From positions 1 to 64,000 of the forward strand of contig CAJQKV010000020.1 in assembly GCA_905479015.1 (NCBI GenBank): a DNA stretch of 64,000 nt. The letters are read 5' to 3'. The position numbers were made by a program, and so were the translations under genes. Of this stretch, positions 1 through 64,000 are shown piece after piece (position 1 is the first letter of the stretch; each line of letters starts with the position of its first letter). This DNA comes from an uncultured Cyclobacteriaceae bacterium (GTDB taxonomy: Bacteria; Bacteroidota; Bacteroidia; Cytophagales; Cyclobacteriaceae). The notes beneath the pieces are model-generated. The model saw nothing but the letters and a program-made list of their open reading frames with translations, made no database searches and had not been told where the DNA came from.

Positions 1-468
1 CATTCATCTGTCTGTTTTGATCACTCTAAATTATATAACAATTCATATAACTCATGGGTTCATATTTAGAATGTGTTGGTTTTGGTTAAATGGTTTGATA
101 AGGTTGAAATAATTTACAGGTCAAGGATTCAGTTTATCCCAAAAAATGATCTCATTTACCGCAATCAAATACATTCTAAAAAAAAATAAATTAACTCATT
201 GATCAACTTCATAACCTTGAAATAGTTAATGATCACATCAGAATTTCGTGAAAGTGGGGGAGGACATCTAAGCGTTCTTCTTGGATCAAAAAATTAAACA
301 AGTAGCTGTCTTATTTTATTTATGTCAATGCTCAATTCTGTTCGCTTCGTTTTCAACAAATTACTTTTATAATGATTAGGAACAATAGTAAACTAAACTT
401 ATACTTTATCATAACTAATTGATTATGAACAATTTTACTTATCATAAGCTAAGAATTAATCATAAAAA
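1..468. other. AT-rich stretch without a recognisable gene
   Basis: I read both strands and found no open frame of useful length, no RNA gene and no clear inverted repeat. Composition is very AT-rich with many stop codons in all frames. The stretch may contain the 3' flank of a gene that lies outside the window. Confidence 0.5.
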
Positions 469-576
469 ATGGAGATCAATCAGTTTTATCTCGTGAATGT
501 TTTCGGACAAGATAACATAAGGCTACAATTTCTTAATGGAAATGGGCTAAAAGATTTGAAAATTAAGATTTGTTAA
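469..576 (+). CDS. possible 35-residue small protein
   Basis: An ATG at 469 opens a short frame (starts MEINQFYLVN, ends LKDLKIKIC) whose TAA stop lies directly against the strong terminator at 575-609. An in-frame TAA lies 4-6 nt upstream of the ATG, so it cannot be extended. No Shine-Dalgarno sequence is visible, as is common in Bacteroidota. There is no signal peptide or recognisable domain. The only support for a real small gene is the tight placement before the terminator; it could also be chance or the end of a decayed gene. Confidence 0.25.
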   Translation: MEINQFYLVNVFGQDNIRLQFLNGNGLKDLKIKIC

Positions 577-609
577 AAGCATAAATTTCATTTTGAAATT
601 TATGCTTTT
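575..609 (+). terminator. strong rho-independent terminator
   Basis: A perfect 16-bp inverted repeat (575-590 and 594-609) with a 3-nt TTT loop ends in a T-run that continues to 611. On the plus strand it would terminate the small frame ending at 576. On the minus strand the stem also ends in TTTT, so it could act as the downstream terminator of the gene whose stop is at 657. Confidence 0.75.
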
Positions 610-656
610 TTTGAGGTAGATATTCACTTTATACTTAATCCAGTAATAAAATCTTA

Positions 657-1814
657 TTACTTTATTTGAGAATAGCGCATTTCTAAATCAGCTTGCAAGC
701 CATTTAACCTATTGTAATGCGCTTGATAATCAGTACCATTAAAATTTGCCGCAAAATTTGACGAACCAGACTTTTCAGAGAGAACTTGAATATTTGCATA
801 TTCTGCTAAAGCCTGTTTACATTTTCCGAAGTCTTGAAGCCACAGGTAAGCCTCTGCAATATTTAAATATAAAAAGGTAGCAGCTGCATCAGATATTCTA
901 GCTTTTTTATTCATTGGAATATATTCCTCAAGTTCTGCATTGAAAACATCTATTGCTTTCAATAGAGTTCCTTCGAATTTCTCAGCATTTTCTGGTTGCA
1001 TTTGAAGACCATAGCCACCAACGAGAGATCGCGCAGCTAAAGTTATTGCATCATAATTCTTTTTCTTAGCCCTAAGTGTATAAATCTGAGTAGTCATGCT
1101 TTTATTCATGAAACCATATCTGTTTGATAAAAAAAGACCAAGGTTTGATAAAGCATTATCTAATGCCTTTCTTTCAGCGTTTGGAAATTGACGCTTTTCG
1201 ACTTTCTGTTGTGTATTTGCATTTACTCCTCTACCTGCGAGTTTACCCTCAAAATTTTCTGCGTCTGTTTCAGTATGACTCCCATCAAAGCTAAAAGCCT
1301 CTTTTAGACCTTTATCATCTGTAATAACTATATCTATACTAATATTTGTATTTACATCTATTTTCCACAACTTATTACCATTTATATCTACCTTTCTAGC
1401 AGAAGAGCTGGTAATTGGTTTATTAACAGTTATAGTGACATTAGCAGCTGCATCATCTGATATTTCAAGACCTTCTATCTGAATACCACGTGTTATTCTT
1501 TCTTCTCCATGAATTGTAGGAAAATATTTATTTTCGGGAAGATTACCTTTATCTATTGCTCTTCTTTTTAGTTTTTCTTTTGCTGGAAGTGCCTTCCATT
1601 CTTCCATTTCTGCCTCATATAATACCAATTGCTCCTTAACTTCTTCTTCGTAAACAAGAGATGCATTAACGCTAAATGTACCACTTTCAGAAAGAAAGTT
1701 AGAAGGCGGTTGAAAATATGTAAATTCACTTTTAAACGGAACAGGCCTTTGCGCATTTGCGAAAAGCCCAGAAATGAAGATCAAGCATAAGAAAAGGTGG
1801 AATTTTAATTTCAT
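657..1814 (-). CDS. secreted protein of unknown function
   Basis: This 385-residue protein begins with a clear Sec signal peptide (hydrophobic residues about 5-20, cleavage near ANAQ), so it is probably periplasmic or outer-membrane associated. I do not recognise the family. The middle (about residues 110-200) is rich in beta-type sequence. The last 140 residues look helical and include an AEAYLWLQDF segment that resembles a single TPR-like hairpin. The gene stands alone with long non-coding flanks on both sides. The plus-strand hairpin at 575-609 lies just past its stop and may terminate it. Confidence 0.8.
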   Translation of the reverse strand: MKLKFHLFLCLIFISGLFANAQRPVPFKSEFTYFQPPSNFLSESGTFSVNASLVYEEEVKEQLVLYEAEMEEWKALPAKEKLKRRAIDKGNLPENKYFPTIHGEERITRGIQIEGLEISDDAAANVTITVNKPITSSSARKVDINGNKLWKIDVNTNISIDIVITDDKGLKEAFSFDGSHTETDAENFEGKLAGRGVNANTQQKVEKRQFPNAERKALDNALSNLGLFLSNRYGFMNKSMTTQIYTLRAKKKNYDAITLAARSLVGGYGLQMQPENAEKFEGTLLKAIDVFNAELEEYIPMNKKARISDAAATFLYLNIAEAYLWLQDFGKCKQALAEYANIQVLSEKSGSSNFAANFNGTDYQAHYNRLNGLQADLEMRYSQIK

Positions 1815-2436
1815 GATAATAAGATTTTTTTTATAATGATTAGAATATTGGTAATTTAATTTAAAAATTTTATTTTAATTAATTATTTCCATATTAACTA
1901 ATTAATCATATTTTTTTGTGGATATGATTAAATTGTAAGTGCTACTTAAGCTTTTTAGATTACTTAACTTAGGCCTTACAGAGAGAATTTATAATTTTAA
2001 TATATATTGAGAATAGAATAGTCATTATTAAAGATTGAGTTGGCTTATCATTCTACCGATAAGGTGTACTATTTAATAAGTATTCAGTAAGCAATCAAAT
2101 TGTAGGGCCGTATTTCTCGTGTAAACATAATATCAATATATGATCAAGCGGTTCTATGATCGTCAAGCGGGCAGCAACACTAAACTGCTATTTTGTTATA
2201 TAATTTATATTATGTTAAGTTATTGTTTTGAAAAGTATTTGAGATAATCAACATACGTCCATTAGGCCTATTGTGAATTATCCTATAAATTCCTCTTCTA
2301 TGCACAGGTTCGTAAAACGTTACCAAAATCAAAATAACAAATTTTTTTCTTGTGATGGCTCAACATGATAAGACAGCGCATTGCGGCATTACGCAATAAT
2401 AGAGTGATCCTTCTGAAATAGAATTACAATATAAAC
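1815..2436. other. 622-bp intergenic region, no gene recognised
   Basis: This stretch separates the secreted protein from the end of the inositol operon. It is AT-rich near 1815-1920, where the promoter of the 657-1814 gene should lie. A minus-strand frame of about 50 codons (near 2220-2370) has no ATG start and no recognisable similarity, so I do not call it. No terminator hairpin with a T-run is visible after the symporter gene. Confidence 0.5.
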
Positions 2437-4017
2437 TTAACCCGCTTGCCCTAACACAATATAAATTAGAAGGGTTACTATACACAAACCTATAGACAGT
2501 TTTTTAGTATGCTTCCATTCGGTTAAGTCCAATAAATTAATATCACCGATATCTAAACTTTTTTGATTTGGATAGAAATAGGAAACACCAAACATAATAG
2601 CCATATTTAATAAAAATTCAATACCCCATATATGAATAAAATGAAGATCTACATCTAAAATAAAAATACAGATAATATAAAATGATAAACCCGAAAAAAG
2701 CGCCGATTTTGCTCCCATAGCAGATATTTTAGGTAAAAAAAAGCCTGCGAGCATGATGGAAGCCACTGGAATAAAGAAAATACCATTCAGTTGTTGTAAA
2801 AGCTGGTATAGGCCATCTGATGCATTGGCTACCATCGGTGCGGTAATGATTGCGAATATGGCCAATATTGCAGATACTGACTTCCCTACTTTCACCATTT
2901 TTCGATCGCTCGAAGATGGATTGATATGTCTTTTATAAACATCTACACTAAAAATTGTGGCAGCACTATTAAGTACACTGTTGAATGTACTCAGCACCGC
3001 ACCCATCACCACAGCCGCAAATAAACCTGTAAACCATTTGGGCATGACCTTTTTAATTAACTCAGGATAGATCATGTCTTGCTGATCATAAAAGCTATCT
3101 CCAAAATAATAAAATCCAATAACGCCTGGTAGAATGATGATGATAGGTACAAATATTTTTAAAACCCCCGTATAAAGTAAGCCTTTCTGGGCCTCTATAA
3201 GGTTTTTAGCGCCTAATGCCCGTTGAATAATGTTTTGATTCATACACCAGAAATAAATTTGATTGATGATCAACCCGGTAAATAAGGTTTCAAAAGGCAT
3301 GACCGAATCTTTAGTCCCGATCACATTAAACTTTTCTGGAACGGCGTTAAATACTTTCTCCAAACCTATGAGCAGATTTCCACCACCTATACTCACCAAA
3401 GCCAGTATCGGAATAGCAGTACCTCCTATCAATAACCCATATCCGTTGACGGTATCGGAAATAGCTACGGCCTTTAAACCACCAAAAACGGCATATATAG
3501 ATCCCAATAAGCCAACTAGCCCTACAGTTATCCAAAGGCCTTCCGTCTTGCTTACACCGAGAACGCCTGAAATATCAAAGATGCTTTCTAAATTAATGGC
3601 TCCAGTATAAAGTACTATAGGTAAGAGGGTTACTACAAAAGAAATAATCAAAAATAAGGCGACTAAGGTTCGAGTCAAGCTGTCAAATCGATTCTCTAGA
3701 TATTGGGGAATCGTAGTTAAACCCATTTTTAAGTATTTTGGAACAAAATATATGGCTGCCAGCACTAAAGCAAGTGCCGAAGTAACTTCCCAGCCAATGA
3801 TGATGAATCCGTTTTTGTAAGAAGATCCATTCATGCCAATCAAATGCTCTGTGGAGATATTGGTCAACAACATAGATCCTGCGATTACAGGACCGGTTAA
3901 ACTTCTTCCACCCAGAAAATATCCATCCTGAGAATCTAACTTTTCATTTCGCAATTTATACCAAGAGTAAATTGCGACAAACAAGGTGAATGCCAAGAAA
4001 GTCATGAAAGTATACAT
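2437..4017 (-). CDS. sodium:solute symporter (SSS family), probable inositol importer
   Basis: A 526-residue polytopic inner-membrane protein with about 13-14 hydrophobic segments. Near the N-terminus it carries GGRSLTG and NISTEHLIGMNG, typical of the SSS (SLC5) family, in the branch that includes SglT and YidK. The family couples Na+ entry to uptake of sugars, polyols and related solutes. It is the last gene of the minus-strand inositol operon, 52 nt after iolG, so import of myo-inositol or a related cyclitol is the natural reading. Sequence alone does not fix the substrate. Length is normal and the frame is intact. Confidence 0.9.
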   Translation of the reverse strand: MYTFMTFLAFTLFVAIYSWYKLRNEKLDSQDGYFLGGRSLTGPVIAGSMLLTNISTEHLIGMNGSSYKNGFIIIGWEVTSALALVLAAIYFVPKYLKMGLTTIPQYLENRFDSLTRTLVALFLIISFVVTLLPIVLYTGAINLESIFDISGVLGVSKTEGLWITVGLVGLLGSIYAVFGGLKAVAISDTVNGYGLLIGGTAIPILALVSIGGGNLLIGLEKVFNAVPEKFNVIGTKDSVMPFETLFTGLIINQIYFWCMNQNIIQRALGAKNLIEAQKGLLYTGVLKIFVPIIIILPGVIGFYYFGDSFYDQQDMIYPELIKKVMPKWFTGLFAAVVMGAVLSTFNSVLNSAATIFSVDVYKRHINPSSSDRKMVKVGKSVSAILAIFAIITAPMVANASDGLYQLLQQLNGIFFIPVASIMLAGFFLPKISAMGAKSALFSGLSFYIICIFILDVDLHFIHIWGIEFLLNMAIMFGVSYFYPNQKSLDIGDINLLDLTEWKHTKKLSIGLCIVTLLIYIVLGQAG

Positions 4018-4069
4018 ATTCTGTTTTGTCTAAAAGTTAAATTTTATACTGACTTTTTTAGTGGTTATC

Positions 4070-5083
4070 TTAATTAAGCATCTCTTTTAACATCACTACC
4101 CTATTTTCTTGCATAGATGTATTGGCTGCCCATCCCATAGCCAATGAAATTAAGCCATCTTGACCTCCTACTTTTGGTGCTTCGTCATGAACAATACAAT
4201 GAATAAAAGCCTTCATTTCATTAAAATAAGAGGGAATATATCTATCCATAAAAAAATGAAGCGGTAAGGATTCCGATTGGCCCTTTTTATTGTAGTAGTA
4301 ATGATTATCTGATTTATTATTCTCCGTACCGGCCATGCCTTCGGAACCAAATACTTCCACTCTTTGGTCGTACCCATAAACGGCTTGACGGCTGTTGTCT
4401 ATAGTGGCGATGGCACCGCTTTCAAAGGTGATCGTTACCACGGCGGTATCGATGTCTCTAGCGATGCCAATTTCAGGATCTATGAGGTTTCTACCCACAG
4501 CGAAAATTGATTTGACCTCACTATTGACCATAAACCTAGACATATCAAAATCATGAATGGTCATGTCTAGAAACATCCCACCAGAAGATTTTATATAACT
4601 AATCGGTGGGGGTGCAGGATCGCGACTCGTAATTTTAACTATTTGTGGCTCCCCTACTTTTCCTTCATCGATTAAGCTTTTTATCTTCATGAAATTCGGA
4701 TCAAATCGACGATTAAATCCCAACATAAATTTAACGCCAGCCCTTTCAACGATTTGCAAAACCCTCATTGCAGTCTGTATTGACAAATCCATAGGCTTTT
4801 CACAAAAAACATCTTTACCTGCTTGAGCCGCCGCTATGATGTTTTCTGCATGTTGATTCGTTGGAGAACAAATGACCACGGTATTGACCTCCTGATTAGA
4901 GATGAGGTCTTGATAATCCGAGTAAAATTTAGGTATGTTATATTTCGCTGCCCATTGTCTAGCCTCTACATTAATGTCTGAAATCGCAACCACCTCTACT
5001 TCTGAAAATTTCTGCATAAGATTATCCAGATGAATCTGTCCCATCCGCCCAATCCCTATGATTCCTATTTTTATTTGCTTCAT
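4070..5083 (-). CDS. iolG: inositol 2-dehydrogenase (Gfo/Idh/MocA family)
   Basis: This 337-residue oxidoreductase has an N-terminal Rossmann motif (GIIGIGRMGQIH, residues 7-18), the family EKP motif (95-97, Lys96), and DMTIH with Asp173 and His177 in the positions of the catalytic pair of Bacillus inositol dehydrogenase. Family chemistry is NAD+-dependent oxidation of myo-inositol to 2-keto-myo-inositol, the entry step of the pathway. The gene lies 29 nt after a second Gfo/Idh/MocA gene in the same operon. Which of the two prefers myo- over scyllo- or other inositols is not settled by sequence; I give the symbol to this one because it is closer to classical IolG. Confidence 0.85.
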   Translation of the reverse strand: MKQIKIGIIGIGRMGQIHLDNLMQKFSEVEVVAISDINVEARQWAAKYNIPKFYSDYQDLISNQEVNTVVICSPTNQHAENIIAAAQAGKDVFCEKPMDLSIQTAMRVLQIVERAGVKFMLGFNRRFDPNFMKIKSLIDEGKVGEPQIVKITSRDPAPPPISYIKSSGGMFLDMTIHDFDMSRFMVNSEVKSIFAVGRNLIDPEIGIARDIDTAVVTITFESGAIATIDNSRQAVYGYDQRVEVFGSEGMAGTENNKSDNHYYYNKKGQSESLPLHFFMDRYIPSYFNEMKAFIHCIVHDEAPKVGGQDGLISLAMGWAANTSMQENRVVMLKEMLN

Positions 5084-5112
5084 TTTGATGTTTTTAAATG
5101 GGTTACGATCCC

Positions 5113-6129
5113 TTAATCAATTTTAATTAATTCATTGTTCTTGAAAGATTGAGTAGCAAGTTCGGCTATAATGGTAGCCCGTGTGCCATCGTGAGCAGAA
5201 ACACTTGGTTTTCTGTCCTCTAGAATACAATCCACAAACTCTTGCACCTCATTGACAAAGGCCTCATGAAATCTCTCTGAGAATGAATATGTACATTCTT
5301 TACGAATACCCGCGGCATCAAATAGTTCAACGAGGTTTTTCTGTGGTACAGAACCTATTCTAATTTGTCCGAGCGTACCTATGATTTCAGTTTCTATATT
5401 GTAGCCATGTGGAGCCGTACGGCCCGCCAATAAAAAAGCCATACTCTCATTTTTAAATTGCATAAGGGCAGAAACATTATCGCCATCCTCATATTTCGCA
5501 AATTCTTGATGTGCATAACAGCCTCCGATGGCATAAATAGATTTGGGCTCTGATTGTAAAAACCAGCGTGCCAAATCTATATCATGAATGGCCATATCAA
5601 GAAACTGACCAGAGCTGTTGGCTGCATATTTTATAGCTCCATCAATCGCTGATGCAGGATCTACACTGTATCCCCTAAATAATATGGGTCGACCAATGTA
5701 GCCTGATTCTATTTTCTTTTTGGCATAAGCATATGAGGGGTCATATCGCCTCATAAACCCCAACATAAATACTGATTTGGGTTGTGAAGCAACAGCTTTT
5801 TCTACCACCCAACATTCAGCTTTAGAGATACCTAAAGGTTTTTCACAGAACACATGTAATCCTTTTTCTAAGGCCGAAATCACTTGTTCGCAATGTAAAT
5901 TTGAAGGAGAAACAATCGCCACTGCATCTAGTTCTGCTTGTGCCAGCATTTCGTTATAATCTGTATAACATTGGTCTAGCCCCCATTCCTTTTTAGCGCG
6001 ATCTAATTCGTCTCCCTGAACACTACAAACGGCGGATAGCTGAGCATTTTTAACATGGTTTACTATATTATCAGCATGTTGGTGCCCCAATCTTCCTAGA
6101 CCGACCACTCCTATTTTAACCTTGTTCAT
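5113..6129 (-). CDS. second Gfo/Idh/MocA inositol-type dehydrogenase
   Basis: A 338-residue protein of the same fold and length as the downstream dehydrogenase: Rossmann motif GVVGLGRLGHQH (7-18), EKP (96-98), and DMAIH giving the Asp178/His182 pair. It is clearly a paralogue rather than a recent copy, because the two sequences differ across most of their length. In other bacteria, paired dehydrogenases in iol operons handle different stereoisomers (for example scyllo- or D-chiro-inositol) or reduce the inosose back; this is inference here. It lies 83 nt downstream of the IolE-like gene. Confidence 0.8.
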   Translation of the reverse strand: MNKVKIGVVGLGRLGHQHADNIVNHVKNAQLSAVCSVQGDELDRAKKEWGLDQCYTDYNEMLAQAELDAVAIVSPSNLHCEQVISALEKGLHVFCEKPLGISKAECWVVEKAVASQPKSVFMLGFMRRYDPSYAYAKKKIESGYIGRPILFRGYSVDPASAIDGAIKYAANSSGQFLDMAIHDIDLARWFLQSEPKSIYAIGGCYAHQEFAKYEDGDNVSALMQFKNESMAFLLAGRTAPHGYNIETEIIGTLGQIRIGSVPQKNLVELFDAAGIRKECTYSFSERFHEAFVNEVQEFVDCILEDRKPSVSAHDGTRATIIAELATQSFKNNELIKID

Positions 6130-6212
6130 AGTCTTCTACTTTTATTCATCTCATCGATAGATCTCTTTTAGAATTAAATGATACTCATCGAAAAAGCGGT
6201 GCAATGTGACCC

Positions 6213-7112
6213 TCATAATCCAAGTCCTTTGAGATACTCACGATTGCTCTGCGCGCATTGCTTTGGGTTGCCCATTCCAGGTAACACATCTTGCTCTACT
6301 ACGGCCCAGCCCGAATAATCCTGCCCCTTCAATTCGTCAATAAATCTCTTAAAATCAACAGCTCCCTTACCTAATTCGCAAAAAATACCGTTTTGAACGC
6401 TTGTGAAATAGTCCCATTGGTTCAAACGCGCCTTTTCGGCGACCTTGGTATCGAAATCTTTAAGGTGGATGTGCCAGATTCTTTCTTTATACTGAGTCAA
6501 AGCTTCAATGGGATTTCCCCCACCATAACTATAATGACCTGTATCTAAACATAGTCCTACTAATTGCTTATCTGTATATTCAAGTAATTTATGGATCTCA
6601 TCTGGGGTCTCAACATAACCTGCACAATGATGATGAAAGACTGTTTGAAAACCATAAGCTTCTTTTACCGCATAGGCAATTTGATTGGCTCCCTCGGCAA
6701 ATATTTCCCATGCATTAGGACCCAGTCCCATAGCTGAGGTAATATTGCCAGCATTTTTTATCCTCGCTTCTACCGCCCCATTATCATCTGCTAATACTAT
6801 TTTCGCATTCTCATAGCCAGCGTAATACATCAGCCCAGCAACTTTTAACGCATACGCAAGACCTTTGATGTGGGTATTCGAATCCTTCAAATTCACAGGA
6901 ACAAACGCCCCTATCAAATCTAATTCCCGCTTAGCTAAATTCTGAGAAAGCTGATTCGGCTGAGTAGGTAAAAAACCCCAATCTCCTAACTCCGTTCCTT
7001 GATATCCTGTTGCCCTCATTTCCTCGAGAACTTGGCCGTAGGGGGCTACTTTTCCCTCTAAGTCAAACTCAAGTACTCCCCAAGAGCATGGAGCATTGGC
7101 CAATTTTATCAT
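6213..7112 (-). CDS. iolE: inosose dehydratase-like TIM-barrel protein
   Basis: A 299-residue sugar phosphate isomerase/epimerase-type TIM barrel. Likely metal-site segments are GTELGDW (39-45), FHHHCAGY (about 158-165), CLDTGHYSYGGG (about 188-199), HIHLKDF (about 214-220) and VVEQD (about 271). The opening NAPCSWGVLEF resembles the IolE/MocC group, which dehydrates 2-keto-myo-inositol to 3D-(3,5/4)-trihydroxycyclohexane-1,2-dione. Position between the dehydrogenase genes and iolA/iolD supports that role. An inosose isomerase (IolI) role is the main alternative, but the operon would then lack a dehydratase. Confidence 0.8.
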   Translation of the reverse strand: MIKLANAPCSWGVLEFDLEGKVAPYGQVLEEMRATGYQGTELGDWGFLPTQPNQLSQNLAKRELDLIGAFVPVNLKDSNTHIKGLAYALKVAGLMYYAGYENAKIVLADDNGAVEARIKNAGNITSAMGLGPNAWEIFAEGANQIAYAVKEAYGFQTVFHHHCAGYVETPDEIHKLLEYTDKQLVGLCLDTGHYSYGGGNPIEALTQYKERIWHIHLKDFDTKVAEKARLNQWDYFTSVQNGIFCELGKGAVDFKRFIDELKGQDYSGWAVVEQDVLPGMGNPKQCAQSNREYLKGLGL

Positions 7113-7135
7113 AACAATTACGCTTTAAATATTTA

Positions 7136-8611
7136 TTAAAATTTTCTAGACCAATCTTTCGGCCATCTTTCTATGACTACTTTGGTTTGTGTGAAAAATT
7201 CAATGGCATGTCTTCCTTGACCATGCAAGTCACCGAAAAAACTATCTTTCCATCCACTAAACGGAAACTGTGCCATAGGAGCTGCTACTCCAATATTAAT
7301 ACCAATATTCCCAGCCATTACTTCATTTCGAAACTTTCGGGCACTTGCACCGCTACTTGTGAACAAACAAGCAGAATTTCCGTATTTGCTTTTATTTATG
7401 AATGAAATAGCGTCATCAACGGTATTCATATGCAAGAGACTCATGACCGGGCCAAATATTTCTGTTTCAATGACTTTCCCATCAAGCGCCAAGTTTTCTA
7501 AAATAGTTGGGGCGATGAAATTACCTTTATCATATCCAGATACTTTAGGGGTTCTCCCATCTAACAAGAGATTGGCACCTTCTTCTACACCCAAATTAAT
7601 TAAGCGATTAATTCTTGATTTACTATCAGGGGTAATCACAGGCCCCATATCTACTCCGGAGTCTAAACCAAAACCAATGTGTTTGCTTTTTGCACTTTCA
7701 TAAAGGGCCTCCCTAATTCCATTTTTTTGATCACCAACACTTAGGATGACAGAAGCGGCTAAGCATCGCTGCCCAGCACATCCATACACGCTGTCTGAGA
7801 CAATTTTAGAAGTCATTTCAATATCTGCGTCAGGAAGAATGACTACGGGGTTCTTAGCCCCTCCTTGCGCTTGCACCCGCTTTCCATATTGAGCGCCTTT
7901 GGCATATATATATTTTGCTACATCGGTGCTCCCCACAAAGCTGATCGCTTTGACCAATGAATGCTCGAGCAGCGCATCTACGGCTACCTTTCCCCCATGT
8001 ACCATATTGACCAATCCCTTAGGTAAATCTAATTGATCAATCAGATGAAATATTTTGATCATCGTCAAGGGTACTTTTTCGGATGGTTTCACCACCATAG
8101 CATTGCCACAAGCAATGGCATAAGGTAGAAACCAAAAAGTAATCATCGCTGGAAAATTGAATGGAGCAATGCAAGCGGTAACTCCCAAGGCCTGGCGGAT
8201 CATAAATTCATCAACACCACTCGCTATATCTTCAGAGAATTCACTCTGCATCAACATGGGTGTACCACAGGCAGTTTCTATGTTTTCAATGGCACGCATC
8301 AATTCTCCTTTGGATTCTTCCATAGTCTTACCCGACTCAAGGGTAATGGTCTGGGCCAAGTCCTCAAGATTTTCATCCATCAACCTCTTGAGTTTAAAAA
8401 GAGGTTGAACCCTACGCATGACCGGAACTTTTTTCCATTCTAAATGCGCTTGATGGCCTGATTTAATAGCTTGATCCATGTCTCTGGCTGACGCTGATCC
8501 GATAGGAACTTCAGCCAGCAACTCTTGTGTCGCAGGATTCAACACCTTTACCGTTGACAGATTAGCACTCGCTGTCCAGGTGTTGTCAATATAATTTTTT
8601 AATGCTTCCAT
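7136..8611 (-). CDS. iolA: methylmalonate/malonate-semialdehyde dehydrogenase (CoA-acylating)
   Basis: This 491-residue aldehyde dehydrogenase has the nucleophile Cys283 in CAGQRCLA and the QGGAKN segment (249-254) where ordinary aldehyde dehydrogenases carry a general-base Glu, a hallmark of the CoA-acylating MMSDH group. In inositol catabolism IolA converts malonic semialdehyde, NAD+ and CoA to acetyl-CoA, CO2 and NADH, the last step. Full length for the family. It lies 25 nt after iolD. The enzyme may also serve valine degradation (mmsA), but the operon context favours the inositol role. Confidence 0.92.
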   Translation of the reverse strand: MEALKNYIDNTWTASANLSTVKVLNPATQELLAEVPIGSASARDMDQAIKSGHQAHLEWKKVPVMRRVQPLFKLKRLMDENLEDLAQTITLESGKTMEESKGELMRAIENIETACGTPMLMQSEFSEDIASGVDEFMIRQALGVTACIAPFNFPAMITFWFLPYAIACGNAMVVKPSEKVPLTMIKIFHLIDQLDLPKGLVNMVHGGKVAVDALLEHSLVKAISFVGSTDVAKYIYAKGAQYGKRVQAQGGAKNPVVILPDADIEMTSKIVSDSVYGCAGQRCLAASVILSVGDQKNGIREALYESAKSKHIGFGLDSGVDMGPVITPDSKSRINRLINLGVEEGANLLLDGRTPKVSGYDKGNFIAPTILENLALDGKVIETEIFGPVMSLLHMNTVDDAISFINKSKYGNSACLFTSSGASARKFRNEVMAGNIGINIGVAAPMAQFPFSGWKDSFFGDLHGQGRHAIEFFTQTKVVIERWPKDWSRKF

Positions 8612-8636
8612 AGTATTGGATCAATAAATTTTGATT

Positions 8637-10514
8637 TTAATAATAAAATCTCTGATTTTTCTTGTGTTTTAGATACTCTTTGTACGCTTTTTGAACACTC
8701 TTCATTTGGGATGCTTCAGCAATCGGAACTTCCCACCAGGCATACCCCTCTATGTCTTGATGACGATCACATTCGGTGTAGATAACGGTAGTTTTATTTA
8801 TAGATTTAGCTTCAATCAGTGCATTTTTAATATCTTTAAAAGTTTGACATTCAATTACATGAGCCCCTAGACTTTTAGCATTACTTGCTAAATCAACAGG
8901 AAGTGTGGCATTCTTGTTTGTTTCGTCACCATCAATGAGGCCTGTCTGTTCATTTCTGTACAAAAACCGCGTACCGTAACCTTCGCTGCCAAGTGAGCGT
9001 GACAAAGATCCGATACTTTTATAGCCATCATTGTTAATTAAAATAATCGTGAGTTTAAAATTTTCCTGAATGGAGGTAACAATTTCTTGGGCAAGCATAA
9101 GATAACTCCCATCTCCTATCATCACATATATTTCTCTGGTGGGATCAGCCATTTTCGCACCCAACCCTCCAGCAATTTCATAGCCCATACAGGAATTCCC
9201 ATATTCCAAATGAAACCCTTTGCTATTTTTTGTCTTCCACAACTTATGCAAATCACCAGGTAGACTGCCTGCAGCTGAAATCATGACATCATTTTCATCT
9301 GAAAAATTATTCACGGCTCCAATAATTTCCCCTTGACTTAAGCCTTCTCCATGTCGATAATTATAAACTTTATCTACTATTTTATCCCATTTTTCATTGA
9401 ATTTTTGGGCCTTCTGACGATGATTTTTATTGACTTCAAAATCTCCTAAATGAGTCTGTAACTCTTCCAATGTAACCTTAGCATCTCCTTGCAGCATGAT
9501 TCCACCATGCTTTGCTGCATCTAATTCATAAATATTGATGTTAATGAATTTAACTTCAGGATGCTGAAAGGCAGTTTTGGAGGCTGTAGTAAAATCGCTA
9601 TACCTTGTACCAATACCTATGACCAGATCTGCCTCTCTTGCCATTTCAACTGCGCCAATGGTACCGGTAGCGCCTATGGCCCCTAAATTATGTGGATTAT
9701 CATATCTCAACGCGCCTTTACCTGCAAAGGTTTCAGCTATTGGGATACCTGTTTTATTTACGACTTTTTTCAAAACCTCAAGAGCCTCGCTATAGTGCGC
9801 TCCACCCCCCACCACAATCAGCGGTTTATAGCTTTCTTGGATCAATGCTGCGGCCATAGCCAATTGGGAAAGATCAGGTCTTGGACGTTGGATTTTCCAA
9901 ACTCTTTTTTGGAAAAGGTGCACGGGAAAGTCGAAAGCCTCAGCTTGAACATCTTGCGGTAAGCACAAGGTTACGGTCCCCGTCTCAGCGGGAGAAGTAA
10001 GCACCCTCATTACTTCAGGTAAGGATGAAATCAGTTGTTCGGGACGATTGATGCGGTCCCAATATTTTGATACCGGTTTGAAACAGTCATTTACAGAAAA
10101 ATCTTGGGAAGACGATGATTCAAGTTGTTGTAAGGCAGGCGCAACATTTCTCTTGGCAAAAATATCTCCAGGTAAAAGTAAAACAGGCAGCCTGTTGATA
10201 GTAGCACCCGCTGCCGCGGTTATCATATTGGTCGCACCCGGACCAATAGAGGTAGTACAGACAAAAGTACTCAAGCGATTTTTCATCTTGGCATAGGCTG
10301 CGGCGGTATGCACCATAGCCTGTTCATTGCGACATTGATAATATTTAAGATCGCTTTGTTGTTGTAAAGCTTGACCTATTCCAGCAACATTACCATGACC
10401 AAAAATACCAAAGCATCCCGCAAAAAATTTATGCTCAACACCATCTCGCGCTACGTATTGTTGATTAAGAAATTTTATGACTGCTTGCGCTACAGTTAAT
10501 TTTATAGTACTCAT
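8637..10514 (-). CDS. iolD: 3D-(3,5/4)-trihydroxycyclohexane-1,2-dione hydrolase
   Basis: A thiamine-diphosphate enzyme of 625 residues that opens the cyclitol ring to give 5-deoxy-glucuronate. The N-terminal domain has the ThDP-activating Glu in YQCRNEQAMV. The C-terminal domain has the ThDP/Mg motif GDGSYLM followed by LINNDG. I set the start at 10514 (MSTIKLTVAQ) because AAGGAGGG lies 7 nt upstream, one of the few textbook ribosome sites in the window. A longer in-frame start inside iolC would overlap that gene and matches no family N-terminus. Only 1 nt separates the iolC stop from this start. Confidence 0.93.
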   Translation of the reverse strand: MSTIKLTVAQAVIKFLNQQYVARDGVEHKFFAGCFGIFGHGNVAGIGQALQQQSDLKYYQCRNEQAMVHTAAAYAKMKNRLSTFVCTTSIGPGATNMITAAAGATINRLPVLLLPGDIFAKRNVAPALQQLESSSSQDFSVNDCFKPVSKYWDRINRPEQLISSLPEVMRVLTSPAETGTVTLCLPQDVQAEAFDFPVHLFQKRVWKIQRPRPDLSQLAMAAALIQESYKPLIVVGGGAHYSEALEVLKKVVNKTGIPIAETFAGKGALRYDNPHNLGAIGATGTIGAVEMAREADLVIGIGTRYSDFTTASKTAFQHPEVKFININIYELDAAKHGGIMLQGDAKVTLEELQTHLGDFEVNKNHRQKAQKFNEKWDKIVDKVYNYRHGEGLSQGEIIGAVNNFSDENDVMISAAGSLPGDLHKLWKTKNSKGFHLEYGNSCMGYEIAGGLGAKMADPTREIYVMIGDGSYLMLAQEIVTSIQENFKLTIILINNDGYKSIGSLSRSLGSEGYGTRFLYRNEQTGLIDGDETNKNATLPVDLASNAKSLGAHVIECQTFKDIKNALIEAKSINKTTVIYTECDRHQDIEGYAWWEVPIAEASQMKSVQKAYKEYLKHKKNQRFYY

Positions 10515-10515
10515 A

Positions 10516-11535
10516 TCAAAACCCTCCTTTTGCTTCAATAAATAATAATGATTCCTCGAGGGTAGGCATAAAATTGGCACAGCCGGGTTGTAGTACTACT
10601 TGTGCACCACTCGCGTTACCCATCCGACATGACTTATACATATCCCATCCTTCAAGATAGCCATAAATAAATCCGCTGGCGAAAGCATCTCCTGCACCCA
10701 ATACATTCAGCACCTCTACGGGGAAACCTGGTACTTTTTCTGGTTCTTTATTTAACTGATGGATGGTAACACCCTCTGATCCGTTTTTTACAACGAGAAT
10801 TTTCACGCCCAATGCCAGAATACGCTGGATTGCCTGATCTAAATTACCAGATATCGTTGGTGCTGATATTTGCTGGTCTGAGATATTAATCTGTTCTTCG
10901 GAATCAAGTATTGTAGCTAAAACTTCTTCTTCAGTCCCAATGGCAATCGTGACCCTTGGCAATATAGACCGAGTAGTAATTCCAAAAGACCTCACATCGC
11001 TCCATTGATCTGCTCTAAAATCTAAATCCAATATGACATCAACATCATTTTTAACCGCCTTCTCAAGGGCATATAAAACGGCACTTCTACTAGGTTCTAC
11101 ATTCAATGCAGTCCCTGAAATTTCCAATATTTTAAAATTTTCAATCTGCGCTTGGTCCACATGATCAATGGTCAATTGACTGTCGGCACAATTGTCTCTA
11201 TAGAACACCAAGGGAAACTTGTCAGGAGGTTGAATGCCCAAAAGTACCGCACTACTTCTTGCATGGCTGAGTTTAGGAATGAATTCAACATTAACTTGCT
11301 CTTTAGTCAGAAAATTCAAGATAAAGTCTCCCACTTTGTCAGTACCTACTGCTGTCAGAAGTGCCGCATTGAGTCCCAGCCTACTGCAGCCTACGGCTAT
11401 ATTAAGTGGCGATCCACCCACGAAGGCATCAAAGCCTTTGATATCCACAAAATCTGCTCCTATGCTTTGGGAGTATAGGTCAATCGAAGACCTCCCCATC
11501 GTTATTACGTCCATCGTAAGTTTTACTTTTCCCAT
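10516..11535 (-). CDS. iolC: 5-dehydro-2-deoxygluconokinase
   Basis: A PfkB-family sugar kinase of 339 residues from the chosen start (MGKVKLTMDV). It has the N-terminal substrate strand GRSSIDLYS, a GGSPLNIAVG segment and the C-terminal PfkB signature GAGDAFASG (about 280-288) with the catalytic Asp. It phosphorylates 2-deoxy-5-keto-gluconate before aldol cleavage. The frame is open further upstream to 11643, but that part lies inside iolB and does not resemble a kinase N-terminus, so I place the start at 11535, 7 nt after the iolB stop. Confidence 0.92.
   Translation of the reverse strand: MGKVKLTMDVITMGRSSIDLYSQSIGADFVDIKGFDAFVGGSPLNIAVGCSRLGLNAALLTAVGTDKVGDFILNFLTKEQVNVEFIPKLSHARSSAVLLGIQPPDKFPLVFYRDNCADSQLTIDHVDQAQIENFKILEISGTALNVEPSRSAVLYALEKAVKNDVDVILDLDFRADQWSDVRSFGITTRSILPRVTIAIGTEEEVLATILDSEEQINISDQQISAPTISGNLDQAIQRILALGVKILVVKNGSEGVTIHQLNKEPEKVPGFPVEVLNVLGAGDAFASGFIYGYLEGWDMYKSCRMGNASGAQVVLQPGCANFMPTLEESLLFIEAKGGF
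10522..10529 (-). promoter_or_regulatory. strong Shine-Dalgarno site of iolD
   Basis: On the minus strand the sequence AAGGAGGG ends 7 nt before the iolD ATG and sits inside the last codons of iolC. Most other genes here have only A-rich leaders, as usual in Bacteroidota, so this site both fixes the iolD start and suggests efficient re-initiation at that junction. Confidence 0.75.
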
Positions 11536-11542
11536 TTTTTCT

Positions 11543-12415
11543 TTATTTAGCTGAGACCATAGGAATCCGCGAATCTTTTCCTGACCAGGAATCATAAATC
11601 CATTCATGATCTGGATCATTGGTATTGGCCAGTGACTGATCACTTCCTGTCAAAAAATTAAGATAATAAATATTATAACCATGACCAGCAACTACAGGAT
11701 GATATCCTTTGGGTACCATCACCACATCATTATTCCTGGCTACTGCTATTTCGTCAAGACTTCTATCTCCAGTATATATTTGTTGAATAGCATATCCCTG
11801 AGGCTTATCTGTCTTATAAAAATAAGTTTCTTCTAAACGGGCTTCTATTAGATTTCCGTCATTATCCAAAATGCGTTCATCATGCTTGTGTGCAGGAAAG
11901 GAGCTCCAATTTCCAGAAGGCGTATATACTTCTACTGAAACCAAGCGTTGACAATCAAATCCGGGCTCAATCAATGAATTTATTTGCCTAGTAGCGTTGT
12001 CACCTCCGCGTATTTCAATGACGGACTTAGTTGGCTCTTTGAATTGGGCCGGATGATCTTCTGTGGTTTCGCACCACCCCAAAGCAATATCTAGAATTTC
12101 AGATTCGGCGGTAAGCTCAAATTCCGTATTACGAGATAAATACAGCGTATGCGCAATGCCCTCAAAGACATGCTTACGGCCATTCTTTGTTTTCCAGTTA
12201 CCTTGATCTGTTTTAACTGAATAATCGCCTGACAGTAAAATAATGCCGTACTCATTCTCTCCTGTAAAACCTTTCCATACCTGGCCTTTTTTAAGAATGC
12301 GGGCATTGAAGTTTAGAAATTCCCAACCTGCATCTTCAGCAATTATTTCTTGATAAATGCCCTCTTTAGCTTGGGAAGATTTCATCAATAATGGATATTT
12401 TGAATCTCTGTTCAT
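11543..12415 (-). CDS. iolB: 5-deoxy-glucuronate isomerase
   Basis: A 290-residue two-domain cupin of the KduI/IolB family, which isomerises 5-deoxy-glucuronate to 2-deoxy-5-keto-gluconate. The metal-site region is visible as PAHKHDER (about 175-183) followed by LEETYFYK, and a C-terminal segment PKGYHPVVAGHGYNIYYLN is characteristic of IolB. Length is normal for the family. The gene is 14 nt downstream of iolJ and just ahead of iolC. Confidence 0.92.
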   Translation of the reverse strand: MNRDSKYPLLMKSSQAKEGIYQEIIAEDAGWEFLNFNARILKKGQVWKGFTGENEYGIILLSGDYSVKTDQGNWKTKNGRKHVFEGIAHTLYLSRNTEFELTAESEILDIALGWCETTEDHPAQFKEPTKSVIEIRGGDNATRQINSLIEPGFDCQRLVSVEVYTPSGNWSSFPAHKHDERILDNDGNLIEARLEETYFYKTDKPQGYAIQQIYTGDRSLDEIAVARNNDVVMVPKGYHPVVAGHGYNIYYLNFLTGSDQSLANTNDPDHEWIYDSWSGKDSRIPMVSAK

Positions 12416-12429
12416 GTTTTAATTTTTCT

Positions 12430-13368
12430 TTATTTAAAATCTCTTATTTTATCTATTGAGCCAATTAACTCAAATTTTTTAATTAAAAAATCTTCTTGCG
12501 CTTCTATATAAGCTTGGCCCGGTACAATTGGATCAAATTGTGCCGGGTGATTATTAAAAAACGTTCTGTGAACCCTAGCCCAAATCAATCGGGTATCCGT
12601 GGCAATATTCACTTTGCAAATACCATACTTTATAGATTCCTTTAACTCAAATGGATCTACACCTTTAGCATGCGCATCTAACTTCCCTCCAAATCTGTTA
12701 ATAAGTTCAATTTCGTAATCATTGACCGCAGATCCACCATGTAGAACCAATGGAAATGTGGGTAAACGTTGCTGGATTTCTTTCAATATATCAAATTGTA
12801 AGCCTTGGTTGCCGGAAAATTTATAAGCACCATGACTCGTACCTATGGCAATTGCCAAACTATCGCATTCCGTCTGCTTAATAAATTTTACTACATTCTC
12901 TGGATTGGTATACTTGGCATATTTTTCCTCAATAGAAACGTCATCTTCAACGCCACTGAGTACGCCCAATTCAGCTTCCACAGAGATGTTCTTCATATGC
13001 GCCTTCTTTACAATATGTTTGGTTCTGGCTACATTAGTTTCAAAATCATCATGACTTGCATCAATCATCACTGAGGTATACTGTTCAGAAGCAATGGCCG
13101 CAAGGGCATGATCTTCATTACCGTGATCTAGATGTAGCGCGTATACCACATCAGGATAGATCTTTGAAGCCGCATCAATCATGCTCAATAACATTTCTGG
13201 ATGGGCATAATTACGTGCGACGGGTGTCGTCTGCACAATAAAAGGTGATTGACATTTATGCGCTGCAGAAAATAACCCCAAAACCTGTTCCATGGTAAAT
13301 ATATTCACCGCAGCAATCGCATATTTCCCATAACATTGTTCAAAAAGATTTTGAGTTGTTAATTTCAT
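12430..13368 (-). CDS. iolJ: class II aldolase, probable 5-dehydro-2-deoxyphosphogluconate aldolase
   Basis: A 312-residue class II (zinc) fructose-bisphosphate-aldolase fold. Active-site segments are ALHLDHG (77-83, catalytic Asp81 and zinc-ligand-type His82), EAELGVLSG, GTSHGAYKF (about 178) and LHGGSAV (about 210). As the first gene of the operon it most likely cleaves 2-deoxy-5-keto-gluconate 6-phosphate to DHAP and malonic semialdehyde. It could also be a tagatose- or fructose-bisphosphate aldolase by sequence alone, but the pathway would then be incomplete. No iolR-type regulator is adjacent. Confidence 0.85.
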   Translation of the reverse strand: MKLTTQNLFEQCYGKYAIAAVNIFTMEQVLGLFSAAHKCQSPFIVQTTPVARNYAHPEMLLSMIDAASKIYPDVVYALHLDHGNEDHALAAIASEQYTSVMIDASHDDFETNVARTKHIVKKAHMKNISVEAELGVLSGVEDDVSIEEKYAKYTNPENVVKFIKQTECDSLAIAIGTSHGAYKFSGNQGLQFDILKEIQQRLPTFPLVLHGGSAVNDYEIELINRFGGKLDAHAKGVDPFELKESIKYGICKVNIATDTRLIWARVHRTFFNNHPAQFDPIVPGQAYIEAQEDFLIKKFELIGSIDKIRDFK

Positions 13369-13657
13369 TTATTGTCTCAGTTTAGTTTTCCACTCAGCTT
13401 ATATATCCGATGAAGCATACTTACATTAACAAAAACCGCTTCATAGAAGTACATGAAATAAATATAAAGCATTTATTTCCGTGATGTTATTTTGATCTAT
13501 TATTTTTCATTTAACTACTTAGTGAAATATCTAATGAAAATGTTTTTACGCTCCTTTAAATTATAAAAATGCTTATGGTATAAAGAAGGCATTATGATTA
13601 TAATGACATCAGTTTTACAGAAATATTAAGTTATTAAAACAATTATTATTGCCTAAC
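13369..13657. other. non-coding upstream region of the inositol operon
   Basis: About 290 nt without a gene lie between iolJ and the phosphatase remnant. It should hold the iol operon promoter. I could not place a convincing Bacteroidota promoter (TTTG / TAnnTTTG), and the only structure I see is the inverted repeat at 13410-13444. Confidence 0.5.
13410..13444. promoter_or_regulatory. inverted repeat upstream of iolJ, candidate operator
   Basis: ATGAAGC (13410-13416) and GCTTCAT (13438-13444) form a perfect 7-bp inverted repeat with 21 nt between them, a centre-to-centre distance of 28 nt, located 42-76 nt upstream of the iolJ start. The spacing is compatible with a dimeric regulator binding near the promoter. 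No regulator gene is adjacent and short repeats occur by chance in AT-rich DNA, so this is tentative. Confidence 0.3.
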
Positions 13658-13894
13658 TCAATCTAGTGTTTCAAGAATAGGCTGTCCGATCACTGCATCT
13701 GACAATTTAATTTCCAACATAAAAGCAAGCATAGGCACGATGTCGGTAACAGACTGATATTTGTAAGAATGACCATGCGGAATTCTCCAGCCATACCATA
13801 ATAAGGGAACGCGTGAATAATAGACGAATCCACTGCCATGCTCTGCGCCAAATTCTTTTTGCTTTGTGAAATTAGGTTGGTATAAAACTGTTGA
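13658..13894 (-). pseudogene. C-terminal remnant of a PafA-type alkaline phosphatase
   Basis: The minus strand encodes about 78 residues ending at a TGA (13658-13660) with no start codon; an in-frame TAA (13895-13897) closes it upstream. The text contains GAEHGSGFVYYSRVPLLWYG and TDIVPMLAFMLEI, matching the C-terminal end of PafA-like phosphatases and related type I phosphodiesterases (usual pattern THGT...Y....VPLLFYG, then TDIAPTLA..LGI), including the metal-site His in the EHG segment. The N-terminal 80 percent is missing, and I find no continuation in the other frames up to 14021. It is therefore a decayed fragment. Confidence 0.75.
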
Positions 13895-14021
13895 TTACCT
13901 ATTTATCAATGATTACATAGCAATTGAGCCATTAGAAATAGTATTGTAAAAAAAGCCTAATTATGACGATAAATCATCTCATAAATCAAACAGTATAATC
14001 ATGACTCATATCTATCAGTCA

Positions 14022-14585
14022 CTAATCCTCATAAACCTCTACGACCAATTCGATCTCTACCGCTTGACCTCTCGGTAATGAAGCCATGCCTACTGCAGCC
14101 CGTGCATGCCTTCCTCGGTCTCCAAATACGGCTACCATCAAATCAGAAAATCCATTGATCACCTTAGGTTGCTCTACAAAATCAGGCGCCGAGTTTACCA
14201 TCCCAAGTACTTTTACAATACGTTTTACCTTTTTCAAATCACCTAGCATAGATTTCAAAACGGCTAACTGATTTATCGCGGTCATTCGTGCTCCTGCATA
14301 ACCTTCCTCAATCGTAACGTCGACCCCAAGCTTACCAATTAATTCAGTACCTTCAGCACTTTTTGGACCTTTTCCTGCTAAGAATATCAAATTTCCTGTA
14401 CGTACACCATTAACATAATTGGCCACAGGTTGCGGTGGACTTGGCAAGATGATATTAAGCTCTTTTAAGCGCAATTCAGGATCATAACTTAAGTCAACTA
14501 CATCGGTTTTACTTTGTTCTTTACAGCTGATTGTCAAAACAACAATCAATAACAACAGATTGAGTAAATAATAGGTTTTTTTCAT
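14022..14585 (-). CDS. RidA/YjgF-family lipoprotein
   Basis: A 187-residue protein whose C-terminal 130 residues are a Rid domain (NLIFLAGKGPKSAEG near the start, then GRHARAAVGMASLPRGQAVEIE with the Arg that family members use for imine hydrolysis). RidA proteins hydrolyse reactive enamine/imine intermediates and are normally cytosolic. This one begins with a hydrophobic segment and a lipobox ending in SC (LTISC), so it is predicted to be exported and lipid-anchored. It is the last of four minus-strand genes with an amidohydrolase and a dipeptidase homologue, which suggests a role in handling amino-compound breakdown products. Confidence 0.85.
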   Translation of the reverse strand: MKKTYYLLNLLLLIVVLTISCKEQSKTDVVDLSYDPELRLKELNIILPSPPQPVANYVNGVRTGNLIFLAGKGPKSAEGTELIGKLGVDVTIEEGYAGARMTAINQLAVLKSMLGDLKKVKRIVKVLGMVNSAPDFVEQPKVINGFSDLMVAVFGDRGRHARAAVGMASLPRGQAVEIELVVEVYED

Positions 14586-14648
14586 GTTTTTAAGTGTTTA
14601 TTTGATCTATCTATTTAGGCTTATGCGGAAGGCTTTATTTTGATCTGT

Positions 14649-15752
14649 TTATTGATTAAAATAATATAAGTTTTGCTCATCAGAATTGCTTTCAATGATA
14701 TCAAGTCTTCCATCTCCATTCAAGTCTGACAGGACAATATCATAGGTATGGTAGGCTTCGGTACTGAGCGCATACTTCTTCCATAAGGTTCCCTGATTTT
14801 GGTTAATAAAATAAGTATTCGGTTCCCCATGGTTGGCAATAACAATATCCACGTCTTTATCCCCGTCAAGATCACCCAATGCAATAGCATAGGATTTGTC
14901 CAGTTGGGCATCAAATACTGATTTATGTTCATATCTCAATGTCGAATTGCCAAAGTAAATGACATTGGGACCATTGATATTGGCGGTCACCACATCGAGA
15001 TATTCATCCGCATTCATATCTATAATAGCAATGGATCGGGTGTGATCCTCCCCGCTTCCAAAGGCAATTTTTTGATCAAAATTTAGATTTCCATCATTTA
15101 GGTAAATATAATTTTGTTGCGCATCTCGATTGGCCAATATCAAATCTAGATCTCCATCTCCATCCATGTCTGCTACTTTCATATCAATCGTTGAGTCATC
15201 TGCAGTACCGAAACCTAGCTTTTCATTGAATTGGCCCTGACCATCATTGATGCATATTTCATTTTGACTTCCCCTATTGGTAATGAGGATGTCCAAATCT
15301 CCATCCTGATCGATATCGGAAAGGACAAGATTCCTTGTAGGTGCGTAGGCCTCACCAAAATCATTTCCTTTGGTGAAATGGCCTTTACCGTCATTTTTGA
15401 AAATACAATTGGGTGCCATATCATTGCCCACTATCACATCTAGGTCCCCATCGCCATCAATATCACCTAGCACCGTAGCATAGCTTGTAGTACTTTGACC
15501 CCCTAAAGATTTTGAAACTGTGAAAATTCCTAGCCCATTATTAAAATAAACCTTATTCTGTTCTGGCCAATGCCTTCCATTCGCAACCAAGATATCGATA
15601 TCTCCATCTTGATCAATATCCCCATACCCTATAGAGGCGCTTTTCTGTTTTTCAGTCCCTAATACCCATCGAGGACTACCTATAAAGGTCACAGATTGAC
15701 ACGGGGCCATATGAATGCCGAGTCCAAGCAGGAACCCTAGACAATATTTCAT
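14649..15752 (-). CDS. secreted seven-bladed FG-GAP/VCBS repeat protein
   Basis: From the start I prefer (15752, MKYCLGFLLGLG, a signal peptide) the protein has 367 residues. It is almost wholly made of seven repeats of about 48 residues, each with an Asp-rich calcium-loop-like motif (DIDQDGDIDILVANG, DIDGDGDLDVIVGND and so on), which predicts a single seven-bladed beta-propeller. Repeats five to seven are less regular (MNADEYLD, LDGDKDVD, LNGDGRLD). The frame extends 15 codons further upstream to 15797, but that part does not look like a signal peptide. It has no T9SS sorting domain. Ligand unknown; neighbours are exported hydrolases. Confidence 0.85.
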   Translation of the reverse strand: MKYCLGFLLGLGIHMAPCQSVTFIGSPRWVLGTEKQKSASIGYGDIDQDGDIDILVANGRHWPEQNKVYFNNGLGIFTVSKSLGGQSTTSYATVLGDIDGDGDLDVIVGNDMAPNCIFKNDGKGHFTKGNDFGEAYAPTRNLVLSDIDQDGDLDILITNRGSQNEICINDGQGQFNEKLGFGTADDSTIDMKVADMDGDGDLDLILANRDAQQNYIYLNDGNLNFDQKIAFGSGEDHTRSIAIIDMNADEYLDVVTANINGPNVIYFGNSTLRYEHKSVFDAQLDKSYAIALGDLDGDKDVDIVIANHGEPNTYFINQNQGTLWKKYALSTEAYHTYDIVLSDLNGDGRLDIIESNSDEQNLYYFNQ

Positions 15753-15871
15753 TGATTTATAGGGACATAATGGCCAATAATGGAATGATCCAATCATAAG
15801 ATGATTATTGCATAGTTTTAAAATTATAATCCATTAACCATAAATGTTTTATTAATTTAAATATAAAGTCT

Positions 15872-17893
15872 TTAATTAAAATTTTTAATCCCCATTGAAG
15901 CATACAAAGCCTCGGCCTCATACATATATCCACCTTGAGTAGTCCATAGTACGTTTCGGATGTCACTGATACGTTCTAAAGGATTGCCCGAGATGAGAAT
16001 GAGATCGGCTTGTTTACCCACCTCAATGGACCCATAAGCCTCTGCGACTCCTGTAATTTCAGCAGCGTTAATGGTAGCCATTTTCAGTACTTCATGTACG
16101 GGAATACCTGCCTTAACAAACAACTCCAGCTCCCTATGGTATAAGAAACCGGGTAGTCCATCTGTACCCGGGACGATAGCTACGCCTTTTTTGTATAAGT
16201 CATAGACTACATCTAACATGCGTTCATGGGCCAGGTCGTATCGATTACTCCCGTCTACGGGCTTAGGTAACCCCCCTTTATAATAGCTCCTCTGGTTGAT
16301 TAGGGGTAGTCTATCAACGATCATTTCATACGTAGGACTTGGTATACCTTTGGTGGCGACGAACATGTTTTCGAAGATTGAAAGAGTCGGATCAATCAGA
16401 ATTTGATGGGCTTTTAATTGCTTTACAAAGGTCAAATACGCTGATGAGGACAAATCAAGTTTGGCTCCGTGATTGGCGACCATGGTAAATCGTAAAGGAG
16501 TGCGGGTATCGATGGTATCCGACATGAAATTAAGAAAAAGCATGTTCATGTGCTGAATTTCATTGTATCCCGCATCGATCGCCTGAGAAGCAGTCATATA
16601 AGCCGGAATGTGGCCACTGACACGCATATCCAATTGGTGGGCTTTGTCAGCCATCGGTTTGACCCATTCTGGCTTAATAGAGCTGTACAATTTAATCTGC
16701 TGATAGCCTAGGTCGTTGTAGGCTTGAACTTCAGCTAAGCCTTCATCTAGATTTTCAACTACATTGCGCTGATTGGCAAAGGGTCCTGGTCCATCAATAA
16801 TACCACAAAAGGCAACGATACGTGGTCCAATAATCTGATTACTATTGAATTGATGACTCAAGGCCTTCACCTGTTTGTTATTGGCCAAATCTCTTACGGA
16901 TGTAATACCCCCTGCAAGGTGTAAAGCTCCCCTAAATTTAGTGTTGTGGGTATGCATGTCAAACATGCCAGGCATCAGGGTTTTACCTGTACCATCTATG
17001 ATACGGGCATCGTCACCATATTCCGAACTTTGAGTGCTCGGTACTATTGCCCTTATTTTATCCTTATGCACCCAGACATCCTGATTTCTTTTGAGTGTGG
17101 CTTCAACCGTAAAAATATTGACATTTTTAATAATTAAATCGTCAATTTCTTGACTCAAATCAGTTGCCAACTGAAAAAGATATTCATTCTCCAAGCTATC
17201 TTGTATGACCTTCATCTCCTTTCGGTAGTCTTGAAAATCAGTCCGGATGATGTGTAGATTCCCAGTAATCTTACCGATCAATGCTTGTTCTGTTAACCAA
17301 AGGTAAACAGGATTCATATCGAGACCTTTAATCATAAGTAATTGGGTTGTGATGGAATCTCCAAGAATGATTGGATTCTTTTGCATGAGCGTAACTGAAC
17401 CTTTGGGATAAAGCTCTACAGATTTATTTTCCACATTCATGAGTCCTTGTGCAAGAATTTCGTAGCTAGCCGGAGTGCCATCATAACGGAAATAGAGCGC
17501 ATCACTTGAGAATTCACCTTGATCCTTACCCGCAGAGTTAGTCCATTGTGCCAGGTTACCATTTACCTCAAAGTGTTCGTAGACAGAATCTTTTAAGTAA
17601 TTAACCCCACTAATAGATTGTGACTTAATGAAGCCATTATTATCAAGGGTAATTTGCTCTGATAAAACAGGTCCCCGACCCCGATCAGTATAAGTATAAT
17701 AATAACCATAGCTTCCCGATCCTTGCTGCCATTTTTTATAAACTCCCGCCTTACTTTCCCTAAATATCACATCATAGTAGGTCGTGTCCACTGCAATAGA
17801 TTTGACACCTGTCATCTGCTCACAATGGGTGAAAGTCATGATCATCACAAACAGAAGTAATGGTAAATATGTTATTTGAAGTATTTGTTTCAT
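15872..17893 (-). CDS. amidohydrolase-family lipoprotein (imidazolonepropionase-like)
   Basis: A 673-residue protein with an N-terminal lipoprotein signal (lipobox cysteine at residue 24, FTHC) and about 250 residues of unassigned N-terminal domain, followed by a metal-dependent amidohydrolase. Motifs are MPGMFDMHTHN (HxH metal ligands, about 309-319), SGHIPAY (about 425), EIQHMNM (about 446) and GTDGLPG (about 574, metal-site Asp), closed by the usual ADLILISGNPLERISDI segment. It probably hydrolyses amide or cyclic amide bonds outside the cytoplasm; the substrate is unknown. It lies 33 nt downstream of the dipeptidase homologue and is likely co-transcribed with it. Confidence 0.88.
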   Translation of the reverse strand: MKQILQITYLPLLLFVMIMTFTHCEQMTGVKSIAVDTTYYDVIFRESKAGVYKKWQQGSGSYGYYYTYTDRGRGPVLSEQITLDNNGFIKSQSISGVNYLKDSVYEHFEVNGNLAQWTNSAGKDQGEFSSDALYFRYDGTPASYEILAQGLMNVENKSVELYPKGSVTLMQKNPIILGDSITTQLLMIKGLDMNPVYLWLTEQALIGKITGNLHIIRTDFQDYRKEMKVIQDSLENEYLFQLATDLSQEIDDLIIKNVNIFTVEATLKRNQDVWVHKDKIRAIVPSTQSSEYGDDARIIDGTGKTLMPGMFDMHTHNTKFRGALHLAGGITSVRDLANNKQVKALSHQFNSNQIIGPRIVAFCGIIDGPGPFANQRNVVENLDEGLAEVQAYNDLGYQQIKLYSSIKPEWVKPMADKAHQLDMRVSGHIPAYMTASQAIDAGYNEIQHMNMLFLNFMSDTIDTRTPLRFTMVANHGAKLDLSSSAYLTFVKQLKAHQILIDPTLSIFENMFVATKGIPSPTYEMIVDRLPLINQRSYYKGGLPKPVDGSNRYDLAHERMLDVVYDLYKKGVAIVPGTDGLPGFLYHRELELFVKAGIPVHEVLKMATINAAEITGVAEAYGSIEVGKQADLILISGNPLERISDIRNVLWTTQGGYMYEAEALYASMGIKNFN

Positions 17894-17926
17894 TATTTAT
17901 ATTATAATCTATTCATTTACAATTAC

Positions 17927-19075
17927 TTATGACTTAATTTTTAAATTTTCATTGAAGTATCTTAGCCAATTTTTACCTAAAATTTTTGCTATCTCTTCAT
18001 GTTTATAACCACGCTTTTCCATAGCTATAGCTACATCTTGGTATCTTTCAGCACGATCAAGTTCGGGAATCCATGGTGGCCAGCGCACCTGATAGGAAGG
18101 CTTAAACCTAGATAAACGAGGTATAAACCAATTTTCTCGTGTTGCGCCATTGGCTTCTAATCCTTCAATAGCAAAATCTGCAGCAAGTCCGACATGATCG
18201 ATTCCAGCCACATTGACTGCATGATCAATGTGATCAATATAGGTTTCTAAGGTCGTTTGCCCCCCTGGATCTGGCCCGATCATATAGCCTAAACAAATAA
18301 TCCCCATAATACCCCCCTTTTCGGCCATGGCACGAATTTGCTGGTCGGTCTTAGCCCGGGGATGTTCCTTGTACAAAGCTTCGCACATGGTATGATTCAT
18401 GGAAACACCTACTTTACTGAATTCGATACCATCAAGGGTCGTTTGTCTTCCACAATGACTCAGGTCTACGATGATACCCAATTCATTCATACGCTGTACA
18501 GCTTCAATACCAAAATCTGACAATCCAGCATTCGTTCTCTCTGTACATCCGTCTCCCAAGAGATTTCGCTCATTATAGGTCAACTGTATCCAACGGGTAC
18601 CCTCGGCGTACAATACATCTAAATTATCGATGGATTTTTCTATCATCGTCGCATTTTGAAATCCGAACATGACCGCCACTTTATTTTCTTTTTTCGCCGT
18701 AATAAAATCTTCCGCTGAAAGAGCGCCCATGAGTCTATTGGGATGGTCTTCAATACGTGATTTCCATTGTGCCAATGATTCTAAGGCCGAGGTTAAGTCT
18801 TTGGAATCCAGTGATGTATTGAAACCGGTATAACCAGATTTAGATAATGCCTCGAAGGAATCGTCATTCCAACCACGTGAAATAATCAATCCATCGATCA
18901 CTATTTGATCTCCGTAATTGAAGCTACTTTTAATAGATTGTCTTTTTGGAGCAGGATCAATAGTTTCTTTCCCTATCGCAAATGGATAGGATGCCGCATG
19001 GAGAAGAGGTGTGCTAATCAGGGCACCTGCCGATACCATTTTCATAAAATTTCTTCTTTTTAGAGACATGGGCAT
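17927..19075 (-). CDS. Tat-exported M19 (membrane dipeptidase) family protein with altered metal site
   Basis: A 382-residue renal-dipeptidase-type TIM barrel with a twin-arginine signal (SLKRRNFMKM, then a hydrophobic stretch to about residue 28). Conserved ligands His207 (DLSHCG) and His228 (MNHTMC) are present. The N-terminal GHND motif reads GWND (69 is Trp), and the bridging-Glu segment reads FGFQN (Gln140), so two of the usual zinc ligands appear replaced. I recall relatives with FGFQN, so this may be a natural subfamily with one metal or different chemistry. Start could also be Met3. It heads the hydrolase group. Confidence 0.85.
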   Translation of the reverse strand: MPMSLKRRNFMKMVSAGALISTPLLHAASYPFAIGKETIDPAPKRQSIKSSFNYGDQIVIDGLIISRGWNDDSFEALSKSGYTGFNTSLDSKDLTSALESLAQWKSRIEDHPNRLMGALSAEDFITAKKENKVAVMFGFQNATMIEKSIDNLDVLYAEGTRWIQLTYNERNLLGDGCTERTNAGLSDFGIEAVQRMNELGIIVDLSHCGRQTTLDGIEFSKVGVSMNHTMCEALYKEHPRAKTDQQIRAMAEKGGIMGIICLGYMIGPDPGGQTTLETYIDHIDHAVNVAGIDHVGLAADFAIEGLEANGATRENWFIPRLSRFKPSYQVRWPPWIPELDRAERYQDVAIAMEKRGYKHEEIAKILGKNWLRYFNENLKIKS

Positions 19076-19522
19076 TATTGTGATTCAATCAAAACAAGGT
19101 ATTCACTCTATTTTAGAATATAGCCTTCCAACATAGCCTAAAAAGAGGGTCGCTCAGTAATTTTCAACGACATGAATAACTATTGAATAATTTTCATATA
19201 ATAATTTATTGATTTTCAAACAATTACACAAATATTGGCGCTTATTTCTATAAAAGCTTCGGGACTCATCAATATGATAAAATATATAATTTTGAAATGA
19301 TCTGGATGTAATTAAATAGTAAAGTATTCAAATACAATAAAATTGACTCTCTGCTTGGCACTTTTAATAGTGATTGATTTTCTCACTAAACACAAAAAAA
19401 GAAAAAAAACATACGATAAGTGTATCTCGAGACAGACATCAAATTACAATTTTGAAACCAATAATGGAAGTGCAAAACGTTTTAAAAAGACTAAGAATGG
19501 AGAAGAGGGCTAAATTAAAGAT
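19076..19522. other. 447-bp non-coding region
   Basis: This region lies upstream of the dipeptidase homologue and downstream of the large repeat protein, both on the minus strand. The promoter of the four-gene hydrolase group should be near 19080-19200. A plus-strand frame at 19374-19571 runs into the end of the repeat-protein gene and shows no protein-like features. No terminator hairpin is evident. Confidence 0.5.
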
Positions 19523-22500
19523 CTATTCTTTTATGAATTTCACAGTTCGAATTTGCCCATTGATATTTTGAAGATGGACGATATATACACCTGCTTCCAG
19601 TTGGCTTATATTGATATTTGAATGAGTTGACTTGAGTATTTCTTTTCCTGATAACTCATAAAGGGTGGCCTCTTTAAATGCTTTCATTTTGATATTTAAG
19701 GTACTCTTTGATGGATTGGGATATATCATATCCTCGGCCTCTATAACAGACAAAATAGATCCATCATCCAAATCAATTAAACTAATCCTCATTATGGCAT
19801 CATCGTAACCTTCACCATCTTGGACCAAAATAGCAAGGTTAAAGACAGGTGTGACTTCGTAATCCAGTGGATGGGTATTGGCCACAGTAATTGCTCCACT
19901 TTTACTATCAATAGCAAAGGCTTGGTTGCTATTACCACTCGTGATCGCGTAGGTTAAAACATCTCCGTCTGCATCTTCAGCGATGACCATGGCCACTAAA
20001 TAATCCTTTGGACTATTTTCCTCTACTAAAAAATTTTGATCGTAGATAACAGGTAATGAATTAAAATCTTCAGCTATATCATCTGTAAGATTAATTATAA
20101 TGAGTGCCTGATCAGTCAACACCCCATCAGAGGCTTCAATAGTTAACTCAAAGACAGGTGTTATCTCAAAGTCAATCATCACGCTATTAGCAATCGTTAA
20201 TTGACCGCTCAGGCTATCTAATTCGAAAGCTTCATTTAGATTTCCGCTTATAATACGGTAAGACAAAACATCATCATCTGGATCATTGGCTCTAATTGTA
20301 GTTACTAAAGTTCCATTGGGCGTATTTTCAGGCAATAAGGCATTGCCAGCAATCATCTCAGGTTCTCGATTAGAATCATAGATCCAATTAAATACGGTCT
20401 GATCGGTATTGCGATTATGTGCGGCATCTTCGAAGGTATTTATATCGACGGCTATAGATTTCGTATCGCTCGACCCGCTTGATAAGAAAAAGGCTGAATA
20501 GATCTTATTATTGATTTTAGAAAAACTAGATAATCCTCCCCCTTCTACCTCAATATCTTCTAGATCAAAATCAGTAGTCTCCTCGCTAATGGTAAAGGTA
20601 AAGGTTAAGGAGCCTTCTCGAGTGCTGTCTCCCTCAGATAGGATTTGATTTTCCTCTGTAGCGGTAATCGCTATGGCAGGTGGTGTTCCATCGTAAGTCC
20701 AATCAAACCTTCTGATGGTTAGGTTCTCATTTCCTCCGGCATCGAAAAAAGATGCCGTATCGATCTTAATGGAGCACAATCCATCAGTTAATGGGGTGAA
20801 TATTGCTGAATATAATTCACTACTCGTTGATTTAAATTCACTTATGATCCCACCGACAACTTGCAGATCTTCTGAAACAAATCCCCTCACGATTTCATTG
20901 AACGTAAAAGTTAACATCAGGCTTTTATCATTGGTTGTTTGATCATTCGAAAGTTCGATTTGGCCATTGCTTGCAGTTATAGATAGCCGAGGTGCTTTGC
21001 TGTCATAGGTCCAAATAAACGGTCTGGCCTCCATATTATTGGTGCCCTTATCATCCGTAAAAGTATTGGCAGCCACATCAATAGTGATCATACCATCTAT
21101 CGATGGTGTAAAAATCGCCGAGTAAACAGAAGCACTTGAACTAGAAAAATCAGTCAGCGTCCCTCCAGTCACGGTCACATCTTCCAAAGTAAAATTAACG
21201 GTAGGACTGCTACTTGTAAAATTGACCAAAAAGTCAGAGTAATTGTTGGTTCCACCATTCAGCACAGTAAAGTTATCATCTATAGCCGTTATCGCCATGG
21301 AGGGTCCTTGACTGTTATAAGTCCAATTAAATGTTAATATACTATCATTGCCATTTCCAGCTAGATCGAAAAAAGAATTTGCCAAAAGGTCAATGTTTAT
21401 AATTCCAGGATCTGAGGGCGTGACTGTAGTTATATAGAGGGTACTACTTATCTCATTAAAACTACTTAGAATGCCCCCTGAAACGGTGATATCTTCCTCA
21501 TCAAAACCCGTTATTGCCTCACTGCTCGTGAAGGTCAGCAATAAATTAACATCATTAGTTGTCATTCCATTTACTATGGTATCTTTTCCGCTGCTAACCA
21601 ATAAAGAAATAGTGGGAGTGATACCGTCATAAACCCAATTAAAACGGTTAGCGGAAATATTTCCATTTCCCGCTGGGTCCGTAAATTGATTGCTATTTAT
21701 ATCAATGGTTATGGGCCCACTCGATGAAGGCTTTAAAAGGGCCGTGTATTCTGTACCACTCAATGAAGTTAGCGTAGAGCTAGAAAAATCACTCAGCTCT
21801 CCACCGGTAACGGAGATATCAGCTACTTCAAAATCAGTCGTCGATTCACTAATTACGAAGGTGAGCGTTAAGGTGCTCTCATTACTCGTGGAACCTTCAT
21901 TTATGGCTACCCCAGCAGCTTCAGCGCTGATCGTTATGGTTGGGGCTGTACCATCATACGTCCAATCAAATGAGTTTGCTGCGGTGTTATCATTGCCCGC
22001 ATAATCCGTAAAGGTATCCGCTCCAACATTAATAGTGGTGGACCCACTACTAGATGGGGTGAAAGTAGCTGTATAAATGGAATTACTAGAAGCTGAAAAA
22101 TTACTTAATGTCCCTCCAGAGACTGTGATGTCTTCTAGCACAAAATTGGTCGTAGCATCACTGGTAGTAAATACGATGGTCAAGGCAGCATGATTGGTCG
22201 TCGTATCATCAGCAATCGCCTCATTATTATCATTAACTGCCGTGATGCTAATAGAGGGTGGCAATCCATCGTAAGTCCAGTTAAACTGACTAGATGCTGT
22301 GTTCCCATTACCAACTGCATCATTAAAAACACCTGCATTGACATCAATCGTAGTGGCTCCCTCTGCATTGGGAATGAATTGGGCAGTATAAACAGTGCTA
22401 CTGGTGGCCAGAAAATCACTGATAATACCACCTCCCACCGTAATATCACTAACCCCAAAATCGTCAGTAGCCTCACTAATGGTAAAAGTCAATGTCAGCG

Positions 22501-24625
22501 TACTATCCTTAGAAAATGAACCATCATTTATGGATGTATTATCTGTATTTTTAGCTGCAATAGCTATAGTAGGACTTACGCCATCATAGACCCAATTAAA
22601 CTGACTTGCCGCATTATTGTTATTGCCTGACCCATCTGTAAAATTATTAGCAGCAACATCGACGGTAGTTGAACCACTTGAGGAAGGTGTAAAAGTGGCT
22701 GTGTAAATAGTACTACTCGTTGCTGTAAAACTACTTAAAGCTCCTCCTGAGATCGCAACATCGCCCATACTAAAATTAGAGGTAGCCTCACTACTTGTAA
22801 AGGTAAGGGTAAGGGTGGCATCATTGGTGGTCGAACCATCACTGATTGCAGAACTTCCACTTTTAGCTGTGATGATCATGGTGGGTCCATCGCCATCATA
22901 AATCCAGTTGAACTGATCAGCTGCTGTATTTCCATTTCCTACGGCATCAGTAAATTTATTTGCAGGTATATCAATAGTCGTTGCCCCTTTTGAAGAGGGT
23001 GTAAATGTAGCAAAGTAAACGGTACTGCTTGAAGTTGCGAAATTATTCAGGGTACCACCCGTCACAACAATATCCCCCATTACAAAATTTGTCGTAGGTT
23101 CACTACTGGTAAAGATAAGATTTATAAGACCATTATTCGTTGTGTCACCGTCATTGACGACGTTGATTCCCTCACTTGCTGTAATCGTCATGGTTGGAAC
23201 AATCCCATCATAAGTCCAATTAAATTGACTTGCTGCGGTATTGTTATTTCCAGCTTGATCTGTGAAAATATCAGCTGCTACGTCAATTGTGGTAGATCCA
23301 CTCGATGTCGGCGTAAATGTGGCGGTATATATATAACTACTTACTGCAGTAAATCCACTAATTGAACCCCCATCCACCGTAATATCTCCGACCACAAAAT
23401 TATTGATAATCTCACTAATTGTAAAGGTGATGGCCAAGGTTCCATCATTGGTACTAGATCCATCAAATACAGCATTACTCCCATTATGGGCAGTGACGGT
23501 AATCGTAGGAGCTGTATTATCAGCAAATTCGTACATCGCAATATTCCCAAGATTCCAAGCTCCCCCTATTATATCCATGTCGCCATCTACATCTATATCT
23601 ACAGGATAAATTACAGTAGCTCCATCAAAATCACCATCAATAGTACGCTTGGTGAAAACTTGAGCACCATTATTCTCAAACCATGCTACATCACCATCAT
23701 AATACGCCGTTGCCAAAATATCTAAGTCACCATCTCTATCCATATCTACTGGAAAAACAGAAATGGCCCCATCAAAATTCGATTCAATGATGTTTTTAGA
23801 GAAAGATTGGGAACCGTTATTTTGATACCAAGCAATATCCCCCGCTATAAAAGCTGAACTTACAACATCCATATCTCCATCTCCATCCATATCTGCAGCA
23901 TGAACACCCCAAGCGCCATCAAAATCACCATCAATAGAACGTTCAGTGAAAACTTGAGCACCATTATTCTCAAACCATGCTACATCATCATCATAATACG
24001 CCGTTGCCAAAATATCTAAGTCACCATCTCTATCCATATCTACAGCTTTGACATAACCTTCTGAACCATTAAAATTCACTTCAATTGTGTGTTTGGTGAA
24101 AGATTCCGAACCATTATTTTCAAACCATACAACATCTTCATCATCATTGAGGTTGTATGCCGAACCCACCACATCAATATCCCCATCTCCGTCCATATCC
24201 ACTGGATAAGCAGAGGAAGCACCATCAAAATTGGATTGAATGGTTTGCTTTGTAAAAGTTTCTGATCCATTATTCTCATACCATACTATAGCATTTTCAG
24301 AAAAGCCAGCAGAGACGATATCCAGATCGCCATCTCCATCCATATCAATGGGATGCACAGCCCAGGCTCTGTCAAAGTCCCCATCAATAATGTGTTTCGT
24401 AAAAGATTGAGCCCCATTGTTCTCAAACCAGGCAATATCGTTATCATTCGCAGCAGCGCCTACTAAATCTATATCTCCATCCTCATCCAAATCAATAGGG
24501 AATAGAGAAATCACCCCATTAAAATTCGATTCAATGGTTTGCTTCGATTGGCTTGAATATTGTTGAGCCCATCCAGACATAGGAAGTAGGAAGGTGAAAA
24601 GTAAGAAGTAATAAAGTTGGTTCAT
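19523..24625 (-). CDS. giant T9SS-secreted FG-GAP / Ig-like / cadherin repeat protein
   Basis: This 1700-residue protein starts with a signal peptide (residues 1-21). Residues about 22-372 hold seven FG-GAP/VCBS repeats with DxDxDGD calcium-loop motifs (a probable propeller). Residues about 372-1417 hold ten Ig-like repeats of about 104 residues, each opening with a PTITITA-type strand and closing with FNWxYDG. Two cadherin-like domains follow (PENTPNG and EENSPKD, with DxDxD loops), then a T9SS type A sorting domain (YPNPSKSTLNI, ELSGKEIL, LEAGVYIVHL) to the C-terminus. It is probably a long, calcium-stiffened cell-surface or released adhesin; the ligand is unknown. It is transcribed alone. 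Confidence 0.93.
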   Translation of the reverse strand: MNQLYYFLLFTFLLPMSGWAQQYSSQSKQTIESNFNGVISLFPIDLDEDGDIDLVGAAANDNDIAWFENNGAQSFTKHIIDGDFDRAWAVHPIDMDGDGDLDIVSAGFSENAIVWYENNGSETFTKQTIQSNFDGASSAYPVDMDGDGDIDVVGSAYNLNDDEDVVWFENNGSESFTKHTIEVNFNGSEGYVKAVDMDRDGDLDILATAYYDDDVAWFENNGAQVFTERSIDGDFDGAWGVHAADMDGDGDMDVVSSAFIAGDIAWYQNNGSQSFSKNIIESNFDGAISVFPVDMDRDGDLDILATAYYDGDVAWFENNGAQVFTKRTIDGDFDGATVIYPVDIDVDGDMDIIGGAWNLGNIAMYEFADNTAPTITVTAHNGSNAVFDGSSTNDGTLAITFTISEIINNFVVGDITVDGGSISGFTAVSSYIYTATFTPTSSGSTTIDVAADIFTDQAGNNNTAASQFNWTYDGIVPTMTITASEGINVVNDGDTTNNGLINLIFTSSEPTTNFVMGDIVVTGGTLNNFATSSSTVYFATFTPSSKGATTIDIPANKFTDAVGNGNTAADQFNWIYDGDGPTMIITAKSGSSAISDGSTTNDATLTLTFTSSEATSNFSMGDVAISGGALSSFTATSSTIYTATFTPSSSGSTTVDVAANNFTDGSGNNNNAASQFNWVYDGVSPTIAIAAKNTDNTSINDGSFSKDSTLTLTFTISEATDDFGVSDITVGGGIISDFLATSSTVYTAQFIPNAEGATTIDVNAGVFNDAVGNGNTASSQFNWTYDGLPPSISITAVNDNNEAIADDTTTNHAALTIVFTTSDATTNFVLEDITVSGGTLSNFSASSNSIYTATFTPSSSGSTTINVGADTFTDYAGNDNTAANSFDWTYDGTAPTITISAEAAGVAINEGSTSNESTLTLTFVISESTTDFEVADISVTGGELSDFSSSTLTSLSGTEYTALLKPSSSGPITIDINSNQFTDPAGNGNISANRFNWVYDGITPTISLLVSSGKDTIVNGMTTNDVNLLLTFTSSEAITGFDEEDITVSGGILSSFNEISSTLYITTVTPSDPGIINIDLLANSFFDLAGNGNDSILTFNWTYNSQGPSMAITAIDDNFTVLNGGTNNYSDFLVNFTSSSPTVNFTLEDVTVTGGTLTDFSSSSASVYSAIFTPSIDGMITIDVAANTFTDDKGTNNMEARPFIWTYDSKAPRLSITASNGQIELSNDQTTNDKSLMLTFTFNEIVRGFVSEDLQVVGGIISEFKSTSSELYSAIFTPLTDGLCSIKIDTASFFDAGGNENLTIRRFDWTYDGTPPAIAITATEENQILSEGDSTREGSLTFTFTISEETTDFDLEDIEVEGGGLSSFSKINNKIYSAFFLSSGSSDTKSIAVDINTFEDAAHNRNTDQTVFNWIYDSNREPEMIAGNALLPENTPNGTLVTTIRANDPDDDVLSYRIISGNLNEAFELDSLSGQLTIANSVMIDFEITPVFELTIEASDGVLTDQALIIINLTDDIAEDFNSLPVIYDQNFLVEENSPKDYLVAMVIAEDADGDVLTYAITSGNSNQAFAIDSKSGAITVANTHPLDYEVTPVFNLAILVQDGEGYDDAIMRISLIDLDDGSILSVIEAEDMIYPNPSKSTLNIKMKAFKEATLYELSGKEILKSTHSNINISQLEAGVYIVHLQNINGQIRTVKFIKE
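23622..24043. repeat. near-identical 128-bp direct repeat inside the FG-GAP region
   Basis: Bases 23622-23749 and 23916-24043 are almost the same, differing at a handful of positions. They are offset by 294 nt (98 codons, two FG-GAP blades), so blades 3-4 and 5-6 share a cassette. The other blades are only similar at protein level, which points to recent duplication or gene conversion between blades. Confidence 0.85.
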
Positions 24626-24972
24626 TATTATCTAATGTATGGTGAATGATAATAATTATGATAAGATAAAATGCTTATTAACGCAAAAATAAAGCATTTC
24701 TATCAAATTTATGACAATTGATCATTTATATATACCTCGAATATGCGAAAGGTGACCCCCCTTCAATTCATATCAGTAGGGATTATTTTTTTTGACCGCT
24801 TAATATTCAATACCATTTAGAAATGGGTGAAGTAGGGATTTTACTAAATCCCTACTTTTTTAATAAGTTACTTATATTAGCTATGAGAACGCAAAAAACA
24901 GAGCTAAATACCCCCCTTCGATATTAAAAGATTATTAGAGTTTACATTTACTTTCAATTTCAAGAAAATCTT
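24626..24972. other. divergent intergenic region with leader-like repeats
   Basis: About 350 nt lie between the minus-strand repeat protein and the plus-strand aminotransferase. It holds a plus-oriented terminator (24830-24861), a second copy of its left arm (AGTAGGGATT at 24775-24784) and a 13-nt direct repeat with one mismatch (ACCCCCCTTCAAT at 24755-24767 and ACCCCCCTTCGAT at 24910-24922). No gene of useful length is present; a 14-codon frame at 24883-24927 is the only short one after the terminator. Confidence 0.6.
24830..24861 (+). terminator. rho-independent terminator or attenuator upstream of the aminotransferase
   Basis: An 11-bp inverted repeat (24830-24840 and 24847-24857, core AGTAGGGATT) with a 6-nt loop is followed by a T-run to 24861 on the plus strand. 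No plus-strand gene lies before it in this divergent region, so it could end a small RNA or serve as a transcription attenuator in the leader of the aminotransferase. An upstream copy of the left arm at 24775-24784 could pair with the same right arm and prevent the terminator from forming. Confidence 0.65.
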
Positions 24973-25875
24973 ATGGTACACGGAACGCACAACGCTGAAC
25001 ATGATGAACGCAATGATGAGATACTCATTTTTATTAATGGCGCATTTATGAAAAGGGCTGAAGCTAAAATATCGGTATTTGACAGTGGCTATCTGGTGGG
25101 AGATGGTATTTGAGAAGGAGTTCGATTACATCATGGACGCTTGGTCTTTATTAAAGATCACTTAAACAGATTGTGGAAAGCCGCTAGAGCAACCTCTATT
25201 CAGCTCCCTTTTAACAAAGAAGCATTGATACAGCACATCCTTGACACCGTAGCTAAAAATGAGATGATTAATGACGTTCATATCCGAGTGATGATTACTC
25301 GAGGTATTAAAAAAACTCCCTCACAAGATCCCAGACTTACTTTATCAGGACCCAACTTGGTCATCATTGCAGAGCATAAAAAAGCGGCAACCTCTACGCT
25401 CAAAGAAGGGATTAAATTATTTACAAGTACCATCCGTCGGAGATCTCCCGACTATCTGGATCCCAAATTGAACTGTCATAGTAAATTACATGAAGTGCAA
25501 GCCTTGATTCAAGCCATTGAAGCTGGGGGTGATGAGGCGTTGATGCTAGATATTAATGGTTTTGTGAGTACTTGTAATGCAACTAATTTTTTTATAGTCA
25601 CGGATGGAGAAGTATGGACGTCTACCGATGCCTATTGCATGAATGGCATTACAAGATCTAAAGTGATTGATTTATGCCATAAAAATGGTGTCATTTGCCG
25701 TGAAAAAAACTTCTCACTATATGATGTATACAGCGCAGATGAAGCCTTTGTGACAGGTACGTTCGGAGGCCTGACACCCGTTCGTCGTGTTGATGGAAAA
25801 TTGATTGGCAACTTCAATCTTATCCTTACCCAAAGGCGGCAAGCATTATACTATGAAATGATCACGGCTTCCTAA
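24973..25875 (+). pseudogene. class IV aminotransferase interrupted by one in-frame TGA
   Basis: Reading from ATG 24973 gives a complete 300-residue PLP-dependent class IV aminotransferase (branched-chain or D-amino acid type) except for TGA at 25111-25113, codon 47. The context is GDGI-stop-EGVR, where relatives have GDGVWEG with Trp, so a single G-to-A change of TGG explains it. Downstream the frame is intact: LDPKLNCHSKL (probable PLP-lysine region), DEALMLDINGFVSTCNATN and GTFGGLTPVR. No good restart codon follows the TGA in frame except a weak TTG at 25141, which would lose the N-terminal domain. Recent nonsense mutation, sequencing error or readthrough are the options. Confidence 0.85.
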
Positions 25876-26116
25876 GAAAAACCTATCCAGAACTCCACTG
25901 ATTTTCCTTTAATAAATCATTATAAAATTGATTATTTCAAAACATTGATATGGCAGTATTGGCTTAAATCATAAGTTTACGAGATAATTTCCATGATAAA
26001 TAAAATTTCATTCGAGAAACCTATTCCCTCCCAAACAATTGAAACTTTCAATGTGTAAATTACTCTTTAAAGCAAATCAAGTATGCATATGAAAGTAAAT
26101 CATGAACAACTAAAAG

Positions 26117-26809
26117 GTGAATTTTAAGCAACGATCTGAGCTGAAAGAGCTCATGGATGATTTGGACTGCGATGGACCTGTAGTGGACCAAAGTTTAGCA
26201 GAGCTGGACACTATTAATTATTGGTTGGGAGGAGATTGGGTGAGCTTAAAAGGGCTTAAAAAATTAATCGATAAAAATAAAAACCCTTTTTCTATTATTG
26301 ATTTAGGATGCGGAAGCGGTACTCTTTTGGCGCAAATGGCTCATGAATATCAAGATCAATTGAATTCAGGAGTAGGCATTGATGCCAATGCCTATATACT
26401 AAAATATGCTAGAGACGCCCAAGCAGCATTTAAACAATTGTCCTTCATTGATGTAAATGTACTGGATGCAGCTGAAAAAGATTTTAATTGTGACATTTTG
26501 CACGCCAGTCTATTTTTACACCATTTTAATCATGATGAATTGGTCATGTTATTTAAAATATTTAGGCATCAGGCAAGTCAAGGAATGGTCATTAGCGATT
26601 TACATCGTCACTGGTTGGCCTATTATAGCATAAAATACTTGACCCAATGGTTTTCAAAATCAGCTATGGTTCAATACGATGGTCCCTTGTCGGTGATGCG
26701 TGGTTTTCGTCGTAAAGAATGGATACGTATATTTGAAGCAGCAGGCATCAAGGATTATCAGATCCGTTGGAAATGGGCTTTCAGATGGCAAATCATCATT
26801 AAATTTTAA
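26117..26809 (+). CDS. class I SAM-dependent methyltransferase, PKS-cluster associated
   Basis: A 230-residue methyltransferase with the SAM-binding motif IIDLGCGSGTLLA (60-72), an acidic residue at the end of strand two (GVGIDAN) and the later strand DILHASLFLHHF. The C-terminal RRKEWIRIFEAAGI is typical of the group. I use the GTG at 26117 (MNFKQRSELKELMDD) because relatives begin with a similar RS..KELMDD segment; an ATG at 26153 is the alternative. It ends 4 nt before the FAD oxidoreductase and is probably translated with it. By analogy with SrsB of Streptomyces griseus it may O-methylate an alkylresorcinol or quinol; that is inference. Confidence 0.8.
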   Translation: MNFKQRSELKELMDDLDCDGPVVDQSLAELDTINYWLGGDWVSLKGLKKLIDKNKNPFSIIDLGCGSGTLLAQMAHEYQDQLNSGVGIDANAYILKYARDAQAAFKQLSFIDVNVLDAAEKDFNCDILHASLFLHHFNHDELVMLFKIFRHQASQGMVISDLHRHWLAYYSIKYLTQWFSKSAMVQYDGPLSVMRGFRRKEWIRIFEAAGIKDYQIRWKWAFRWQIIIKF

Positions 26810-26813
26810 TTAT

Positions 26814-27926
26814 ATGTACGATGTAGCAATTCTCGGTGGAGGATTGGCAGGATTGACCAATGCTTATCTCCTGGCTAAAGCAGGTTATAAAGTCATTCTA
26901 TTTGAAAAAGGTAGTTATCCACAACATAAGGTTTGTGGAGAATATATCAGCAATGAGGTGCTTCCTTTCCTAAAAAAACATGATTTATACCCCAAAAATT
27001 TTAGGCCTAGTCAAATTAATAAGTTTCAATTGACCACTGAAGTAGGTAAATCTTTAGACTTAGCCCTAGACACAGGTGCCTTTGGGATCAGTAGATTTGC
27101 TTTTGATGATTATTTATATCAAAAGTGTAAGGCTCTGGGCGTTGAATGTTTAACCCAGACCAAAATTCATGATTGTGTTTTTGAAAATCCGCATTTTAAT
27201 ATATCCTCTTCAAAAGGCAGGTACCAAGCGCATTATGCTGTGGGTGCCTTTGGCAAAAAAAGTAATTTAGATCGCGTCTTAAATCGCAGTATAAAGCCTG
27301 AAAAATCATCTTATTTAGGAGTTAAATATCATGTGCGTACTGATTTTGCCATAGATACAGTTGCTCTACACAATTTTCGTGGCGGTTACTGTGGCGTGAA
27401 TAAAATTGAAGATGATGTCTATAATATTTGCTACTTAACCAAAGGCAACAATTTCAAGCAATCAGGATCCATTGAATCTATGGAAACGGACATATTATTT
27501 AAGAATCCCTATATCAGAGAATTATTTAAATCAAGTGATTTTATTTTTGATAAACCTCTCATTATTAATCAGATAAACTTTAATAAAAAACAATTAATTG
27601 AAGATTATGTAATCATGTGTGGTGATACGGCAGGCTTGATTACTCCTTTATGTGGAAACGGAATGGCCATGGCCATACATTCAGGGAAATTATTGGCTGA
27701 AATCATCATTCAAAAAAAAGCCCGGCCTGATCTCCGTCGAGAAGTACAAGATCTATATAAATTTCAATGGAATCGATGGTTTAGCAATCGACTCATGTGG
27801 GGAAGAAACCTACAACTTCTATTTGGAAATCACAGCCTGAGTAATGCCACTTTAGCCTTAGCTAAATCTGTTCCTATGCTGGCACAGAAGCTCATCTCAA
27901 AGACACACGGAAAGTCATTTAGCTGA
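26814..27926 (+). CDS. FAD-dependent oxidoreductase (geranylgeranyl reductase / flavin hydroxylase type)
   Basis: A 370-residue flavoprotein with the N-terminal dinucleotide motif ILGGGLAGLTNAYLL (6-20), FEKGSYPQHKVCGEY (typical of the geranylgeranyl-reductase and halogenase-like branch) and the second FAD motif CGDTAGLITPLCGNG (about 268-282). The start at 26814 puts Met right before the first beta strand; an upstream extension would overlap the methyltransferase. It converges on the HDAC gene with only 5 nt between stops. It could hydroxylate an aromatic polyketide (as SrsC does) or reduce a prenyl chain; sequence does not decide. Confidence 0.85.
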   Translation: MYDVAILGGGLAGLTNAYLLAKAGYKVILFEKGSYPQHKVCGEYISNEVLPFLKKHDLYPKNFRPSQINKFQLTTEVGKSLDLALDTGAFGISRFAFDDYLYQKCKALGVECLTQTKIHDCVFENPHFNISSSKGRYQAHYAVGAFGKKSNLDRVLNRSIKPEKSSYLGVKYHVRTDFAIDTVALHNFRGGYCGVNKIEDDVYNICYLTKGNNFKQSGSIESMETDILFKNPYIRELFKSSDFIFDKPLIINQINFNKKQLIEDYVIMCGDTAGLITPLCGNGMAMAIHSGKLLAEIIIQKKARPDLRREVQDLYKFQWNRWFSNRLMWGRNLQLLFGNHSLSNATLALAKSVPMLAQKLISKTHGKSFS

Positions 27927-27931
27927 CTTTA

Positions 27932-28834
27932 TTAGAAAAATATCTGTTGCGCTAATTTGAAGGTATTTGCATGGGCATCTATGATATCTTTGATATTTGG
28001 AGAATAACCCCCTCCCATACATACCACCATAGGTATTTGTTCGCGATGGGCGAATTCAAGAACACATTGATCTCTTCTTTTACAACCCGCTTTCGTCAAT
28101 CCAAGTCGACCTAATTTATCTGTTGCTAGGACATCTACGCCTGCTTGATAAAAAATGAAGTCTGGATGAAAATGTTGCGTTACTTCATTGAGGTGTTGTA
28201 TTAACAAGGCTAAGTAGGTTTCATCCTTACAACCATCCTCAAGTCCAATATCTAAATCACTTCGTTCTTTTCTGATGGGATAATTTTTTGCACCATGCAT
28301 ACTGAAGGTAAATACGCGAGGCTCATTTTTAAAAATTTCAGCCGTTCCATTGCCTTGATGCACGTCTAAATCAATAATAAGTACTCGCTTGGCCTTTTCC
28401 TTTCTTAATAAATAGTTCGCGCCAATGGCCTGGTCGTTAAGCATACAGAAGCCTTCGCCGCGATCGGAAAACGCATGATGGGTGCCTCCAGCAATATTGA
28501 ACGATATGCCATGTGCCAACGCATAGGTGATACACTGCAGCGTTCCACCGGCAATATGAATTTCTCTTTCAACCAGCCGTCCACTTAGTGGAAACCCTAT
28601 CGCCCTGATCTCTAATGGGGAAAGATTAAGTTGGATTAAACGATGCCAATAATGTACGTTGTGAATTTCTAAAATATCCTTTTCTAAAGCATTTTTGGGG
28701 TGAAAGAAATTTTCCTTTACAACCACGCCTTCGTGTAATAGTTGTTTAGGCAACAACTCATACTTGAGCATAGGGAAACGATGCTTTTCAGGTAAAAGAT
28801 GTGCGTAAGTTTCAGAAAAGGCAATTTTAAGCAT
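27932..28834 (-). CDS. histone-deacetylase-family hydrolase
   Basis: A 300-residue zinc deacylase of the HDAC/AcuC/APAH superfamily. Active-site signatures are GGTHHAFSDRGEGFC (116-130, tandem His119/His120), IDLDVHQGNG (154-163, zinc ligands Asp157 and His159) and AGVDVLATDKLG (231-242, third ligand Asp234). The DRGEGFC form is closest to the class IV (HDAC11-like) branch, whose eukaryotic member removes long acyl chains. It overlaps the UbiA gene by 8 nt and is translated from the same message, so its substrate may belong to the lipid cluster; that is inference, and many bacteria carry such enzymes in unrelated places. Confidence 0.9.
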   Translation of the reverse strand: MLKIAFSETYAHLLPEKHRFPMLKYELLPKQLLHEGVVVKENFFHPKNALEKDILEIHNVHYWHRLIQLNLSPLEIRAIGFPLSGRLVEREIHIAGGTLQCITYALAHGISFNIAGGTHHAFSDRGEGFCMLNDQAIGANYLLRKEKAKRVLIIDLDVHQGNGTAEIFKNEPRVFTFSMHGAKNYPIRKERSDLDIGLEDGCKDETYLALLIQHLNEVTQHFHPDFIFYQAGVDVLATDKLGRLGLTKAGCKRRDQCVLEFAHREQIPMVVCMGGGYSPNIKDIIDAHANTFKLAQQIFF

Positions 28835-29705
28835 TGAAAATAATCAAGAGAAGAAAAAAAGTATTCAGGCAGAGTGCTGAAAGCCGATTCAACTTCATGG
28901 TGTGTTCAAAATCAGCCAAATCTATGCTTTTTATGACCTTTTGATACCAGAAGATATAATATATGAGAAGCGGGATCATCAAGATGAGGTAAAGTAACAT
29001 CGTCTGTAAATCATGATAATAGAAAAAATAGCTGACATAACCCAAAGCTGTAATGACAAATCCAAGAGCCGTAAAATGAAACGTACCTAGGACACCCAAT
29101 CTGAGGCTTAAGGTAAAATCACCTCTTTCCCTATCTTCCTTATGTTGATATACTTGTGTGATGGGATAGGCACTCATAAGCATCATAGTGGTTAATAATG
29201 CAGGAATTTGAATCATAGACGTAGTAAGTCTTGATATAGGTATATCATGTATGGTCCAATAAGTAACTAAAAACACGAAATAACCCTGAAAAACAGATAC
29301 AATAATCCAGCTGACTATAGGCCTCTTTTTTAATCGAATCGAAGGATGACTGTAGGCTTTACTAATGAGACCATATATGAGCATGGAAATGGCTGTTGTA
29401 AGATGTATACATAAGGCCAATAAAATACCGATAACATCTAAAGCAATCGAAAAATAGTATAGTTCTTTCGTTACTTTAGGCGGATATTTAATTCCTGCAA
29501 TACTTTCCTTGTCTTTATCAAAATAGGAATTAAAACCATTACTTGCCGGATAAATAAAAAAATGCCAACAAAAAAATAACACAAGGGCATCTATCCAATT
29601 AATGGATTGGGGCGTTATGGCCAAAGTAAATAAAAAAATGGGCAGTAAATTAAAACTAAAAGTAATTCTTAAATGTTTTAACGTTGAATGGGAAATTAAG
29701 GACAT
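28827..29705 (-). CDS. UbiA-family prenyltransferase
   Basis: A 292-residue integral membrane protein with about eight or nine hydrophobic helices. Both Asp-rich prenyl-diphosphate/Mg sites are present: NGFNSYFDKDKES (56-68) and QVYQHKEDRERGD (184-196). The family moves a polyprenyl group onto an aromatic or other acceptor in the membrane. The upstream neighbour on the other strand is a type III polyketide synthase, so a resorcinol or pyrone product would be a plausible acceptor. It does not look like a dedicated menaquinone (MenA) or haem (CtaB) enzyme, though I cannot exclude that without comparison. Confidence 0.88.
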   Translation of the reverse strand: MSLISHSTLKHLRITFSFNLLPIFLFTLAITPQSINWIDALVLFFCWHFFIYPASNGFNSYFDKDKESIAGIKYPPKVTKELYYFSIALDVIGILLALCIHLTTAISMLIYGLISKAYSHPSIRLKKRPIVSWIIVSVFQGYFVFLVTYWTIHDIPISRLTTSMIQIPALLTTMMLMSAYPITQVYQHKEDRERGDFTLSLRLGVLGTFHFTALGFVITALGYVSYFFYYHDLQTMLLYLILMIPLLIYYIFWYQKVIKSIDLADFEHTMKLNRLSALCLNTFFLLLIIFNA

Positions 29706-29808
29706 TTCGGGTATTAGGCTATATCAAACTTGTGCATATTACAGATAAACGCATCAAATAATTCAATTTTTAGGTTCAAAAATATAACATTAACTCAATT
29801 TTAATTCT

Positions 29809-30882
29809 ATGTCTGCTTACATTAATGCGATTGGTACTGCGGTTCCTAATTCGAAGATCTCTCAAAGTAAAATTGCTACTTATATGAAGCAGCATATTGA
29901 GTTCAACGAAAAGCAATCCCATCAATTAGATATAATCTATAGAGCTTCGGGCATTGATTACAGATATTCTATTTTACCTGACTTCCTTCAAACAACAGAA
30001 ACTCCAGGCTTCATCATGCATGGTACAGAGCCTAGCCTCAATGATCGTATGAAGTTGTATGAAATAGAAGCTCCTGTCTTGGCTATTCAATCAATCTTAG
30101 AGTGCATGAAAGGGAAGGACCTCAATCACGTAACGCACCTTATTACCGTAAGCTGCACCGGAATGTATGCGCCTGGGATTGACTTGGAAATTGTTGAACA
30201 ATTAAAAATGAGGACCGATATCCATAGAACGGCCATCAATTTTATGGGTTGTTATGGTGTTTTTAATGCTTTAAAACTGGCCCAATCGATATGCGAAGCA
30301 TCGGCAACGGCTCAAGTGCTCATTGTTTCTGTAGAATTATGTACGCTCCATTTTCAACGTAAGAATGATGAATTCTTAAATTTATCGCAAGCGCTTTTTT
30401 CAGATGGTGCCTCGAGCTGTTTGGTTACAAATAACGAAACACCCAATGCTTTTTTAATAGATCAATTTCATTGTGATATCCTCTTCAAAGGAAAAAATGA
30501 AATGTCATGGAAAATAGGTCAAAATGCTTTTGACATGGTATTAACTCATGAAGTGGCTAAATTGATTGAGGAAAATGCACAAAGTGCAGTATCAAAATTG
30601 CTCGACAAAGTCCCTTTTAATTTTTCTGAAATAAGCCACTATGCCCTACATCCTGGAGGTAAAAGTATTCTTAAAGCCTTAGAGCATAACTTAAACCTGC
30701 CAAAAGAGCATAATGTACACGCTTATCATATTCTAAAAAACTATGGAAATATGTCTTCTGCTACAATATTATTTGTTTTGAAAAAATTATTAGATGATCA
30801 CAATCAGGTAAAAGGTCCGGTTTTGTCTATGGCTTTTGGTCCGGGGTTAACTATCGAGACTATGCTGCTTAAACTCAAATAA
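29809..30882 (+). CDS. type III polyketide synthase (chalcone/stilbene synthase family)
   Basis: A 357-residue homodimer-type ketosynthase with the full catalytic triad: Cys148 in NFMGCYG, His281 in YALHPGGK and Asn314 in NYGNMSS. The C-terminal AFGPGLTIE loop is also family-typical. Such enzymes extend an acyl-CoA starter with malonyl-CoA and cyclise the chain to a resorcinol, pyrone or acylphloroglucinol. The starter and ring type cannot be read from sequence. It is divergent from the UbiA gene with about 100 nt between starts and ends at the bidirectional terminator at 30881-30912. Confidence 0.93.
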   Translation: MSAYINAIGTAVPNSKISQSKIATYMKQHIEFNEKQSHQLDIIYRASGIDYRYSILPDFLQTTETPGFIMHGTEPSLNDRMKLYEIEAPVLAIQSILECMKGKDLNHVTHLITVSCTGMYAPGIDLEIVEQLKMRTDIHRTAINFMGCYGVFNALKLAQSICEASATAQVLIVSVELCTLHFQRKNDEFLNLSQALFSDGASSCLVTNNETPNAFLIDQFHCDILFKGKNEMSWKIGQNAFDMVLTHEVAKLIEENAQSAVSKLLDKVPFNFSEISHYALHPGGKSILKALEHNLNLPKEHNVHAYHILKNYGNMSSATILFVLKKLLDDHNQVKGPVLSMAFGPGLTIETMLLKLK

Positions 30883-30912
30883 AAAAGACCTAAGGTTACT
30901 TAGGTCTTTTTT
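30881..30912. terminator. bidirectional rho-independent terminator
   Basis: A perfect 14-bp inverted repeat (30881-30894 and 30899-30912, core AAGACCTAAG) with a 4-nt loop. Six As on one side and six Ts on the other make it work in both directions. It sits between the plus-strand polyketide synthase and the minus-strand TPR gene. Confidence 0.85.
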
Positions 30913-30948
30913 ATCATTCTATAATGATCTCATTAATTTCCTTCCATC

Positions 30949-32160
30949 TTACTTCAAAGCATCAATTTTTGCTTGAATACTTTCAGCCTCATCGTACATC
31001 TTTTTCATGGTATATAGATAAGCCAAAGTTTCTAAGGCAGGTAGCTCATCATCTTTAAGCAAGACTGTTTTTTCCCAAAGGGGTAAAGCTAATGATAGTT
31101 TTTCTTGAATTATGGGCTCTAATTCCTCAGACTTTTTTAAATCTACCTTTGAATAGCCCAGTGAATTTTGCTCCTTAATATAAATATTAACTTCTGTCAT
31201 GGCCAATACGCCTAAATTATAATGCCCATTGTAATAATTTGGATCTGCATTAATTGCCGCCATGTAAGCCTTACGAGCTAATTCGATTCTTTCTGATTTT
31301 TCAGCTTCGCTGTCTAATTTTAAACCAATTTCCTCATGCAAAATACCCAAGGTAAAATGTAAATTAGGATCATCCGGTTCCGCTTCTATGGCTTTGATAA
31401 GATTAGTAGTTGCTTCTTCGCTTCTATCTAATTGTATAAGAATATTGATTTCTTGCCTTGCCAGTTCATTATCACTGGGGTAAAGAACGCGAGCGTCACG
31501 AATAATCTCTAGAGACTCTTCAAGTAGTTTTTGTTCCGTAGATACTACATAAATTAAAATTAATCTGACATCTTTATCTGTGGAACCGAGTTCTATCGCT
31601 TTGTAAAAACTATTTTTTGCCTGATCATACATTTTCGCCTGAACAGCAGCATAACCTGCATTAATTACTGAATTAGTATCATTTGGCTTGATCAAAGCAG
31701 CGTTGTTAAAAGAAGTGATTGCCTCAACAAAATCTTTTTCCCCGAATGCTGTTGCTGCTTTATTGTAGTAAAATCCCCAATATGATTCAATCTGCTGAGT
31801 TTTTGTAGTTGGGTAGCCATAGTCATCTGCAATGAATAATTCATTGGACTTATCTTCAATAAGCGCATCACTTTTAATAAAACTAGATATGGAAGTTTTT
31901 AAGGCATCATTGGTGACCCCTACCATACTGGCAGAAGTATCTAAAGCCATATATATCAACCCTCTCAAGTACCATGTTTTAGGATTATCCATGGTTTTTT
32001 CGTAGCTGATAGATACATCGGAAATTTCCTTAGCTTCAATAAGTTCACCTTTTTTAAATAAGGATTCTATTTTACTTAACTTAGGCTTAATTTCTTTTTG
32101 TGCATAGATATTAGTTGTGCTTATTAAAGCAAAACCTAATAAAATTAATACTATTTTCAT
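30949..32160 (-). CDS. secreted TPR protein
   Basis: A 403-residue protein with a Sec signal peptide (cleavage near NIYAQ) and helical hairpins typical of tetratricopeptide repeats through most of its length, for example AAVQAKMYDQAKNSFYKAIE and LHFTLGILHEEIG. It should act as a periplasmic or outer-membrane protein-interaction scaffold. It lies 30 nt downstream of gyrA in the same direction. No enzymatic motif is seen. Confidence 0.85.
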   Translation of the reverse strand: MKIVLILLGFALISTTNIYAQKEIKPKLSKIESLFKKGELIEAKEISDVSISYEKTMDNPKTWYLRGLIYMALDTSASMVGVTNDALKTSISSFIKSDALIEDKSNELFIADDYGYPTTKTQQIESYWGFYYNKAATAFGEKDFVEAITSFNNAALIKPNDTNSVINAGYAAVQAKMYDQAKNSFYKAIELGSTDKDVRLILIYVVSTEQKLLEESLEIIRDARVLYPSDNELARQEINILIQLDRSEEATTNLIKAIEAEPDDPNLHFTLGILHEEIGLKLDSEAEKSERIELARKAYMAAINADPNYYNGHYNLGVLAMTEVNIYIKEQNSLGYSKVDLKKSEELEPIIQEKLSLALPLWEKTVLLKDDELPALETLAYLYTMKKMYDEAESIQAKIDALK

Positions 32161-32190
32161 TTTACTCTATTTTTCGATTATCATTTCAAA

Positions 32191-34734
32191 TTATACATTT
32201 TCATTGGTTGGATTTGAATTATCTTCACTACTTTCCTGCGATTCATCATGTTCTGCGATTTCATCTGAGGCAACAAATTCTATTTTCTCTACTGCAGAGA
32301 TTTCATCGTCTTCATTGAGTCTAATTAATTTTACTCCTTGTGTAGCCCTTCCCATAACACGAAGCTGATCCACTGGCAATCTAATAGCAATCCCTGATTT
32401 ATTGATGATCATGAGTTCATCACCATCTACCACATCTTTGATCGCTACCAATGCACCCGTCTTTTCAGTTACATTGATGGTTTTTACACCTTTTCCTCCT
32501 CTCTTTGTGACCCTATAGTCACCTAAATCAGATCTTTTTCCGTAGCCTTTCTCGGATACTACCAGTAAGTTAGATGCCGTATCTTTTTTAATACATACCA
32601 TGCCTACAACAAACTGATCTTCTTTTAGATGGATACCCCTAACACCGGCCGCGGTTCTACCCATAGCACGAACATCTGATTCGTGAAAATGTATAGCAGT
32701 ACCTGAATTTTTTGCGATCACAACGTCATTGTCTCCGTCTGTTAATCGAACATCTAGAAGTTTATCACCTTCGTGAATGGTAATCGCATTGATTCCATTT
32801 TGTCTAGGACGACTGTAAGCTTCTAGAGTTGTTTTCTTGACCGTACCTCTAGAAGTACACATGATGAGATAATTATTATTGATATAATCAGGATCAGAAA
32901 GGGTCTTCACATTGATTACAGTCCTCACCGCATCTTCAGGCTCGATATTGATGAGGTTTTGTATCGCACGCCCTTTCGACGTTTTTCCTCCCTCTGGAAT
33001 TTCCCATACCTTTTTCCAAAAGACCTTACCCAGTTGGGTGAAAATAAGTAAGTAATTGTGTGCGGTAGCGACAAACAAATGCTCGGTGAAATCATCATCT
33101 TTACTTTTTACTGCGCGGGACCCCACACCCCCTCTACCTTGTGTTCGATATTCTACTAGGGCCGTTCTTTTAATATAACCTTGATGCGAAATGGTCAAAA
33201 CCATTTCATCATCCGGAATCATATCCTCTGCTGTGAAATCATCAGCAGCGTGTTCTATAATTGAATTTCTTTCATCACCATATCTATCCTGAACTTCAAG
33301 AAGTTCGTCCTTGATGATCTTCATTCTAAGATCAACGTTATCAAGTATTTCCTGAAGTTTATCAATTAGTCTTTTTATTTCCTCATATTCTTTAATGATT
33401 TTATCTCTTTCAAGACCCGTGAGTCGTTGCAATCTCATTTCTAAGATCGCTTTTGACTGAATTTCTGACAAAGAAAACTTTTCTATCAGATTATTTTTTG
33501 CTATTTCTGGGTCGCGACTGTTTCTAATTAAAGCAATCACTTCATCCAAGTTGTCTAAAGCAATTAAATATCCTTCTAGAATGTGCGCACGCTTTTCTGC
33601 CTCTTCTAATTCATATTTTGTCCTGCGAATCACCACCTCATGTCTATGATCAACATAGTACACAATTAGATCTTTCAGATTCAGCATCTTAGGTCTCCCT
33701 TTAACCAGGGCCACATTGTTCACACTGAATGCCGATTGCAGCTGGGTATGCTTAAAAAGTGTATTTAATACAATATTGGGAATCGCATCTCTTTTTAACT
33801 CATAAACGATACGCATTCCATCTCGATCTGATTCGTCTCTCAAATCTGATATACCTTCTATTTTCTTTTCATTGATTAATTGAGCGGTTTTCTCAATCAT
33901 AGAAGCCTTATTGACTTGAAAAGGAATTTCCGTCACGACAATTTGTTCCTTTCCGCTTTTCATCACCTCAATATCGGCTTTGGCGCGCATCATGATACGA
34001 CCCCTACCTGTTTCAAAAGCTGAACGGACCCCTTGATAACCATATATGATGGCACCCGTTGGAAAATCAGGTGCCGTAATGAATTCCATGAGCTCAGGGA
34101 TAGTAATCTCATTGTTATCTATATAGGCAACGATTCCGTTGGCCACCTCCGTTAAATTGTGTGGAGCCATATTTGTAGCCATTCCCACGGCGATACCCGA
34201 AGCTCCGTTTAACAGTAAATTGGGCAGCCTTGCAGGCAATACGGAAGGTTCTGTCGTAGAATCATCATAATTAGGAACAAAATCTACTGTGTTTTTTTGT
34301 ATGTCTCCAAGAAGATCTTCAGAAATACGCTTGAGTCTCGCTTCTGTATATCTCATGGCCGCTGGAGAATCCCCATCTACAGACCCAAAATTTCCTTGTC
34401 CGTCTACAAGAGGATACCTAAGGGACCAAGGTTGGGCCATGCGCACCATGGAATCATAAACCGCTGTATCACCATGTGGATGGTACTTACCCAGGACATC
34501 TCCTACAATCCTAGCACATTTTTTATAGGGCCGATTGTAATTCACACCTAATTCATCCATTCCAAATAGAATTCTTCGGTGAACTGGTTTTAATCCATCC
34601 CTCACATCAGGTAAGGCCCTTGAAACAATCACACTCATCGAATAATCGATGTAGGCGCCCCTCATTTCATCTTCAATATTTATGGGTATTATGTTGCCTG
34701 ATTCGGCAATATTTTCAACATCTCCGTCTGACAT
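32191..34734 (-). CDS. gyrA: DNA gyrase subunit A
   Basis: An 847-residue type II topoisomerase A subunit that cuts and rejoins DNA during negative supercoiling. The catalytic tyrosine is Tyr129 in [10 protein letters not shown]. The quinolone region [10 protein letters not shown] has Thr90 and Asp94 at the positions of Ser83 and Asp87 in E. coli. A GyrA-box-like QGRGGVG in the C-terminal wrapping domain supports gyrase rather than ParC. The last 30 residues form an acidic tail ([12 protein letters not shown]). Length and frame are normal. Confidence 0.95.
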
Positions 34735-34800
34735 GAAAAGTATCTTAGTTTAGTAAAAAATCAAGTGGTAATTTAATCATTTTTTAATTCAAAAATAACA

Positions 34801-35922
34801 TTAATAGGGATGAGATTTTTTCTTATTTATAACCTTATTGCGAATGAGTCGTCTCTGATTTTGACCCATTTTTGGATTTTGTTCTTTCCACAACACCTGA
34901 CCCCTTACTTCTTCCAATCTTCCCTTCTTAGGATCCGTAATGACATGTTTCAATTGAACATGATCTGCGGCTAGCGGAGATCTTCTTAATTCAGGTATAT
35001 TTATACTTATCCCTACTTGTATATAGAAAGCATTATAATTGTGTGATACTTGATCTAAAAGTGTCCCAGAGGCATCTAAAATATTCATTTTATAGCTTTT
35101 AATTTCAAAAGAAGGCTTCAGTACGAACCTTAAGTATTCCGAAAAATGATATTCATAATTTAAACCTAGGTTTACCATTAAACTACTATTCATTAAATCA
35201 TTATTAAATTCGCCACTTAATTTTACGTTTCCTATTTGGATTTCTCCGACCAGGGCAGAGTTCCATTCTTCATAAAACTTATAACCTAAAATGCCATAAT
35301 ATTTATACAGCTTTGTGGTTTTAAAGCCTGGATCATAATCTAAAATACCGTAATTATTGCTGGTTGGACTTAAGACATTTGTTCTTAATTTTTCATAATG
35401 TATGCCTACCCCTATTCTGAATTTTAAAAAATCATAATGGGCAGAAAAATTAATGGGTATGCTAGACCATAGGCTCTGAAACTGAAAATCAGCCGTATCC
35501 CCATCCAAAAAAACAGTTTGTGCATTGAGTTGCGCATTGTAAACGGGTGAATCCAATCGGTCATATCCTACATCAAATAGATCACCTACATTCACATCTT
35601 CCATATCCGTTGGATTATTTAGCCAATTGGTTTGTCCATTGATGAAATCGCCGGAAAAGCTTTCTGTATTTTTAGATCGGATAAGTTGGACTTCTGAAGA
35701 CTGATATAAATAGAAATTTTTTAAGCTGTGATTGAAATGAGTTCTACCAGAACCCATACTCAGTGTCCAAGAGATTTTGTTGGAAATCACAAGTGCTGGA
35801 TTTCTATAAATACCATACTTTTTATAGATACTCTGACCTGAACTTGAAGGTAGATTAAAAATAAAAAGCAAGATAAAAAACGAGTATAAGGCTTTGTTCA
35901 GCGGCACTTTATAGGAACTCAA
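34801..35922 (-). CDS. outer-membrane beta-barrel protein with basic C-terminal tail
   Basis: A 373-residue protein with a signal peptide (cleavage near SSGQ) and alternating polar/aromatic strands over residues about 30-310, as in outer-membrane barrels of the PorP/SprF-like kind. It then carries about 60 extra residues after the barrel, rich in Lys, Arg and Asn (HVQLKHVITDPKKG, EQNPKMGQNQRRLIRNK). Barrels usually end at the last strand, so this tail is a domain of its own, probably facing the periplasm. Function unknown. It sits between a double-FKBP lipoprotein gene and gyrA in one direction. Confidence 0.7.
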   Translation of the reverse strand: MSSYKVPLNKALYSFFILLFIFNLPSSSGQSIYKKYGIYRNPALVISNKISWTLSMGSGRTHFNHSLKNFYLYQSSEVQLIRSKNTESFSGDFINGQTNWLNNPTDMEDVNVGDLFDVGYDRLDSPVYNAQLNAQTVFLDGDTADFQFQSLWSSIPINFSAHYDFLKFRIGVGIHYEKLRTNVLSPTSNNYGILDYDPGFKTTKLYKYYGILGYKFYEEWNSALVGEIQIGNVKLSGEFNNDLMNSSLMVNLGLNYEYHFSEYLRFVLKPSFEIKSYKMNILDASGTLLDQVSHNYNAFYIQVGISINIPELRRSPLAADHVQLKHVITDPKKGRLEEVRGQVLWKEQNPKMGQNQRRLIRNKVINKKKSHPY

Positions 35923-35951
35923 TAATTGCTAAATACAAAATTACGCTTTTT

Positions 35952-37028
35952 TTAATCTATTTTTTCTATTGAGGCTTCAAATCTCAAAATTTGAAAGGGT
36001 TCAATCGCCGCAGCGTAGGCAGGGATCACTTGTGCTGATACCAATGCTTGTCTCAATCCCTCATAATTAGGAAGAACTGCCGCACTTTCTTGGTAGGCAA
36101 TGTCTGAGGTTAGCAGAATCAATGTTGGCTCATTTAGATGCATGTTACGAACCGCTTCATCCAATCCAGGCATAATCTCATCTACGCCTAAAGTAAATAA
36201 AAATGGATCTACAACCGTTCTTCGATCAATGACTGCAGATGAGTCATTCAGATCATAAAGCACATAGGATAAGGATATTGTATTGCCCTCAACAGGGGAT
36301 ACTAAAAAGCTAGAGTCAAGTACCTTCATGACCAATCTTGATGAAGATGATCGATAAACAAATCCGTCATTACCACTCCAAACCGAGGTGTCATTTAAAG
36401 CTGTGTCGTTAATATACTCGTTAATTTCGAGTGATTGAGTAGCGGGGATATCAAATAAAGCAGTTAATGATACTAATTTTATTTGAATATTAAGTATCGA
36501 ATTCTTCGGAATAATAGATTGAAAATCACCTAAATCTAAGTCCCCATAGGCCAAAGCGGGGGGCAAAATATAGTTATACTCCTCGCCTACTCGAATATCT
36601 GATTGACCGATGGCGAAGTCGAGACCTACCGGAATCAAGGCGTTCATGCCTTGTCCAAAGGAGAATATTTCACTTCCTAAATTATAAAAGGCAATGGTAT
36701 CGCCTCCTAAAATACTTATTTGATATTTTATGGATAAAATATTACCTTCCTCTTGACCCTTTCCGCTTGAGTTTGTTGTGATAGGATAGTAATAATAAGA
36801 GTCAAGACCTATCGAAGCTTTAGTCACTGCCAAGGTATCAATACCCCAACTGGTAAGCTGATCAAAAACATTCACCTTAAAAGTTTCATAATTATAAACT
36901 TCTTCTGTGAAATCTTCTTGGTCACTACAAGAATTAAATAGAGATAAAACCAATATGCTCTGGCATAACCAAATGGTTGATCTATCTAAGTTTAAAATAA
37001 ATACACAATTTAATTTTTTAAAGAACAT
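35952..37028 (-). CDS. lipoprotein with two FKBP-type isomerase-like domains
   Basis: A 358-residue protein with a lipoprotein-type N-terminus (hydrophobic stretch then NSCSDQEDF). Residues about 85-190 form one FKBP-like domain (GEEYNYILPPALAYGDLDLG near its end). Residues about 215-356 look like a second, more divergent one (GVDEIMPGLDEAVRNM, LTSDIAYQESA). FKBP proteins are peptidyl-prolyl isomerases or chaperones; in the envelope of Bacteroidota they often assist folding of secreted proteins. The neighbouring TonB receptor and barrel gene fit that. Confidence 0.8.
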   Translation of the reverse strand: MFFKKLNCVFILNLDRSTIWLCQSILVLSLFNSCSDQEDFTEEVYNYETFKVNVFDQLTSWGIDTLAVTKASIGLDSYYYYPITTNSSGKGQEEGNILSIKYQISILGGDTIAFYNLGSEIFSFGQGMNALIPVGLDFAIGQSDIRVGEEYNYILPPALAYGDLDLGDFQSIIPKNSILNIQIKLVSLTALFDIPATQSLEINEYINDTALNDTSVWSGNDGFVYRSSSSRLVMKVLDSSFLVSPVEGNTISLSYVLYDLNDSSAVIDRRTVVDPFLFTLGVDEIMPGLDEAVRNMHLNEPTLILLTSDIAYQESAAVLPNYEGLRQALVSAQVIPAYAAAIEPFQILRFEASIEKID

Positions 37029-37084
37029 GTATGGATAGACCTTTTTCGTTTTGATTTTTTGTCCTCAGCACTATATAAATTTAG

Positions 37085-39472
37085 TTAGAGGTTACACATT
37101 ATTTTCAAGTTAAAATATCTTGCTGATAATGAGTTAGGTATCGCCAAATTATTGCCATTTACATCTTCAATCCATTGATAACTAATGGTATTATCTGCTT
37201 CAAGTACATTTAAGACTTCTAATCTAAAAATGATGTTTTTGACAAAAAAAGAATTACTCATGGGAAGGATCTTCGTCAACCCCATATCAATGCGATAATA
37301 TTCATCTCCAGAAAAAGCATTTCGATAGACATTATTGTTGGGTGGACCAAAAGGATAACCAGACCCAAAATTTAAATTCAAATAAACTCTTAAAGAAGGG
37401 TCATTGGGTAAATGATCTTCAAAAAATGCACCCATAGTTATTCTTTGATCAGATGGACGCCTTTGATAACTATTTTCATCATTTTCAATATCTTCCATTG
37501 TTTTTAACAAGCCTAAACTAAACCAAGATTGAGTACCGGCTATAAATTCACCATTGATCCTAATATCAAGGCCCGAGGCATAACCTTTGGCGATGTTATC
37601 TGCGTAGTACCGTATTCTTACATTATCAATCTCATAAGGATTCAAATCCCATAAATATTTATAATAGGCTTGTGTGGTGAATATAAAAGGTCTACCCCAT
37701 AAGGTTAAGAATCGATCTATTCCAGTGATAAACTGTAAAGATTTTTGAGCGGTCACACCTTTATTGATCTCACCTTCACGGTTTCTGAATTCCCTGTACT
37801 GTGGGTGCTGATGATAAAAGCCCATAGAAAAATTGATTCGAGTGGGTACAGACCAGCTCGGTCGATATTGATATTGTACTCGGGGACTCAATAACAATTG
37901 ATCGGTCCAATTCATATAATTGAATCGGGAGCCGATGTTGAATATGTGCGAGGAATCTTGATCAAAAAAAGAATATTGGAAATAACCAAAATAGTTATTG
38001 CTCGACATACTAAACTTATTTTGAATGTACTGAGTCGTAGTTACATAATCTGCAGAATCAATGAACCCATATTCATTAATATCGTCAGTGATGTTTTGGT
38101 GGCTCATCCCAAAGCCAAATTCGAATAGATTATTAGAATTAATAAGCCATTCATTTCTATTTTCAATAGTAGAAATATGTACATTTAATGCATTTCTCCC
38201 ATAATCAAAATAGGTTCCAATGGCTCTGGTAACTATACATTTATCACTAAAATCAACCTGACTTTTTTGATCTACATCACATAAACGATACGCCCCTTCA
38301 ACTTCAAAATTTTCTTTTTCTTGCGTCGAAACTGTTGATGCAATAAGGGAAGTCTTCAATCGATCATTTAGCCTATGTGATAAATTAAAGCCTGTTTGAT
38401 ACGTGTCATAATCTAAAGACTCATTTCCCATAAAATCAGTTTGAAGTCTAAAATTTTGAGTTACAGAACCAAAAACTGTACTTTGAGATATTGGAATCGT
38501 TTGATATCGGTTTTGGCCATAAGATAAAAGCCAATTTAACTTAGTTTTATTAATCAAGGAACTTGACTTTTTAGTTAAGTCGAAAGTGAAAAATCCTTGC
38601 ACATCTGTATATTTTGGAAAATATTGACCAGACACTTCTAAAGTATTTAACAAATATCTGGCATCTTTATGCCTTACACCAATGGAGAATTTTGAACGCT
38701 GATTGTCAGAACTTCCTCCCAAATAGATCTTACCTCCCAAAAGCCCCAACGAGGCACTGCCTTCAAAACGATCCGGTTCTTTATATTCTATGTTTAGGCT
38801 ACTGGACAATTTATCCCCATATTTTGGCTGCCACCCCCCTGCATAAAATGAGATATCTCGTACAAAATCGGGATTGATAAAGCTCAATCCTTCTTGCCTA
38901 CCCGTATTGGCCAAAAAAGGTCTATACACTTGAATCCCATTGACATAAACCAAATTTTCCTGGAAATTTCCACCACGTACCGAATAAGTAGATGAAAGTT
39001 CATTATTAGATGATACGCCGGGTAAAGTCGACAATACTTTGCTGAAATCTCCAAAAGCAGAAGGCATGACAAGGACTGATTTGGCATTTAACTTGATTTG
39101 ATTTTGATCCATCTCTTGAGACCTGTCGACAGTTTCGGAAATCTCTATTTTTTCCAACAAAATCTCCCTACTGACCAAAACAAATTTAATGTCTTGAGGG
39201 CTATTCTTCTTAACTATCAAGAAGTCATTCCGCTGATAGGCAATATGCGCAATAATAATTTTTATGCGGTCAATGCTGTCATTAATATTGAAATGGAAGG
39301 TCCCAAAATCATCGCTAAGTATTGTTTTATTAAAATCTGGAAAAAAGATCTCGGCTTGTGTAATGGCCTTACCCTCTTGTGAGGTAATACGACCGTTAAT
39401 GGTCCATTGCGCGGCTAAACTATGGCCCATCAATACAGCACAAAAAAAGAAGAGTAACTTAAAAGAACTCAA
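37085..39472 (-). CDS. TonB-dependent receptor with carboxypeptidase-like N-terminal domain
   Basis: A 795-residue outer-membrane receptor. After the signal peptide (cleavage near LAAQ) comes a carboxypeptidase-regulatory-like domain (about 22-105), then the plug (STYSVRGGNFQENLVYVNGI, about 160-180) and a beta barrel to the C-terminal FNLKIMCNL. There is no adjacent SusD gene, so it is not a classical polysaccharide system; the ligand is unknown. It lies 4 nt downstream of rpe. Confidence 0.9.
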   Translation of the reverse strand: MSSFKLLFFFCAVLMGHSLAAQWTINGRITSQEGKAITQAEIFFPDFNKTILSDDFGTFHFNINDSIDRIKIIIAHIAYQRNDFLIVKKNSPQDIKFVLVSREILLEKIEISETVDRSQEMDQNQIKLNAKSVLVMPSAFGDFSKVLSTLPGVSSNNELSSTYSVRGGNFQENLVYVNGIQVYRPFLANTGRQEGLSFINPDFVRDISFYAGGWQPKYGDKLSSSLNIEYKEPDRFEGSASLGLLGGKIYLGGSSDNQRSKFSIGVRHKDARYLLNTLEVSGQYFPKYTDVQGFFTFDLTKKSSSLINKTKLNWLLSYGQNRYQTIPISQSTVFGSVTQNFRLQTDFMGNESLDYDTYQTGFNLSHRLNDRLKTSLIASTVSTQEKENFEVEGAYRLCDVDQKSQVDFSDKCIVTRAIGTYFDYGRNALNVHISTIENRNEWLINSNNLFEFGFGMSHQNITDDINEYGFIDSADYVTTTQYIQNKFSMSSNNYFGYFQYSFFDQDSSHIFNIGSRFNYMNWTDQLLLSPRVQYQYRPSWSVPTRINFSMGFYHQHPQYREFRNREGEINKGVTAQKSLQFITGIDRFLTLWGRPFIFTTQAYYKYLWDLNPYEIDNVRIRYYADNIAKGYASGLDIRINGEFIAGTQSWFSLGLLKTMEDIENDENSYQRRPSDQRITMGAFFEDHLPNDPSLRVYLNLNFGSGYPFGPPNNNVYRNAFSGDEYYRIDMGLTKILPMSNSFFVKNIIFRLEVLNVLEADNTISYQWIEDVNGNNLAIPNSLSARYFNLKIMCNL

Positions 39473-39476
39473 AAGA

Positions 39477-40130
39477 TCAAGGATTCTTTAAAGACTGTAT
39501 GGTTTGAGAAGGGTTCATGGAGTTAAAGACATAACTTCCTGCCACCAGCATGTTCGCACCCGCCTTTACGAGCAGCGGTGCATTTTCACCGTTCACCCCA
39601 CCATCTATTTCAATGAGTATATTTTTATCAGCCGCGTCTGCTAATTGTTTTATTTCTTTAACCTTGGCATAAGTGTTTTCAATAAACTTCTGACCTCCAA
39701 AGCCTGGATTTACTGACATGATGAGGACCAGATCCAGATCATTGATGACATTTTTTAATACATCTACCGAAGTATGAGGGTTCAAAGCGACGCCGGCAAG
39801 TGCGCCTAATTCTTTGATCCGATGGAGGGTTCGGTTGAGGTGGTTACAGACTTCCGCATGAACTGTAATTATTTTTGCCCCGCTATTTACACAGTCTTCT
39901 AAATAATTATCAGGGTTATTGATCATTAAATGAAAGTCTAAAGGCTTTTTAGCATGCTTATAAATGGCCTGAGTTACCGGAAATCCAAATGATATATTAG
40001 GCACAAAATTACCATCCATTATGTCAATATGAATATAGTCAGCTTGACTTTCACTGATCATGTGCGTCGCCGCAGCTAGGTTACCAAAGTCAGCAGCTAA
40101 AATAGAGGGCGCAATGAGGATTTCAGACAT
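39477..40130 (-). CDS. rpe: ribulose-phosphate 3-epimerase
   Basis: A 217-residue TIM barrel of the pentose phosphate pathway that interconverts ribulose 5-phosphate and xylulose 5-phosphate. Signatures are APSILAADFGNL at the N-terminus, HIDIMDGNFVPN (metal-site His and Asp, about 34-45), SVNPGFGGQKF and EIDGGVNGENA. Full length. It is packed 2 nt after a T9SS subtilase gene and 4 nt before a TonB receptor gene. Confidence 0.95.
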   Translation of the reverse strand: MSEILIAPSILAADFGNLAAATHMISESQADYIHIDIMDGNFVPNISFGFPVTQAIYKHAKKPLDFHLMINNPDNYLEDCVNSGAKIITVHAEVCNHLNRTLHRIKELGALAGVALNPHTSVDVLKNVINDLDLVLIMSVNPGFGGQKFIENTYAKVKEIKQLADAADKNILIEIDGGVNGENAPLLVKAGANMLVAGSYVFNSMNPSQTIQSLKNP

Positions 40131-40132
40131 AA

Positions 40133-41782
40133 TTAATACTTGATCAGTTTTATCTTTCTTGAAATATTATCAGATGACAATATTAAAATATAAACACCCG
40201 CACGAATCTTAGAAATATCCATTAAGATCAATCCTCCTGGTTGTGCTGTTAAAACGTTCAGTTCACTCACATTATTTCCTTTTAGGTCAAATAATTTGAT
40301 ATCAAGTGGGTAAAGATCAATTTTTGAATCTATTTTAACAGAAATAACATTTCCATAAATTGGATTTGGGTAAATAGTAATGCCCTCTGAAGCAAATTCT
40401 GAAAGAGCCAACATCGTGGTATCTGTCTCGGTCAAACTATCTTCATCAGTCAAATAAATGGGGATACCGAAACCAAAATAATTATCAGGGTTTTCAAAAC
40501 GAGTACCTAAATTACGTAAATGATCAACAACCTCTAAATTGGTGAATTCAGGGTGTGCTTGCCAAATCCCAGCTGAAAAACCAGCCACTAATGGCGCTGA
40601 AAAGCTTGTACCATTGGCTTGCGAAATACTACCGTTTGAAGTCAATAATGTAGTACCTTGTCCAAGTGCAACTAGATCAGGTTTGATTCGATCATCCACT
40701 GTAGGCCCTTGGGAGCTAAAGGCTGAAATGCTGTAATCACTTTTGACACTTCCTACCGTGATATTATCTGGGCCGTCCGCTGGAGCAGTAATATATCTCC
40801 ATGAATCATTGCCTTCATTGCCTGCACTCGTGATGACTAAGAGGCCTTTTTTTATGGCCAAATTTGATGCCCTAGTGATGATGGCTGTTTGTCCATCCAT
40901 ATCCTCATAAGTGTAGTCCATCGACACATCAGAAAAGCTGCTGTAGCCCAATGAACTCGAAATGATATCAGCCCCGAGACTATCCGCATATTCGGCAGCT
41001 ATAAGCCAATTGTACTCTTCGATTCTGTATTCAGAAGCAACGTCTTCAGTTACACACAAAATGAATTCTGCTTTCGGGGCTGTGCCAATAAAATCTTTAT
41101 AATCACTTGCTATGGTTGACCACGCCGAGGTGCCATGCCCACTGTATAAGAACGGATTTCCTCCATTCGTTACAAAATCTTTTGCAGCAATCAAGCGATG
41201 TTCATTGAATACGTTTTCAAGAGGTTCAAACAAATTGGCTCCTTTAAAGCCTGCATCTAAAACGGCAATGAGCATGCCCTCACCTCGATACCCGTCCTCA
41301 TGCATTTGATGAACATTCATCATTGCCAGCTGTAACTCAGAAGATTCAAGTGGGTTGTTCGGCTCTTCGAAGATCTCCGGCCATTCGAAACCTATATTTT
41401 CATAGGTTAACCTAGCCCCAGGTGCTATGAAAACTACACTATCAACATAAGACCTCCCTGCGACCTCTAGCAAAGTACTTGAATCCGTTTGAATGACTAA
41501 GGCATTCATCCATTTGGAGGTAAAGAACACATCCACCTCTAAAGAAGCTAAATCTTGAATATAAGTAGTACTAACAGGTAGGTCTAGCAGATCAATCTCT
41601 ACGTTATGTCGAATTTTTCTAGCAATTGCACGCGTACTCAAAAATGCTTCTGGTTCATCTAAAGAGTAGGCTGAATGAGCTTTATCAGAGAGAAAAACCA
41701 CATATCGATGGGTTTGGGCGTTGGTTGAATAAAAGCCGATCGAAAAGAGTGACAACAAATAGATGACCTTTAGATTTTTCAT
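40133..41782 (-). CDS. subtilisin-family (S8) protease secreted by T9SS
   Basis: A 549-residue secreted serine protease with a signal peptide (about 1-22), a propeptide region to about residue 150 and an S8 catalytic domain with Asp176 (AVLDAGFKG), His216 (SGHGTSAW), oxyanion Asn322 (SAGNEGN) and Ser393 (GTSFSAPLVAG). The C-terminal 75 residues are a T9SS sorting domain (YPNPIYGNVI, LFDLKGN, RAGVYILIL), so the mature enzyme should reach the cell surface or medium. It is the first gene of a tight group with rpe. Confidence 0.93.
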   Translation of the reverse strand: MKNLKVIYLLSLFSIGFYSTNAQTHRYVVFLSDKAHSAYSLDEPEAFLSTRAIARKIRHNVEIDLLDLPVSTTYIQDLASLEVDVFFTSKWMNALVIQTDSSTLLEVAGRSYVDSVVFIAPGARLTYENIGFEWPEIFEEPNNPLESSELQLAMMNVHQMHEDGYRGEGMLIAVLDAGFKGANLFEPLENVFNEHRLIAAKDFVTNGGNPFLYSGHGTSAWSTIASDYKDFIGTAPKAEFILCVTEDVASEYRIEEYNWLIAAEYADSLGADIISSSLGYSSFSDVSMDYTYEDMDGQTAIITRASNLAIKKGLLVITSAGNEGNDSWRYITAPADGPDNITVGSVKSDYSISAFSSQGPTVDDRIKPDLVALGQGTTLLTSNGSISQANGTSFSAPLVAGFSAGIWQAHPEFTNLEVVDHLRNLGTRFENPDNYFGFGIPIYLTDEDSLTETDTTMLALSEFASEGITIYPNPIYGNVISVKIDSKIDLYPLDIKLFDLKGNNVSELNVLTAQPGGLILMDISKIRAGVYILILSSDNISRKIKLIKY

Positions 41783-41933
41783 TTTTCTTTCTAATTAGAG
41801 GTCTAATTTAATAATTATTAAATCTCTCTATATATTTCATTACACCTTTTGTAAAAGGCACGATCAATTTTATGTTCTCAACTATTAATATTCAAACACT
41901 AAATTAGCTTTTTGATACTAAAAAAGATTGATT

Positions 41934-43070
41934 CTAAACATTAGCATTCGTTTTATTTGACATGCTCAATTGCTTAAAACTTTTAGTGATCCAACCACCA
42001 CCAATCATGTCATCACCTTCGTAAAATACGGCGGCTTGCCCAGGTGCGATGGAATTGACACCGTTGCCAAAATATACTTTCATAATATCCCCAATTTGCT
42101 CAATGATCGCAGGATTTCCCAAGTCATTGTATCGCACTTTTGTAAGGGTATCTAATTTCCCAAAAGGGATTTCAGGATATTTCTGAAGGTTTAAATTTTT
42201 AACATACATCCCATCTCTAGAGAGTTCGTCAAAAGTTCCCAAAACCACCCGATTCGTCTCTTTTTGAATTTCTGTAACGTATACAGGATATCCTAAGGCA
42301 ATCCCTAGACCTTTCCTCTGACCTACGGTGTAAAAAGGATAGCCTTCATGGCTTCCTACCACTTCTCCTGTTTCCAAGACGAATGCTCCTCCTGCCACCC
42401 TTTCTTCTAGACCTGCTACCCTTCTACGTAAAAAACCTCGATAATCATTATCGGGAACAAAGCAGATTTCATATGATTCAGATTTAGATGCCAATTCAAA
42501 CAAGCCTTTTTGAAGGGCCAGTGCTTTAATGTCTGTTTTGTGAAGGTCACCCAATGGGAAAATAGTACGACTTAAACTTTCTTGAGAGATTCCCCAGAGC
42601 GCATAGGATTGATCCTTTTGTAAATCTTTGCCTCTTGATACTATATATCTTTCGTTTTCTAATCTAATTTTAGCATAATGGCCCGTAGCTATAAATTCAC
42701 AATCAAGTTGATCCGCCCTCCTGAGCAAACTGTCCCATTTTATATGGGTATTGCAGAGTACACACGGGTTAGGTGTTCTCCCCTCTAAGTATTCACTCGT
42801 AAAATGATCTATGACATAATCTCCAAACTCTTTTCTTATGTCAATAATATAATGAGGAAATCCCAAGTTGACGGCGATATTCCTAGCATCATTAATAGAA
42901 TCAAGGCTACAACAACCGGTTTCTTTTTTACTCCCTCCTGAGGTACTGTAATCCCACGTCTTCATGGTCATCCCAATAACCTCATATCCCTGTTCGTGCA
43001 ACATTATCGCTGCAATCGAACTATCTATGCCGCCACTCATGGCGACTAAAACTCTACCTTTTTTGCTCAT
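41934..43070 (-). CDS. mnmA: tRNA-specific 2-thiouridylase
   Basis: A 378-residue enzyme that thiolates U34 of tRNAs for Lys, Glu and Gln. The PP-loop SGGIDSS (12-18) binds ATP. The catalytic cysteines lie in NPCVLCN and YEICFVPD. The D-rich DSLLRRADQ and GQRKGLGIALGYPVYV segments are typical. I place the start at 43070 (MSKKGRVLVAMSGG), which matches the family; the frame stays open to 43124 but that piece is not conserved-looking. Confidence 0.93.
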   Translation of the reverse strand: MSKKGRVLVAMSGGIDSSIAAIMLHEQGYEVIGMTMKTWDYSTSGGSKKETGCCSLDSINDARNIAVNLGFPHYIIDIRKEFGDYVIDHFTSEYLEGRTPNPCVLCNTHIKWDSLLRRADQLDCEFIATGHYAKIRLENERYIVSRGKDLQKDQSYALWGISQESLSRTIFPLGDLHKTDIKALALQKGLFELASKSESYEICFVPDNDYRGFLRRRVAGLEERVAGGAFVLETGEVVGSHEGYPFYTVGQRKGLGIALGYPVYVTEIQKETNRVVLGTFDELSRDGMYVKNLNLQKYPEIPFGKLDTLTKVRYNDLGNPAIIEQIGDIMKVYFGNGVNSIAPGQAAVFYEGDDMIGGGWITKSFKQLSMSNKTNANV

Positions 43071-43395
43071 TTGCTTTTTGCCGGGTTCACAGCCTCGGTT
43101 TACGCTATTTAAAATTATATGCAAAAATAAGCTGCTGTAATTATAATTAATGATTTTGAGGCTTTTAATTTTAAATACAAAGCATTAATTAGCGAACCAC
43201 TCCTTTATATTTTTCGTTTTTAAGTCAAGGTGAAGAATAAATAAATTCAGGAGAAAGCAGCATTCTATTTCCTCTTGGGTGATTATTATCATATTCATTA
43301 CTTTTTAATACTTAAAGAAAAAAACTATGCTAAAGAGCCTTCCAGTTTCTTAAAAAGAGCTCATTAAAACTATTTTATTAATAAATTGCAATTAA
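43071..43395. other. divergent intergenic region, no gene recognised
   Basis: About 325 nt separate mnmA (minus) from the TrpF-like gene (plus). It should hold both promoters. I see no hairpin, riboswitch-like pairing or short gene in it. Confidence 0.5.
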
Positions 43396-43998
43396 ATGAA
43401 GTCAAAAAAGTTTGTAAAAATAAGAGGTGTCAATAACCTAAGCGATGCACGTTATTGTTCAGGAATGATGGTAGACGTAATCGGTTTTAATCTAAATTCA
43501 AATCACAAGGATGGTGTAAGTATTGAAGTATTAAAAGCCATAACACAATGGGTACAAGGTCCTCAAATTGCAGGAGAATTTGAGGATATGGAGCTTGAAC
43601 TTATTCAAACTTACCTTCCCCTCGTTGATCTAGACATCATAGAAACAAGTAATCCTGATTTATTGGCTCCCTTATCCCAAACAGGAAAAAAAATATATTT
43701 AAAAATAAATCTAGATACCATCGATAACGAGCAAACCCTTCTAAATAAAATTAAGGAAGGACAAATGGCTCATAAAATTGTTGTTTGCAGATCTCAAAAA
43801 AGTAAAAATAAGACGCTGATCAAACCGCTACTCCATTACACTCAAAGTGAACAAATTATTAATGGATTTAATTTGGATCTAGACCAACTCGATTCATGGC
43901 CGGCCATTGAAATAATGGCTACCGCCGAAGAGAAACCTGGATTTAAAGATTATGGAGAAATCATGGATATTTTGGAATACATAGAAGACCAAAAATAA
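43396..43998 (+). CDS. TrpF-like (beta/alpha)8 protein lacking the catalytic cysteine
   Basis: A 200-residue protein whose start, KFVKIRGVNNLSDARYCSGM, follows phosphoribosylanthranilate isomerase (usual KICGIT..EDA) but has Arg10 in place of the catalytic Cys. The C-terminal phosphate-binding GG motifs are also not recognisable (region IEIMATAEEKPGF), and no trp genes are nearby. I recall similar TrpF-like proteins in Cytophagales. It is therefore probably not a working Trp biosynthesis enzyme; another ligand or a lost activity is possible. It is a single-gene unit with its own terminator. Confidence 0.7.
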   Translation: MKSKKFVKIRGVNNLSDARYCSGMMVDVIGFNLNSNHKDGVSIEVLKAITQWVQGPQIAGEFEDMELELIQTYLPLVDLDIIETSNPDLLAPLSQTGKKIYLKINLDTIDNEQTLLNKIKEGQMAHKIVVCRSQKSKNKTLIKPLLHYTQSEQIINGFNLDLDQLDSWPAIEIMATAEEKPGFKDYGEIMDILEYIEDQK

Positions 43999-44029
43999 AA
44001 ATATCAGATCATCTGATCTGATATTTTTT
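43997..44029 (+). terminator. rho-independent terminator of the TrpF-like gene
   Basis: A perfect 14-bp inverted repeat (43997-44010 and 44015-44028, core ATATCAGATC) with a 4-nt loop starts at the TAA stop and ends in a T-run. The A-rich left arm means it could work on the minus strand as well. Confidence 0.85.
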
Positions 44030-44078
44030 AAAAGGTAGGTTGTCGTTTATTTGAAAATCGAAAATAAATATATTAAAT

Positions 44079-44095
44079 ATCACTTAAAAAGTGAT
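44079..44095 (-). terminator. weak hairpin downstream of the FKBP lipoprotein
   Basis: ATCACTT and AAGTGAT form a 7-bp stem with a 3-nt loop. On the minus strand it is followed by a U-rich but interrupted stretch. It may help end the long minus-strand transcript whose last gene stops at 44134. Confidence 0.3.
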
Positions 44096-44133
44096 CAATA
44101 ATTTCAATTTATTTTAATATTTAAGATTAATTA

Positions 44134-44637
44134 TTAAATAATTTCTATTATCTCTACTTCAAAGATAAGGTTGGCATTACTAGGAATAGTGGTTCCTCCA
44201 CCTTGGCATCCATAACCCAATAGAGAAGGGATATACAGCATTATTTTCCCTCCCTCCTTAATCAAAGGAATACCTATTTTCCATCCATCAATAACGGCAT
44301 ATAGCGGTAATTCTATCCCATCAGTATTTTCATCAAACAAATTATTATTTTCCAACAAGGTCCCCCTATAGGTAACATTTACCGTACTATCTACCGTCGG
44401 TCTTCCTCCTTCTCCTTCTTCAAGAATAACATATCGAAGTCCTGATTCGTCTATTTGTGCGGTGATGCCCTGTTCGCTCAAATATTCATCAATGAGCACA
44501 GCATCGATAGCCATTTGCTCAGTATAAGGGAGTTCAGTAAAACATGGGTTATTATAATAGCTGTTATTACTGTCATCTGTACAAGATACAAAGAGCTGCA
44601 GGGTGGCCAAAATAGCAAGGGTAATTATATTTTTCAT
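44134..44637 (-). CDS. FKBP-type peptidyl-prolyl isomerase lipoprotein
   Basis: A 167-residue protein with a lipoprotein signal (LFVSCTDD, Cys at 19) and one FKBP domain over about residues 60-167 (VNVTYRGTLL, PLIKEGGKIMLYIPSLLGYG, NANLIFEVEIIEI). It probably speeds proline isomerisation in proteins passing through the envelope. It lies 8 nt after trmB and is the last gene of that run. Confidence 0.9.
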   Translation of the reverse strand: MKNIITLAILATLQLFVSCTDDSNNSYYNNPCFTELPYTEQMAIDAVLIDEYLSEQGITAQIDESGLRYVILEEGEGGRPTVDSTVNVTYRGTLLENNNLFDENTDGIELPLYAVIDGWKIGIPLIKEGGKIMLYIPSLLGYGCQGGGTTIPSNANLIFEVEIIEII

Positions 44638-44645
44638 CTAAGAGG

Positions 44646-45308
44646 TTATTGAAATTGAAATTTAAGATATTTTATCGTTTCACCTAATGCGGCAAATTTA
44701 CGCTCATATTTTGTTTTTATTTCATAATGTTCAAATACATATTCTGAATTATATAAGTCATGAGTAAAGGCTAGGTTCTTTACACTAATTCTATTTTTAT
44801 TGATCAATTCCAGCGTATAATTGAAAAGTTCAGTATTATCTGTTTTGAACTTTAACCATCCGTCTGGTTTTAATAGATTTTGATAAATGGCCAAGAACCT
44901 AGGAGCAGTTAATCTTCTTTTATCATCTTTTTCTTTGGGCCTTGGGTCCGGAAAAGTTACCCATATTTCCTCAATCTCCCCTTTCTTAAAAAAATGTTCT
45001 AGAAATTGAATTTGAGTTCTCAAAAAAGCGGCATTCTGAATGCCCTCTCGAAGTGCTATTCCTGAACCCACCCATAATCGATCTCCTTTTATGTCGACCC
45101 CAATATGATTGCGATTCGGGAAAGCTTGGGCGAGTCCCAATGTGTATTCACCCTTTCCACAGCCCAGCTCAAGAACTATGGGTTGCTGATCAGTGAAAAC
45201 TTTTAAATGCCATTTCCCTTTGATCTCATCATAGAAATCTTTTCCTGACTCGACCAAATTGGGCCTCAATTTATTCTCTTCAAAGCGTCTTTTTTTTTGT
45301 CTCGTCAC
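44646..45308 (-). CDS. trmB: tRNA (guanine-N7-)-methyltransferase
   Basis: A 220-residue SAM enzyme that makes m7G46 in tRNA. The SAM motif is LELGCGKGEYTLGLA (about 46-60), and the family signature TFPDPRPKEKDDKRRL is present in the middle. Its start overlaps the folC stop by 4 nt. The Lys-rich N-terminus (KKRRFEENK) is usual in Bacteroidota. Confidence 0.95.
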   Translation of the reverse strand: MTRQKKRRFEENKLRPNLVESGKDFYDEIKGKWHLKVFTDQQPIVLELGCGKGEYTLGLAQAFPNRNHIGVDIKGDRLWVGSGIALREGIQNAAFLRTQIQFLEHFFKKGEIEEIWVTFPDPRPKEKDDKRRLTAPRFLAIYQNLLKPDGWLKFKTDNTELFNYTLELINKNRISVKNLAFTHDLYNSEYVFEHYEIKTKYERKFAALGETIKYLKFQFQ

Positions 45309-46585
45309 AACTCGTCAATTTCTCCAATGATAAAAGTACTTCCCGTAATTAAAATCACATCATCTCTATCAGCTATTGATTTAACAAATGTTAAGGCCAA
45401 ATTCACATTAAGAAATTCACGTTTCTCTAAACTATTTTTATCTGCAATTTGAGCCAATGACTTCAAATCCATCAATCTTGAATTATTTCCCGAAGTCAAA
45501 TAGTACTGCGCTTCCTTTGGGAACTGATTAAATATCTCATCTATATTCCTATCTTTGGCTGCCCCATAAATGATATGTAATTGCTTAGGCTCAAGTAGGT
45601 TTACTTGGGCTATTAACTCAGTAATTCCTTCTAAATTATGACTGACATCCGCAATAACTTTTGGTGCATTCGAAAGGGTTTGAAATCTCCCTTTCAAGCC
45701 CGTTGAAGTTGTTATTTTACCTAGGCCGCTTACCATTTGATCTGGACTTATTTTCCATCCTTTTTTCTTCAATTGTAAAAGAACTTCTAAGATGCCTGGG
45801 ATATTTTTTACAAAATATTTTGCTTTAATATCAAAAGTTATTTCCTTGAGGATCAGCTCATCTTTTTTGGAAATATGATATTGACCCTTGGCCTTTGGTG
45901 TAATCTGGTATTGGTCTGATAATTGGATCAATAGGGCTCCTTTCTCTGCGGCTTGTACTTTAAAAAGATTGATTAATCTGTTTTGAAAGGAGCCAATGAT
46001 TACAGGTTTGTTTTTTTTCATAATACCCGCTTTTTCTGCCGCAATTTTCTCAAGGGTATCTCCAAGAATATCTGTATGGTCTAAACCTATATTGGTTATT
46101 AAGGCTACTTCGGGATCAATGACATTGGTACTATCTAATCTTCCACCTAGTCCAGTTTCAATAACAGCAATATCTACCTTCTGCGCAGCAAAATAATCAA
46201 AAGCCATAGCTACAGTCATTTCAAAAAAGGACGGAGATATAACCTTAATAATATCTTTATGCTTTTTAACAAAATCTATAATTGAATTTTGATCAATTTG
46301 ATGACCATTAATTTTGATTCTTTCTCGAAAGGATTTTAAATGAGGAGAAGTATACAGGCCAACTTTATAATCGCTAGCCTGAAGCACCGCTGCAATCGCA
46401 TGCGCACTCGTACCTTTTCCATTCGTCCCAGCAATATGAACACATTTTATTTTATGCTCCGGGTGATCTAAAACATTTAATAAAGCAACGGTATTATCAA
46501 GGTTTTCTTTGTATGCTCGCCTACCAGATCGTTGATAACTCGGTAATTGCAGATACAGAAAGTCAAGACATTCTTGATACTTCAA
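45305..46585 (-). CDS. folC: bifunctional folylpolyglutamate/dihydrofolate synthase
   Basis: A 426-residue Mur-ligase-type enzyme that adds glutamate to dihydropteroate and folates. It has the ATP P-loop HIAGTNGKGTSAHA (about 51-64), GLYTSPHLKSFRERI and VIETGLGGRLDSTN, all typical of FolC, and the C-terminal glutamate-ligase domain ending FIIGEID. It overlaps the TonB-like gene upstream and trmB downstream by 4 nt each. Confidence 0.95.
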   Translation of the reverse strand: MKYQECLDFLYLQLPSYQRSGRRAYKENLDNTVALLNVLDHPEHKIKCVHIAGTNGKGTSAHAIAAVLQASDYKVGLYTSPHLKSFRERIKINGHQIDQNSIIDFVKKHKDIIKVISPSFFEMTVAMAFDYFAAQKVDIAVIETGLGGRLDSTNVIDPEVALITNIGLDHTDILGDTLEKIAAEKAGIMKKNKPVIIGSFQNRLINLFKVQAAEKGALLIQLSDQYQITPKAKGQYHISKKDELILKEITFDIKAKYFVKNIPGILEVLLQLKKKGWKISPDQMVSGLGKITTSTGLKGRFQTLSNAPKVIADVSHNLEGITELIAQVNLLEPKQLHIIYGAAKDRNIDEIFNQFPKEAQYYLTSGNNSRLMDLKSLAQIADKNSLEKREFLNVNLALTFVKSIADRDDVILITGSTFIIGEIDEL

Positions 46586-47520
46586 TCTAACTTCGGTTTT
46601 AAGATAAAGATAACTTTACCCATTGATCCCAAAGTCACTCCGTCATCCTTGATTTCCAACTGCAAACCATCAAGAGAATTTTTATAGGCAATTGCTACCG
46701 AAGGTGGCGTCGTATAGCTATCCAATTGCGCCGAAATATAACCATCTGAGTCGACTCTTATGTTACAGATGACTTTCCCTACAATTTCATCAGAGGTATC
46801 CTTAGGCCTCGGTTTTTGCGCGCCCCACTTCCATCCTGAGATTTGCAATTCCGGACCTTCATTCGTTCCTCGTTTAGACCCAGTATTTGTCTTATATAAA
46901 GCTCTTTCGTCGATTTTATTAATTTGATTGTCTGATCCTGTCTCAAAGTCAGTTTGCTCCTTTTTACCTTGCGATTCTGATTCAGAATCATCCAAAGACG
47001 CATTTTGGGGAACTTCTTCATCCGTGTTTAACGTTTTTTTGGCCGTATTCTCTTCCTGTTCAATGTCCTCTTCTATTTTAGCAGTAGATTCCACATCTTC
47101 CATAATTTGTTCAGATTCATCTGAAATAGCTACTGTTTCATCGTCTGTCAACACCTTTACTTCTGAGGATGCTATTATTTGATCTGTTGCTACCTCTTGG
47201 TCTGTGATATCCCCTTGTGACTCACCAATCGATTCCGAAATTTCCTGTGATTCAGTTACTTCATTCGGGGCCATTTCATCATTACTTGTTTCTTCTTGAA
47301 TGACCTGATTATTTTCCGTTGATAAGTCATTTGTTTGATTGGGACTCGTTTCCTCAGTACCCGTCAATACTTCAAAACCCAGTTCAATACCGTACTGAGC
47401 GATGGGAGGATTAGGCTCTTTCCATGCAACCGCAAAAAAGAGCCCACACAATAATACAATTTGTAATATTAAGGTGATTAAGGCACTTTTTTTTTCAATT
47501 CTATTCGACTCCTTTTTCAC
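46582..47520 (-). CDS. TonB-like energy transducer with acidic linker
   Basis: A 312-residue protein with one N-terminal membrane anchor (about 14-36), a long linker (about 50-215) rich in Glu, Asp, Ser, Gln and Asn, and a small C-terminal domain (VICNIRVDSDGYISAQLDS to FILKPKLD). Position directly after exbB and exbD identifies it as the TonB-type partner. Typical TonB linkers are rich in Pro with Lys or Glu; this one has almost no prolines. It should transmit proton-motive force to outer-membrane receptors, or serve a TolA-like role. Confidence 0.75.
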   Translation of the reverse strand: MKKESNRIEKKSALITLILQIVLLCGLFFAVAWKEPNPPIAQYGIELGFEVLTGTEETSPNQTNDLSTENNQVIQEETSNDEMAPNEVTESQEISESIGESQGDITDQEVATDQIIASSEVKVLTDDETVAISDESEQIMEDVESTAKIEEDIEQEENTAKKTLNTDEEVPQNASLDDSESESQGKKEQTDFETGSDNQINKIDERALYKTNTGSKRGTNEGPELQISGWKWGAQKPRPKDTSDEIVGKVICNIRVDSDGYISAQLDSYTTPPSVAIAYKNSLDGLQLEIKDDGVTLGSMGKVIFILKPKLD

Positions 47521-47909
47521 AAGTTGGGTTTCGTAGCAATGGAAACTTTAGCTTCAAGCATGGTGGCAATAGATGCAACGTAAACCAAGTCCTCAACGGG
47601 TACCGTTTTATCACAATGTAGCACTACCGAACCTTCTTCTCCATTAAATGAATTTCTCAATATCCCCTCTAGTTGATCTTTAGAAATAAGCTGGTCATCT
47701 ACATAATATCCCAATTCTTTAGTTATGGTAACGCTTACTTTTTGCATGACAATCGCAGAAGATTTGGAGGTAGGTAGGTTAACTGGGAGGCCTGAGGGAG
47801 TAATGAAAGAAGAAGTCAGCATGAAAAAAATCAATAATAAAAAAACTATATCTGTCATAGACGACATACTAAAAGTAGCATCTACTTTATATTTTGAATT
47901 AATATTCAT
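47517..47909 (-). CDS. exbD: ExbD/TolR-family proton-channel subunit
   Basis: A 130-residue protein with one N-terminal membrane helix containing the proton-carrying Asp (MTDIVFLLLIFFMLT, about 18-32) and a periplasmic domain ending in SIATKPNL. It pairs with the ExbB homologue encoded just upstream (ATGA overlap) and the TonB-like protein encoded just downstream (4-nt overlap). Confidence 0.92.
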   Translation of the reverse strand: MNINSKYKVDATFSMSSMTDIVFLLLIFFMLTSSFITPSGLPVNLPTSKSSAIVMQKVSVTITKELGYYVDDQLISKDQLEGILRNSFNGEEGSVVLHCDKTVPVEDLVYVASIATMLEAKVSIATKPNL

Positions 47910-48583
47910 TTTTTTGGCTCTTGGAGCAATTCAATAAAATCTATCGACGTAAACTCCATGTTATGGACTAACTTTTGTACACGCGTGACGAGGTAGTTAT
48001 AACCAAGATAAGCAATAATACCTACGAATAATCCTACTGAAGTTGTGATCATAGCCTCATAAATACCGCTAGATAACAATTTTGGACTTACCGCACCTTC
48101 TTCCTGCGCAATCGAGATGAATGCTTGAATCATTCCCGTAACCGTACCTAGAAAACCAATCATTGGGGCTGCCCCTGCAATAGTCGCGAGTAGAGATAAG
48201 TTTTTCTCTAATTTATTGAGTTCAATTTTACCTATATTTTCAATAGACGCTTCTATATTTGACATATTAGCCCCTATTCTTGAAATCCCTTTTTCAATCA
48301 TTCTTGCAACGGGTGTATCTACTTTACTGCATGCTAATTTGGCCTCGTTAATAGCCCCCGCTTGAACTTTTTCTCTGATATCATTTTGAAAATTTTCAGG
48401 AGTTTTAGATGCGTGTTTCAGGACTAACATTCTTTCGATGAATATATATACAGCAATGATCCAAAGAATAATCAGCGGAATCATCATATATCCCCCTTTA
48501 GTCAATAAAACCAATAAACTAAGTGATCCTTCATCAGCGGGTAATATTTCTTCTATTTGAAGTAATAAGGGTAAGACGGTCAT
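47906..48583 (-). CDS. exbB: ExbB/TolQ/MotA-family proton-channel protein
   Basis: A 225-residue inner-membrane protein with three membrane segments: an N-terminal one (MIPLIILWIIAVYIFIERML) and two flanking the conserved LLATIAGAAPMIGFLGTVTG segment (about 130-150). With ExbD it makes the proton-driven motor that energises TonB- or Tol-type systems. It is the first gene of an overlapped chain exbB-exbD-TonB-like-folC-trmB. Confidence 0.92.
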   Translation of the reverse strand: MTVLPLLLQIEEILPADEGSLSLLVLLTKGGYMMIPLIILWIIAVYIFIERMLVLKHASKTPENFQNDIREKVQAGAINEAKLACSKVDTPVARMIEKGISRIGANMSNIEASIENIGKIELNKLEKNLSLLATIAGAAPMIGFLGTVTGMIQAFISIAQEEGAVSPKLLSSGIYEAMITTSVGLFVGIIAYLGYNYLVTRVQKLVHNMEFTSIDFIELLQEPKK

Positions 48584-48702
48584 AAATCAGAATTTGTTTA
48601 GCCTATGATTCAATAAAAACATTCTTGAGGTAGAAAAAATTGAATTTATATTTATTGTACAACTAGAAAAACAGTAAAATATTGTTCAGTAGAACAAAAG
48701 AC

Positions 48703-48721
48703 TTGACCACTTTAGGGTCAA
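48703..48721 (-). terminator. possible terminator overlapping the SPOR-gene stop codon
   Basis: A 6-bp stem (TTGACC / GGTCAA, 7-nt loop) begins at the TGA stop of the SPOR protein on the minus strand and is followed by GTCTTTTG. Short stem and short T-run make it a weak candidate. Confidence 0.3.
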
Positions 48722-49461
48722 TATTTTAATACCCATAACTGCTCATCGAATTCATCTTTGTAATTATCCAGTCCAATACTCACTTTGTCAAGGGTCTCAT
48801 ATTCTCCGAGAGCTACTCTTGTAAATTTACTATTGCTAAATGGAGGGATGATGATAACATTTGACCCCGATAAAATTAATTTTTCAGCATAATCGAAGGC
48901 TAAGTCTTTGTCAAAAAAACTAGCCACAATTAAATAATATTTATTTAATGGCTGACTTATTTCGGATATAGCTCCAATTGCTTTTGGTACAGATTCCAGT
49001 TCAGGGAGATCTGTCTTAACTTCAGGTTCAATGACTTCTTCAATGACGGGTTCAGGTATTATTTCTTTTTTAACCTCTTTTTTAACTTCAGCTTTAATGG
49101 TTGGTTTGGCGTCCTCGGCCATGCTCAATAAGGTGATACCGATGACAGAGGCAAATAATACACCTAATACGACGACCAAGATAAATTTTAACTTTTGATT
49201 TCCATCTGCTTGATAAATGTAAGCCGATGTTTCTTCAATCTCAACCAAGGGAGGATACGTAGATTCCTTTATGTCTGGGATAGTTTGAGTTTCATCATCC
49301 ATTGAACTCCCGGAGGAAGGTGTTTTGATGCCAATCTCATTGAATTCAAGTGGGTCTAAGGGCGAAAAATCTAATTGGGGTAGACCATAATCCTCTCCTT
49401 CTTCGAATTGTCCTTTAAAACTATTCCCCCCATTTTCTTCTAGATTACTTGTCGTCACCAT
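48718..49461 (-). CDS. single-pass SPOR-domain protein
   Basis: A 247-residue protein with an acidic cytosolic N-terminus, one membrane helix (about 92-114), a Lys/Glu/Pro-rich periplasmic linker (KAEVKKEVKKEIIPEP) and a C-terminal SPOR domain (about 170-247, YYLIVASFFDKDLAFDYAEK). SPOR domains bind peptidoglycan stripped of stem peptides, usually at division sites. It lies between exbB and an outer-membrane barrel gene. Confidence 0.88.
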   Translation of the reverse strand: MVTTSNLEENGGNSFKGQFEEGEDYGLPQLDFSPLDPLEFNEIGIKTPSSGSSMDDETQTIPDIKESTYPPLVEIEETSAYIYQADGNQKLKFILVVVLGVLFASVIGITLLSMAEDAKPTIKAEVKKEVKKEIIPEPVIEEVIEPEVKTDLPELESVPKAIGAISEISQPLNKYYLIVASFFDKDLAFDYAEKLILSGSNVIIIPPFSNSKFTRVALGEYETLDKVSIGLDNYKDEFDEQLWVLKY

Positions 49462-49532
49462 AATTATTTTGTAAGCAGCAGATCAAAAAAAGTACCAAGA
49501 CTTATTTCTACATGCAAAATATATATTTACAA

Positions 49533-51221
49533 TTAAAAACGCACACTGATTCCCCCATAAATATCAAATTCTCTTGAACTATAATGATTATAAATTTGAT
49601 TCTCTTTACCCAAAAGGTTTCTCATTTTTAAAAAAGCCCCTATTTTTTCATTAAATACCATGTCAATATCCATACCAAAATCTATCACATTTGGTAAAAC
49701 AATGATTTCCTCATCTATTGATGAGGCCTTTATGTTAGATAAATTAATTAAGTAGGGAGAAAAAATTAATCTATCCTTCATAAGTTTGACATTAGCTCCC
49801 ATTTGAAACGAGGTTGATGGAGTATGCCAAGGCGTTTGAATGGTATTGGTTTTAATTTCATTGTACTTCATTAAGGCAAACCATGATAGCTGATTTGTTG
49901 CATCAAAATTCAGGAAACTTTCAACATCAAACCGAGAACTATTCCCTATATCATACACAACGTCAAAATAGGCAGGATTACTTTTATTATTTGTAAAATA
50001 TAGCTGATCGCCTATTGATTTTATCGATAGGTTAACATCATAGGTCATCCGTGGTAAAAGCCCTCCCGATACACCTAGTTTTAAACCTATTTTCTCAATG
50101 CTCGTCTTTAAGAAGATACTATCAGATACATGTCTATTAAGACTGACTACACTTTTAAAATCATTCCTTTTAACATCTCCCTTTAATTCTCCGTAGACAG
50201 AAATATGATTTCCAAAGGTATAAGATGCTGCCAGATCAGGTAATAAAAATCCAGAACCTCCTTCCAAATCGTCATCATAAAAACCTATCTTAAATCCAGC
50301 CGACACAGACCAATCACCAAAAGTTAAATCTATTTTTGGAATTCCATAAGCCCATTTTCGCTGATTATTTTCAGTTCGTTGATTAGTGAATTGGGTTAAA
50401 GCCATAAAAAAATCAAAATCAAACACCCAAGATCTCTTTTTCAATGCTTCTAGATTGAAATTTAAAATGAAATCATTTTCTTCCCCACCTGAATAATAAC
50501 TCGATACATTATCTGTTTTACCCAACCCTTGTTGTCCGGTATAATGCCATTCTGGCATGATGTGAATCGGATTTTCACCTTTAGTATTTATGAGATAGTC
50601 AAAAAATAAATTAAAACGATGTAGTCTTCTTAGGTAATGATCTGCTGTATCTGAAACACTAGACAAGGCACTCAACTCATCAAGCATCCCATAATTATAA
50701 AATTTATCATATCCATAGTCGAGTGAAGATGACAAGGTCCCTTTGCCCAAATTGGCTCGATGCCAAAGCTGTACTTCAGAAGTGCTTTCACTACTATAAT
50801 TTGCTTGAACAGGGCCTTTTTGATGTTCTTTCAGCTCAATATTCATCCCGTAGTTGGAGGAGGTTAAGTGATGAGTACTGTATTCATATAATATCCCAGG
50901 AGTATTATACGAGCCATAACCTATATTGATTAAATGGTCATAATACTCTTCTTTAGTAGGATCTTCAAGCTGTGCTACTTTCAGATTTGGATGATAAGAT
51001 CGTACTTCAAAGGGAATCTCTTTTAAATCAAAAGTTAATGAATCAAAAGATGCCGAAGTTGGACTTGACTTAACATGTTCAAATAGCCTTTGCCTCTTGG
51101 GAAGTTTTAAATCCTTATCCTTTTCAACAATGAACTCTGCAGACTCTATTTCTTGGGTGCTTTGACCAAAAGAAAGCAAAGGCAGAAAAAGTAAGTAGAG
51201 CTTAAGTAAGTTTTTAACCAT
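49533..51221 (-). CDS. outer-membrane beta-barrel, TonB-receptor-like without a plug
   Basis: A 562-residue protein with a signal peptide (cleavage near SFGQ), about 70 residues of linker and then many amphipathic beta strands with aromatic girdles, closing with FDIYGGISVRF. I see no plug domain and no TonB box. The last part (KMRNLLGKENQIYNHYSSREFDIYGG) resembles the C-terminal barrel strands of TonB receptors. Its start overlaps the 1010-residue TPR gene by 8 nt, so the two are likely made together. Confidence 0.75.
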   Translation of the reverse strand: MVKNLLKLYLLFLPLLSFGQSTQEIESAEFIVEKDKDLKLPKRQRLFEHVKSSPTSASFDSLTFDLKEIPFEVRSYHPNLKVAQLEDPTKEEYYDHLINIGYGSYNTPGILYEYSTHHLTSSNYGMNIELKEHQKGPVQANYSSESTSEVQLWHRANLGKGTLSSSLDYGYDKFYNYGMLDELSALSSVSDTADHYLRRLHRFNLFFDYLINTKGENPIHIMPEWHYTGQQGLGKTDNVSSYYSGGEENDFILNFNLEALKKRSWVFDFDFFMALTQFTNQRTENNQRKWAYGIPKIDLTFGDWSVSAGFKIGFYDDDLEGGSGFLLPDLAASYTFGNHISVYGELKGDVKRNDFKSVVSLNRHVSDSIFLKTSIEKIGLKLGVSGGLLPRMTYDVNLSIKSIGDQLYFTNNKSNPAYFDVVYDIGNSSRFDVESFLNFDATNQLSWFALMKYNEIKTNTIQTPWHTPSTSFQMGANVKLMKDRLIFSPYLINLSNIKASSIDEEIIVLPNVIDFGMDIDMVFNEKIGAFLKMRNLLGKENQIYNHYSSREFDIYGGISVRF

Positions 51222-54200
51222 CTATCGAATCGTTTTCTTCCGTAAGTACTGTTTTTTCTAGCTGATTTATGCTTTCGAGTAGATCCGCTGCTTTAATTTT
51301 AAGTGCGTCATTCTCTGTATTATCCAATATAGAATTTAAAGTAGCTTTGGCTTGAAGCAATTCTCCTGAAGCCATGTAATTATTGACCAATAACAAATAA
51401 GTTTTATCTGTCCATTGCTCATAAAGCCCATATTTTCCCAATAGTACGATGCATTGTTCTACAGAAGTAGCGTAGTCATCTTGATTGTATCGTATTTGGG
51501 CTATGATGAAAGCTGCCTCGGCAGCTGTTTGATTATCCGCACTTTCAATTAATGACTCCGCGAGCGACAAGGCTTTGTCATACGCTAGCATGTTCATTGA
51601 AATCCTCAATAAATATAGCGCACCTAAATTCCTTTTAGGTTCCGATAAAGTAATATTTTCACTTATTTCCTGTGCTATCAGAAGTGCCTTTTCAACATCA
51701 TTGATTTCATAATAGGCCATCATCAAACCTTCCTGTGCTTGATCTAGCTCGCGTTCACTACTGGCATTTTCATTCAACAATAAAAATAAATCTATGGCTT
51801 GATCGTATCTTTTTAGACTCATATTTGCCTTAGCTGACTTGGTCAGGGCCCTACCGAGGTAAACTCCTTGTTGTTGTGAAATGATCGGTTCAAACTGAGC
51901 AATTCCATCCTCCCACTCCCCAAGCTCATAATAGGCATCTCCCATAAAATAATACAAATCATAGTTACGCAATGTGTTTGGATAGATACTTCTGAAAGAA
52001 GTTATCCCTTGTATCAACTGCTCATAATCTCGGTTGAAATAGTCATTTTTTAATTGCTCAAACGAAATGAATTCTAAGCTCGCGTTATTAGGGTCAAGTG
52101 TTCTTAACTTGACCATATATTCCTCAAAATCATCAACTTGATAACCTTTATTACGGATGTTTTGAAGACCTAAGATGGCTTCGTTTGCTATTGGATGACT
52201 CAAATAGTTATCCAAAATAATATAATAATCTTTAGCAGCGTCAGCCCATTGATTTTTATTTGTGAAGGCAACGGCTCTTCCCTCATATACGTTGGGAAGC
52301 AATGCACTTTTGTCATAGCGTTCAACAAAATAATTGAAATTAGCAATGGCCAACTCAAATTTCTCTAAGTCAATCAGAATTTCTCCAAGCTGAAAGATTG
52401 CGTTATCAGCAAGAAATGAGTTTGAATAAATTTCAATGAAATTCTCAAACATTTTTTGAGCTGTTTCTAACTCATTTTTCAAATAATAGATATTGGCTAT
52501 TTGATAACTAGCATATTCTTGTCCGGCTTTTGCATTATTTTTTCGATACATCAAAATAGCCTCATCAAACCGTTTTAGGATAAATAAACAATCAGCCGCT
52601 CTTAAAGCTGCATCATTTAGGTAAATATGGTTTTTTGAAGTGTTCAACTTCATAAACAAAGAAAAATTTTGATAGGCCATTTCATACTGCTCCCTATTGT
52701 ATTGAGCATATCCTAAACCATAATAAGCCTTTCTTTTCTGCTCCATAGTTGCCTTTTTTGCGCTAATTACCCGTTCAAAATAGCTTACACTTAGGCCATA
52801 TTTATTCTGTGCAGAGAGACATTCAGCCATCAATAGATTTGCCGTTAATTGATGTTTCGAATCCATCGCATTCATTAATGACCTTGAAAGCCAATATTCT
52901 GCGTCAGCATAAAGCTGATCATTGAATAAAATTTGGGCGTATTTTAAAGTAACCATTTGATAGGTCCTTTTAAGTGACCAAGTTTTAAGTTGGGTAGCTT
53001 GTAGATGATCGATAGCAGCCTTATAGTTTGAAGTATATAAATAAGCATCAGCCAAAAGCTGTGCCGCCTCAGCCCTATTTTCATCATTGGGATGTCCATT
53101 TAAATATTTTTCTAAAATATCAATGGTGGCTTCGAAATTATTGAGTTGAAACCAAGATTTTGCAATCAAAAAATAAGACTGATTTTTTAATTCTGAACTA
53201 AATTCACTTTCCAAAACAATTTGAAAGGCATTGATCGCAGTGTTGAATTGGTTTAATTGAATATAAATTTGTCCTAGTCGAAAGGCCGCAAGTTGGCCTA
53301 ATGTATCTTCAGCTAAAGCTGCAATTTTATATTGGTCTGCTGCCGGAACCATTTTTCCAGCTTGTTCTAACGAGTATCCTAAATTAAAGAACAAGGCTAC
53401 ATCCCCCTTTGATTTACTCAACAGGAGTACTTCGGTATAATATTGAATGGCCTTCGAATAGTTTAATTGAGCAAACGATGCTTCAGCAGCGACTCTATTT
53501 AATATGATTTTACCTTCTAAATTGATACCCTCTGTTTCGCTAATATGCGTATCAGCATAGGCAATTACCTCCTTATATTGCTTTTGATTTAAATAAATTT
53601 TAGCGATGAAGGGTGCTGTAAATTTATACATTTCAGGTATTTTTTGAGCCAATAGCAACTGCTCTAATGCATTGTCAAAATCTTGATTATTGAAGTATAT
53701 CACACCTGCATAATAATGGGCATTGTACTTTTCCTCTTGGAAGTAATAAGTTACCTCATTAAACAAGGGAAGAGCTTCATTATAAAGTTGGTCCATATAG
53801 AGACTATATGCCAATTTAAATCTTATATTGACATAAGTGGATTCCAATAAAATATTGGGCCGAATGCGGTAAAAATAAGGGACTGCATGCTTGTATTCTT
53901 TCAAATGAAAATGATAATTACCCAAAGCAATTAAAGCCTTAACATAGAAGGGCGCAACCCTGTGAAGATTAATGAATTGAATCATTGGCTGAACATTTTG
54001 ATTGACCTCTAGTTCCATCTGTGCCAAATAAAAATGTGACCCTACTAAAAAAGAGCTTGTCTTTCCTGTTTTTAAATAGTGATTAAATCCCGTTAAAGCC
54101 GCTTGATAACGTCCCGATTCGTAGTATGAAATAGATTGAAGATAAGCAGGATCGCCCTCTTGATCTTGAATTGGACTTTGACCGTACAATTGGAATCCAA

Positions 54201-54246
54201 AGATGATTATGAAGAATGTAAATACGTTCTTGATAGGCTTACTCAT
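51214..54246 (-). CDS. large secreted TPR-repeat protein
   Basis: A 1010-residue protein with a signal peptide (cleavage near LYGQS) followed by roughly twenty or more TPR-type helical pairs over nearly the whole length (for example YYESGRYQAALTGFNHYL and AYYELGEWEDGIAQFEPII). No catalytic motif. Large periplasmic TPR solenoids of this type usually hold envelope complexes together. Overlap with the barrel gene downstream suggests that the two proteins work as a pair. Confidence 0.88.
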   Translation of the reverse strand: MSKPIKNVFTFFIIIFGFQLYGQSPIQDQEGDPAYLQSISYYESGRYQAALTGFNHYLKTGKTSSFLVGSHFYLAQMELEVNQNVQPMIQFINLHRVAPFYVKALIALGNYHFHLKEYKHAVPYFYRIRPNILLESTYVNIRFKLAYSLYMDQLYNEALPLFNEVTYYFQEEKYNAHYYAGVIYFNNQDFDNALEQLLLAQKIPEMYKFTAPFIAKIYLNQKQYKEVIAYADTHISETEGINLEGKIILNRVAAEASFAQLNYSKAIQYYTEVLLLSKSKGDVALFFNLGYSLEQAGKMVPAADQYKIAALAEDTLGQLAAFRLGQIYIQLNQFNTAINAFQIVLESEFSSELKNQSYFLIAKSWFQLNNFEATIDILEKYLNGHPNDENRAEAAQLLADAYLYTSNYKAAIDHLQATQLKTWSLKRTYQMVTLKYAQILFNDQLYADAEYWLSRSLMNAMDSKHQLTANLLMAECLSAQNKYGLSVSYFERVISAKKATMEQKRKAYYGLGYAQYNREQYEMAYQNFSLFMKLNTSKNHIYLNDAALRAADCLFILKRFDEAILMYRKNNAKAGQEYASYQIANIYYLKNELETAQKMFENFIEIYSNSFLADNAIFQLGEILIDLEKFELAIANFNYFVERYDKSALLPNVYEGRAVAFTNKNQWADAAKDYYIILDNYLSHPIANEAILGLQNIRNKGYQVDDFEEYMVKLRTLDPNNASLEFISFEQLKNDYFNRDYEQLIQGITSFRSIYPNTLRNYDLYYFMGDAYYELGEWEDGIAQFEPIISQQQGVYLGRALTKSAKANMSLKRYDQAIDLFLLLNENASSERELDQAQEGLMMAYYEINDVEKALLIAQEISENITLSEPKRNLGALYLLRISMNMLAYDKALSLAESLIESADNQTAAEAAFIIAQIRYNQDDYATSVEQCIVLLGKYGLYEQWTDKTYLLLVNNYMASGELLQAKATLNSILDNTENDALKIKAADLLESINQLEKTVLTEENDSIDG

Positions 54247-54279
54247 TATGCATGCAAAACTAAGTCATTGAAACTGCTT

Positions 54280-55308
54280 CTAATGCATCAATTTAAAAAT
54301 CAATTCTTTTAACAGAGCGGCTTCCTTTCCTTTGGGACTAGCGAAAGGTTTAATCCCCTTAAATTTTAAATCTGTTTCGTGGACTAATGCAATATTTCTC
54401 AATACAATCGGTAAACTAAACCGTTTACTCGCATTCAAATACTCACCGACAAAATAGGGATTAACCCCTATCAGAGATGCAATCTGATGCTTTTCTTTTA
54501 CTGTTGATTGATGGATGATGAGAAGTTTATTGAAGTAGGCAAATAACTGAGCAATCGTTAATACAAAAGGATTCTTGGTTAAATTTAAAGTAAAGTATTC
54601 AATAATTTTAAAGGCTTTAGAAAAATCCCCAAAAGAAAGCGCTTTTTGGAGTTCAAAAATATTATAATCTCTATTAATACCTACATAATTTTGAATATGC
54701 TGCTCGTCTATCTCTTGACCCTTAGTTATATTTAAGGCCAGTTTATCTATTTCACTAGACAATCTCTGAAGGTTATTTCCAATGTTTTCAGACAACATCA
54801 TGATCCCTTTTTGATTCATTGTAAGGGATTTGGTATTTAGATAACTCTGAATCCAGGGACCAATTTGGTTATCATATATTTTTTTCGACTCCATCATGAT
54901 GGATGTTTTAGTTAACACTTTGGCCAGCTTGCTCCTTTTGTCTAAAGGTTTGTGTTGGTAGGCAAAAACTAAAATAGTCGAGGGCACGGGTGTCTTCAAA
55001 TAATGAAGCAGCGCTTCAATGCTCTGAGTTTTTTTCCAATCTTTAATATCTTGAGCTTCTTTGACCACAATAAGCTGCTGATCTCCCATCATAGGAAATT
55101 TTCTTGCGGTAGTTATGATTTGAGGGATGTCAATTTCTTTACCGTAAAACATGTATTGATTGAAACTTTTTTGACTTTCATCTAGCAATTCGTTTTCAAA
55201 AAGAGCCACTATATTATTGATAAAAAAAGATTCTTCTCCATGCAAGAAATAAATAGGCGCATATTTCTTTGACTTAAAATCTTTAATTATTTCGCCATAT
55301 TCAGCCAT
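54280..55308 (-). CDS. holA: DNA polymerase III delta subunit
   Basis: A 342-residue clamp-loader subunit that opens the sliding clamp. The N-terminus from the chosen start (MAEYGEIIKDFKSKKYAPIY) and the following FLHGEESFFI match HolA of Bacteroidota. The frame is open 14 codons further to 55350, but that part is not HolA-like. The C-terminal collar domain (PFVLTIAQLFAYFNKLLIIH, SLIGVNPYFVGEYLNASKRF) is intact. Divergent from tyrS with about 138 nt between starts. Confidence 0.9.
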   Translation of the reverse strand: MAEYGEIIKDFKSKKYAPIYFLHGEESFFINNIVALFENELLDESQKSFNQYMFYGKEIDIPQIITTARKFPMMGDQQLIVVKEAQDIKDWKKTQSIEALLHYLKTPVPSTILVFAYQHKPLDKRSKLAKVLTKTSIMMESKKIYDNQIGPWIQSYLNTKSLTMNQKGIMMLSENIGNNLQRLSSEIDKLALNITKGQEIDEQHIQNYVGINRDYNIFELQKALSFGDFSKAFKIIEYFTLNLTKNPFVLTIAQLFAYFNKLLIIHQSTVKEKHQIASLIGVNPYFVGEYLNASKRFSLPIVLRNIALVHETDLKFKGIKPFASPKGKEAALLKELIFKLMH

Positions 55309-55446
55309 CTCCCAAAAATATTGATAAGATTCATTAATACAACCATCCACAAAAGAGAATTTGTATAATAATTAAACTATTGATAATAATAATTAACTCT
55401 ATCTCTTGTCTTTTATTGAATGGGAGCGCTTATTTTTACGTTCTAA

Positions 55447-56739
55447 ATGATGAAAATGACTGACTTTTTAGCTGAATTGACCTGGAGGGGTATGGTACAT
55501 GATAAAATGCCCAACGTTGAAGCCCAACTCAAGAAAGAAATGACCAGCGCCTATATTGGTTTTGATCCGACAGCAGATTCTTTACACATAGGCAATCTTG
55601 TTCAAATCATGAGTCTAGTTCATCTCCAAAGATGTGGTCACAAACCCTTTGCATTGGTAGGTGGCGCTACGGGTATGGTAGGTGATCCCTCAGGAAAATC
55701 TGCCGAGAGAAATTTACTAGATGAGGCAACCATCAAACATAACATCCATGGAGTTACTGCCCAACTCAAGAAATTTTTGGCCTTTGATGGCGTAAATGGT
55801 GCAGAAGTAGTCAATAATCAGGATTGGTTCAAAGGATTTGAATTTCTTGACTTTATTAGGGAGGTGGGGAAACATATTTCAATCAATTATATGTTGGCTA
55901 AAGATTCTGTCAAAAGTAGATTAGACACTGGAATGTCTTTTACAGAGTTTTGCTATCAATTGGTTCAAGGATATGATTTTTATTGGTTGTGGAAGAATAA
56001 AAATATAAAACTCCAATTGGGCGGTTCTGATCAATGGGGGAATATTGTCACCGGAACAGAGCTTATCCGACGTAAAGGTCAAGGTGAGGCCTTTGCCATC
56101 ACTACACCCCTGATCACCAAAGCAGATGGTACTAAATTTGGGAAATCAGAGGGTGGAAATATTTGGCTAGATCCAAAGAAAACGAGCCCTTACAAATTTT
56201 ATCAATATTGGATAAACTCTTCAGATGAGGATGTGGTAACCTATATCAAGATTTTCAGTCTGAAATCAAGAGAGGAAATAGAAACACTGATCCATCAGCA
56301 TCAAGAAAATCAGCATTTAAGACTTCTTCAAACTAGTTTAGCAGAAGAAATAACGGCACGTGTTCATTCAGAGTCAGACTTAGAGATGGCAAAAAAAGCC
56401 TCTCAGATTTTATTTGGAAAATCGACGCAAGAGGATTTATCAACCCTTGAGGAAGAATGGTTACTACAAGTACTTGAAGGCGTTCCAAAAGTCAAAATTT
56501 CTAGAAACGTTTATGAATCATTGTCATCAGTAACCGAACTGCTAACTGAGGCAACCGAAGGCCTTATTTTTGCCTCGAAAGGAGAAGCCCGAAGGTTGAT
56601 TCAAGGTGGCGGGGTCAGTATAAACAAGCAAAAGATACATACACCAGATGCCCCGGTTGATTTTTTACTCTTAAATAATAAATATATTCTGGCACAAAAA
56701 GGCAAAAAAAATTATTATCTTGTTATTGTAGAAGGTTGA
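55447..56739 (+). CDS. tyrS: tyrosyl-tRNA synthetase
   Basis: A 430-residue class I synthetase. The ATP-site HIGH motif is HIGN (47-50, in DSLHIGNL) and the KMSKS loop is KFGKS. Residues about 365-430 form the RNA-binding S4 domain ([17 protein letters not shown]). It ends a few bases into the longest frame of the next gene, whose better start is 47 nt further on. Confidence 0.95.
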
Positions 56740-56786
56740 TTTCTTTTTACAGATTTCTATTGAGACAATACTTAAATCATATTACT

Positions 56787-57377
56787 ATGAAAATATCTTT
56801 CAGTAATTTTTTAATCGCCCTAATCCCTTTTTTATCGCTTTCCGCTTGTGCCCAATATCCAAGCGTTGAATGGCAAATCAGTACCGCTGTGTTGGCAAGT
56901 CCAGAGGAGTTTAGAGCACAATCAACCGTATTGGGGTATCGGGAAAATGGTATTTTGGAAGTACTTAGAAAAGGAACAAATAATATGATTTGCTTAGCTG
57001 ATAATCCTGAGACTGATGGTTTTAGTGCGTCTTCTTACCATTCTGATTTAGAACCATTTATGGAAAGAGGCAGGACGTTAAAAACCGAAGGTCTTGATTT
57101 TAAGACCATCTTTGATATCCGAGAATCTGAAGCTAAATCTGGTACACTAAAAATGCCGACAAGGGCCACTTTATATGTTTTGAGCGGAGACATCAACGCG
57201 CAAACTCAAGAAATCGAAAACACCTACCTCAGGTATGTCATTTATATTCCATTTGCAACTCCAGAATCAACAGGACTGCCCACTAAACCTTCAATTCCAA
57301 GTGAGCCTTGGCTCATGGATCCAGGTACGCACAGGGCACATATAATGATTAGTCCTGAACGAAAAAAACAGATCTAA
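56787..57377 (+). CDS. small lipoprotein of unknown function
   Basis: From the ATG at 56787 (MKISFSNFLIALIPF) the protein has 196 residues with a clear lipoprotein signal ending LSACAQ. The rest has no motif I recognise; it contains MICLADNPETDGFSASSYH and ends with SEPWLMDPGTHRAHIMISP, which looks like a compact enzyme-like or binding fold. An upstream ATG at 56736 overlaps tyrS and would bury the signal peptide, so I reject it. It follows tyrS and may share its message. Confidence 0.75.
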   Translation: MKISFSNFLIALIPFLSLSACAQYPSVEWQISTAVLASPEEFRAQSTVLGYRENGILEVLRKGTNNMICLADNPETDGFSASSYHSDLEPFMERGRTLKTEGLDFKTIFDIRESEAKSGTLKMPTRATLYVLSGDINAQTQEIENTYLRYVIYIPFATPESTGLPTKPSIPSEPWLMDPGTHRAHIMISPERKKQI

Positions 57378-57530
57378 ATCTACTGCTATTCATTTCGCTG
57401 AACGAGCCTTTTTCGCTCTTTAAAAGAGCCAATAGGCTTTAATAGACCATTAGGTGTTTATTGGCACTTCTACTCCGCTTGTAATTCTCTTTTTCCTACT
57501 GTGTAATAGTATGCGTATAGCGAGCTATTT

Positions 57531-57561
57531 TAAATATAATTTAAAGTAAATATAATTTAAA
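57531..57561 (+). repeat. tandem 15-bp AT repeat just before a start codon
   Basis: The sequence TAAATATAATTTAAA occurs twice (57531-57545 and 57547-57561) with one G between, ending 3 nt before the ATG at 57565. It may be an AT-rich translation-initiation leader or promoter duplication. Confidence 0.6.
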
Positions 57562-57564
57562 ATC

Positions 57565-60500
57565 ATGAAAAAGATTCTAACTTCTTGTATCCTCTTGATC
57601 CCTTTTTTACTTGCTTCTCAGAAGTTAGACATGGATCTATTTGAAAAAATTGAACCAAGGAGTATCGGGCCGGGAGGTATGGCAGGAAGGATTACTTCCA
57701 TTGATGTGGTCCATTCGCAATCAGAAATTATCTATGTAGGAACGGCTTCAGGGGGTCTTTGGAAATCTACTTCAGGAGGCGTTACCTGGGAAGCTATTTT
57801 TGACAAGCAAACAACCTCCTCTATCGGAGCAGTCGCAATTCAACAATCAAATCCATCAGTCGTTTGGGTAGGGACGGGTGAAGGTAATCCCAGAAATTCA
57901 TTAAATGGGGGTGACGGTATTTATAAAAGTCTGGACGGAGGTAAGCATTGGATTAAAATGGGCTTAGAAAAAAGTCGTAACATTCACAGGATCATTATAC
58001 ATCCACAAAACCCAGATATCGTGTATGTTGCAGTGATTGGTTCTCCATGGGGTTTGCATCCTGAACGTGGCGTATATAAAACAATGGATGGGGGCATGAA
58101 TTGGGAAAGGATCTTGTTCACAAATCAGTCAAGCGGTGCGGCTGACCTAGTGATGGATCCTCGCAATCCAAATAAACTCATCGCCGCCCTTTGGGATCAT
58201 CACCGAGACCCATGGTTTTTCAGATCTGGGGGTGATGGATCAGGTTTATTTATCAGCCATGATGCAGGTAAAACTTGGGAACAAAGGTCGGATGAGGATG
58301 GCCTTCCTGAAGGAGATTTGGGTCGAATAGGGCTCGCTATAGCTCCCAGCAGTCCAGGAATCATATATGCATTGATCGAATCTAAAAAAAATGCCTTATA
58401 TAAGTCTACTGATGGAGGTTTTAAATGGAAATTAATAAATGACAAAGACGAAATTGGTAATCGACCCTTTTATTACAGTGATCTTCGGGTAGATCCTAAA
58501 AATGAAAATAGAATTTACAGTATTTTCACTTATATCAATGTGAGTGAGGATGGTGGTCGTTCCTTTTCCGAACTGATGCCGGCTTATGGCGTTTCCAATG
58601 GGGTTCATCCCGATCACCATGCCTGGTGGATTCATCCAGATGATCCCAACTATATGATGGATGGCAACGATGGTGGACTGAATATAACCCGAGATAGAGG
58701 TGAAACTTGGCATTTTGCACAAAATATACCTGTTGCCCAATTTTATCATATCGCAGTTGATCATGATTTGCCCTATAATGTTTACGGAGGTATGCAAGAC
58801 AATGGCTCCTGGGCGGGTCCTGCCTATACTTGGCGAGTACAAGGTATTAGAAATAGTTATTGGCAAGAAATCTCATTTGGAGATGGCTTTGATGTGTTGC
58901 CTGATCCTGATAATAGTCGTTTCGGCATCTCTGCATCACAGCAAGGAAGTGCCGTTATTTACGATCGCTTGACGGGCTACAACGAAGGTATTAGACCTAC
59001 ACATCCTGAAAGAGAAGAAAAACTGAGATTTAACTGGAATGCGGCTATGAATCGCGATCCTTTCCATTCAAACACCCTCTATTTTGGTTCTCAATTTGTT
59101 CACAAAAGTACGGATGGTGGACAGACGTGGAATATTATTTCCGAAGATTTAACCACAAATAACCCAGATTATCAAAAACAAGGGGAAAGTGGTGGATTGA
59201 CTATGGATGCCACTGGCGCTGAAAATTATTGTACGATATTGGTTATCGAGCCCTCTCCTATTCAAAAAGGATTATTATGGATAGGGACTGATGATGGGCA
59301 GGTACATCTAAGTTTAAATGGAGGTGATGATTGGCAAAATATTACGACAAATATCCCCATGCCCACAGGCGCTTGGATCAATCAAATAAGGGCTTCTAAC
59401 CATAACCCTGCAGAAGCATTGCTTGTGGCCAATGATTATCGTCGCTTTAATGATGCTCCTATGGTATACAGAACTAAAGATTTTGGGAAAAGTTGGGAGC
59501 AAATAGTTGATAAAAATGATGTTATTGGCTATGCCCTTTGCGTATTACAGGATCCTATTGAACCAAATCTTTACTTTTTAGGCACCGGTGATGGTTTATA
59601 CGTAAGCTTTGATGAGGCCGAAAACTGGAATAAATGGACCGCCGGCTTTCCTACTACCAATGTCATGGATCTAGTCATCCAACCCAGAGAACATGATTTA
59701 GTCATTGGTACCTTTGGTAGGGCCGCCTATGTATTAGACGATATCCAACCCTTAAGGGCCATCGCCGCTCATCCTGCGTACCTCGATGATCCAGTGAAAT
59801 TATTTCAAGCACCTGACGCTTACCAAGTTTCCATACAGCAGCCTACAGGTTCTCGTTTTGGTGCCGATGGTATGTTTCATGGAGAAAATCGGTCATTTGA
59901 TGCCAGAATAACCTATTCCCTTCAAGTACCCGAAAGTTTAACGGTACCGGATCAAAGCACAACGAATAAGAAAAAGAAATCCAAAAAAGAGCAGGTAACC
60001 GAACCTTCTGTGAAGAAAAAAGTGAATGCTGACTCAATTACCTTTCAAATTATGAATGGATCATCTGTGATTCGAACGCTTAAACTGAAAACCCCCGAAA
60101 AATCAGGGTTTCATAAATTATCATGGAGGTTAGATGAAAAAGGCATACCCTATATTTCCAGAAAAAATTCAAGAACTTCGAATGCAGAGCCCGGTGGTAT
60201 CGATGTACTGCCGGGAGATTACAAAATTAAAGTCCACTATGGTGAGCATACAGATTCAAGTATGATTAAAGTTCTTTTTGATCCCAGAATTGATATCAGT
60301 CAGCAGGAGTTAATCGAAAAATATGATGCCCTTAAAGCCCTAGAAAAGTCAGAAATGAAAATGTATGTTGCCGTAAATCGTCTTAAAGAGGGATTGAAAT
60401 TAGCAGATAAATTTAAGGCAGATTTTGAGGATTTAGACAGTGTCCTTTATATATCTGAAATTGAACTATGTCAAAACATCCAAGACAGTATAAATGTCTT

Positions 60501-60780
60501 GTTAGACCATTTTTTTGGTGAAGAAGATGAAAGGCAAGGCATCACGATGCGTTCAGATAAAACTTTAATGAGTCTTTACCGCCAAGCTTTTCGCTATACT
60601 GCCAATGCGGGTCATACACCTACTTCTACCGAGTATGCTTTAATTTCAAAGTTTGAATCTCATCTAGTCCAAGTATTAGAGAATGTAAATGGATTTTATG
60701 AAAAAGATTGGTTGAATTTTAGAACCACGATAGAGCAATTATCATTCAATCCTTTCATGGATTACGAGAAAATAAAATAA
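57565..60780 (+). CDS. secreted BNR/sortilin-like beta-propeller protein
   Basis: A 1071-residue protein with a signal peptide (about 1-18) and a large propeller region rich in Asp-box motifs (SLDGGKHW, TMDGGMNW, STDGGFKW, STDGGQTW, LNGGDDW). This is the VPS10/sortilin-like group often labelled glycosyl hydrolase in Bacteroidota; no hydrolase activity can be read from it. Residues about 790-820 form a Lys-rich linker (TNKKKKSKKEQ) before an Ig-like segment (SGFHKLSWRLDEKG) and a helical C-terminus. No T9SS domain is seen. It converges on the porin gene with a 2-nt gap. Confidence 0.85.
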   Translation: MKKILTSCILLIPFLLASQKLDMDLFEKIEPRSIGPGGMAGRITSIDVVHSQSEIIYVGTASGGLWKSTSGGVTWEAIFDKQTTSSIGAVAIQQSNPSVVWVGTGEGNPRNSLNGGDGIYKSLDGGKHWIKMGLEKSRNIHRIIIHPQNPDIVYVAVIGSPWGLHPERGVYKTMDGGMNWERILFTNQSSGAADLVMDPRNPNKLIAALWDHHRDPWFFRSGGDGSGLFISHDAGKTWEQRSDEDGLPEGDLGRIGLAIAPSSPGIIYALIESKKNALYKSTDGGFKWKLINDKDEIGNRPFYYSDLRVDPKNENRIYSIFTYINVSEDGGRSFSELMPAYGVSNGVHPDHHAWWIHPDDPNYMMDGNDGGLNITRDRGETWHFAQNIPVAQFYHIAVDHDLPYNVYGGMQDNGSWAGPAYTWRVQGIRNSYWQEISFGDGFDVLPDPDNSRFGISASQQGSAVIYDRLTGYNEGIRPTHPEREEKLRFNWNAAMNRDPFHSNTLYFGSQFVHKSTDGGQTWNIISEDLTTNNPDYQKQGESGGLTMDATGAENYCTILVIEPSPIQKGLLWIGTDDGQVHLSLNGGDDWQNITTNIPMPTGAWINQIRASNHNPAEALLVANDYRRFNDAPMVYRTKDFGKSWEQIVDKNDVIGYALCVLQDPIEPNLYFLGTGDGLYVSFDEAENWNKWTAGFPTTNVMDLVIQPREHDLVIGTFGRAAYVLDDIQPLRAIAAHPAYLDDPVKLFQAPDAYQVSIQQPTGSRFGADGMFHGENRSFDARITYSLQVPESLTVPDQSTTNKKKKSKKEQVTEPSVKKKVNADSITFQIMNGSSVIRTLKLKTPEKSGFHKLSWRLDEKGIPYISRKNSRTSNAEPGGIDVLPGDYKIKVHYGEHTDSSMIKVLFDPRIDISQQELIEKYDALKALEKSEMKMYVAVNRLKEGLKLADKFKADFEDLDSVLYISEIELCQNIQDSINVLLDHFFGEEDERQGITMRSDKTLMSLYRQAFRYTANAGHTPTSTEYALISKFESHLVQVLENVNGFYEKDWLNFRTTIEQLSFNPFMDYEKIK

Positions 60781-60782
60781 AG

Positions 60783-61955
60783 TTAAAGGGCAAACTCCAC
60801 TTGTAATCTAAACCTCAAAAAGTCATCTTCTGTAAGCTCAAGATCATGATAAGATAGATCTGCCTGGCACTTTAGATTATGACCTGAAAAATACTTAGAA
60901 AATCCCAAGGCATATTCACTTTGATCATTTAAGCTAGAGATGAGTTCTGCATTGATGTTTGAGTATCGTGCAGCAAATTCTACCTTGTTGGTAAACACAT
61001 ATCCTGCTTGTAGGTTTAACCCTTGGCCTACGCCAAAATCTCCCAAGCTATTTGGTGACTTTCTGATGGCATAAACTGCCTGAGATGAAAAGCCATTCTT
61101 TTTAACTATGGCATCTACAAATAAAGTATTTAAATTATCTGTGATGTAATCTTCGGATACAGGATCAATGAGAAAACTACCTAAATTACCCCTACTCCTA
61201 AACGCGTTATTGTTATAATCTGCAGTTATGCCAATTGCCATTTTTAGTGTTTTTTCTCTGGCCAAATCTGCACCATAATAGTCTCCCTTACCTGTAAATT
61301 CACCCATTGGCAAAAACTCTATTCTCCCTGTATACTGATAACCATTTTCATCATTGATAATCACATTTCTTCCATTACCCAACGATAATGAGAAAGCCTC
61401 TTTGACAACAAGGTTTCCAATATTACCCTTGTGGTGTAATTGAACACCTACGTCTCGATCCAAATTGAATCGCGCATTGACCAAACTTCGATCTACGAAC
61501 TGAAGTTTTTGAGAGGAGAACACCCGCTCTCTGTTACCTGGCAATTTAGTTTGACCAAACCAGAGCGACCAATTTGAATTTATGTGGTATTTTAGGACCG
61601 CATCCAGAATAATGTTGGCCGTATTGCCAAACTCTGTTTTGCTTCCTCCTTTAATATCCCGGTTGGATAATGCCAATTCTACTTTATAAGAAAACTTGGG
61701 AGATAAAGCCCAGCCCTCCGCTTTTAATCGAGATCTTCTGATCATCATGGAACGATCCCAGACATCATTTTCGAGATTGAGAGACGAAGAAAATAAACTT
61801 TGAAAACGAAATCCAATTTTGGCATAAAATGAAGAATCTTTGGCTTGAACTTTGATACCCTTTCCAAAAGACTCGTAGGCTATTTCTTGCGCATAATTAT
61901 CCAAACAGATGAGTGAAACTATCAAAGTTATGATTGGAACTAAAATTTTTTTCAT
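60783..61955 (-). CDS. phosphate-selective porin (OprO/OprP family)
   Basis: A 390-residue outer-membrane barrel with a signal peptide (cleavage near NYAQ) and family-typical segments near the N-terminus (KIGFRFQSLF, MMIRRSRLKAEGWALSPKFS, LWFGQTKLPGNRER) and strands to the C-terminal FLRFRLQVEFAL. It should let inorganic phosphate or polyphosphate cross the outer membrane. It is divergent from a PiT phosphate transporter 275 nt away, which supports a phosphate role. Confidence 0.88.
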   Translation of the reverse strand: MKKILVPIITLIVSLICLDNYAQEIAYESFGKGIKVQAKDSSFYAKIGFRFQSLFSSSLNLENDVWDRSMMIRRSRLKAEGWALSPKFSYKVELALSNRDIKGGSKTEFGNTANIILDAVLKYHINSNWSLWFGQTKLPGNRERVFSSQKLQFVDRSLVNARFNLDRDVGVQLHHKGNIGNLVVKEAFSLSLGNGRNVIINDENGYQYTGRIEFLPMGEFTGKGDYYGADLAREKTLKMAIGITADYNNNAFRSRGNLGSFLIDPVSEDYITDNLNTLFVDAIVKKNGFSSQAVYAIRKSPNSLGDFGVGQGLNLQAGYVFTNKVEFAARYSNINAELISSLNDQSEYALGFSKYFSGHNLKCQADLSYHDLELTEDDFLRFRLQVEFAL

Positions 61956-62230
61956 ACCTAAATTGAGCTTTTTAATTCAAGTACGATGTTACTAAAATAT
62001 TAACAAATCATTACTAAAACATGATTTAATTATTTCTATGTAAAAAAAAATTTCAGATAAAACTGCTTTTTATGGGTTTAAGCCATCATCCTCATATTAA
62101 CTTATAGTAAAGGTATGCCCAAACTAAGCCTCGACCCTCGTCGTTCTAATTCTTGATTAAAATTAATTTTATGTGTAAATAAATGGCTGATGAATTAGCT
62201 TTAACGCTTTCAAGATAAAGGATCGAAATT
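61956..62230. other. divergent promoter region between porin and PiT genes
   Basis: This 275-nt region should contain both promoters. It is AT-rich with an A-run near 62041-62050. I see no inverted repeat strong enough to call an operator, and no short gene beyond an 11-codon ATG frame. Confidence 0.45.
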
Positions 62231-64000
62231 ATGGATAATATATTCTTACTTATGGTAGTTGCTTTGGTTTTTCTTGCCATTGCAGACTTGATTGTTGGTG
62301 TGAGTAATGACGCGGTAAATTTTCTGAATTCTGCCCTTGGCTCTAAGGCTCTTTCCTTTAGAACGATCATGATCTTGGCAAGTCTCGGCATTGCGTTTGG
62401 AGCGATCTTCTCTAGTGGTATGATGGAAGTGGCGCGTAAGGGAATTTTTAATCCAGGAGAATTCATGTTCGATGAAATTATGTTCATCTTCATGGCGGTC
62501 ATGATTACCGATATCCTTCTATTAGACTTTTTCAATTCATTGGGTATGCCCACCTCAACGACAGTCTCCATTGTCTTTGAATTATTAGGAGCTTCCGTAG
62601 CTATGGCCCTAATCAAAATCAGTGCTGATGGAGGTGAATTTGCGGATTTAATTATCTATATCAATACCTCTAAAGCCGTTCAAATTATTTTTGGTATCCT
62701 ACTCTCGGTGGTGGTGGCCTTCTCTGTGGGTGCCCTGGTACAATGGATCTCTCGATTGTTATTGTCCTATCATTATGAGAAAAAGGCAAAATGGATCGGT
62801 GCTTTATTTGGAAGTATTGCCCTTACCGCAATCACCTACTTTATCTTATTAAAAGGAATTAAGGGTACCTCATATGCTGGGCAAAGTTTTGAATTATTGG
62901 GAGGTGAGACCATCAAAAGTTTTTTAACGAACCAAATATTTCTCATCATTATTGTCAGTTTAACTTTGTGGTATTTCCTTTCTTTATTATTCATTAAAAA
63001 GCTTAAAATAAATATATACAAAGTGATCATTGGTGTTGGCACCTTTGCCTTAGCACTTGCCTTTGCAGGAAACGATTTGGTGAATTTCATTGGTGTGCCA
63101 ATAGCCGCATGGCAGTCCTACGAAGCTTGGGTAATCTCGGGTGTACCTGCCCATGAATTTAGCATGCAAGTACTGGATGCCAAAGTACCCACCCCTACGC
63201 TCTTCTTATTTATTGCCGGTATCATTATGGTGTTGACCTTATGGTTTTCAAGTAAGGCTAAATTAGTAGTAAAAACCTCCATTGATTTATCCAATCAAGG
63301 AGAAATTAAAGAACGTTTCCAGCCCAATTGGATATCCAGAGGGTTTGTTCGGTTTGCCATGGGGATCTCAAACTTTTCGTCAAAAGTGCTCCCAGAAAGC
63401 CTTCAGAATAAAATCGAAGCGCAATTTGAAAAGCCCACCATTCAATTAGTAAAAGATAAAACACTAGAATTACCCGCATTCGATATGGTCCGGGCGGCTG
63501 TAAATCTGATGGTGGCAGGGGTTTTGATTTCTATAGCAACCTCATACAAATTACCCCTCTCGACCACTTATGTGACCTTCATGGTTGCTATGGGATCTTC
63601 CTTAGCAGATCGAGCTTGGGGTCGTGAAAGCGCCGTTTACAGAGTAGCCGGAGTATTAAATGTCATAGGTGGTTGGTTTTTTACCGCACTCGTTGCTTTT
63701 TCAGCTGCCGGTGTGATCGCATACTTAATCAATTTAGGAGGTCCTACGGCCATTGCTGTTTTACTCTTTATTGTACTCTTGAATTTTAGTTCAAATTATA
63801 TTTCTCGCGTAAAGAAGTCTAAAGAAATCAGTGCAGAAGACCGATTAAAAAAAGCGGAAAGTAGTTCGGTTCAAGGTGTAATTACTGAAAGCGCAACGAA
63901 TATCGCCAATGTAGTCAAGCGAGGTAATCGAATCTATACCAATGCCATGCATGGTCTCGCTGAACATGATTTGGAATTACTCAAAAAGAATAAAAAACAA
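62231..64000 (+). CDS. pitA: PiT-family inorganic phosphate transporter, cut by window end
   Basis: An open frame from ATG 62231 runs 590 codons to the last base with no stop, so the gene is incomplete. Two halves carry the PiT signature: GVSNDAVNFLNSALGSKA (23-40) and AGNDLVNFIGVPIAA (about 280-294), with many membrane helices and a third segment SYKLPLSTTYVTFMVAMG. Frame length already exceeds E. coli PitA; Bacteroidota have longer forms with a PhoU-like C-terminal domain, and the helical start of that (ISAEDRLKKAESSS) is visible. TAAAGGA sits about 10 nt upstream as a possible ribosome site. Confidence 0.92.
   Translation, partial: MDNIFLLMVVALVFLAIADLIVGVSNDAVNFLNSALGSKALSFRTIMILASLGIAFGAIFSSGMMEVARKGIFNPGEFMFDEIMFIFMAVMITDILLLDFFNSLGMPTSTTVSIVFELLGASVAMALIKISADGGEFADLIIYINTSKAVQIIFGILLSVVVAFSVGALVQWISRLLLSYHYEKKAKWIGALFGSIALTAITYFILLKGIKGTSYAGQSFELLGGETIKSFLTNQIFLIIIVSLTLWYFLSLLFIKKLKINIYKVIIGVGTFALALAFAGNDLVNFIGVPIAAWQSYEAWVISGVPAHEFSMQVLDAKVPTPTLFLFIAGIIMVLTLWFSSKAKLVVKTSIDLSNQGEIKERFQPNWISRGFVRFAMGISNFSSKVLPESLQNKIEAQFEKPTIQLVKDKTLELPAFDMVRAAVNLMVAGVLISIATSYKLPLSTTYVTFMVAMGSSLADRAWGRESAVYRVAGVLNVIGGWFFTALVAFSAAGVIAYLINLGGPTAIAVLLFIVLLNFSSNYISRVKKSKEISAEDRLKKAESSSVQGVITESATNIANVVKRGNRIYTNAMHGLAEHDLELLKKNKKQ

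Follow-up and report, generated by a model that had tools for sequence, protein, structure and literature searches.

An in-frame TGA in an aminotransferase-like gene of an uncultured Cyclobacteriaceae bacterium: a probable young pseudogene and possible orphan of a conserved two-gene unit

Introduction

How should a lone TGA be read when it stands inside a frame that is otherwise open? The question is raised by a class IV aminotransferase-like gene in the genome of an uncultured Cyclobacteriaceae bacterium (GCA_905479015.1). The original prediction, made from the sequence alone, described an aminotransferase gene with TGA in place of a conserved Trp codon. It saw no decay in the remainder of the gene and proposed a very recent event, a sequencing error or a site of readthrough as explanations, with genome-wide recoding considered unlikely. 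A comparison with close relatives was suggested as a check. In the present analysis, the stop is considered together with the remainder of the gene, its fate in related species and its usual gene neighbourhood.

Sequence material

The window, i.e., the whole stretch of DNA that was analysed, comprises 64 kb from the start of contig CAJQKV010000020.1, which has a length of 110 kb. The genome has a size of 2.93 Mb in 51 contigs, with a completeness of 99.88%. The homolog alignment has 106 rows, made up of 80 loci of genome_contigs and 26 loci from a family search, eight of the 26 being duplicate rows of the 80. Rows L001-L003 represent G005, G006 and G002, which are species of the window's own genus, and dropping rows of at least 97% identity leaves 94 rows besides the window. 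The genus set consists of ten genomes including the window's own. Their completeness ranges from 67 to 99.88%, with six of the ten at 90% or more.

The interrupted frame

The gene lies on the + strand at 24973-25875. Its frame has 301 codons including the terminal TAA, corresponding to 300 residues from the ATG, and contains one internal stop, a TGA at codon 47 (25111-25113, + strand). No other codon interrupts the frame between ATG and TAA. Homologs have Trp at the position in 106/106 rows, and TGG is found in 80/80 of the fetched loci, which were the best-ranking ones among 438, in the context GDG(I/V)WE(G/A). In the family search, 99 of 390 genomes hold a homolog at E ≤ 1e-60, and among these 99 matches the window's is the only one with a stop. 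Both the conserved Trp codon and the single interruption claimed by the original prediction are confirmed by this comparison with relatives. For the part after the stop, the nearest named relatives are Flammeovirgaceae bacterium UBA4465 (90-91% identity) and MED636 (84%), both marine Bacteroidota assemblies.

A fair control for stops is given by the ORFs of G005 mapped on the window, as opposed to window genes, which were themselves chosen as open frames. Thirty-four G005 ORFs (13,745 codons) match the window, and two of them meet a window stop. One of the two is the interrupted gene itself. The other starts before 26700, so that its first codons overlap the end of the adjacent methyltransferase frame; it is an over-long start call of the G005 ORF and indicates no damage in the window. 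In the assembled sequence, the TGA at codon 47 thus stands alone. No internal stop occurs in the 28 other window genes either, a result which is partly built in, as these genes had been picked as open frames.

The stop could be a base-call or consensus error, or the base of a minority strain, in a gene that is otherwise intact. One base accounts for it, the remainder of the frame is open, and the genome is an assembly of many contigs. The control speaks against such an error, since no other real stop was met in the window among the matched ORFs. Two further lines of evidence, from the remainder of the gene and from related genomes, bear on the same explanation.

Further changes in the window copy

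The absence of decay in the remainder of the gene was not borne out. At codon 157 (25441-25443, + strand) the window has Arg and the homologs have Gly in 106/106 rows. At codon 186 (25528-25530, + strand) the window has Gly, and the homologs have Ala in all 106 rows. At codon 289 (25837-25839, + strand) the window has Arg in a column otherwise occupied by Leu (99 rows), Ile (5) and Val (2). With G006 as outgroup, G157R, A186G and L289R are all changes of the window branch, the first two at invariant columns. Judged against the 94 other rows, the window departs from otherwise invariant columns at three places if the stop is counted and at two if it is not. Among these 94 rows, 84 show no such departure, seven show one and three show two (L003, L075 and L105). 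Departures of this kind are hence also found in copies whose frame is open, which counts somewhat against reading them as decay. The chance of at least two hits at invariant columns among nine missense changes is about 0.002 at the background rate, in a rough test that was devised after the changes were known and that relies on half of the differences from the nearest row as its proxy. Missense changes at invariant columns that are found only in the window make a lone sequencing error less likely.

Selection on the gene also seems to have been relaxed. The dN/dS between the window and G005 is 0.347, the highest of the 29 genes compared. Polarised counts, which differ slightly between per-codon and per-base versions, give 10 silent and 10 missense-or-stop changes on the window branch vs 183 and 66 in 11 neighbour genes (p 0.037; p 0.064 without counting the stop), and 8 silent and 16 missense-or-stop changes on the G005 branch vs 223 and 124 in neighbour genes (p 0.004). 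G005 keeps an open copy with an excess of missense changes, and its missense ratio is indistinguishable from neutral (p 0.23-0.49). The window branch, with 9 missense and 10 silent changes, lies below the neutral missense expectation (p 0.009-0.043). This shortage of missense changes indicates that selection held over much of the window branch, or still holds, and that the inactivation would be fairly recent. In this respect the original prediction, which had listed a very recent event among its options, is supported.

Fate of the gene in the genus

Open copies of the gene were found in G005, G006 and G002, and the copy with TGA in the window genome. In G008 and G009, a stretch of approximately 750 bases (25041-25789, + strand) is absent, with the same junction, which lies at short similar repeats. 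The sequence of G008 runs directly from the left flank, ending at 25040, into the right flank, starting at 25790, and G009 has the same junction (25049 and 25790). As the two genomes have other small changes in common besides the junction, the deletion is most readily read as one event, shared by descent or exchange. A close homolog was not found in G001, G003, G004 and G007, two of which are less than 90% complete, and an empty site was not seen in these four. The gyrA tree places the window genome beside a group formed by G005, G008 and G009 (support 100; 57 for G008 with G009), which points to at least two inactivations among these close species.

That G008 and G009 have lost this gene through a deletion is a further argument against a base error in the window. 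Together with the solitary nature of the stop and the window-only changes at conserved sites, it leaves such an error an unlikely explanation.

Two other Aminotran_4 genes, both without stops, are present in the window's genome. One is over the ilvE_II cut-off and the other over the ilvE_I cut-off.

Origin of the stop

The best explanation is a recently inactivated and dispensable gene, i.e., a young nonsense pseudogene, to which we attach a probability of about 0.8. The marks of a nonsense pseudogene, namely an in-frame stop absent from orthologs and relaxed selection or further damage, are found here. A base change would have turned the conserved Trp codon into TGA. Translation would then stop after 46 of the 300 residues, and no working protein would be expected. 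The gene was already dispensable in the genus, as shown by the deletion in G008 and G009 and by the drifting open copy in G005. Bacterial nonsense pseudogenes, such as those of Belinky et al. 2021 (PMC7918605), likewise have a single stop in a frame that is open elsewhere, are confined to one species and show a dN/dS that is raised but below 1. Unlike in those cases, relatives of the window genome lost the gene by deletion, and the genus is without the usual partner of the gene (see below), which suggests a cause.

Leaky readthrough of the TGA by the ordinary tRNA-Trp might yield a little full-length protein, so that the gene would still be useful. The window branch is under the neutral missense ratio, and Belinky et al. 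argued that many in-frame stops in bacteria fall in genes with dN/dS < 1; both points are in favour of readthrough. Other evidence makes it very unlikely. Missense changes fall at invariant sites, and the stop is not shared by the other 98 of the 99 family matches. RNA structure after the stop is no more than expected by chance (z 0.01), so that structure-driven readthrough was rejected. A suppressor-like tRNA-Trp was rejected as well. In the tRNA-Trp, positions 9 and 24 (counted by hand) are the ordinary A and G, and the anticodon stem comprises five pairs with G-U at the top; it shows none of the suppressor features given in the excerpted part of PMC13092985. Nothing in these data points to programmed readthrough at codon 47, one of the options originally listed.

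Reassignment of TGA to Trp in the window genome has the position of the TGA in its favour and can otherwise be dismissed, in line with the original prediction, since a prfB homolog (RF2) is over its cut-off, 7 of the 29 window genes tallied end in TGA, the 34 mapped G005 ORFs reveal no further TGA at a Trp position in the window, and the tRNA search (30 matches among the 150 of 199 candidates scored) gave one ordinary tRNA-Trp(CCA), no second near-identical tRNA-Trp and no UCA anticodon.

Read as the trace of a young pseudogene, the stop at codon 47 is ordinary as such. It should not count as recoding, and the gene should be annotated as a probable pseudogene. The part that deserves attention is the two-gene unit from which the gene came.

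A protein subfamily without the catalytic lysine

The part after the stop matches the Pfam family Aminotran_4 (PF01063) with 136.3 bits vs a cut-off of 28.5 (E 1.9e-39). The family assignment behind the name aminotransferase is therefore sound, and the activity that the name implies is putative: at codon 167 (25471-25473, + strand), Asn stands, in 106/106 rows, where canonical class IV aminotransferases carry the lysine that binds PLP. This catalytic lysine has a defining role in working class IV aminotransferases such as IlvE and DAAT, and the window protein, with Asn167, is without it. Asn167 aligns with the Lys in the IKSLNY motif of 5cm0, 5e25 and 5mqz, which are archaeal-type branched-chain aminotransferases; we take this Lys to be the PLP-binding one. 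Position 165 varies between Arg (82 of the 106 rows) and Lys (24) and hence offers no substitute. Lys171 is invariant in the 106 rows and is replaced by Arg in 7z79. Among the 13 NCBIfam models listed, none is over its cut-off, the best score being 243.1 bits vs 363. The window protein belongs to the same Pfam family as IlvE and D-amino-acid transaminase but differs from them in the Asn at the catalytic position and in staying below every listed NCBIfam cut-off.

Among solved structures, the best matches are 7z79 (E 5e-95, residues 10-297) and 9j32 (E 4e-94), both named 'Aminotransferase, class 4'; in contrast to both, the window copy is interrupted. 7z79 is a protein of Variovorax paradoxus in which the catalytic lysine is known to be missing. 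It shares with the window protein both the Asn in place of that lysine and the WEGVR stretch. The Lys found in 9j32 where 7z79 has Asn presumably marks an engineered variant. In distant homologs from the family search (38-45% identity), the position is occupied by His in 10/10 sampled of 65 (L188-L197).

A conserved Sulfotransfer_5 partner

Clustering of the fetched loci revealed a downstream gene of one family on the same strand in 73/80. With tblastn, this partner was detected downstream in 75/80 fetched loci and in 26/26 family loci; the pair adjoins, for instance, at L029:4731-5456 and was seen among loci L004-L080 and L101-L126. The five loci without the partner are L001-L003, which belong to the genus, and L014 and L036, which have almost no downstream sequence. 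The partner is a Sulfotransfer_5 protein (PF19798, 130 bits vs 23.2), for which no NCBIfam match and no solved relative was obtained at 0.001. It occurs in 111 of the 390 family genomes at E ≤ 1e-20. One of these partner genes, at G115:C1:670215-670916, has an internal TAG, the sole stop among the 111 matches listed.

Pairing was counted in the 95 genomes outside the genus that have the aminotransferase-like gene, 30 with close and 65 with distant homologs. All 30 genomes with a close homolog have the partner immediately downstream of it in the same orientation. Among the 65 with a distant homolog, 59 have the partner on the same strand at most 3 kb upstream (54 at most 250 bases); in the remaining genomes it is on another contig (4), far away (1) or not found (1, G280). 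The occurrence of the same partner in two gene orders argues for a functional link, and the stable pairing suggests that both proteins act together. Both branches of the two-gene unit seem to be without the lysine.

In the genus, the partner was found in 0/10 genomes at E ≤ 0.001, with the same query that gave the matches in the family genomes. The gap before the methyltransferase gene (25876-26116) is where the Sulfotransfer_5 gene sits in close homologs outside the genus. Weak tblastn matches in the window and in the fetched genus stretches (E 0.016 to 0.24), mostly within the methyltransferase gene, were considered as partner remnants and taken as chance.

The absence of the partner from the genus is the probable cause of the gene's dispensability. 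It would have come first and removed the need for the gene that later became a pseudogene. In the simplest history, loss of the partner from the genus would have been followed by the decay, now under way, of the remaining gene. Alternatively, a single gene may have arrived by transfer without its partner, given that the best matches outside the genus (L004 to L011, 71-74%) are mostly labelled Flavobacteriales or Crocinitomicaceae. Decay of the lone half in the genus fits a joint action of both proteins, and the window gene is possibly one member of a conserved two-gene unit that has been left without the other.

A broader proposal is more doubtful and is put forward tentatively. The window gene might be what remains of a Bacteroidota system of two proteins, without description in the literature searched, in which a lysine-less protein of the aminotransferase fold, from the Asn or the His branch, works only with a Sulfotransfer_5 protein. 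One half alone would have become useless in the genus and would be in the process of being lost there along several routes at once. At the level of titles and listings, the literature searched contained no paper on the lysine-less protein or on its pairing with Sulfotransfer_5. If the proposal is true, the genus offers a natural experiment showing the mutual dependence of both proteins. The lysine-less members of this enzyme fold, for which the literature searched gives no known role, would then also gain a partner that can be put to the test.

Other observations in the window and its homologs

Several other features were noted. Among the homologous loci, L025 is a contig labelled Euryarchaeota archaeon with a gene of the Bacteroidota type (67% identity); the assembly may be mislabelled or mixed. 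A surface-type protein of 1700 residues (19523-24625) contains Big_12, FG-GAP, cadherin and secretion-tail domains as well as internal repeats, and has 82% protein identity to G005. Genes for a methyltransferase, a geranylgeranyl-reductase-like oxidoreductase, a UbiA protein and a chalcone/stilbene-synthase-like protein lie close together at 26117-30882 and perhaps form a small lipid or polyketide cluster. The UbiA-family gene (28827-29705) has a dS of 0.435 to G005, with 0.143 and 0.250 for its neighbours, and is perhaps a recombined stretch. At 44134-45308, two ORFs stand out from the rest of the window by a much greater divergence from G005. The first has 79.5% identity, and the best piece of the second matches residues 81-220 only. 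An inositol-catabolism-type run is found at 2437-12415, comprising a sodium symporter, a Gfo/Idh/MocA dehydrogenase, a xylose-isomerase-like protein, an aldehyde dehydrogenase, a ThDP enzyme, a PfkB kinase and KduI/IolB.
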